Shown here: in pieces, positions 1 to 23,778 of the stretch | Numbering within the stretch: position 1 is the stretch's first letter | Layout of the letters: each line of letters begins with the position of its first letter | IMG/VR virus record: IMGVR_UViG_3300028745_000034 | Location: 1 to 23,778 of that record | Source: a virus | Direction: 5' to 3' (one strand) | Length of the DNA stretch: 23,778 nucleotides | Notes under the pieces: model-generated | What the model was told of the DNA's origin: nothing | What the model saw: the letters and a program-made list of their open reading frames with translations, nothing else | Databases searched by the model: none | Position numbers and translations under genes: made by a program

Positions 1-80
1 CTCGTTTGGTTTCGTGATGTTTCGGGGTCGCTTCAGGCAAGAAAAAGCGCATGGCCAATGCGGCACATGCGCGACAGAAA

Positions 81-311
81 TCAGGCGGCTTTGCGGGACG
101 TGCGGCGCTTGCGGGGCCGGGCAATCAGGTCGGCCAGCGTCATCTCGACGCCACGCGCCTCAAGGGCGGAGAGGATCTTCGCAGCGGTCGCGCTGTCGGG
201 GATGTAGCGTCCGGTGCGGTAGGCCCAGATCTGCGTCCGGTGCTTGCCGCATTCAGAGGCAAAAGCGGCGTCGGAGAGCTTCAACTCTCGCAAGATGGCC
301 TTGAGCTTCAT
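81..311 (-). CDS. Cro-like small HTH DNA-binding protein
   Basis: This 76-residue protein is almost entirely one helix-turn-helix domain. The helices around LKLSDAAFASECG and HRTQIWAYRTGRYIP match the XRE/Cro fold, and the C-terminal tail is basic (RPRKRRTSRKAA). The likely role is Cro-like: binding operators in the spacer at 312-377 and countering the divergent repressor. I chose the ATG at 311-309; an upstream in-frame start at 353 would run through the operator-like repeats. No Shine-Dalgarno sequence precedes the ATG, but a TACATT -10-like box ends six bases before it, so the mRNA may be leaderless. The gene points left, toward where lytic genes would lie outside the window. The HTH call is firm; the Cro role is inferred from position and size. 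Confidence 0.72.
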   Translation of the reverse strand: MKLKAILRELKLSDAAFASECGKHRTQIWAYRTGRYIPDSATAAKILSALEARGVEMTLADLIARPRKRRTSRKAA

Positions 312-377
312 GTCGCGAATGTAGCGCATACGCTTCACGAAGCGCAACCGCAATGTAGCGCAAGCGCGGTTTCGCTA
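312..377. promoter_or_regulatory. Divergent immunity operator/promoter region
   Basis: This 66-bp spacer separates the leftward Cro-like gene from the rightward repressor-like gene. An 11-bp direct repeat, AATGTAGCGCA, occurs at 318-328 and 352-362, 34 bp apart. Between the copies lies CGCTTC-AC-GAAGCG at 331-344, a perfect 6-bp inverted repeat. On the minus strand TACATT (318-323) with TTGCGC (342-347), 18 bp apart, could be the -10 and -35 boxes of the Cro-like gene; the -35 match is poor. The repeats look like repressor/Cro half-sites. This is inferred from sequence pattern and divergent layout only. Confidence 0.55.
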
Positions 378-926
378 ATGTTTGAGAGGCACTACACGTC
401 GGACATGGCGAAGAGCGCGAAGCCGACCCCTCCTGCAGCGGCGAGCAAGACCCATCCCTCTTTGGCGCCGGCTTCGGCTGAGTGGATCGCGCACGTCCGG
501 AAGGACGTTGCCCGGCTTTCTCAGCTCGAGTTCGCCGCGCGAGTGGGCGCCAATCGCGTCACCATCAGCAACTGGGAGAGCGGCAAGTTCATTCCGGAGT
601 GGGACTCGGTTGAGCGGATCGTGAAGGCCTTCCCCGCTGCGACGCGGCCTCCGTTTGGCCCCCAGTCTCACGCAGCCTCGATGTCGGACTCCTCTGGCAA
701 GGTCGCCCCTGCAACCAACCAGGGGGATCATCGAAATGACATTCACGCGCTCCTCGAAGAGGAACTCCGGCGCAGAGGCAAAGCCATCTCCGACGACGCG
801 CGAAAAGCGCTTGCAACAGCCATCCGCAGCCGGCGCTACGGACCGCAAAACGCCGACGAGGCCCGCGACTACATCGACGGTCTCCTCGAAGTTTTCGCTG
901 ATGCAAGCCGCGGAGAATCTCGCTGA
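378..926 (+). CDS. XRE-family HTH repressor (ImmR/CI-like)
   Basis: A 182-residue protein (173 if it starts at the ATG at 405). An XRE helix-turn-helix sits roughly at residues 35-75, with core LSQLEFAARVGANRVTISNW followed by ESGKFIPEWDSVERIVKAF. A linker rich in Ala, Ser and Pro follows, then a helical C-terminal segment that may mediate oligomerisation. It has no visible LexA/CI-type autocleavage serine peptidase domain. Pairing with the ImmA-type gene just downstream (26-bp overlap) suggests an ImmR-type repressor, inactivated by proteolysis from a partner. The start is uncertain: neither ATG has a well-spaced ribosome binding site, and 378 lies directly next to the operator region. It probably represses lytic and early promoters. 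Confidence 0.7.
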   Translation: MFERHYTSDMAKSAKPTPPAAASKTHPSLAPASAEWIAHVRKDVARLSQLEFAARVGANRVTISNWESGKFIPEWDSVERIVKAFPAATRPPFGPQSHAASMSDSSGKVAPATNQGDHRNDIHALLEEELRRRGKAISDDARKALATAIRSRRYGPQNADEARDYIDGLLEVFADASRGESR

Positions 927-1515
927 CGAACTGCTGCAGCGCTCACGTGTTTTGCCGGGAGAGACCCTGCGGAAATGCGCTGAGCGAATCGGTGTGCGTA
1001 TCGTCGAGAAGCGACTGCCGGGCGCCTCACTCGGTGTCGCGATCGCCAGCCTGCGAACGATCGTCCTATCGTCCTCTGGCTACGGCGCGCGCGACGAGTT
1101 CACCATCGCTCACGAGTTGATGGAGTTGCACATCCCCGGCAGCTGGCATGACCTGCCACCAGAGATGAAGGAGAGCGCGTGCGATCGCGGCGCGGCCGCC
1201 CTGCTTCTTCCCGCCGCCGCGTTCCGCTCGACCGTCGCCGAGCTCGGCCTGGACCTGCCCCGCCTGCGGCGCCGGTGGCGGCACGCGAGCTGGGGCACGA
1301 TCGGCCGGCGCCTCGTGGACGTCGGCGCCGCATCGACCATTGCCAACTGGAGCGACCTCGAGCTGGCCTGGCGCTACGGCGCCGAGGCGCACCCGGACGA
1401 GGAGCACGCCCTCGCGGAGGTCTACGCCGGACGCGGCCGCGCGCAGGTCGGCGCGGTGCGCGCGTGGCGGCTGGGCGGCGCGGGGCTTGGGCGGGCGGTC
1501 AGCGTTGGTAGATAA
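901..1515 (+). CDS. ImmA/IrrE-type putative metallopeptidase with altered zinc motif
   Basis: A 204-residue protein of the ImmA/IrrE (DUF955) type. The segment FTIAHELMELHIP (about residues 68-79) sits where the family has its HExxH zinc helix. The downstream stretch ESACDRGAAALLLP (91-104) matches the conserved E..A..fAA.LLmP segment that supplies the third ligand. In this protein the second zinc histidine is replaced: H71-E72-L-M-E75, with the next histidine at 77. In ImmR/ImmA systems the peptidase cleaves the repressor to induce the element. Overlap with the XRE gene supports that pairing. The protein may bind zinc in a variant way or be a non-catalytic relative. The start at 901 is the most plausible ATG; the C-terminal third is GC-rich and not recognised. 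Confidence 0.66.
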   Translation: MQAAENLADELLQRSRVLPGETLRKCAERIGVRIVEKRLPGASLGVAIASLRTIVLSSSGYGARDEFTIAHELMELHIPGSWHDLPPEMKESACDRGAAALLLPAAAFRSTVAELGLDLPRLRRRWRHASWGTIGRRLVDVGAASTIANWSDLELAWRYGAEAHPDEEHALAEVYAGRGRAQVGAVRAWRLGGAGLGRAVSVGR

Positions 1516-1528
1516 GAAAGATTCCTTG

Positions 1529-1582
1529 CAGCAAGCATTATTGACTAATCTGATGCTTGCTGTTATCTGTTTGCGAAAGGAG
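1529..1582 (+). promoter_or_regulatory. Promoter and inverted-repeat operator of the P63C gene
   Basis: A sigma70-like promoter has -35 TTGACT at 1541-1546 and -10 TTATCT at 1563-1568, 16 bp apart. A perfect 10-bp inverted repeat, CAGCAAGCAT (1529-1538) and ATGCTTGCTG (1553-1562), flanks the -35 box and touches the -10 box. A protein bound there would block RNA polymerase. The ribosome binding site AGGAG (1578-1582) lies seven bases before the ATG at 1590. The repeat is not followed by a T-run, so a terminator is less likely. The regulator is unknown; the phage repressor or the P63C protein itself are candidates. Confidence 0.6.
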
Positions 1583-1589
1583 ACTGCAA

Positions 1590-2591
1590 ATGGCTGACAA
1601 GAAAAAAGAGTCGAAGGAGATTGCCGCGATGGGCGGCCAGGCTCGAGCAGCGAACCTGTCGGACGACCGCAAGAAGGAGATCGCAAAAAAGGCCGCTCTT
1701 GCGCGGTGGGGAGAGAAGCCGCTCCGCGCTACGCACAAGGGCAACTTTAAGGAGGACTTCGGGATCGATGTTGAGTGCTACGTGCTCGACGACGAACAAA
1801 AGACCGCCGTGATCAGTCAGCGCGGGATGGGTTTGGCTCTTGGTCTTGAGAAGGGGAGTGGTCGAGCGCTCCCGCGATTTCTACAGGGATCCAAGGTTGC
1901 CCCGTACGTCGGTGCTGAATTGAGGGAAAAACTCGAGAAACCCCTGTTGTTTCAATGGCCCGCCCCGGTGGCGAAATCGCCACCTCTCAAGGTCTACGGC
2001 AACGACGTGACGATCCTGATCGACGTGTGCAAGGCCATCATTGCCGCCGATGCCGCCGGAGTCTTTACCTCTCGCCAGAAAGAAATCGCGAAGCAGGCTC
2101 AGGTGATTCTGAACGCGTCGGCAAAGGCTGGCATCAAGGGGCTGGCCTACGCGCTGGCGGGGTACAACGCCACGCGCCAAGAGGTCATTGACGCCTTCAA
2201 GGTCTTCGTGCGGGATGAAGCACGTGAGTACGAGCGAGAGTTTCCGGCCCAACTCTACGAGGAGTGGTATCGGATCTACGATCTCACCAAGCCGGAGAAG
2301 AATCGGCCCTTCAAGTTCAAGGATTTGACGGTTGCCCACGTCTACAAGCCTTTGGCGAAGAGCAATGGCAAGATTCTTGAGTTGACGCGAGCACAACGCG
2401 ATCACAGCCCGGAGCGCCGCAAAAAGCTTCACCAATTTCTATCGGACATCGGAGTCAAGGCGCTGCGCATGCACCTGGGCCAACTGCTCGGCATCGCTCA
2501 ATTGTCAGACGATAAAAAGACGTACGAGATGAATGTCGAGAAGGTTTTCGGCCTGGACGTTCAGCTCACACTGAAGGGCATCAAGGATTAG
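1590..2591 (+). CDS. P63C-domain protein
   Basis: A 333-residue protein. The segment from about residue 205 to 310 (FPAQLYEEWYRIYDL ... VAHVYKPLA ... HQFLSDIGVKALRMHLGQLLGI) matches the P63C domain, found in phage and plasmid proteins of unknown function. The N-terminus carries the basic motif GGQARAANLSDDRKKEIAKK followed by AALARW. That motif recurs in many small proteobacterial proteins and looks like a nucleic-acid-binding helix pair. The start at 1590 is supported by a well-spaced AGGAG. The gene stands alone behind its own promoter, next to the immunity genes where lambda keeps rexAB-type lysogenic genes. Expression from a prophage and a role in exclusion are possible but only inferred. 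No enzyme motif is visible. Confidence 0.72.
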   Translation: MADKKKESKEIAAMGGQARAANLSDDRKKEIAKKAALARWGEKPLRATHKGNFKEDFGIDVECYVLDDEQKTAVISQRGMGLALGLEKGSGRALPRFLQGSKVAPYVGAELREKLEKPLLFQWPAPVAKSPPLKVYGNDVTILIDVCKAIIAADAAGVFTSRQKEIAKQAQVILNASAKAGIKGLAYALAGYNATRQEVIDAFKVFVRDEAREYEREFPAQLYEEWYRIYDLTKPEKNRPFKFKDLTVAHVYKPLAKSNGKILELTRAQRDHSPERRKKLHQFLSDIGVKALRMHLGQLLGIAQLSDDKKTYEMNVEKVFGLDVQLTLKGIKD

Positions 2592-2681
2592 CGCGACAAC
2601 CGCCGCCGCCGCTACCGGCACGGCGAGCCGACGTGGACGCCGTTCGCGGGAGAGGCGGCGGCGCCAGGCCGCGGGTGAGGC

Positions 2682-3029
2682 CTACTTCGCGACGGAGGCC
2701 GCAGGCGCCGGAGCGACGGCGTGCGGGAACTTCACGTCCTCGAGATCGACCTCTGTGCCGTCTGCCCGCACGTATCTCGCGAGGTAGCAGATGGGCGGTG
2801 CTGGAGGCTTATCGGGCGTGGACGGGTAGCAGGCGAAGAGGCCGGTTGCCTCGTGCTGTAGGACCTCGTTGGGGCGACTCTCCGAATACCAGATCGTCCG
2901 GCTCACCCAGATCTGGCCGGCACTATTGGGATGCACCACGGGCGGCGCCCCCTTGATGTCACTCACGACAACGCCACACGCAGAAAGCGCGAGCACTGCA
3001 AACACGGCCACCAGCTTCTCGACCTTCAT
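2682..3029 (-). CDS. Small predicted lipoprotein
   Basis: A 115-residue protein with a lipoprotein signal peptide: MKVEK, a hydrophobic stretch, then lipobox LSAC with the lipid-modified cysteine at 18. The mature part has two further cysteines (FACYP and PICYL), which could form a disulfide. It has no family I recognise. The ATG at 3029 is preceded by a good ribosome binding site (GGGAGG). The IS element's target duplication ends 22 bases upstream of this start. Without the element, the gene would follow the 5934-6260 gene after 52 bp, so it was probably the last gene of a three-gene leftward operon. It may be a lysogenic conversion (moron) gene acting at the host envelope; that is inference. 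Confidence 0.7.
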   Translation of the reverse strand: MKVEKLVAVFAVLALSACGVVVSDIKGAPPVVHPNSAGQIWVSRTIWYSESRPNEVLQHEATGLFACYPSTPDKPPAPPICYLARYVRADGTEVDLEDVKFPHAVAPAPAASVAK

Positions 3030-3051
3030 CAACCCTCCCCTTCGCCGCCGC

Positions 3052-3059
3052 CGCAGCGG
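3052..3059. repeat. Left 8-bp target site duplication
   Basis: CGCAGCGG lies immediately outside the left inverted repeat and is repeated exactly at 5904-5911 outside the right one. A ninth base does not match. Eight to nine bases is the usual IS1-family target duplication, so the element moved in as one unit. Confidence 0.85.
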
Positions 3060-3081
3060 GGTAGTGGCTCAATTTGAAATC
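3060..3081 (+). repeat. Left terminal inverted repeat
   Basis: Twenty-two bases starting GGTAGTGGCTCAATTTGA, identical to the reverse complement of 5882-5903. The inner sequences diverge at once after the 22nd base. IS1-family ends also begin GGT. Confidence 0.88.
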
Positions 3082-3123
3082 CAGCCGGTGGCGGGTCGGC
3101 CCCGGTTCTGCTAGAGCGAGACT

Positions 3124-3300
3124 ATGGCGAACCGCCCCAAGCGGCCACGAGATCCAGCGCAGCTTGCGAAGTTCGTGGTGGACATGGCCACCGGCCAGAT
3201 CCCGCCCGACAAAGCCCCCGAAGCGCCTGCGCGTCGCACGAAGGCACCGCTGCCAAAGGCTCGGAAGACGCTGGCCGCGCCGCTCAAAAAGCAGGCTTGA
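3124..3300 (+). CDS. Small basic protein of a conserved proteobacterial family
   Basis: A 58-residue protein rich in Lys, Arg, Pro and Ala. Its first half, RPRDPAQLAKFVVDMATGQ, matches a widespread family of small proteins whose members start like RPRDxxQLAKxIVDIATG, some annotated histone-like. The second half is basic and disordered (KAPLPKARKTLAAPLKKQA). Members of this family usually continue into a GGxARAxxLSxxxRxxIA motif; this one lacks it. It begins 42 bases inside the left inverted repeat and its last 17 bases overlap the nuclease gene tail-to-tail. It may be element cargo or bind nucleic acid; the function is unknown. The ribosome binding site is weak. Confidence 0.62.
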   Translation: MANRPKRPRDPAQLAKFVVDMATGQIPPDKAPEAPARRTKAPLPKARKTLAAPLKKQA

Positions 3301-3895
3301 GGTAGAGCCAACTCTTGCGGAGTTTCGCGATCCCGCTGGCGTCCAGCGTGGCGGTTCTGGTCCCTCGCGGGCCTCTGTCATTCTTTCGGAAGTCGGACTC
3401 AACAACCTGTCCGAGGTAGACCTCCGTGAACGCGAGCGGTCGTCTCTGGGTTGCTGGTTCGGTCTGGTTGTCCACGGCGTAGACGAATACGCACATCCAC
3501 TGCTCACGCGCGCCGTGCGAATCCACAGCACCGCCTCCCTTTCGCGTGGTCTTGATTTCAACGCCTTCCGTCCCCGCCTTTACTGAATCTTTCGCGTAGA
3601 CGCCCTGGACGACCAGATCGGGGTGCCCATTGAAGTAGCGGTTCTGCACAAGCGTTCTGGAATGCTTGGCGACGCTCGCAGTCAGCATGTCGGACAGCAG
3701 GCCGGACATGATTGCCGGTCTGATCATGTCGTCGAGGCGCTGCAGCCCCTTCGAGGTGAGTAGCTTGTTCACGTCGAAAAAGAAGTCGTAAACATCCTGC
3801 ATCGCTAACTGGAAATCAGCGACTCGCAGCTCGTGCGGCAATGGCAGATTTTGATTGAACGCCGTCGGGTCTGGCTGCTGGCGAACGAGGGGCAT
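3284..3895 (-). CDS. Putative type II restriction endonuclease, PD-(D/E)XK fold
   Basis: A 203-residue protein with a PD-(D/E)XK signature: GHPDLVVQG (Asp93) followed 20 residues later by GVEIKTT (Glu113, Lys115). A basic Gly-rich loop (RKGGGAVDSHGAR) comes next. The nuclease would cut unmethylated DNA at the site protected by the adjacent methyltransferase. I chose the ATG at 3895, where the conserved-looking part begins (MPLVRQQPDPTAF); an ATG at 3961 would add 22 residues. With the 3895 start it overlaps the methyltransferase by 80 bp, so the two are translated from one message and coupled. The recognition site and exact family are unknown. It could instead be a non-specific nuclease, but context favours restriction. 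Confidence 0.72.
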   Translation of the reverse strand: MPLVRQQPDPTAFNQNLPLPHELRVADFQLAMQDVYDFFFDVNKLLTSKGLQRLDDMIRPAIMSGLLSDMLTASVAKHSRTLVQNRYFNGHPDLVVQGVYAKDSVKAGTEGVEIKTTRKGGGAVDSHGAREQWMCVFVYAVDNQTEPATQRRPLAFTEVYLGQVVESDFRKNDRGPRGTRTATLDASGIAKLRKSWLYLKPAF

Positions 3896-4763
3896 GCGCG
3901 AACTCTGATTCCGCAACTTGCAGCCCCGCAAGTTTTTGGATCGCCGCTCTTGCGATCTCACAGTACGTCTCGTCCAGTTCCACGCCGATGCTGTCGTATC
4001 CGACCGCTACAGCTGCCGCGATCGTCGCGCCACCGCCCATGAATGGGTCGAGAACAACGCCCTCCCCAAGCGGGAGCGCGGCGCGCACGATCTGCCGCAT
4101 GAACGCCTGCGGCTTGAGGTTCGGATGTGGCGAAATGGCCCGCTCCTCCGCGCGCGTCGTCGATGACCGGATCACGTCCGCGAACGGCTGCTCTTCGGAG
4201 AGGCGACGCAGCCCGCCCGTCTTCCACTTGCGTAGGTTGTCCTGCACGCGCCCTTGGCAGGGCTTACGGAACAGCCCCCACGGCTCCCATTGCGAGCGCG
4301 GCATGACCGATACGTCTGGGAATTCCTCGTGAGCGTTTTTGGGGCGGTCTCCCCCTCGTAGCGTCTGGACAAGGCGGATGATCTCACCGCGCTTCTCAAA
4401 ACCAGCGGCGATCAACGGCTGGTAGACCAGATGCGATAGCAGCGGATTCCCGGCGATGAACAGGTGTGCCCCGGGAGTCAGCACTCGCAGCAATTCCGTT
4501 GCGAACTTGGCGAAAAACGCACTCAGCGCAACACGCTCAGGATCGGTGAGCACGGTAAAGCGAGGCAGCGGGGCCCGCTGGCAACCGTCGAACGAGGGCG
4601 GGATGCGCCACACACCCCCACGGCCAGAGCGCAGCTTTCGCTTCTCGACTTCAGAGAATTCCTTGAGACCGTAGGGGGGATCAGTGATCGCGGCGTGGAT
4701 GGAGTTCGGCTTGCACGCGCGCATCCAGTCGAGGCAGTCGGCGCGATGAGTCTCGTAGGTCAC
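3816..4763 (-). CDS. Site-specific DNA methyltransferase (beta class, N6-adenine or N4-cytosine)
   Basis: A 315-residue enzyme that transfers a methyl group from S-adenosylmethionine to DNA. The catalytic motif TDPPYG is near the N-terminus (Asp28-Gly32). The SAM-binding motif DPFMGGGAT is near the C-terminus (about 239-247). The order catalytic motif, recognition region, SAM motif defines the beta class of amino-methyltransferases. DPPY suggests adenine methylation, though N4-cytosine is not excluded. I chose the GTG at 4763, which has AGGAG six bases upstream and overlaps the stop of the regulator gene (GTGA). An ATG at 4817 lies inside that gene and is less likely. It protects against the downstream nuclease. 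Confidence 0.86.
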   Translation of the reverse strand: MTYETHRADCLDWMRACKPNSIHAAITDPPYGLKEFSEVEKRKLRSGRGGVWRIPPSFDGCQRAPLPRFTVLTDPERVALSAFFAKFATELLRVLTPGAHLFIAGNPLLSHLVYQPLIAAGFEKRGEIIRLVQTLRGGDRPKNAHEEFPDVSVMPRSQWEPWGLFRKPCQGRVQDNLRKWKTGGLRRLSEEQPFADVIRSSTTRAEERAISPHPNLKPQAFMRQIVRAALPLGEGVVLDPFMGGGATIAAAVAVGYDSIGVELDETYCEIARAAIQKLAGLQVAESEFAHAPRSPAARPDGVQSKSAIAARAASR

Positions 4764-4945
4764 GGCGCGCTCCTTTCTGCGGCGGCCAGCGCCTGCATGC
4801 CGAGCTGGCGTAACCATACACTGACACCCAGACCCAACTTATCGGCGGCGGCGACAAACGCCTGTTTCTGCTCTGAAGTGACCTTTACCGGCACGATTTC
4901 TTCCTTCCGCTCGGACGCCTTCTTTCGATGCCCAGTCTTGGTCAT
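4760..4945 (-). CDS. Ribbon-helix-helix putative regulator of the R-M cassette
   Basis: A 61-residue protein with a basic N-terminus (MTKTGHRKKASERK), a predicted strand EEIVPVKVT, then two helices (SEQKQAFVAAADKLG and VSVWLRQLGMQALAAA). This is the layout of the ribbon-helix-helix (Arc/CopG/MetJ) fold, which dimerises and reads DNA with its strand. It is first in the operon and its stop codon overlaps the methyltransferase start (GTGA). Position suggests it does the job of a controller (C) protein, timing nuclease against methyltransferase. Classical C proteins are helix-turn-helix proteins, so this would be a different class. Its ATG lies only eight bases after a -10 box, so the mRNA is probably leaderless. 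The fold is likely; the role is inferred. Confidence 0.66.
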   Translation of the reverse strand: MTKTGHRKKASERKEEIVPVKVTSEQKQAFVAAADKLGLGVSVWLRQLGMQALAAAERSAP

Positions 4946-5003
4946 GGGTTCATGTTGTACGCCTACGGGATCGCCTAGTCAATAGGCATACGTTAGCGAT
5001 CCA
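4946..5003 (-). promoter_or_regulatory. R-M cassette promoter with overlapping operator
   Basis: On the minus strand TTGACT (4977-4982) and TACAAC (4954-4959) are separated by 17 bp, a good sigma70 layout. Transcription should start within a base or two of the regulator's ATG. On the plus strand GCCTA occurs at 4961-4965 and 4973-4977, and its reverse complement TAGGC at 4983-4987. The last two form an inverted repeat centred on the -35 box. These are plausible half-sites for the ribbon-helix-helix protein, giving self-repression. No clear promoter for the divergent transposase gene was identified here. Confidence 0.58.
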
Positions 5004-5033
5004 ATGTCAGACCCCTCCTGTACGCTGCTCTCT

Positions 5034-5894
5034 ATGAACCGCTTGAGCCGAGCCGACCGAATCGCAGTCATCCGGGCCTTGGTTGAGGGCAACTCCGTGC
5101 GTTCCACCTCGCGCATGACCGACGTGGCGCGGAACACCATCCTCTCGCTGCTCATGGATGTTGGTCGCGCGTGCTGGGACTACCAAGATCGGACGCTGCG
5201 CAACCTCAAACTCAAGCGCGTTCAGGTGGACGAGATCTGGTCGTTCGTCTACGCAAAGCAGAAGAACGTGGCGACCGCGAAGGCCGCGCCCGCGTTCGCT
5301 GGCGACGTGTGGACCTTCACCGCGATCGACGCCGAGACTAAGTTGGTGCCGTGCTGGATGCTCGGCTCGCGTGACCTCGGGACCGCTACCGAGTTCATCC
5401 AAGACCTCGCGGGCCGTATCGCCACTCGCATTCAACTCACCACCGACGGCCACAAGCCCTACGTCAACGCCGTTGAGGATGCCTTCGGCGCGGACGTGGA
5501 CTTCGCCCAGCTCGTGAAGCTCTACGGCGCGGAGCGGCCCGGCGAGGCTCGCTACTCGTGCGCCAACTACGTCTCGTGCCGCAAGGTGGCCGTGACCGGC
5601 AACCCGGACGAGAAGCACATCAGCACGAGCTACGTCGAGCGCCAGAACCTCACGATGCGGATGTCGATGCGGCGCTTCACTCGCTTGACCAACGCATTCT
5701 CGAAGAAGGCAGAGAATCACGCCGCGATGGTTGCGCTCTACTTCATGCACTACAACTTCGCTCGCGTTCACCAGACGCTTCGGGTTACTCCGGCGATGGC
5801 CGCTGGCGTCGCCGATCACGTTTGGGAGGTTGAGGAGATTGTTGCACTCGTGGAAGCTCAAGAGGCCGTCTCGGATGCCCTGATTTCAAATTGA
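5034..5894 (+). CDS. IS1-family DDE transposase
   Basis: A 286-residue transposase read from one uninterrupted frame; it lacks the insA/insB frameshift of classical IS1. The N-terminus has a helix-turn-helix (about 20-45). The DDE acidic triad is visible as VDEIWSF (Asp66), TTDGH (Asp138) and YVERQNLTMRM (Glu202), followed by the IS1-like RRFTRLTNAFSKKAENH segment. It binds the 22-bp ends and moves the element. I chose the ATG at 5034 because relatives begin like MNRL; an ATG at 5004 would add ten residues. Its stop codon lies inside the right inverted repeat, as is common in compact IS elements. The gene appears intact, so the element may still be mobile. Confidence 0.9.
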   Translation: MNRLSRADRIAVIRALVEGNSVRSTSRMTDVARNTILSLLMDVGRACWDYQDRTLRNLKLKRVQVDEIWSFVYAKQKNVATAKAAPAFAGDVWTFTAIDAETKLVPCWMLGSRDLGTATEFIQDLAGRIATRIQLTTDGHKPYVNAVEDAFGADVDFAQLVKLYGAERPGEARYSCANYVSCRKVAVTGNPDEKHISTSYVERQNLTMRMSMRRFTRLTNAFSKKAENHAAMVALYFMHYNFARVHQTLRVTPAMAAGVADHVWEVEEIVALVEAQEAVSDALISN

Positions 5895-5903
5895 GCCACT
5901 ACC
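5882..5903 (-). repeat. Right terminal inverted repeat
   Basis: Reverse complement of the left 22-bp end with no mismatch. It contains the last codons and the stop of the transposase gene (TGA at 5892-5894). Confidence 0.88.
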
Positions 5904-5911
5904 CGCAGCGG
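5904..5911. repeat. Right 8-bp target site duplication
   Basis: CGCAGCGG, identical to 3052-3059, directly outside the right inverted repeat. The pair marks the insertion point. Confidence 0.85.
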
Positions 5912-5933
5912 CGGTTCTTTGTTTGTGTAGCAA

Positions 5934-6260
5934 CTACATCTCGACTTCGGGAGCCCACTCGCATCGACACCAGCCGACGCGCTTGCCGAGTGCAAAGCCG
6001 CACGAGCGCACCGGCAGCGGCATTGATTGGAGCGCCTCCTCAAGTGTGAAGACCTTGCCGCTCAACGACATGCACGTCGGGCAGGAGTCCGCCGTGAGAA
6101 CACTCACTCGTTTCACTGTGCCTATCTCCTGAAGGGCCATCAGCTCGGCGCGATTCGCCTCGATGAGATCCTCGAGGTGTGACTCTCCTCGCTTGAACTT
6201 CGCAAGAGCTCGATCAAACGCCGCCATCTTCGTCTTCTGCCAGTCGGTCATGGGCGGCAT
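5934..6260 (-). CDS. Cys-rich hypothetical protein, zinc-finger-like
   Basis: A 108-residue protein. The first half is helical and charged (MTDWQKTKMAAFDRALAKFK ... IEANRAELMAL). The second half has a cysteine pattern CPTC, then SCGF, then WCRC, with LSGKVFTLEEALQSMPLP between. This C..C / C / C.C layout resembles the C-terminal cysteine region of SPP1 gp7-type minor head proteins, where the cysteines probably bind zinc, but the resemblance is weak. The ATG at 6260 begins one base after the stop of the upstream lipoprotein gene, so the two are co-translated. A shorter start at 6251 is possible. The function is unknown. The IS inserted 22 bases after its stop codon. Confidence 0.62.
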   Translation of the reverse strand: MPPMTDWQKTKMAAFDRALAKFKRGESHLEDLIEANRAELMALQEIGTVKRVSVLTADSCPTCMSLSGKVFTLEEALQSMPLPVRSCGFALGKRVGWCRCEWAPEVEM

Positions 6261-6261
6261 C

Positions 6262-6834
6262 TCACTGCTTCTGTGCCGGCGCGCTGGGCGCAATGGCTGA
6301 CGTGGCTGAGAGGGAGGTAGCCGAAGGCGCCGCGTCTGCGATCGTCAACGACATCGTCGCTCGAGCCGAGGTATCGAACGAGCAGATGTATTGGAACGTG
6401 TATTTTCCCGGTTCCCAGATCTTCGGTAACTCGGTGATCGTAACGTCATATTTTTCGCAATCATTTTCATCGCACACCCCCACGCTGGGGACATCGTCCT
6501 TCAGCATCGTTTGAAGAATTTGCTGGTTGTCCCGCCAGATCGTCAGTTGCCAGCTTCCCGGGTTTGCGAATCCAAATGTGCGACTCGAGAAGTGCGAATG
6601 AACGAGCGGGATAACGCCATCGTCGTGGAGCATTCCAGGCATGCCGCTCGTAGCACAGGTGACGATCTTGGTCGGCAACAGAGCGCCGGCTGCTGCGGTG
6701 GCCTGAACGCACGCACCATCGCGAACACGTAGAGCGCCAGTGTCGACTCGCGCTTCAGAGGGCATCGTTCGCGGCAACAACCCCGCACACGAAACAACCA
6801 GCATCGCCACTATCAACGCGCACGCGTTCCGCAT
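6262..6834 (-). CDS. Predicted lipoprotein
   Basis: A 190-residue protein with a lipoprotein signal peptide: MRNACALIVAMLVV followed by SC, the lipid-modified cysteine being residue 16. The mature part has several cysteines (GACV, VTCA, VCDENDC, YICSF) and a middle region that looks beta-rich (WQLTIWRDNQQILQ, YDVTITELPKIWEPGKYTF), like an Ig-type extracytoplasmic domain. The tail is low-complexity Ala, Ser and Pro. I chose the ATG at 6834 because it is preceded by GGGAGGGG and begins the signal peptide; the frame stays open further upstream. It is probably the first gene of a leftward cargo operon with 5934-6260 and, before the IS arrived, 2682-3029. I do not recognise the family. Confidence 0.72.
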   Translation of the reverse strand: MRNACALIVAMLVVSCAGLLPRTMPSEARVDTGALRVRDGACVQATAAAGALLPTKIVTCATSGMPGMLHDDGVIPLVHSHFSSRTFGFANPGSWQLTIWRDNQQILQTMLKDDVPSVGVCDENDCEKYDVTITELPKIWEPGKYTFQYICSFDTSARATMSLTIADAAPSATSLSATSAIAPSAPAQKQ

Positions 6835-6926
6835 CGTCGTCCCCTCCCGGTGGGCCGCAAAGGTGCCGCGACCCAGAAAAAAGATCAACCCCAAAGCCAT
6901 GTTGCAAAAAATAGAACATTCTGCAC

Positions 6927-6955
6927 TTGCCAGACCGTTCGTCTTTTGCTACATT
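6927..6955 (+). promoter_or_regulatory. Promoter of the rightward early/recombination operon
   Basis: TTGCCA (6927-6932) and TACATT (6950-6955) are exactly 17 bp apart, a good sigma70 match. GCTACATT at 6948-6955 is the same eight bases found twice, on the minus strand, inside the immunity operator region. The phage repressor may therefore bind here as well. The first gene starts at 7004. Confidence 0.6.
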
Positions 6956-7003
6956 CCATCTCGCTTTCAGGGCGCCACTTCACGGCGCATGGGGAAGGCG
7001 AAC

Positions 7004-7210
7004 ATGGACTTCGAGACTGACGACGTAGATTACGACGACGACCGCGAGAGCGCTCGTTGCGACGACTGCCGCGCGCTGCTGTTCGTGACGGACATGCAGC
7101 AGATGCAGATCGACGGCGAGCTGCAGACCCGCGCGAGCGGGGCGCCGGTTTGGATCTGCGACGACTGCGCGGATGAGCGCGAGCACGGCGCCGTCGACGA
7201 GGCCGCGTAG
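7004..7210 (+). CDS. Small acidic zinc-ribbon protein
   Basis: A 68-residue, strongly acidic protein with two CxxC pairs: CDDC (residues 19-22) and CDDC near residue 52. They are separated by a beta-rich stretch (LLFVTDMQQMQIDGELQ ... GAPVWI), typical of a zinc ribbon. I chose the ATG at 7004 because GGGGAAGG lies five bases upstream; an ATG at 6989 adds five residues. It is first in the early operon. Its core resembles the N-terminus of the protein at 7428-7901 (CxxC ... MQ/QMQI ... W.CDDC), so the two may be paralogues. It could bind nucleic acid or a host protein; no function is established. Confidence 0.65.
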   Translation: MDFETDDVDYDDDRESARCDDCRALLFVTDMQQMQIDGELQTRASGAPVWICDDCADEREHGAVDEAA

Positions 7211-7212
7211 CC

Positions 7213-7431
7213 ATGCGGACCTTCCTGCTGGCCGACAAGCTGCGCGCGTACACCGCGGCGCTCGATTCCCTCGACTTCAACCTCGAGGAGGCGCGGTACG
7301 CGCGCCAGGCCGTGAGCGACGCCGAGGAGGCGCTGCGCAACGCCCGTCTGCACGCCGCGAAGCGCGAGGCCGCGCTGCTTGAGGCGCGCGCGAAGCTGGC
7401 TGCGCTGGATCCACAGGCGGTGGCGGCGTGA
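7213..7431 (+). CDS. Small coiled-coil protein
   Basis: A 72-residue protein, almost all alpha-helix. Regularly spaced Leu and Ala with charged residues (DFNLEEARYARQAVSDAEEA, then LHAAKREAALLEARAKLAAL) indicate a coiled coil. It starts two bases after the preceding stop, and its TGA overlaps the next gene's GTG start (GTGA). I do not recognise the family. A scaffold or partner role with the neighbouring zinc-ribbon proteins is possible. Confidence 0.6.
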   Translation: MRTFLLADKLRAYTAALDSLDFNLEEARYARQAVSDAEEALRNARLHAAKREAALLEARAKLAALDPQAVAA

Positions 7432-7901
7432 GCGCCGTCGAAACGCGGCAGTGCGCCGAGTGCGCGCAGGTCCGCCCGCTGGATGAGATGCAGATCTGCG
7501 GCGGCCGCTGGACCTGCGACGACTGCGGCGACATCCCGGTCGACGCGGCGGTGCCGCGCAAGCAGGAACTCACCGCGCCCGAGACGACCATCCTCGCCCA
7601 GCGCATCGCGCTCGCCGAGAAGGACCTCATCATCACGGACCTGCGCATCGGTCGCGCGGATGCGCTTGAGCGCGCGAACCGGCTCGAGGCTCGCGTAGCC
7701 GAACTGGAGCAGCGCGAGGCGCGTGCGGCTGCGCTGGTCGAGCAGCTCGGCGCGGTGCTGCAGCCGATCGTCGATCAGCTCCCGCTCGAGCGTCAGCTTG
7801 AGGCGTCGGTGCCGTGGATCTCGCTTGCGAACCTCCTCGGTCGTCCGCAGCCGCGCGTCGCGTGCGCCGGGAAGCTCCCGCGCCTGGCGCTCGTGCGCTG
7901 A
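7428..7901 (+). CDS. Zinc-ribbon plus coiled-coil hypothetical protein
   Basis: A 157-residue protein starting at a GTG that overlaps the previous stop. The N-terminus is a zinc ribbon: CAEC (residues 9-12), then VRPLDEMQICGGRWTCDDCG. A long coiled coil follows (about 50-115; ILAQRIALAEKDLIITDL ... RLEARVAELEQREARAAAL). The C-terminus is not recognised. The ribbon resembles that of the protein at 7004-7210. The gene precedes the Sak4-like ATPase by 36 bp, with AGAGG before that start, so all are in one operon. Its function is unknown. Confidence 0.62.
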   Translation: MSAVETRQCAECAQVRPLDEMQICGGRWTCDDCGDIPVDAAVPRKQELTAPETTILAQRIALAEKDLIITDLRIGRADALERANRLEARVAELEQREARAAALVEQLGAVLQPIVDQLPLERQLEASVPWISLANLLGRPQPRVACAGKLPRLALVR

Positions 7902-7937
7902 ACCCAATCCCTTCCAACCAAAACCCAGAGGCGAACA

Positions 7938-8963
7938 ATGGCACTCCAGTTCAAGAAGGCTGCTCGTCAGCAGAAGAAGCTCCGGCTCAACATCGACGGC
8001 ATCAGCGGCAGCGGGAAGACGCTCGGCGCGCTGCGCATCGCGCGCGGCCTGTCGCCCACCGGCCGCATCGCGGTGCTCGATACCGAGAACAACAGCGCGA
8101 GCCTCTACGCCGCGGAGATCGCCGGAGGCTACGAGGTGGCGCCGCTCACGGGCGACATGCGGCCGCGCGAGTTCACGAGCGGCATCCATGACGCGGAGGA
8201 GGCCGGCTTCGACGTCATCATCGTCGACAGCCTCTCGCACGCCTGGCGCGGCACGCTCGAGCTCGTCGACCGCAAGACGGAAGCGAGCCGCTCCAAGAAC
8301 GCATTCAACGAGGGCTGGCGCGCGGCGACGCCCGAGCACAACGCGCTCGTCGACGCGATCTTGAAGAGCAAGGCGCACGTCATCACGACGATGAGAAGCA
8401 AGTCTGAGTACGTGCTCGAGGAGAACGAGAAGGGCCAGAAGGTGCCGCGCAAGATCGGCATGGCGCCGGTCGCGCGCGAGGGCGCCGAGTACGAGTACGA
8501 CGTCTGCCTCACGCTCAACGCCGACCACAAGGCGGTGGTCAGCAAGACGCGCTGCAAGCTCCTCGACGAGCAGGTGATCCCGCTCATCACCGAGCAGCTC
8601 GGCGCGGTGCTGCGTGTCTGGCTGGAGAGCGGCGAGGCCGTGATCGTGTCGACAGCCACGCCGGCATCAGAGGCGGCTCCGGCGACCACGACTACGGCGA
8701 GCCCGTCTGTCCGTTCTGCCGCGGCGCCGGAAGCGACTGCGCCTGCGAGCAAGACTGGGGAGAGTCAGTCGGCGACCGCTGAGCGCGACGCGGTCATCCT
8801 CGCAAAGGAGCTGAGCGCGGCTGACGACAAGCCGGCGCTCGACAAGGTGGTCGACAAGATCGCGGCTGCGGTGAAGAGCGGCAAGGTCGACGCGGCCGAG
8901 CGCAAGCAGCTCCTCGCGCTCTACACGCAGCGAAACAACGCCGTCGCCTCGAGGGCGGCATGA
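7938..8963 (+). CDS. Sak4-like phage AAA ATPase (RecA-fold recombinase)
   Basis: A 341-residue protein. Walker A is GISGSGKT (residues 21-28) and Walker B is FDVIIVDSLSH (Asp97 at its core), with TENNSASLYA and a sensor-like HVITTMRSKSEY region between Walker B and the C-terminus. This is the phage ATP-binding/AAA_24 family that includes Sak4, a short RecA-like protein for single-strand annealing and recombination. The part after about residue 230 is low-complexity Ala, Thr and Ser, then helical. The ATG at 7938 has AGAGG upstream. A nuclease and an SSB-like protein follow, forming a recombination module. Its 3' end overlaps the next gene by ATGA. The role in replication or recombination is inferred from family and context. 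Confidence 0.82.
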   Translation: MALQFKKAARQQKKLRLNIDGISGSGKTLGALRIARGLSPTGRIAVLDTENNSASLYAAEIAGGYEVAPLTGDMRPREFTSGIHDAEEAGFDVIIVDSLSHAWRGTLELVDRKTEASRSKNAFNEGWRAATPEHNALVDAILKSKAHVITTMRSKSEYVLEENEKGQKVPRKIGMAPVAREGAEYEYDVCLTLNADHKAVVSKTRCKLLDEQVIPLITEQLGAVLRVWLESGEAVIVSTATPASEAAPATTTTASPSVRSAAAPEATAPASKTGESQSATAERDAVILAKELSAADDKPALDKVVDKIAAAVKSGKVDAAERKQLLALYTQRNNAVASRAA

Positions 8964-9262
8964 GCACGCGCATTGTCTACTTGGTGTGCGGCCGAACCGG
9001 CGAGTACAGCGACGCCAACGAGTGGCGGGTGCGCGCTTACGAGGACGAAGGCGAAGCAGAGCATTGCGTTAGGCGCTGCACCGAGCTCGCGGCGGCGGTT
9101 TTTGAAGTGCGAGACGGCCAATACGATGACGTCGGCACCCCCGCGCACACTTGGTGGACGAAGGCGCTGGAGGCGGCCAAGTCGGAAGACGACAGCATCC
9201 AGTGTGACTACACGGGCACTACCTACTGGCTCGAGAAGCTGACGCTCCGGAGTGCGCCGTGA
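8960..9262 (+). CDS. Hypothetical phage protein in the recombination operon
   Basis: A 100-residue protein of mixed alpha/beta appearance, starting IVYLVCGRTGEYSDANEWRV. It has no motif I recognise. It overlaps the ATPase gene (ATGA) and the nuclease gene (GTGA), so it is translationally coupled to both. That tight placement suggests a role with them, but no function can be assigned. Confidence 0.7.
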   Translation: MSTRIVYLVCGRTGEYSDANEWRVRAYEDEGEAEHCVRRCTELAAAVFEVRDGQYDDVGTPAHTWWTKALEAAKSEDDSIQCDYTGTTYWLEKLTLRSAP

Positions 9263-10392
9263 GCATCACCTTCTCTAAGCTCGCGCGTCTGCGCGCGTGC
9301 GCGGCGTCTGAGGCGTTGCCGCAGGTGTTCTCGCCGCCGAGCGAGCACGCCGATCGCGGCAACGCAATCCACGCTTACCTCTGCAAGCGGAGCCAGGGCG
9401 CGTTGAAGGCGGACGCGCTCGCGGCTGTGCCGCTCGAGTGGCGTGACCTCTGCGCGGCGCTGCCGGAGGTGTCGCCCGGCACTGCGGAGATGGCGTTCGC
9501 ATGGAACTACGAGACGGGCGCGGTGCGCGTGCTCGGCGAGGACATCGGCCGCGACTACAAGCTCGAGGAGGGCGAGATCGCCGGCACTGCCGACCTGGTC
9601 GGCATCGACTGCAACGCCGCCCGCGCAGAGGTGACCGACTACAAGGCCGGATTCCTCGACGTCGAGCCAGCGCGCACGAACCTGCAGCTCGGCGCGCTGG
9701 CGATGTGCGTGGCGAAGGTCGCGGACGTCTCCGCGGTGCTGGTGCGCATTCGCAAGATCACCGAGTCGGGCGAGTTCATCGACAACGAACACGAGCTAGA
9801 TGCGTTCGACCTGGCCGGCATCGAGTCCGAGCTGCGCGAAATCCTGAAGCACGTCCGCACCGCGCAGCGCATCGTCCGCGCTGGCGGCACGCCCAACGTC
9901 GTCGAGGGCGAGCACTGCCGCTGGTGCCCGGCGAAGCTCGCGTGCCCGGCCAAGGTCAGCGCCCTGGTGCAGCTGCGCACACCTGGCGGCCTCTCGCAGA
10001 AGTTCGAGGCGCTGCTCGGCGAGGCGCCCGCGCAGGCCCTCGCCGCCTATGAGGCGGCAGAGGAGGCGATGAAGACCATCCGCGCGCAGCTCTATGCCTA
10101 CGCGCGCGAGAACCCGATCGCCCTGCCTGACGGCCAGGTGTTCGGCCCCGTCTCGACGACCCGCGAGCAGGTCGACGCGAGCGTCGCATGGCCGGTGCTG
10201 CTTGAGCTGGGCAGCCAGGTCGCGGCGGACGCCATTGAGGCGAAGACGAGCAAGGCCGCGATCGAGCGCGCCATCGCGAAGCACGGGCACGCGGAGCGGA
10301 AGAAGGAGGTGTTCGGTCGCCTGCGCGACGTCGGCGCCTTCCTCTCGAAGACCACCGAAGCAATCACGAAGCACAGGGAGAAGACCAAGTGA
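9259..10392 (+). CDS. Cas4/RecB-like PD-(D/E)XK nuclease with Fe-S cysteines
   Basis: A 377-residue protein starting at a GTG inside a GTGA overlap. The nuclease core is visible as RGNAIHAYL (His), GTADLVGIDC (Asp) and VTDYKAGF (Asp-x-Lys), the RecB/Cas4-type PD-(D/E)XK arrangement. Cys14 (LRACAAS) and CRWCPAKLAC near residue 217 form a C...CxxCxxxxxC pattern, like the iron-sulfur cluster of Cas4 and AddB nucleases. The C-terminal third is helical. The likely role is a DNA-end resecting exonuclease working with the Sak4-like ATPase. It matches the DUF2800-type phage proteins often annotated as PD-(D/E)XK. Family confidence is high; substrate polarity is unknown. Confidence 0.82.
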   Translation: MSITFSKLARLRACAASEALPQVFSPPSEHADRGNAIHAYLCKRSQGALKADALAAVPLEWRDLCAALPEVSPGTAEMAFAWNYETGAVRVLGEDIGRDYKLEEGEIAGTADLVGIDCNAARAEVTDYKAGFLDVEPARTNLQLGALAMCVAKVADVSAVLVRIRKITESGEFIDNEHELDAFDLAGIESELREILKHVRTAQRIVRAGGTPNVVEGEHCRWCPAKLACPAKVSALVQLRTPGGLSQKFEALLGEAPAQALAAYEAAEEAMKTIRAQLYAYARENPIALPDGQVFGPVSTTREQVDASVAWPVLLELGSQVAADAIEAKTSKAAIERAIAKHGHAERKKEVFGRLRDVGAFLSKTTEAITKHREKTK

Positions 10393-10856
10393 AACTGACC
10401 GAAGGAGTGTTCAAGGCGAAGCCGGTGTCGGCGATTCTCAGGAAGACGAGCACGGGCAAAGACTCGTGCGAAATCGTCCTCGCGTTCTACGACGGCTCGG
10501 AGCTGAGCCATGTCGAGCGCAGCGCGTGGGTCTATTTCTCGCCGGTGGCGTTCGACCGCGCAATCGAGACGCTGCGCACCTGCGGCTGGACCGGCGACGA
10601 CCTCAGCGACATGTCGATGATCTCGGTCGACACCTCGCCCGACGTCGAGGCCGTCCTCGGCGAAGAGGAATACGAGGGCAAGGTCCGGCTCAAGGTGAAG
10701 TTCATCAATCCGTGGAAGGACCGCACTCCGCGCGAGCCACTCAGTCACGACGCCGCGCGCAGCTTCGCGGAGTTGATGAAGGAGAAGGTCCGCGCGGCGG
10801 ATGCGGCGAATGCCGAGCGCGCGGCGAAGCGGGGAGCGGCAGTGCAGCCCTTCTAA
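10389..10856 (+). CDS. SSB-like phage protein (DUF669-type)
   Basis: A 155-residue protein starting at a GTG that overlaps the nuclease stop (GTGA). The first 110 residues look like an OB-fold: beta segments around SCEIVLAFYDGSE, AWVYFSPVAFDRAI and YEGKVRLKVKFINPW. The tail is helical and charged and ends in VQPF. Bacterial SSB proteins end in a similar Pro-Phe that docks partners, though the acidic residues before it are missing here. Following an ATPase and nuclease, it is best read as a single-stranded DNA-binding protein of the recombination module. A perfect 16-bp hairpin starts seven bases after its stop, so this is probably the operon's last gene. Confidence 0.66.
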   Translation: MKLTEGVFKAKPVSAILRKTSTGKDSCEIVLAFYDGSELSHVERSAWVYFSPVAFDRAIETLRTCGWTGDDLSDMSMISVDTSPDVEAVLGEEEYEGKVRLKVKFINPWKDRTPREPLSHDAARSFAELMKEKVRAADAANAERAAKRGAAVQPF

Positions 10857-10862
10857 CCCTTT

Positions 10863-10917
10863 CGGTTCCGGCGCCCGCTGACGCGCCTCCCCATCGCCGA
10901 CGCGGGCGCCGGAACCG
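10863..10917 (+). terminator. Strong hairpin, probable terminator
   Basis: Perfect 16-bp arms (CGGTTCCGGCGCCCGC at 10863-10878 and its complement at 10902-10917) enclose a 23-base loop. The hairpin sits just after the SSB-like gene and is followed by GATTCTTTTC, a short T-rich stretch. It probably ends or attenuates the recombination transcript. The long loop and weak T-run leave some doubt. Confidence 0.65.
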
Positions 10918-10949
10918 GATTCTTTTCAATCAATCAATCGAGAATCGAT

Positions 10950-11291
10950 ATGGCGACTTCCGCCAATAACGACGGCCGCGTCTTTGTCTTCGGCAGCAAT
11001 CTGCAGGGCGCGCACGGCGCTGGCGCGGCGGCATTCGCGCTCGAGCACCGCGGCGCTGTGTACGGCGAGGGCATCGGCCACCACGGCCAGAGCTACGCCA
11101 TTCCCACGATGCACGGGCGCGAGTTCCTTGCCCAGCACGTCGCTATCTTCCTCGACTACGCGCGCGCCAATCCGCAGCTGCGATTCGAGGTCACCAAGAT
11201 CGGCTGCGGCATCGCCGGCTTCACCGAGGCGCAAGTCGCGCCGCTCTTTGCTGACGCTCCCACCAACTGCGATTTGCCCGAGGGCTGGTAA
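10950..11291 (+). CDS. A1S_2505-family phage non-structural protein
   Basis: A 113-residue protein with the family signature VFVFGSNLQGAHGAGAAAFA, followed by GEGIGHHGQSYAIPT and FEVTKIGCGIAGF. These glycine-rich loops recall macro-domain-like nucleotide-binding folds, but no biochemical role is established. The length fits the family. It follows the hairpin terminator, and no strong ribosome binding site is visible. Its stop overlaps the next gene's ATG (TAATG), so the two are coupled. Confidence 0.85.
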   Translation: MATSANNDGRVFVFGSNLQGAHGAGAAAFALEHRGAVYGEGIGHHGQSYAIPTMHGREFLAQHVAIFLDYARANPQLRFEVTKIGCGIAGFTEAQVAPLFADAPTNCDLPEGW

Positions 11292-12052
11292 TGACCACCA
11301 AGACGAAGAAGACCGCCAAGAAGCTCGCTCCGAAGAAGAAGACCACCACAGCGCTTGCGCCCGGGAAGGTGCTCGTGCTCCGCACGTGCGCCGCGGATAT
11401 GTCCGCGCACGGCGGATTCATCTGGCCGAAGAGCGGGCCGATCAGCGCGCCGGACTGGAAGCCGACGAAGGAGTGCGGCGCCGGCCTGCACGGCCTGCTC
11501 TGGGGCGAGGGCAACGGGGATGTGTTGAGCTGGGCTGTGGACGCGGCCTGGCTGGTGGTCGAGGTGGAGAAGGACAAGATCATCGACCTCGATGGCAAGG
11601 TGAAGTTCCCCTCGTGCGTGGTCGTCCATTGCGGCAACCAGAAGAGCGCGACGGAATATCTCGCTGCTCACGGTGCTGAGGGCCGCGCGATCACCGGCGG
11701 CACGGCGACGGCGGGCGACCGCGGCACGGCGACGGCGGGCGACGGCGGCACGGCGACGGCGGGCTACCGCGGCACCGCGACGGCGGGCCCCCGCGGCACG
11801 GCGACGGCGGGCGACGGCGGCACGGCGACGGCGGGCGAAGGCGGCACGGCGACGGCGGGCGACCGCGGCACGGCGACGGCGGGCGACGGCGGCACGGCGA
11901 CGGCGGGCGACGGCGGATCTCTGCTCCTCAAGTGGTGGGACGGCAGCACCGGCCGCTACCGCGCCTGCCTGGGAGAGGTCGGCATCGACGGAATCAAGGC
12001 GAACGTGAAGTACCGCGTCGAGAGCGGCAAGCTCGTCGAGGTGAAGCCGTGA
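11291..12052 (+). CDS. DUF7666-type protein with nine octapeptide repeats
   Basis: A 253-residue protein. A Lys/Thr-rich start (TTKTKKTAKKLAPKKKTTTA) leads into a domain at about 25-125 (LRTCAADMSAHGGFIWP ... CGAGLHGLLWGEG ... VVVHCGNQ) that resembles DUF7666. Residues 137-208 are nine perfect-length copies of GTATAGxx (DR, DG, YR, PR, DG, EG, DR, DG, DG). The 8-residue period and the TAG core resemble ice-nucleation-protein repeats, which fold as a beta-solenoid. A C-terminal segment (LLLKWWDGSTGRYRACLGEV) closes it. The function is unknown; an extended rod or binding surface is a reasonable guess. It starts at the TAATG overlap and ends in a GTGA overlap with the next gene. Confidence 0.75.
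   Translation: MTTKTKKTAKKLAPKKKTTTALAPGKVLVLRTCAADMSAHGGFIWPKSGPISAPDWKPTKECGAGLHGLLWGEGNGDVLSWAVDAAWLVVEVEKDKIIDLDGKVKFPSCVVVHCGNQKSATEYLAAHGAEGRAITGGTATAGDRGTATAGDGGTATAGYRGTATAGPRGTATAGDGGTATAGEGGTATAGDRGTATAGDGGTATAGDGGSLLLKWWDGSTGRYRACLGEVGIDGIKANVKYRVESGKLVEVKP
11699..11914 (+). repeat. 24-bp tandem repeat, nine units
   Basis: Nine in-frame 24-bp units of the type GGCACGGCGACGGCGGGCGA plus two variable codon positions. All differences between copies fall in the last two codons of the unit, except one synonymous change in unit four. Near-identity at DNA level points to recent slippage or recombination, so copy number should vary between relatives. Confidence 0.92.
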
Positions 12053-12297
12053 TCCGTTTCATTCTCGACGCGCTGTATTGGGGGGTCACTGGCCGTATGC
12101 ATGGCGGGAGGGACCGGGCACCTCTCTGCGAGGTGCGTGAGAGGCCCATTATTCGAGGCCCTGCGCCTGCTCGGAGCGACGCCGTGACCCGCCTCCGCCG
12201 CATCATCTGCGCCGTGTTTCATCGCCGCAGCCACGTCTACCTGCTGCGCACGCCCGAGCCGACGTGCATCGCGTGCCTGCTGGCGGGTGCGCCGTGA
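12049..12297 (+). CDS. Small basic hypothetical protein
   Basis: An 82-residue protein starting at a GTG that overlaps the previous stop (GTGA) and ending in another GTGA. It is Arg-rich (RLRRIICAVFHRRSH) with a CxxC near the C-terminus (PTCIACLL), which could be half of a metal site. The N-terminus (IRFILDALYWGV) is hydrophobic. I do not recognise a family. The gene call rests mainly on exact coupling to both neighbours. Confidence 0.5.
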   Translation: MIRFILDALYWGVTGRMHGGRDRAPLCEVRERPIIRGPAPARSDAVTRLRRIICAVFHRRSHVYLLRTPEPTCIACLLAGAP

Positions 12298-12593
12298 AAG
12301 ACATGTTCGGGGTCGAGATCACCGAGGAGCAGGCTCTCGCGATGAAGAAGCAGAAGCGGCCCACCTCGCGCAAGGCCATGGTTGCCGCGAGGCAGGCGCG
12401 CGGGGTTCACCCGCACAACGGCCTGCCGCTGCTGGCTGCCTCGGGTCACACCTGCGGCGATTGCGGCCACAAACGTGAAGATCTCGGCGGCTACTCTAGG
12501 CATTGGTACAAGTGCGCTCTGACTCCTGGTGGCGGCCCGGCGACCGACATCCGCGTGCGCTGGCCCGCGTGCGTGAAATGGATCGTGCCGTGA
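12294..12593 (+). CDS. Small zinc-finger-like phage protein
   Basis: A 99-residue protein starting at a GTG (VKDMFGVEI). The basic N-terminal part has KKQKRPTSRKAMVAARQARG. The C-terminal part has HTCGDCGHK, then WYKCAL and RWPACVKW. Four cysteines (CxxC...C...C) would suit one zinc site. Similar small phage proteins ending in a TDIR..WPAC motif are common near integrase and recombination genes. It could bind DNA or RNA; the function is not established. Confidence 0.66.
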   Translation: MKDMFGVEITEEQALAMKKQKRPTSRKAMVAARQARGVHPHNGLPLLAASGHTCGDCGHKREDLGGYSRHWYKCALTPGGGPATDIRVRWPACVKWIVP

Positions 12594-13051
12594 CCTCGGC
12601 TGCCGCCAAGCGCGTGCACGAGCCGGGGACCTGCCGGCTGCGACAGGCCGAGGGTCTCTGCCGTGCGTGCGCGGCCGCGTTCCTCGGCGGCTGCCCGACT
12701 TGGTTTGACGCACAGGTGCGTCCGACGTTGCCCATCGTGCGCGTCGGGGGCAAGGTGACGTTCTTGATCGACGATCTGCGCGCCTGGCAGCGCGCCCATC
12801 GCGAGGTTCCAGAGTGCGTCACCCCGAGGGAATCAAGCTCCGTCGCAAGCCCGGCAAGCGCTTCTGGTACGCCCGCGCCACGCTCCCAAGCGGCAGACGA
12901 TGGGAAGCCTCGACGGGCATCCCGCTGGAAGGAGATCGCGGCGCAGCTGCGCGACGAGCTGCAGCGCTCTACATCGACGCCAGCCAAGCCGGCGGGCGAG
13001 CTGGTGCAGTTCCCGCGTCGGTCTCCGAGCAGCTCGAGCTCGTCGACCTGA
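12590..13051 (+). CDS. Putative excisionase (MerR/HTH_17-like), 3' half overlapping int
   Basis: A frame of 153 residues beginning at a GTG inside a GTGA overlap. Residues about 30-72 (LGGCPTWFDAQVRPTLPIVR, then VGGKVTFLIDDLRAWQRAHR) look like a short winged-helix excisionase or HTH_17 domain, with the typical variant of R-hydrophobic-G-G-x-V before DLRAW. Position directly before int supports a recombination directionality factor. From about residue 76 the frame overlaps the integrase gene for 238 bp and becomes low-complexity, ending in a run of serines. That part is probably constrained mainly by int. The end should be treated as uncertain. Confidence 0.55.
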   Translation: MTSAAAKRVHEPGTCRLRQAEGLCRACAAAFLGGCPTWFDAQVRPTLPIVRVGGKVTFLIDDLRAWQRAHREVPECVTPRESSSVASPASASGTPAPRSQAADDGKPRRASRWKEIAAQLRDELQRSTSTPAKPAGELVQFPRRSPSSSSSST

Positions 13052-13953
13052 TCGCGCAGTACCTCGAGCACGAAGAAGAGCTCTATCGCGGCCACGATGG
13101 CAGGCACCACGGCCGTATCAAGACGGACCTGATGCGCTACATCGCTCCTCGCTGGAGGCGGGCTGAGGAGATCACCACCGATGCCTGGCTCGAGGCGCGC
13201 GGCGCGCTGCACAAGGCGGCCGGCGGTCCGCTTGGCGCGCGATCGATCGCGCACCTGGCGAACACGTTGCGACATTTCCTGCGCTGGGCCCGCGAGCGCG
13301 GCGTGGTGCAGACCGTGCCCGAGATCGAATCACCGAAGAGCAAGGACCAGCGCTCGGAGCAGCGCGGCCGCGCGGCGATGGATGCGGGGCAGCGCGATCG
13401 CTTCCTGCGCGCGCTCACGTCAATGAAGGAGCACCGAGCCTCCCGCGTATATCGAGCGCTCTTCTATTCGTTGTTGCGCAAGGGCGAGCTCGAGGCGCTC
13501 ACGCTGCGCTGGGTGGATTGGAAAGAGCAAGTGATCCGTCTGCCGGCAGAGCACGCGAAGAGCGGCGAACAGGAGGAGATCGACCTGCACCCCGAGGTCG
13601 CGCGCGCGATCCGCGGCGAGCTGAAAGCCCGCGGGAAGCTGCAACCGGACGATCCTGTCTTCGGCCGGTTCGACTACCACCAGGCCAACACGCCCGACCT
13701 GCAGGGCGGCATCTTCGGCCGGGCGTGCCTCCGCGCGAAGATCGTCAAGTTGCGCTCCGACGGCACCGTCGACTTCGACGGCCTGACCGCCCACCACGTC
13801 ACGCGGCACAGCTCGGCGACGATCGCCGCCGGCAAGCGCGGCACGACGCTCGAGGAGCTGATGGCCATGGCCCGGTGGCGCAGCCCGGACATGGCCGCCC
13901 GCTACCTGCACCCGACGGTCAAGGCCGGCCGGCGTGCCTCGAGGAGACTCTGA
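12814..13953 (+). CDS. int: Tyrosine recombinase (phage integrase)
   Basis: A 379-residue integrase that catalyses attP x attB recombination. The N-terminus (about 1-60, FWYARATLPSGRRWEASTG) resembles an arm-binding domain. A core-binding helical domain covers about 75-190 and the catalytic domain 195-379. Catalytic residues visible are Arg222 (LLRKGELEAL), a candidate Lys in HAKSGEQEE, His328 and Arg331 (HVTRHSSAT), Trp355 at the His/Trp position (ARWRSPDM) and the nucleophile Tyr364 (ARYLHP). The GTG start at 12814 has GAGG seven bases upstream. The gene reads toward the tRNA-like att core 55 bp downstream, as lambda int reads toward attP. Confidence 0.9.
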   Translation: MRHPEGIKLRRKPGKRFWYARATLPSGRRWEASTGIPLEGDRGAAARRAAALYIDASQAGGRAGAVPASVSEQLELVDLIAQYLEHEEELYRGHDGRHHGRIKTDLMRYIAPRWRRAEEITTDAWLEARGALHKAAGGPLGARSIAHLANTLRHFLRWARERGVVQTVPEIESPKSKDQRSEQRGRAAMDAGQRDRFLRALTSMKEHRASRVYRALFYSLLRKGELEALTLRWVDWKEQVIRLPAEHAKSGEQEEIDLHPEVARAIRGELKARGKLQPDDPVFGRFDYHQANTPDLQGGIFGRACLRAKIVKLRSDGTVDFDGLTAHHVTRHSSATIAAGKRGTTLEELMAMARWRSPDMAARYLHPTVKAGRRASRRL

Positions 13954-13954
13954 G

Positions 13955-14147
13955 TGGGGCCCAACTGGGGCCCCGCTCAGGTCGCCTTGCGAAAAAGACT
14001 TGTAAAATGGTGGCGGTGCGTGGACTCGAACCACGTACCTGCGGATTATGAGGGCGCGGGCCCCTCTGGACGGGTTTTGACGCGTCCCTCGTGTTCACTC
14101 GAGAGGCCGCGTCGAAGACCGCCTATCTGGGCCCTTTCTGGGCCCCG
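13955..14147. promoter_or_regulatory. attP region with repeated GGGCCC sites
   Basis: The region between int and the lysis genes holds five GGGCCC-type sites: TGGGGCCC at 13955-13962, TGGGGCCCC at 13966-13974, GGGCCCC at 14058-14064, CTGGGCCC at 14127-14134 and CTGGGCCCC at 14139-14147. The outer ones form spaced pairs on each side of the tRNA-like core. Spacings of 11-12 bp within each pair put both sites on one DNA face. They are candidate integrase arm sites; this is inferred from pattern only. Confidence 0.45.
14008..14052 (-). other. attP: Attachment-site core: 3' part of a CAU-anticodon tRNA
   Basis: Read on the minus strand, the 45 bp are the 3' part of a tRNA. In order they give anticodon loop CTCATAA (anticodon CAU), 3' anticodon stem TCCGC, a five-base variable loop, T-arm CGTGG-TTCGAGT-CCACG, acceptor strand CACCGCC, discriminator A and CCA. 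The sequence just 5' of the loop does not complete the anticodon stem, so this is not a whole tRNA. A phage that integrates in a tRNA gene carries such a 3' copy to rebuild the gene. The host target would be a Met or Ile2 tRNA(CAU). It lies beside int, as expected of attP. Confidence 0.8.
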
Positions 14148-14152
14148 TCCCG

Positions 14153-14815
14153 TCAGTGCTTCAGCGGCGCCCGCGCGGCGCGCACGTGGGCCTGCAGCGA
14201 CTCGATGCCCTCCAGCGCGGTGATCTGCTGTGCCGACATCGCGACCGCCGCCTGCAGCGCGCTGGGCGCCTCCTCGGGCCCGGCATCGGGCGTGTAGGGT
14301 GCCTCGCCGCCGTGCGGGTACTTGATCTCGAGCTTGATGGCCTCGGTCACGCAGTCATAGGCCTGATCGTCGAGCGCCTGGTTGGCGAGGTAGGTCCCCA
14401 GCGCCGCCTCGACCGCAGCCGGGCAGCCCGCGATGGTGGCGCACTGCGCGGCGTCGAGCGCGATCGCCTTGCCCTCCGAGACGATGGTGGAGACGTTCGC
14501 GGCGGTCAGGCCGTAGCAGGCCGGCGCCGCCTTCACGGCGGCCTGCCAGCCGGCCACGCAGGCGGCACAGAGAGTGAGCGCGCAGAGCGCCAGGAGCGCG
14601 CCCACGCGAGCGAATCCCTTGGGCGCCGGCAGGCTGGCCGGGTCCTGCTTGACGAGCAGCTTCCCGCCATTGAGCGCGATGTAGCTGACCAGCTTCCCGA
14701 GGACGCTGGTCGGCGGGATGTAGTGCGAGAGGAAGCTGCAGAGGGTGATCGCGCCCGCGATGATGGCGAGCGCGCGGTCGACCCAGGGAATGCCGGTGGT
14801 GAGCTGCGAGGACAT
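14153..14815 (-). CDS. Membrane protein of the lysis region
   Basis: A 220-residue protein with two predicted membrane segments: about 13-33 (VDRALAIIAGAITLCSFLSHY) and about 70-92 (VGALLALCALTLCAACVAGW). The remaining, mostly helical C-terminus is Ala-rich with cysteines (PACYG, AAQCATIAGC, YDCVTEA). The ATG at 14815 has GGAG seven bases upstream. It is the last gene of the late leftward block, after the endolysin and the coiled-coil membrane protein. A holin or other lysis function is suggested by position, but the protein is longer than most holins. The family is not recognised. Confidence 0.6.
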   Translation of the reverse strand: MSSQLTTGIPWVDRALAIIAGAITLCSFLSHYIPPTSVLGKLVSYIALNGGKLLVKQDPASLPAPKGFARVGALLALCALTLCAACVAGWQAAVKAAPACYGLTAANVSTIVSEGKAIALDAAQCATIAGCPAAVEAALGTYLANQALDDQAYDCVTEAIKLEIKYPHGGEAPYTPDAGPEEAPSALQAAVAMSAQQITALEGIESLQAHVRAARAPLKH

Positions 14816-14839
14816 GACGGTGCTCCGGTTGTTGGGGGA

Positions 14840-15097
14840 TCAGGTGCGGTGATTGAGCTCGCGCTGGTGCTCGAGGATCGCGCTCTGGTGCGAGTCGGTG
14901 CGGACCTCGAGCACGGCGATCTTCCGGCCATGCTCATTGAGGCGATCGGCGTGCTCCTCGAGCTTCCGGTCGTGGGTGCCGATCTTGCCTTTCGCGTCGT
15001 CAATGAGTCCCTTCATCGCCCACGCGAGAAGGCTCATCACGACCGAGAGGAACCCGGCTGCGGCCATCAGCACGATGTGCGCGATGTCGATCTGCAT
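14840..15097 (-). CDS. Small membrane protein with C-terminal coiled coil (holin or i-spanin candidate)
   Basis: An 85-residue protein. Residues about 5-28 (AHIVLMAAAGFLSVVMSLLAW) form one membrane helix. The rest (HDRKLEEHADRLNEHGRKIA to ILEHQRELNHRT) is a heptad-patterned coiled coil. The layout of one N-terminal helix plus a coiled coil fits an i-spanin (Rz-like), which links inner and outer membranes during lysis. Small holin-like proteins can look similar. The ATG overlaps the endolysin stop (TAATG). No embedded Rz1-type lipoprotein with a lipobox was seen, which weakens the spanin reading. Confidence 0.62.
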   Translation of the reverse strand: MQIDIAHIVLMAAAGFLSVVMSLLAWAMKGLIDDAKGKIGTHDRKLEEHADRLNEHGRKIAVLEVRTDSHQSAILEHQRELNHRT

Positions 15098-15738
15098 TAC
15101 GGCGAACCTCCCGCCGGCGAGAGCACGTCTTGCGCGCGCTCGAACAACTCCTTGCGCTCGGCGAGGCCGTTGAGCCCGCCGTTGATCGCCTTGGTCGCGT
15201 CCTCGACGTTGCGCGTGTCCGCCCAGTGATTGAGCCCGTGCGTGCGCCAGAACCAGGCCGCGACGCGGAAGCGGTCGAGCCCGGCCGCGTACTCGGGATG
15301 GCCGACCAGGTCGACGCCGAGGTAGACGCCGCAGGCGAGGTAGTTGCTGAACCCGGTGAGCTGGATGGCGCCGCGACCGCGATACTTCCACCCGTCCCCG
15401 CTCTCCTCGTCGCCGTTGCCGAGGCGCCCGGCGTAGGCGCGATTCGCGATGCGCTCCGGCTGGTGCTGGTAGCCCTGCGCGGCGGCCGCATCGAAGTGCG
15501 TTGGCCAGGTCTTGAGCAGCGCCTCGGCACTGTAGCTCAGGCGCTCCTCGAAAACCGTGAACTGCTCGCTCTCGTGGCCGAGCTGCGCGAGCCACATCGA
15601 CCAGCGGTCGACCGTGTTGATCTGCGCCTCCACCGCGGCCGCGTTGATCGCGTCGACGTGCGGCATCAGCTGCGACGGGCGCACGCGGTGGAAGACGTAG
15701 GCCAGCCGCGAGAGGCCGATGCTGTCGGTGTCGCTCAT
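15097..15738 (-). CDS. Endolysin, glycoside hydrolase family 19
   Basis: A 213-residue enzyme expected to cleave peptidoglycan glycan strands at lysis. GH19 hallmarks are LAQLGHESEQF with catalytic Glu56, FEERLSYSAEALL with the second acid Glu64 or 65, and KYRGRGAIQLTGFSNY. The remaining fold (AAWFWRTHGLNHWAD, KAINGG) is also typical, and the length fits a single-domain phage GH19 endolysin. No signal peptide is visible, so export would need a holin. The start at 15738 lacks a clear ribosome binding site. It is coupled to the membrane protein downstream by TAATG. Confidence 0.9.
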   Translation of the reverse strand: MSDTDSIGLSRLAYVFHRVRPSQLMPHVDAINAAAVEAQINTVDRWSMWLAQLGHESEQFTVFEERLSYSAEALLKTWPTHFDAAAAQGYQHQPERIANRAYAGRLGNGDEESGDGWKYRGRGAIQLTGFSNYLACGVYLGVDLVGHPEYAAGLDRFRVAAWFWRTHGLNHWADTRNVEDATKAINGGLNGLAERKELFERAQDVLSPAGGSP

Positions 15739-15777
15739 GCCGCAGAGCGTGCCGCCCGACGGCCACAGATTCCGGGC

Positions 15778-16836
15778 CTAGTGGAAGGTGCGGACGGTGT
15801 AAGTGCCGCTCGTGCCGGTGTTCGCGCTCGCGCTCGAATCGCACCAGCGGATCTTGACCGCGTTCGCCGCGCTCACGTAGCAAGTCGCGCTGATCGCCGT
15901 TCCGGCTCCGGTTGATGGGACGCCAACGACACACGCATCACCGGCCACAACGCCAGTCACGGTGATCGCGGCAGAGTCGGAACAGTTATTACCAGGGATG
16001 GCTCCCGGGGTTTCGCTCGCTGACGCCATATAGCAGGTGCCGATTGCTGTTCCGCTGGCGCCAATAACCAGGCCATTCGTCGTGAACGATCCCACGGTGG
16101 CCCCGCGCTGAGGCTGGAATACAATCGACGAGCCAGTAGAGCTCCCCTCGAGGTACATAGTGGCCGTGGAAGAGAAAACCGTTTCTGAACCATCCCACTG
16201 AATCAATCCGTTTGAAGACGGGCCCATACTGAGGGTTCCCGTGCTTCCATTGGAGAGGGTTATCTGGTTTCCATTGATCGTCAGCGGCGTATTGAACGTC
16301 GTTAGCGTGTTGGTGAATAGTGTTTGGCCGGTCGTCGACCCCTGCGTCGGCCGCACAAAGACCGTGCTGGTTCCTCCCGGGCCGCCGCTCACAATCATGT
16401 AGGCCCCCGAGCCAATCGAGGACAGGTTGAGTCCCGACCCGTCCCACCACAGCTGGCCGCCGCTCGTGCTCCCAAGATAGAGGCCCGTCGTGCTCGGCAA
16501 CGTGAATGCCCCACTGAGCGTCGTCCCGCTGTTCGTCATTCGCAGGCCTATGCTGCTCGAGGAATGTGGCGCAAGAACAAACGCGCCTGTCCCGATGCCG
16601 CCGGAGTTGAATATGATCCCGCTGTCGTTCGCTTGCACGATCGGGTTGTAGTTGAGCGAGCCGAGCGCAGCGAATAGACATGCCTGATATGTCGACGATC
16701 CCAGGTATACGCCGCAGAGCGCAGGCGTCGATCCGGCAGCGCTTTGTTTTAGCTGCGTCCCTCCGGCGATATCGGCAGCGCTAACAGAAAGAGAGACACA
16801 GAGAATCGCGGCAACGATTGATTTATACCGATGCAT
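15778..16836 (-). CDS. Tail appendage/fibre-like protein with an apparent signal peptide
   Basis: A 352-residue protein rich in Gly, Ser and Thr with short beta repeats (GLYLGSTSGGQLWWDG, TMYLEGSSTGSSIVF, LTINGNQITLSNGS). These suggest a trimeric beta-structured fibre. The C-terminus (GVVAGDACVVGVPSTGAG ... VKIRWCDSSAS ... TVRTFH) resembles the end domain of many phage tail fibres. The N-terminus, MHRYKSIVAAILCVSLSVSA, looks like a Sec signal peptide, which is unusual for a virion protein. It overlaps the tail-tip gene by 14 bp and has GGTGGTGAT upstream of its ATG. It may be a receptor-binding appendage or an exported protein; the fibre reading is the more likely. Confidence 0.66.
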   Translation of the reverse strand: MHRYKSIVAAILCVSLSVSAADIAGGTQLKQSAAGSTPALCGVYLGSSTYQACLFAALGSLNYNPIVQANDSGIIFNSGGIGTGAFVLAPHSSSSIGLRMTNSGTTLSGAFTLPSTTGLYLGSTSGGQLWWDGSGLNLSSIGSGAYMIVSGGPGGTSTVFVRPTQGSTTGQTLFTNTLTTFNTPLTINGNQITLSNGSTGTLSMGPSSNGLIQWDGSETVFSSTATMYLEGSSTGSSIVFQPQRGATVGSFTTNGLVIGASGTAIGTCYMASASETPGAIPGNNCSDSAAITVTGVVAGDACVVGVPSTGAGTAISATCYVSAANAVKIRWCDSSASANTGTSGTYTVRTFH

Positions 16837-19800
16837 AGATCACCACCACCTGTTCGCCCGAGGGGATATAATTCGCTCCGAAGACGTAGGCCCCGGTCCC
16901 GGTGCTCATTGGATCAATCTGATAGTTGGTCGTCGGCTGTAGCACGCCCCCGACGTAGACCGATGGAACCGTCCCGGCCGCGGGCGGGTTGGCCGTCGTA
17001 TAGGTGTCGTTCGTGTTGTAGGTCGTCGAGACGCTCGCGGTGATGTTCTCGCTGAGTTGTCCCGCTAGCGCGCCAGCGGTCGCAACCTCCGACACCTGCA
17101 GCGTGCTGATATCCATCACGGCCGCACCCGTGAAATTGAATGCGACAAACATACGCATATAACAAGTGCCGGCATATGCTGGTGAGGGCGTCGCGCCGCT
17201 CGCGGAGCCCGGCGTCGTGCCCGTCCCGAACAGATTGCTATAATAGGCGTTGAGGTTCACCCATCCGCTTCCACCGGCATAGCCAGGATAAACCGCGCAA
17301 TGCTGCACGGCCGGATTGCTGCCGTTGGTGGTGACGCCGTTCACGTCGTATTGGGTGACGCCGTCATTTCCTACCGCGACGAATCCGACGTACATGCTGC
17401 GCGCGGTAGCGCCGCTGCGCTGCTTCACGGCAGCCTGGATCCGATAGACCTTCGTGGGGTCATACGGGATCAGCGCCCGGTGGACCATCATCACCTGGCC
17501 AGCCGAGCACTCGAGCATATGGCCGCCGACGACCGGCGTCGCGCTCTTCCCGCTACCGTGCGAGTCGGTGTTCTGCTTTATCGAGAGGATGCCCGGACCG
17601 TTAACCGGGAAATCCCATTGCGTGGCGTCGTAGGTGTCGAACGAGATGCGCAGCGGCAGAGACTCGATGGCGGGCAGGAGCTGCACGCCCGCGGCGCCGG
17701 GTCCCGCCATCGTGTACGTGAAGACCGGGCAGAGAGAGAGCGCCATCGACTGCGTGCGCGCGAGGTTGTAGCTGGCCAGCTTGAAATAGACGACGTTGCC
17801 GGCCGCCACGCGGCTCGAGTCGATCGGAATCTTGAGGACGTTCTGGTCGATGATCGTGAACTGCGCGCCCACTGCATGGCTGCCGACCGGCGTCCCGTAG
17901 AGTCCACGTCGGTGATTGGTCAGAGTGTATTGATTGGTCCCGGACAGGGTGGATCCCTGATAGGCGATCAACTCGGCTGCGGCGCCCGTATCCACGAGCG
18001 CCATCGAGGAGAACGCATCTCGGTCGGCTGCCTGCACAGGGGAGATCGTTCCGTTCGAGGATGCGACGCTGACAATCAGTGAGTTCGTGGTGTCGAGCGG
18101 AGAGCCGGCAGGGAATCCCGAGCTGGCGATCACGCCCGTCGTCGCGGCGCCGATATCTCCCTGATATGTGTAATTGGTGCCGTCGAAGCTCATATAAACC
18201 TGAGCCCCGCCCCAGTCTTTTCCGTTGCTAGCGACGGACACCCAGATCTCGGGCGTGATCGCCTGGGGCCCAACCGGCTTCGAGTTGTGGACCGGATAGG
18301 GTCCAGTCCAGCCGCCGACGCCGAACCCGCCAGGCGGCCTGCCCGCGCCCGTTGCGGGCAGCGGAGGCATATAGAAGATCGGCGTGCTCGGAGGAAACGG
18401 CACTGTGTTGACGACGTGGCCACCGCCCTGTGCGGAGCCGGTGCCGTAGGCGACCGAGGACGCGCGCCCGATCGCTGCGTCCTCCGCGTCGACATCGAAC
18501 TCGCCGTGCTCGTCTTCCTCGATCGAGAGGATGCGCACGACCTGGTTGACCAACCCGACGGTGGAGTCGCTGATCTGCAGCAGGTCGAACGGCTCGAGCA
18601 GGCAGAACTGCTGCGGCAGCTTGAACTTGTAGCTGTTGCGGACGTAGACGCTCCGCTGCGCCATCATCCGAGATAGCACTTGGGCGATCGCCTGCTTCGT
18701 GATGCACTTGAGCGACTTCGCGCCCTTCTTGCGCACGATGCCGCCCGAGGCATCGACGTCAGGCTGCTCGAAGTCCTGCACGGTGCTGATCTGATATTGC
18801 GAGTTCTGGTCCGGCGTCTGGGAGTCAACGAACTCGATCGGGCAGCAGTTGTATGTCTCCTGCGCGCTGATGCGAGTGAACTCGATCATGTCTTTGCCGT
18901 CGCTCGCCAACATGTTGTCTTCGTTGAGCGAGTATTGCGCAACGGTATATGCCGTATAGCTACCGATATTCGCGTCGCCGACGGGATAGATATTCAGGCG
19001 CCCCTGAGACCAGATGCATTCGGCGTTGCAGGCGTCGAGGATCCAGTCGATGTGCTCCAGAGCGCTCTTCTGCTCGTCGAAGATCGGCGACAACAGAATG
19101 CCCGCCTGCGCGCAGTAGGTCTGCAGCCCCGTCGCGGTCGTCCCATCGGGACCATAGAGCGCGTTCACCGCAGAGGCGGGGAAGCCCATGCCGTACTGCG
19201 TGTTGGTAAGCATGTCGACGAGGATCAGGGCGGGGTTGACATCTCCCGCGGTGCCGTTCGTGAGCAGCCCATTGAACTCGATGGAGAAGTTCTTCATCGC
19301 ATTCGAGGTGCCCAGCGAGAGCGACTTCGACGCGAGCACCGCCGTGCCGCTATATCCGAGTGAATACTTCCCGATATCGGTGCTGATGTAATACGAGATC
19401 GCGACCGGCGCGCCGCACTGGCCGGCGCCCATCAATACGCTGGCAACGTTTGCGGAGGTACTGAGAGCATAGGTGCCCGCGCCGCCCGTTCCTGTGCCGA
19501 GAGCGCTGATCCATGTGTTCGCAGGAACACCACTCCCGCCGAGGTTCACGATCTGCATTCCGACCGCGAGCACGCCGCTCGACACCGAAGAGACCGTGAG
19601 CGTGTTGCCGGCGCCGCCGCTGCCGTTGCTGATTGTCCCAGTGAAAGTCGCTCCGTTGAATGTGTAGACGCCGGCTGTCGCGTTGTAATCCGCGCCGCCG
19701 CTCATCGTCTCGCTGGAGACGCTTCCTCCGAGGTTCAGGTTGTAGGTGCCAGTTCCGCCGGTGCCGGTCCCCAGTGAAGTGATCTGCGTGTTCCCGCCGG

Positions 19801-20770
19801 TGAAGTTGTTGCCCTCATCAAAGAGCGTCATCCCGACAGCGATCGTGCCGCGCAGAACCGAAGTGACCGTGAGCACTGTTCCGCTGACCGAGCCAACCCA
19901 CGTCGCACCAGAGAGGGCAGCGATGGGACCGGAGACGAGGTATTTTGGCGCGTTCGGGAATACCGTCGCCTCGATCATGCTGCGCACCGGCGAGGCAACG
20001 TTCGCATCCTGTGTCCACGACTGATCTGTGCCGTTCCCTCCTGGCGCGGTAACGCTCAGTGTGAACGGCCCAGCTGCGGGGACGGCCGCGTTGACGCATC
20101 GATAGTTCTGGATGTTGCTCGGAACCGACGCGACCACAACCGCGAGCGCGCCAGACGTGGGCGCCGTGGTGAGCGCGACCGCGAATGTGAGCACGTCATT
20201 GCCGCCGCTCGCGGCCATCCCCATGATCGCGCGGCTCTCGCCGTCCTGGAAATAGATGGTCCCGAACAGATAGCCCGTCGTGTTGTGCGCGAGTCCCGAT
20301 ACCGTGACCGTGGTGGTGGTGGGCGTGCCCGTGATGGTCACGCTGATGGGCGATGTCGCGCCGCCCGTGTTCGTCCAGTCCGCCGGCGGGCTCTGCGGAC
20401 GAGAGCCAGGCAGAAACTCGAACGGCTTCGAGCCGTCGCTCGAGTTGCCGTCGATGTTCGTGGTCGTCGTCGGGAAGACGTCCTTATCGACCCACATGCG
20501 ACCGGTCGAGCACCCGCTGAGTCCCTCGGCGATGGCGATCCAGACGCCCTGATAGTAGCCGCTACCAGCGCTGCCGCCGCCCTTGCCACCACCATTCCCC
20601 GCGCCGCTGATCCACAGCTCGGGCGGCATGCAGATGATCGACGCGGCGATCCGGTTGGTGCCGTAAACGACGGGCAAGCACTTTCCGTATGAGGCTGTTT
20701 CTACCGGCGGCAGCTGATCGTTGTTCAGACCGCCAATGCTATGACCACCCGTCGTCGTTGCGCCGGCCAT
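16823..20770 (-). CDS. Tail-tip / central fibre protein (host specificity, gpJ-like)
   Basis: A 1,315-residue protein, the largest here. The N-terminus (LPVVYGTNRIAASIICMPPE) is typical of phage tail-tip proteins of the gpJ/GTA type. A central region (about 480-770: GLLTNGTAGDVNPALILVDM, HIDWILDACNAECIWSQGRL, FCLLEPFDLLQISDSTVG) is the hub domain. The C-terminus is Gly/Ser/Thr-rich. Two insertions stand out: a domain at about 144-229 like one in the DUF2163 protein, and two repeats at about 288-449 ending in LGTGTGG(T/A)GTY. I chose the ATG at 20770, which overlaps the NlpC/P60 stop (TAATG). It would contact the host receptor and open the tail. Confidence 0.82.
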   Translation of the reverse strand: MAGATTTGGHSIGGLNNDQLPPVETASYGKCLPVVYGTNRIAASIICMPPELWISGAGNGGGKGGGSAGSGYYQGVWIAIAEGLSGCSTGRMWVDKDVFPTTTTNIDGNSSDGSKPFEFLPGSRPQSPPADWTNTGGATSPISVTITGTPTTTTVTVSGLAHNTTGYLFGTIYFQDGESRAIMGMAASGGNDVLTFAVALTTAPTSGALAVVVASVPSNIQNYRCVNAAVPAAGPFTLSVTAPGGNGTDQSWTQDANVASPVRSMIEATVFPNAPKYLVSGPIAALSGATWVGSVSGTVLTVTSVLRGTIAVGMTLFDEGNNFTGGNTQITSLGTGTGGTGTYNLNLGGSVSSETMSGGADYNATAGVYTFNGATFTGTISNGSGGAGNTLTVSSVSSGVLAVGMQIVNLGGSGVPANTWISALGTGTGGAGTYALSTSANVASVLMGAGQCGAPVAISYYISTDIGKYSLGYSGTAVLASKSLSLGTSNAMKNFSIEFNGLLTNGTAGDVNPALILVDMLTNTQYGMGFPASAVNALYGPDGTTATGLQTYCAQAGILLSPIFDEQKSALEHIDWILDACNAECIWSQGRLNIYPVGDANIGSYTAYTVAQYSLNEDNMLASDGKDMIEFTRISAQETYNCCPIEFVDSQTPDQNSQYQISTVQDFEQPDVDASGGIVRKKGAKSLKCITKQAIAQVLSRMMAQRSVYVRNSYKFKLPQQFCLLEPFDLLQISDSTVGLVNQVVRILSIEEDEHGEFDVDAEDAAIGRASSVAYGTGSAQGGGHVVNTVPFPPSTPIFYMPPLPATGAGRPPGGFGVGGWTGPYPVHNSKPVGPQAITPEIWVSVASNGKDWGGAQVYMSFDGTNYTYQGDIGAATTGVIASSGFPAGSPLDTTNSLIVSVASSNGTISPVQAADRDAFSSMALVDTGAAAELIAYQGSTLSGTNQYTLTNHRRGLYGTPVGSHAVGAQFTIIDQNVLKIPIDSSRVAAGNVVYFKLASYNLARTQSMALSLCPVFTYTMAGPGAAGVQLLPAIESLPLRISFDTYDATQWDFPVNGPGILSIKQNTDSHGSGKSATPVVGGHMLECSAGQVMMVHRALIPYDPTKVYRIQAAVKQRSGATARSMYVGFVAVGNDGVTQYDVNGVTTNGSNPAVQHCAVYPGYAGGSGWVNLNAYYSNLFGTGTTPGSASGATPSPAYAGTCYMRMFVAFNFTGAAVMDISTLQVSEVATAGALAGQLSENITASVSTTYNTNDTYTTANPPAAGTVPSVYVGGVLQPTTNYQIDPMSTGTGAYVFGANYIPSGEQVVVIYASV

Positions 20771-21222
20771 TATTTGTCCCCCCGACGAGCCCACGGGTCC
20801 CACGCGCCGGCATACCGAGCGCGCAGGTCGAATCGGTGATCGACGTTGTCGAGAGTGACCTGGCCAACGTCAGCATAGGCGTGCACGATCACCGGCCACT
20901 CGACGACGATGCCGGCGTGCGAGAGGGAGCGCCCGTACCGGAACAGCACGATGTCGCCCGGCAGCGGCTCTCGGTCGGTCACCCGCGCGGCCATCTGCTC
21001 GACGTAACCGAGGAACTTCTCCTCGCCTCGGTGGTGCGCCCACGCGCGAGGATAGCTCTCGATCGTGACCGACCCGATGATCCCGCACGCCTCATAGACC
21101 GCCGCCAGCAATTGCCCGCAGTCAACGCCCGCGCCCCTGACGCGTGCCTCGTGGATCCATCGCGTCCCCAACCAGGTCCGCGCCTCCGCGACCACCGCCG
21201 CGCGCTGCTCTTGCTCGCTCAT
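20770..21222 (-). CDS. NlpC/P60 tail peptidase
   Basis: A 150-residue cysteine peptidase of the phage tail-assembly NlpC/P60 family. The catalytic cysteine is Cys35 (GAGVDCGQLLAAVY), the histidine is His102 (SLSHAGIVVEW), and His114 (VIVHAYA) is the third polar residue. LPGDIVLF is another family hallmark. It is carried at the tail tip and is thought to cut peptide cross-links during DNA entry. The ATG at 21222 overlaps the stop of the DUF2163 gene (ATGA), and its own stop overlaps the tail-tip start (TAATG). Confidence 0.88.
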   Translation of the reverse strand: MSEQEQRAAVVAEARTWLGTRWIHEARVRGAGVDCGQLLAAVYEACGIIGSVTIESYPRAWAHHRGEEKFLGYVEQMAARVTDREPLPGDIVLFRYGRSLSHAGIVVEWPVIVHAYADVGQVTLDNVDHRFDLRARYAGAWDPWARRGDK

Positions 21223-22421
21223 CGGATCGACTCCGGCCGTGGGACAAACGGGAATCCGCCAAAGCGGCCGCCAAGCGTTGTGCAATTCCCCGAGTCGGTG
21301 CCCAGCGTGGTCGTGCTCTTGTTGCAACCGAGCAGCACGGTCGCGTTGTTCGTGCCGGCGCTGGGCACGGTATTGAGCGGCATGTTCAGCGTGAGCACGT
21401 CGTTCGAGCCGCTGCTCGCCATCGCGATGATCTGGCGGCTCTCGCCGTCTGCGAACTTGATAGTGCCGAGCGTGTACGCGCCGTGCGCGAGCCCGCTGAC
21501 GGTGACGCTCGTGGTCGTTGCGCCGCTTTGGACCGAGACGGTGACCGGCGCCTTCACCACGGTGCAGTTCGCATCGTAGAGCGAGTACGGGCACTGCGGC
21601 ATCAGGGTGCGCTTCGGCCATTGGAGGTTCGCGAGGAGCTCCGTCGAGCCTTTCAACGTCAGCTCGACGCCGCTGCTCTTCGGCGCCGCCTCCGAGACGA
21701 GACCGACGAACCAGCAGAGCGGCTGCTGGCTCACGTCGCCGGGCGACGCCATGAAGAGCTTGTCGACCTGCATTGTCGCGTTGTCGAAAGCACCCTGCAG
21801 TGCCGCCAGCGACAGCGAGGTGTAGCCAGGAAGCGAGTATCCGGCGCCCCCGCCGGGCGCGGTGCCGCCGTAGAGGCCGAGCTCCATATCGCACAGCTCG
21901 ACGCCGTTGACCTGGCGCGACTTGCCAACCGTGATCGCTGGGCCGCTCGAGGAGAACGTTGGCGCCGCGCTCGGCATCGCGCCGCTTGGCGTGATCGCGC
22001 CTGTGTCGAGCCAGGTGAGCACGCCTGGGCCCACCGCGCCCAAGTAGAGCTCGGCGCCCGACGTGCGCCCGTAGATGCGGTAGCCGGTGGCGCCGCTGAC
22101 GGCGGACCAATTGACGTTGATGCCCTCCGTCGTCGCGATCACCGCCGGCGTCTGCGCCGACGGCAGCGACTCATTCGCGGGCCCGAAGAGCGCCGTCACC
22201 CGGTAGTAATATGTCCCCGCGGTGAGCGTGCCTGCGCCGGCCGTATAGGAACCGTTGACCGGCACCGGCAATGCGAGCGTGAGGTCCGTCTCGTAGTCGG
22301 TCCAACGGAAGACGCCGCCGCCGACGAGCGTGAGGGTGTAGAGCCGCGCCATCATCAGCTCGACGTCCGAGCCAAGGTTGGTGTTGAGCAGCGAGAGCAG
22401 CGACGACGAGGCGATCTTCAT
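21219..22421 (-). CDS. DUF2163/BR0599 tail protein with inserted Fn3-like domain
   Basis: A 400-residue tail-tip component. The N-terminus (residues 1-60, LLNTNLGSDVELMMARLYTL) and the middle (about 160-275) match DUF2163. The C-terminus (about 275-400) matches the BR0599 domain, with Cys277, Cys286, Cys366, Cys380 and the ending GRFGGFPFVP. Between them, about 62-152 is an extra Fn3-like beta domain (AGTYYYRVTALFGPANESLP ... INVNWSAVSGATGYRIYGRT). In gene transfer agents and related siphophages this protein forms part of the hub below the distal tail ring. It is joined by ATGA to both neighbours. Confidence 0.85.
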   Translation of the reverse strand: MKIASSSLLSLLNTNLGSDVELMMARLYTLTLVGGGVFRWTDYETDLTLALPVPVNGSYTAGAGTLTAGTYYYRVTALFGPANESLPSAQTPAVIATTEGINVNWSAVSGATGYRIYGRTSGAELYLGAVGPGVLTWLDTGAITPSGAMPSAAPTFSSSGPAITVGKSRQVNGVELCDMELGLYGGTAPGGGAGYSLPGYTSLSLAALQGAFDNATMQVDKLFMASPGDVSQQPLCWFVGLVSEAAPKSSGVELTLKGSTELLANLQWPKRTLMPQCPYSLYDANCTVVKAPVTVSVQSGATTTSVTVSGLAHGAYTLGTIKFADGESRQIIAMASSGSNDVLTLNMPLNTVPSAGTNNATVLLGCNKSTTTLGTDSGNCTTLGGRFGGFPFVPRPESIR

Positions 22422-23161
22422 CGCCGCACCGAGATCATCGTGATGCTCTTCGTCGACCAGACGCGCGAGTAGTCCTCGAGCTGCTCCATCTCGAGATCGT
22501 CCATGTCGAAGCGCACGCGCAGCTGCGGCATGGGCCCGGCGGGCGTGATGGTGGTGCTGCTGTCGACGTAGCTCGTCGACGCGGTGTTCGCGATGAAGAG
22601 CTCGTTACCCTGCGTCGTCGAGCGCCCGTAGACGTTGTACGAGAGCGCGCCGGAGACGGCCGACCAGCTGACGGTGATCTCGCCGATCGCCGAGAGCGTG
22701 CATGTGCACTCGGCCTGCACCGACTCGCCGAGCGCGGTCACGCTGGTGACCGAGTAGTAGTAGGTGCCGGCGGGAATGCTGCCGGTGCCGGTCGTGGGCG
22801 TCGCGGTCGGCGTCGGCGCGACAACCGGAGTGCCGCCGTTGTAATAGGCGGGCTGAACGGCGAACGGATCGTTCAAGTAGAAGTAGTCCCACTTGCCGCG
22901 CATCTGGGCCTGGAACCACGCCAGCGCAGCTGCCTCGCTGCCCGTGAACTGCGCGGAGCCGCCGGTGTTGTAGACGGTGATCGTGTTGCCGCCCGCGCGC
23001 GCGAACTCGAGCTCGAGATCCCAGCGGTAGCGAGGCGTCGCCCAGTAGGCGATGCGCTGCTCCTTGCCGGAGCGCGACTCCTGCACGTCCGTCGCCCAGA
23101 GCGGCGTGCGCTTCACGCTGAGCGTCTGCCCGGGGAACGTGGGCCAGAGGAGCGTGCTCAT
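22418..23161 (-). CDS. DUF2460 distal tail protein with inserted Fn3-like domain
   Basis: A 247-residue protein matching DUF2460 at its start (LLWPTFPGQTLSVKRTPLWA, RYRWDLELEF, AWFQAQMRGKWDYFYLNDPF) and end (YSRVWSTKSITMISVRR). DUF2460 proteins act as distal tail hubs linking tube and tip. Residues about 117-211 are an extra Fn3-like domain (AGTYYYSVTSVTALGESVQ ... ITVSWSAVSGALSYNVYGRS). It is closely similar to the one in the next gene. It overlaps the tape-measure gene and the DUF2163 gene by ATGA. Confidence 0.87.
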   Translation of the reverse strand: MSTLLWPTFPGQTLSVKRTPLWATDVQESRSGKEQRIAYWATPRYRWDLELEFARAGGNTITVYNTGGSAQFTGSEAAALAWFQAQMRGKWDYFYLNDPFAVQPAYYNGGTPVVAPTPTATPTTGTGSIPAGTYYYSVTSVTALGESVQAECTCTLSAIGEITVSWSAVSGALSYNVYGRSTTQGNELFIANTASTSYVDSSTTITPAGPMPQLRVRFDMDDLEMEQLEDYSRVWSTKSITMISVRR

Positions 23162-23778
23162 CGCGTCCGCCGGTTGCTCTGCGCGCGCTGCGCGGTCTTG
23201 ATCAACGCGCCCGTGTTGTTCTTGAGCACGCGCTCCATCCCTCGGGCGTCGATGTTGTGGACATGGATGTCGCCGCCGCCGCCCGCTCCCGACTTGCTCG
23301 AGGCCATGCCGCGAATCATGTCGGCGTAGCGCGCAGGAAGAACCATCTCGCGCGCGTGCAGCTGTGTGAGCGGGTTGAAATTGCCGATGTCGAAGCCGCC
23401 CTCGGCGCTGGCCATCGGCCCCATTGCGCCAAGCACCGAGCTGGAGGTCGCCACCATCGCAGCCGCCGCCAGCTCGGGGCCCACGAATGGAATGGACGCC
23501 ATCGAGGCCGCTGCGCCAGCGCCGGCAACCGCCGCGTCCGAAGTCACCGACGCAACGTTCGCCGCCTTCGCGGCAGCGTCGCCGGCTTGCTGGGCCGCGA
23601 GAGAGCCCGTCGCCTTGAGGACCTGCTGAGCAATGAACTCCGTGGTCATGCGGATCGCGTCTTTGATTGCCGCGTCGGCCATCTCCTTCATCGACTGCTT
23701 GAAGGACTTGGTTCCGTCGATCATCCCCGTGATCGCGCCGGTAAATTGGCCGGCCACCTTCTTTGCGGCAGCTATCTC
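23158..23778 (-). CDS. Tail tape measure protein, C-terminal part (runs off the window)
   Basis: The frame is open to the window edge, so this is the last 206 residues of a longer protein. It has a helical Ala-rich region (MKEMADAAIKDAIRMTTEFI) and a hydrophobic Gly/Ala stretch (SMASIPFVGPELAAAAMVAT). The typical tape-measure ending EGGFDIGNFNPLTQLHAREM and VLPARYADMI follows, with a short basic tail. Such proteins set tail length and are ejected with the DNA. A GTG at 23757 could start translation, but the frame continues upstream in the same style, so a start there is unlikely. Confidence 0.8.
   Translation of the reverse strand, partial: EIAAAKKVAGQFTGAITGMIDGTKSFKQSMKEMADAAIKDAIRMTTEFIAQQVLKATGSLAAQQAGDAAAKAANVASVTSDAAVAGAGAAASMASIPFVGPELAAAAMVATSSSVLGAMGPMASAEGGFDIGNFNPLTQLHAREMVLPARYADMIRGMASSKSGAGGGGDIHVHNIDARGMERVLKNNTGALIKTAQRAQSNRRTR

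Follow-up and report, generated by a model that had tools for sequence, protein, structure and literature searches.

We describe an element that is, with a probability that we put at roughly 0.85, a transporter insertion sequence (IS) of an IS1-like clade; its sequence predicts a mobile unit carrying an operon for a ribbon-helix-helix (RHH) protein, a DNA methyltransferase (M) and a restriction endonuclease (R). As in a transporter IS, the ends of a single IS enclose genes unrelated to transposition. The element resides in a temperate-phage record (IMG/VR IMGVR_UViG_3300028745_000034), and an earlier note on this DNA, which had placed it in a phage, is supported in this respect. The whole stretch analysed, 23,778 nucleotides long, is hereafter called the window.

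Boundaries and genes of the element

Inverted repeats and an 8-bp duplication delimit an element of 2,844 bp (window positions 3060-5903), exactly as the earlier note had placed it. The two 22-bp ends, GGTAGTGGCTCAATTTGAAATC, show 0 mismatches between them (0.00 matches on average in the shuffled-sequence control), and the duplication, CGCAGCGG, is present on both sides, which bears out what had been read from the sequence (Table 1). These ends are the longest perfect inverted repeat among those listed for the region, a longer one listed there being just 72% complementary. In the whole window, no other exact inverted pair with separate arms exceeds 16 bp, and a third copy of the end, with up to three mismatches allowed, is absent.

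Table 1. Features of the element and its flanks (window coordinates)
Feature	Position	Strand	Basis and remarks
Target site duplication CGCAGCGG, left copy, 8 bp	3052-3059	.	Flank comparison
Left terminal inverted repeat, 22 bp, perfect	3060-3081	+	Repeat search, shuffle control
Small left-end ORF, 58 aa, shortened family member	3124-3300	+	Profile match E=7.4e-8, alignment
PD-(D/E)XK restriction endonuclease (R)	3284-3895	-	Start ATG 3895 chosen from relatives; longest ORF to 3961
Beta-class N6/N4 DNA methyltransferase (M)	3816-4763	-	GTG start; longest ORF to 4817
RHH/NikA-like protein, 61 aa, putative operon regulator	4760-4945	-	Below curated cut-off
IS1-type DDE transposase	5034-5894	+	ATG 5034 likely start, ORF extendable upstream to 5004; Pfam, NCBIfam, alignment
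Right terminal inverted repeat, 22 bp, perfect; overlaps transposase gene 3' end	5882-5903	-	
Target site duplication CGCAGCGG, right copy, 8 bp	5904-5911	.	Flank comparison

Three ORFs (169, 88 and 69 aa) can be traced through the junction of the empty site, so that placing the insertion between genes hinges on start choice. Searches of phage collections and viral sequences found no homologous phage with this insertion site: one neighbouring ORF and the left flank had no match in the phage collections, and the ORF right of the element had none in a viral scan. The phage gene left of the element matched three loci (L249-L251) in such a scan; they are alike in that gene alone, and thus no empty site was found. 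A sigma-70-like promoter was not found within 3000-6000, and a repeat search in the divergent region reported none at the settings used.

The transposase scores 31.4 bits with Pfam DDE_Tnp_IS1 (PF03400; cut-off 24.1), and its best NCBIfam match is the IS1 equivalog NF033558 (E 5.4e-15; 55.8 bits, cut-off 100). The domain IS1595/ISXO2-like, which we take to mark membership of the IS1595 family, is not among the seven Pfam families listed for it at E<=1. Residues D66, D138 and E202 are invariant across all 24 aligned sequences; together with the Pfam score, this agrees with the intact DDE transposase, IS1-type, that had been noted.

On the strand opposite the transposase, the RHH-like, M and R genes form an overlapping operon, in which the M start overlaps the RHH stop (GTGA) and M and R share 80 bp. 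M matches Pfam N6_N4_Mtase (4.3e-17) and the PADLOC type II methyltransferase PDLC03215 (3.5e-114), and its motif order, DPPY then DPFMGGG, is that of the beta class, the class named by the earlier note; TDPPYG is invariant and DPFxGxG conserved in eight aligned methyltransferase sequences. In R, the motif HPD93 ... E113-x-K115 is invariant in 7/7 aligned sequences, and the first 19 rows of fold alignments of its structure model are all restriction endonucleases (best Z 7.9, NaeI), the model having low confidence around the catalytic residues. Both observations confirm the PD-(D/E)XK nuclease first read from the sequence. Foldseek with the same model gave nothing significant, and a sequence search of R against the PDB gave nothing; another model, with L025 as lead sequence, was poorer (pLDDT 58.6) and was set aside. 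M and R are thus predicted to be a type II restriction-modification (R-M) pair, which supports the complete R-M cassette of the earlier note. The RHH gene that had also been proposed is present, but its product reaches 26.1 bits against the NikA-like profile, below the cut-off of 27, and tblastn revealed no relatives of the gene in the other loci examined.

The element contains a fifth ORF, at its left end, that was overlooked by the earlier note. In the window element, the C-terminal KGG half of its product is degenerate or missing, the degeneration lying at the contact of the ORF with the R gene. The family to which it belongs occurs near the left end in 62 of the 87 delimited elements described below, and its protein may have a role in transposition or cargo exchange.

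A clade of IS1-like elements with cargo

Sequence comparison places the element in an IS1-like clade whose members carry cargo as a rule. Similar ends delimited 87 of 121 transposase-bearing loci, the window included, the 121 being a selection among the matches of the transposase search; likely reasons why 34 were undelimited include contig ends, truncated copies and divergent ends, and one locus (L012, 3,919 bp) was delimited by hand and stands outside the 87. The delimited elements span 1,968-4,925 bp. Not one of the 87 carries the transposase alone, and a further ORF of at least 100 aa is present in 85 of the 86 besides the window's, L203 being the exception. The expectation that IS1-family elements normally contain only a transposase therefore fails in this clade. 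Duplications of 8-9 bp with at most one mismatch flank 78/87 elements, of which 72 are exact (71 of 8 bp and one of 9 bp) and six have one mismatch. As the choice of end pairs was scored partly by duplication, a separate flank-pairing control was run: the two flanks of one element share 7-8 of 8 bases in 77/86 cases, against 12 of 7,310 pairings of flanks from different elements.

The cargo of these elements is diverse: PD-lambda-2_B-like (10 of the 87), P63C (10), RosmerTA-like (7), methyltransferase-Mrr (2), the window R-M (1) and unlabelled (57). An R-M, methyltransferase-Mrr, RosmerTA-like or PD-lambda-2_B-like label is therefore attached to 20/87, names for the relatives' cargo being given by PADLOC homology only. 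The RosmerTA gene pair was checked in two elements, L235 (RmrA 2e-180, RmrT 2.2e-88) and L022 (RmrA 4.9e-143, RmrT 4.5e-53). L017 has a PD-lambda-2 B match (1.3e-45), the genes at the positions of A and C having none; its gene order agrees with the order HigB-like, Xre-peptidase and third gene described in the accessible text of PMC9519451. Of 107 long cargo ORFs, eight were left out as likely antisense, and PADLOC assigned 115 families to the remaining 99 (PD-Lambda-2_B in 10 ORFs, RmrA in up to 8), compared with 39 families for 99 ORFs outside the elements, a comparison of raw family counts rather than of distinct ORFs. Among the 25 outside families shown were Shedu, DrmC, Cas3c and others, with one ORF each.

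Cargo seems to be exchanged within the clade. L224 and L228, for instance, combine alike backbones with unlike cargo: their matches are confined to 1,140 bp at the transposase end (91% identity), 90 bp at the left tip (87%) and 203 bp close to that tip (80%). On the transposase tree, which leaves out L022 (truncated transposase) and in which the label 'other' pools unlike cargo from mechanically called ORFs, cargo labels change 28 times, against a shuffled mean of 27.8; as they are indistinguishable from shuffled labels, backbones appear to swap cargo. The window R-M cassette is absent from the other 86 delimited elements. This absence agrees literally with one of the outcomes that the earlier note had named as counting against it, copies of the IS that never include the cassette, but nearly all 86 hold other genes where it would be. 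The search for further copies bounding the same cassette or other cargo, suggested by the earlier note, thus succeeded for other cargo (nearly all 86) and failed for the cassette (0/86), and with no second copy of it the case for movement of this exact unit comes from its own ends and duplication.

Origin and role of the R-M cargo

Relatives of the R-M genes, 57-72% identical, were found as a pair in eight other contexts, none of which is bounded by the element's ends. The two genes are convergent in seven of the eight and on the same strand, R then M, in the last (L256), while the window has M then R; since gene order differs between the window and all eight loci, the pair was rearranged. This rearrangement is one of three observations that would suit an IS that arrived with other cargo and received the R-M genes later, by recombination inside the phage, the two others being the apparent exchange of cargo among backbones and the degenerate left-end ORF at the contact with R. 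Yet every one of the 87 delimited elements is longer than 1.9 kb, and exact duplications flank 72 of them; an IS that came with its cargo explains this more simply, and later entry appears unlikely.

The cargo might also be a methyltransferase with a non-restricting partner, serving the phage in counter-restriction rather than as a restriction system. Lone methyltransferases are carried by many phages, which we counted in favour of this idea, as we did two loci (L029 and L030) with a methyltransferase match and no R match in the stretch examined, the L030 frame containing a stop. Against it, R is full length, is 62-69% identical to 6/6 aligned relatives and keeps its catalytic residues, and we judge the idea even less probable than later entry. 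Least credible, with hardly any weight, is an R-M system adjoining a plain IS by chance: pairs of this family do occur without an IS in plasmids and viral contigs, but here both genes lie between perfect ends, with the duplication outside and no third end in the window, a position of the ends that already contradicts such an adjacency.

We therefore retain the transporter IS that arrived with its R-M cargo. That the R-M genes form a self-contained unit, as the earlier note proposed, is supported by both lying inside the ends with the duplication flanking the whole. The transposase would act on the 22-bp ends and insert the whole 2.84-kb unit, leaving the 8-bp duplication; as the unit would be inserted whole between its ends, the RHH-M-R operon would move as cargo. 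Directed away from the transposase, with overlapping genes and M before R, the operon may allow a new host to be protected before cutting starts. A type II R-M cargo could kill cells from which it is lost, thereby stabilising the IS and its phage, and could restrict competing phages. Across copies, the slot beside the transposase is filled by different genes, in many cases modules of an addiction- or defence-like kind; cargo would be swapped among backbones, perhaps via recombination in the shared ends.

Relatives of the element occur in many bacteria and mostly hold other genes in the cargo slot, frequently of a defence or toxin-antitoxin-like kind, so that it appears to be a compact carrier of such genes. 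We suggest, tentatively, that these compact IS1-like elements form a hitherto unrecognised clade that crosses phyla, each element carrying one addiction or defence module that is frequently exchanged, with phages among the vehicles; just as tentative is the part of this specialised-clade reading that places the cargo with a conserved left-end protein on one side and the transposase on the other. If true, one of the simplest types of bacterial transposon also shuttles single defence or addiction modules, and a concrete route is offered for the movement of R-M and toxin-antitoxin systems among chromosomes, plasmids and phages. The delimited cargo boundaries, moreover, would be places to seek new defence genes, as 57/87 elements have unlabelled cargo.

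Comparison with known systems

Members of the IS1 family are normally about 0.8 kb long with a single ORF, produce target duplications of about 8-9 bp and have a canonical end starting with GGT. The clade shares with them the Pfam IS1 DDE domain, 8- to 9-bp duplications and ends starting with GGT, but its elements measure 2-5 kb and its NF033558 score is below the cut-off. In the literature surveyed (titles and abstract openings, with few subscription papers), we recognised no R-M cargo in an IS1-family element.

Tn7-like transposons are larger and use a multi-gene transposition machinery. They likewise carry varied defence cargo, according to the accessible text of PMC8649781, whereas the clade described here has one transposase and a few genes within 2-5 kb. 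For PaeR7I, the accessible text of PMC3031569 proposes a partnership in which an R-M system moves with IS help, a plasmid having joined the chromosome mostly at resident IS1/IS5; here, by contrast, the R-M genes are cargo within one IS. The type II R-M systems of a Klebsiella ColRNAI plasmid (L035), Gordonia pGRS1 (L036) and Rhizobium pRspN1341a (L037) are 66-67% (R) and 59-62% (M) identical to the window's over the aligned stretches, but their genes are convergent and the IS ends were not found there.

Siguier, Gagnevin and Chandler reportedly described transporter IS in the IS1595 family in 2009. The concept, as outlined in the accessible texts of PMC9330008 and PMC3129680, is likewise that of one IS whose ends enclose passenger genes. 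The window element differs in having an IS1-type rather than an IS1595-type transposase, and its clade in having space for cargo throughout the delimited elements of the sample, a recurrent left-end ORF, and cargo that bears defence- or addiction-like labels of the four kinds given above in nearly a quarter of its members.

Structure and insertion site of the element

The element lies exactly where the earlier note had placed it: its 22-bp ends form a perfect inverted pair (3060-3081 and 5882-5903), and the 8-bp target duplication reported there (CGCAGCGG) was confirmed on either side. Chance would be expected to yield no matches to the 22-bp end, even allowing up to three mismatches. Between the ends, the gene order is RHH, methyltransferase (M) and nuclease (R). 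GTGA is common to the RHH stop and the methyltransferase start, with AAAGGAG immediately upstream, and the nuclease start, picked by comparison with relatives, falls 80 bp within the methyltransferase gene. At the level of sequence, the element is shown to be a structurally intact transposable unit with intact restriction-modification (R-M) genes.

With its integrase, Sak4/AAA, exonuclease, tail/baseplate and tape-measure genes, the 23,778-bp virus record looks like a portion of a temperate phage or prophage. With the flanks joined, the insertion falls directly upstream of a minus-strand gene (2682-3032), read as a lipoprotein, and just past the stop of the adjoining minus-strand ORF (5934-6293). 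A location between genes depends on start choice, because longer mechanical ORFs of 169, 88 and 69 aa are readable across the junction of the reconstructed empty site. Searches of public phages and viral contigs found no empty site of the element.

Features of the element and of the surrounding virus record
Feature	Position	Strand	Source
Small left-end ORF	3124-3300	+	ORF call
Nuclease	3284-3895	-	ORF call
Methyltransferase	3816-4763	-	ORF call
RHH/NikA-like gene, 61 aa	4760-4945	-	ORF call
Transposase	5034-5894, extendable to 5004	+	ORF call
Sak4/AAA-type protein	7938-8963		virus record
Exonuclease	9259-10392		virus record
Integrase	12814-13953		virus record
Tail and baseplate-type genes	16823-23161		virus record
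Tape-measure gene, end only	23158-23757		virus record

The restriction-modification genes and their relatives

The methyltransferase had been called beta-class, and DPPY and DPFxGxG are indeed kept in beta order among seven aligned relatives (59-72% identical); the PD-(D/E)XK assignment of the nuclease is likewise borne out, HPD93, E113 and K115 being kept in 7/7 proteins (the window's and six relatives, 62-69% identical). The predicted nuclease structure is of moderate confidence (pLDDT 69.6) and weak around the active site; the model's best fold alignment is with NaeI (Z 7.9), then BglI, EcoRV and DpnI, and its first 19 matches are all restriction endonucleases. Foldseek alone gave no significant match with this model.

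R and M are both present in eight other loci (57-72% identical), three of them on plasmids, from Klebsiella, Gordonia and Rhizobium. Seven loci (L025, L027, L028, L035, L036, L037 and L257) have the two genes convergent, whereas in the eighth (L256:4001-5923) R stands ahead of M on the same strand, about 475 bp apart. IS ends bound the pair in none of the eight, the sole end-like site being one in L025 with 3 mismatches, and the RHH gene had no tblastn relative among the other loci compared. L035 is a Klebsiella plasmid of 4,938 bp; in small ColRNAI plasmids, a nuclease 62-67% identical and annotated as hypothetical adjoins a methyltransferase. The L035 pair is probably a type II R-M system not so named in its record.

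An IS1-like clade with variable cargo

A transposase scan of bacterial and archaeal genomes gave 22 relatives. Later profile searches (E <= 1e-60, seeds included) covered four taxa: the class of a Dehalococcoidia record (28 of 393 genomes matched), the phylum of an Acidobacteria record (46 of 396), the class of a Rubritepida record (30 of 385) and that of a Proteobacteria record (5 of 369); 93 regions selected from the profile matches were taken for comparison. Ends like GGTAGTGnnTCAnTTTGAA delimit 87 of 121 transposase-bearing loci, window included, giving elements of 1,968-4,925 bp. Duplications are exact and 8 bp long in 71 of these, exact and 9 bp long in one, and carry one mismatch in six more; flanks of different elements agree equally well in only 12 of 7,310 control pairings. 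The expectation that IS1-family elements carry the transposase only fails in this clade: none of the 87 does so, and 85 of the 86 other than the window's contain one or more additional ORFs that reach 100 aa. The 71 exact 8-bp duplications show a weak palindromic preference, tending to open with C/G followed by A/G and to close with T, T/C, G. At L020:8506-11017, the 12-nt flanks are perfect inverse complements (CGCCTCGCTATT and AATAGCGAGGCG), with no direct duplication.

In 62/87 elements, a small plus-strand ORF no more than 500 nt from the left end belongs to one family. A GG..GGxARA ... RW block ends the protein in 9/9 aligned relatives and has been lost from the window's copy; a Pfam search with ten aligned left-end proteins gave no match better than E 0.05. 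P63C-type cargo proteins (L009:352-1461, L012:8778-9830, L015:8796-9878) begin with a similar KGG...RW block, a resemblance that suggests a common module.

Profiles built in this analysis labelled the cargo of the 87 elements as PD-lambda-2_B-like Xre-peptidase (10), P63C (10), RosmerTA-like (7), methyltransferase-Mrr fusion (2), R-M (the window alone) or other, that is, unlabelled (57). Among 99 long cargo ORFs, PADLOC recognised PD-Lambda-2_B in 10 and RmrA in up to 8; 99 control ORFs outside elements matched 39 families, none in more than one ORF. RmrA and RmrT were both found in the two loci checked (L235, L022), while B alone of the PD-lambda-2 components was recognised in L017. Anti-phage activity is reported for RosmerTA and PD-lambda-2 members in PMC10440598 and PMC9519451. 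The earlier note had proposed a search for further copies with the transposase: other cargo does lie within similar ends, but the window's nuclease and RHH genes recur in none of the 86 other elements, and its methyltransferase has one weak partial match, in L083. There (2257-3600) and at L172:6881-8167, a plus-strand methyltransferase is apparently fused to an Mrr-type nuclease domain, a candidate one-protein R-M cargo.

Backbones appear to swap cargo, as seen directly in L224/L228 and L169/L171, where similar backbones hold different middles; exchange is also indicated by the transposase tree of 86 elements, on which the cargo labels need 28 changes, close to the 27.8 that shuffled labels average.

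Carriage in virus records extends beyond the window, since the degenerate 22-bp end occurs in 21 viral-contig stretches, eight of which have a transposase match (tblastn, E <= 1e-5, >50% identity); a ninth has one at 43%, and two (L273, L276) are delimited with exact 8-bp duplications. Another of these viral contigs holds a 1.84-kb element (L267:8881-10719) with perfect 22-bp ends, a 9-bp duplication (GATTGAGCG) and the left-end KGG ORF, in which tblastn found no transposase match; by eye, an additional ORF looks like a GNAT toxin. The same contig (11291-12052) has a partial relative of the window's phage gene (47% over 62 aa). Brevundimonas phage vB_BpoS-Gurke (321 kb; L042) contains an unannotated transposase relative (174773-175666, 32% identical); about 1.2 kb downstream of it lies a right-end motif that matches.

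Proposed mechanism and relation to known elements

The IS1-type transposase would move the unit by transposition; M would be expressed ahead of R, the RHH protein may regulate the operon, and R-M could stabilise its carrier and exclude phages. That loss of an R-M module can kill the cell is an established idea (cf. PMC3031569), and such lethality is a feature that many of the labelled cargoes (R-M, toxin-antitoxin-like) would share, P63C having no obvious fit. Were module loss lethal, retention of a small IS would be favoured. Cargo might be swapped, at a guess, by recombination within the ends and the transposase, which the elements share.

We give somewhat better than one chance in three (about 0.38) to an IS1-like clade specialised in carrying one addiction or defence module each, with cargo exchange; these odds were set slightly lower because control ORFs also match defence families and 57/87 cargoes are unlabelled. 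The literature searched, with ISfinder and most subscription papers outside it, yielded neither R-M as passenger of an IS1-type element nor a clade of IS1 type in which defence-like cargo is regular and exchangeable and a left-end ORF recurs. Transporter IS, which carry passenger genes, are a kind of element already known.

Follow-up and report, generated by a model that had tools for sequence, protein, structure and literature searches.

The window analysed here (the whole 23,778-nt stretch, positions 1 to 23,778 of virus record IMGVR_UViG_3300028745_000034) carries integrase, tail, NlpC/P60 and chitinase-type lysis genes and is a phage-derived contig; its tail protein gave no tblastn match among phages. 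Within it lies an intact transposable element of the IS1 family, and the cargo of this element is a three-gene operon, transcribed away from the transposase, for a small protein very likely of the ribbon-helix-helix (RHH) fold, a DNA methyltransferase (M) and a restriction endonuclease (R), in that order (Table 1). Both the identity of the element and the placing of the operon as its cargo are strongly supported. This transposon context was absent from an earlier reading of the same DNA (hereafter the sequence-only reading).

Table 1. Features of the element and its R-M operon, in window positions.
Feature	Position	Strand	Basis or remark
Target-site duplication CGCAGCGG, left copy	3052..3059		8/8 identical to right copy
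IS1-family transposable element with R-M cargo	3060..5903		2,844 bp, intact; perfect ends, 8-bp duplication, intact transposase
Left terminal inverted repeat GGTAGTGGCTCAATTTGAAATC	3060..3081	+	All 22 bases pair with the right end
Basic accessory ORF of the element, 58 aa ('histone H1'-like)	3124..3300	+	Relatives adjoin IS1-family transposases (L104, L103, others)
Restriction endonuclease, PD-(D/E)XK, 203 aa	3284..3895	-	Likely start ATG 3895; alignment, AlphaFold, Foldseek, PADLOC
Beta-class DNA adenine-N6 methyltransferase	3816..4763	-	GTG start; DPPY then FMGGG; Pfam N6_N4_Mtase 3.6e-17
RHH protein, 61 aa, first gene of the operon	4760..4945	-	ATG 4945, stop 4760; Pfam, AlphaFold2, Foldseek
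Sigma70-like promoter TTGACT-N17-TACAAC	4954..4982	-	9/12 consensus matches; 8 nt 5' of RHH ATG
Inverted repeat B, GTATGCCTA(17)TAGGCGTAC, candidate operator	4957..4991		One mismatch; overlaps -35 and edge of -10
Inverted repeat A, GGATCGC(21)GCGATCC, candidate operator	4968..5002		Shuffle test
IS1-family transposase	5034..5894	+	NCBIfam transpos_IS1 5.2e-15; Pfam DDE_Tnp_IS1 2.8e-7; divergent from RHH operon
Right terminal inverted repeat	5882..5903	-	Pairs with left end, 22/22
Target-site duplication CGCAGCGG, right copy	5904..5911		8/8 identical to left copy

The transposase was identified as IS1-type by profiles and by alignment with relatives 54-64% identical to it, in which the context of the D, D and E residues is conserved (D..D..E). 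Its NCBIfam score was 55.9, below the 100-bit cutoff, and it therefore belongs to a divergent branch of the family. The inverted ends start with GGT, and the length of the target duplication falls within the 8-9 bp of IS1-family elements. The C-terminal GGKARA..RKEIAKKAA..RW motif of the accessory ORF is apparently truncated.

Viral contigs, plasmids and alphaproteobacterial genomes contained relatives of the element, most of them with like ends (GGTAGTG..TCAGTTTGAAAT) and 8-bp duplications, yet with other cargo; ends and a duplication matching at 7/8 or better were recognisable at 41 of 80 viral loci. The cargo of these relatives included XRE/M78, P63C, SocA, ClpP-like, HigB and acetyltransferase genes and one other DNA methylase, and PADLOC labelled some of it PD-Lambda-2, RmrA/RmrT or capP/capH, names that record matches to models and thus predicted functions. 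Elements of this clade (window 3060-5903; L101-L108, L144-L163 and L164-L243) measure about 1.3-5.6 kb and carry interchangeable toxin-antitoxin or defence-like modules adjoining the small basic GGKARA..RKEIAKKAA..RW ORF. One of them, at L190 6922-8544, combines a P63C-like gene with a different DNA methylase, of 540 aa. In L100, L102, L105 and L108 a transposase promoter (TTGAC-17-TATNNT) ends about 6-9 nt 5' of the ATG, which suggests from sequence that transposase mRNAs are near-leaderless in this clade; the window transposase is without the strong promoter of this form present in several relatives about 6 nt from the ATG. In the literature searched, no description turned up of an IS1 clade with many toxin-antitoxin or defence passengers. 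Transporter IS (tIS) elements likewise combine a single IS-type transposase, short inverted ends, a target duplication and unrelated passenger genes. They differ in that the passenger of the window element is a complete R-M operon and in that its IS1 clade bears many sorts of toxin-antitoxin and defence passengers.

The methyltransferase has DPPY near its start and FMGGG near its end, the catalytic motifs from which its activity is predicted, and matched the PADLOC MTase_II model at 8.9e-114. The nuclease gene runs in the same direction and overlaps the 3' end of the methyltransferase gene by 80 nt. In an alignment of the nuclease with 60 relatives PD..ExK was invariant, and the PADLOC REase_II model was touched by 9 of 10 aligned members. 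An AlphaFold model, for which the plasmid-collection rows were left out of the alignment, reached a pLDDT of 91, and in Foldseek it matched NaeI (prob 1.00, E 9.5e-4), followed by EcoRV. The predicted fold and the PD..ExK motif are shared with these two enzymes; unlike them, the window nuclease could not be linked by sequence to any solved structure (no match in a PDB sequence search), and it had no Pfam or NCBIfam match. Since a methyltransferase is thus joined to a PD..ExK nuclease of NaeI/EcoRV fold, the assignment as a predicted type II R-M operon, headed by one additional gene, is strongly supported.

The 61-residue protein had been read as RHH from its letters, and profile and structure comparisons confirmed this. 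Its match to the NikA-like family PF21983 of Pfam (E 9.3e-6, 26.1 bits) lies just below the 27-bit cutoff. The AlphaFold2 model (single-sequence, pLDDT 77.8) is RHH-like, with an unstructured or extended N-terminus and helices at residues 24-37 and 41-58; the protein has the RHH succession of strand and two helices within 40-60 residues, the strand being a region extended in this model, which is of the monomer, and the RHH strand forming in the dimer. The leading Foldseek matches in the PDB were nearly all RHH proteins (ParG, Rv0298, the NikA N-terminal fragment, Arc, PutA, AtaR and CopASO). With E values of 0.4-2 and prob up to 0.91 they are singly non-significant, but they are uniform, and a lack of significance in single matches is expected for a protein of 61 residues. 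From the matches taken together the modelled fold is very likely RHH. A PDB sequence search with the protein gave no match. The position of the gene at the head of the operon and its coupling to the methyltransferase held up as well: GTGA at 4760-4763 contains both the stop codon of the RHH gene and the GTG start of the methyltransferase, and AAAGGAG lies 6 nt 5' of the GTG.

A promoter placing the transcript start almost at the RHH ATG, with GCCTA/TAGGC repeats over its -35 box, had also been proposed, and both points stand in part. The promoter is present and close to the ATG, with a modest match to consensus: 5.6% of dinucleotide shuffles of the intergenic stretch scored as high, and a stricter scan did not list it because its -10 is without the final T. 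No Shine-Dalgarno sequence was found 5' of the RHH ATG; with the promoter only 8 nt away, it is therefore plausible from the sequence that the transcript is leaderless or near-leaderless. GCCTA/TAGGC does occur three times, and that word did so in 3 of 2000 shuffles; some 5-mer reached three copies in 32% of shuffles, so the repeats are weaker than they appear, and their count was rejected as operator evidence by itself. The interleaved inverted repeats A and B are better-supported candidates than the GCCTA/TAGGC triple. Two such repeats were matched in 26/2000 shuffles (1.3%), and jointly they cover the -35 and extend to the -10 of the RHH promoter.

The nuclease family is widespread. A genome scan confirmed 429 relatives, of which 80 were kept, and further ones were found in plasmids and viral contigs; those plasmid records that annotate the gene all call its product 'hypothetical protein'. 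Loci were chosen by nuclease similarity and include near-duplicates and loci truncated at contig ends, so the figures that follow are counts and not frequencies. A methyltransferase neighbours the nuclease at 95 of 97 loci, the two genes being convergent at 91 and in the same direction, as in the window, at only 4. Most of the methyltransferases (74/96) carry a fused N-terminal helix-turn-helix (HTH)-like domain, detected with a profile built in this analysis and matching Pfam only weakly (weak DUF7669). At three loci (L010, L011 and L012) this domain is instead encoded by a separate small gene directly 5' of the methyltransferase gene, which it overlaps by 4 nt in L010 and L012.

The RHH gene showed no such association. 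By tblastn no relative of the 61-residue protein was found near the nuclease at the 97 loci, or anywhere in the plasmids, phages and viral contigs searched, a sequence-based survey that a strongly diverged RHH protein could escape; among roughly 750 genomes sampled, no more than 5 had a match, of about 35%, and in none of the five was it seen next to R-M genes. A conserved pairing of RHH and methyltransferase genes was accordingly rejected for genome contigs, viral contigs, plasmids and phages alike, and so was the gene as a component of the IS, none having been found among the element's relatives. The proposal of the sequence-only reading that the protein represents a new class of R-M controllers, for which conserved association with other methyltransferases had been named as a check and the want of any with R-M genes as a refutation, thus finds no support: judged by these comparisons, the RHH-M-R arrangement is a single variant that does not so far amount to a controller class. 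An RHH controller of any R-M system was likewise not met in the literature searched, which leaves out most subscription journals.

In a tree of the methyltransferases, that of the window groups with L003, L245 and L250 (support 93/91), all of them virus- or transposon-borne and without the HTH-like domain, and a clade of all the fused methyltransferases (97/96) is placed beside this group. Replacement of the fused domain of a direct ancestor by the RHH protein finds no support, the window methyltransferase lying outside the fused clade; what is supported is that the two occupy the same position. The closest methyltransferases (L003, L245 and L246) have neither regulator and are apparently intact, so that this branch can do without one. 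Related methyltransferases also lie in IS1595-type elements, with the nuclease in L003 (4924-7696) and without it in L246 (4876-7473), and at least two transposon families have therefore moved this gene.

With moderate confidence we take the 61-residue protein to be a dedicated autorepressor of the RHH-M-R type II cassette that the element carries. Autorepression is inferred because the protein stands where the family has its DNA-binding domain, fused or separate, and because operator-like repeats lie over its promoter. Against this stand the modest promoter match and the close relatives without a regulator; nor do the other loci of this R-M family, at none of which an RHH relative was found, lend comparative weight to the operator or to regulation. 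In such a scheme RHH dimers would bind repeats A and B across the -35 and -10 of their own promoter. In a newly entered cell, where repressor is absent, the promoter would fire; methyltransferase would be made first, and nuclease from the distal, overlapping gene. As RHH protein built up, methyltransferase and nuclease would both be kept low, a burst followed by a hold. The cassette might then stabilise the element by addiction or guard against phage. DNA binding and repression by the protein, and either role of the cassette, are predictions of this scheme.

The gene might instead have been swept up with the cargo, a stray of relaxosome (NikA/MobC-like) or antitoxin type that does nothing more than couple translation of the methyltransferase. 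That it was found only once, that its best Pfam match is a NikA-like mobilisation family and that close methyltransferase relatives do without it are what such a gene would lead one to expect. We nevertheless consider this unlikely: the gene is intact, in frame, first in the operon and joined to the next by a 4-nt overlap, the operator-like repeats lie exactly over its promoter, and no relaxase or toxin gene adjoins it among the window ORFs. Less probable again is a regulator of the element as a whole, chiefly repressing the divergent transposase through the shared intergenic region and affecting R-M secondarily. The repeats do lie between the two divergent genes, and the want of a strong transposase promoter would fit; however, they sit over the RHH promoter and away from the start of the transposase gene, and no RHH gene was seen in the element's relatives, whose cargo differs.

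C proteins, the usual controllers of type II R-M systems of the PvuII, EcoRV, Csp231I and Esp1396I types, are helix-turn-helix proteins that activate as well as repress and are required for nuclease expression, and in their classic layout C and R share one transcript. The window operon resembles these systems in its small first-gene regulator and in the putative regulator sites across its promoter, and it may do so in a near-leaderless start (a promoter-like -10 ending 8 nt 5' of an ATG without a Shine-Dalgarno sequence); it differs in that the regulator is RHH and not helix-turn-helix and in that M stands between regulator and R. That an Arc-like protein here performs the timing task of a C protein, delaying nuclease relative to methyltransferase, as the sequence-only reading had it, is very improbable and went unsupported: near-leaderless C-protein transcripts are documented (PMC4824078) and the regulator does lie upstream of R in one putative transcript, but with the methyltransferase between them in one operon transcriptional separation needs a second promoter, and in cassettes of this kind the RHH regulators that are known act purely as repressors (PMC3874152). 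Since R follows M in the same direction, an autorepressor would lower both together, and a delay of R is not obvious. R-M systems autorepressed by the methyltransferase (EcoRII, SsoII and Ecl18kI type) share a DNA-binding domain ahead of the methyltransferase, as do most relatives of the window enzyme with their fused HTH-like domain; the window methyltransferase has no fused domain and is preceded by a separate protein of another fold.

By analogy, the nearest working model for an autorepressor here would be not the C protein and rather the three-gene layout of omega-epsilon-zeta and paaR-paaA-parE, in which a repressor gene is followed by antidote and then toxin and the regulators strictly repress; omega, itself RHH, has a binding site inside the promoter of its own gene (PMC3874152). 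The window operon has the same layout, with a small RHH gene for a candidate repressor first, antidote and toxin following in one direction and one operon, and repeats over the first promoter as candidate operators, where the binding sites of the known systems lie (PMC3874152). The likeness is one of layout only, antidote and toxin in the window being a methyltransferase and a restriction nuclease. Somewhat more tentatively than for autorepression itself, we suggest that the RHH protein may repress the R-M genes much as in omega-epsilon-zeta, and that the cassette may be one among many exchangeable addiction or defence modules of this IS1-family clade, with R-M and toxin-antitoxin genes filling a single cargo slot. 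If the protein does repress its operon, an R-M cassette would, within the literature searched, be governed by a repressor of the sort that governs three-gene toxin-antitoxin cassettes, which would provide a concrete bridge for the idea of R-M and toxin-antitoxin systems as interchangeable addiction modules. The setting sharpens this point, the same IS1-family clade bearing at other loci XRE/M78, P63C, SocA-type and further cassettes of the toxin-antitoxin or defence kind.

Two further observations concern the window outside the element. A P63C-domain gene (1557-2591, +) and an M78-peptidase ORF (655-1515, +) lie just beyond its left end, and similar genes are IS1-family cargo in L103, L161 and L190; an older or decayed element may therefore once have stood at this place. 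An ORF at 11291-12052 (+) encodes tandem GTATAGDRG/GTATAGDGG repeats of about nine residues each.
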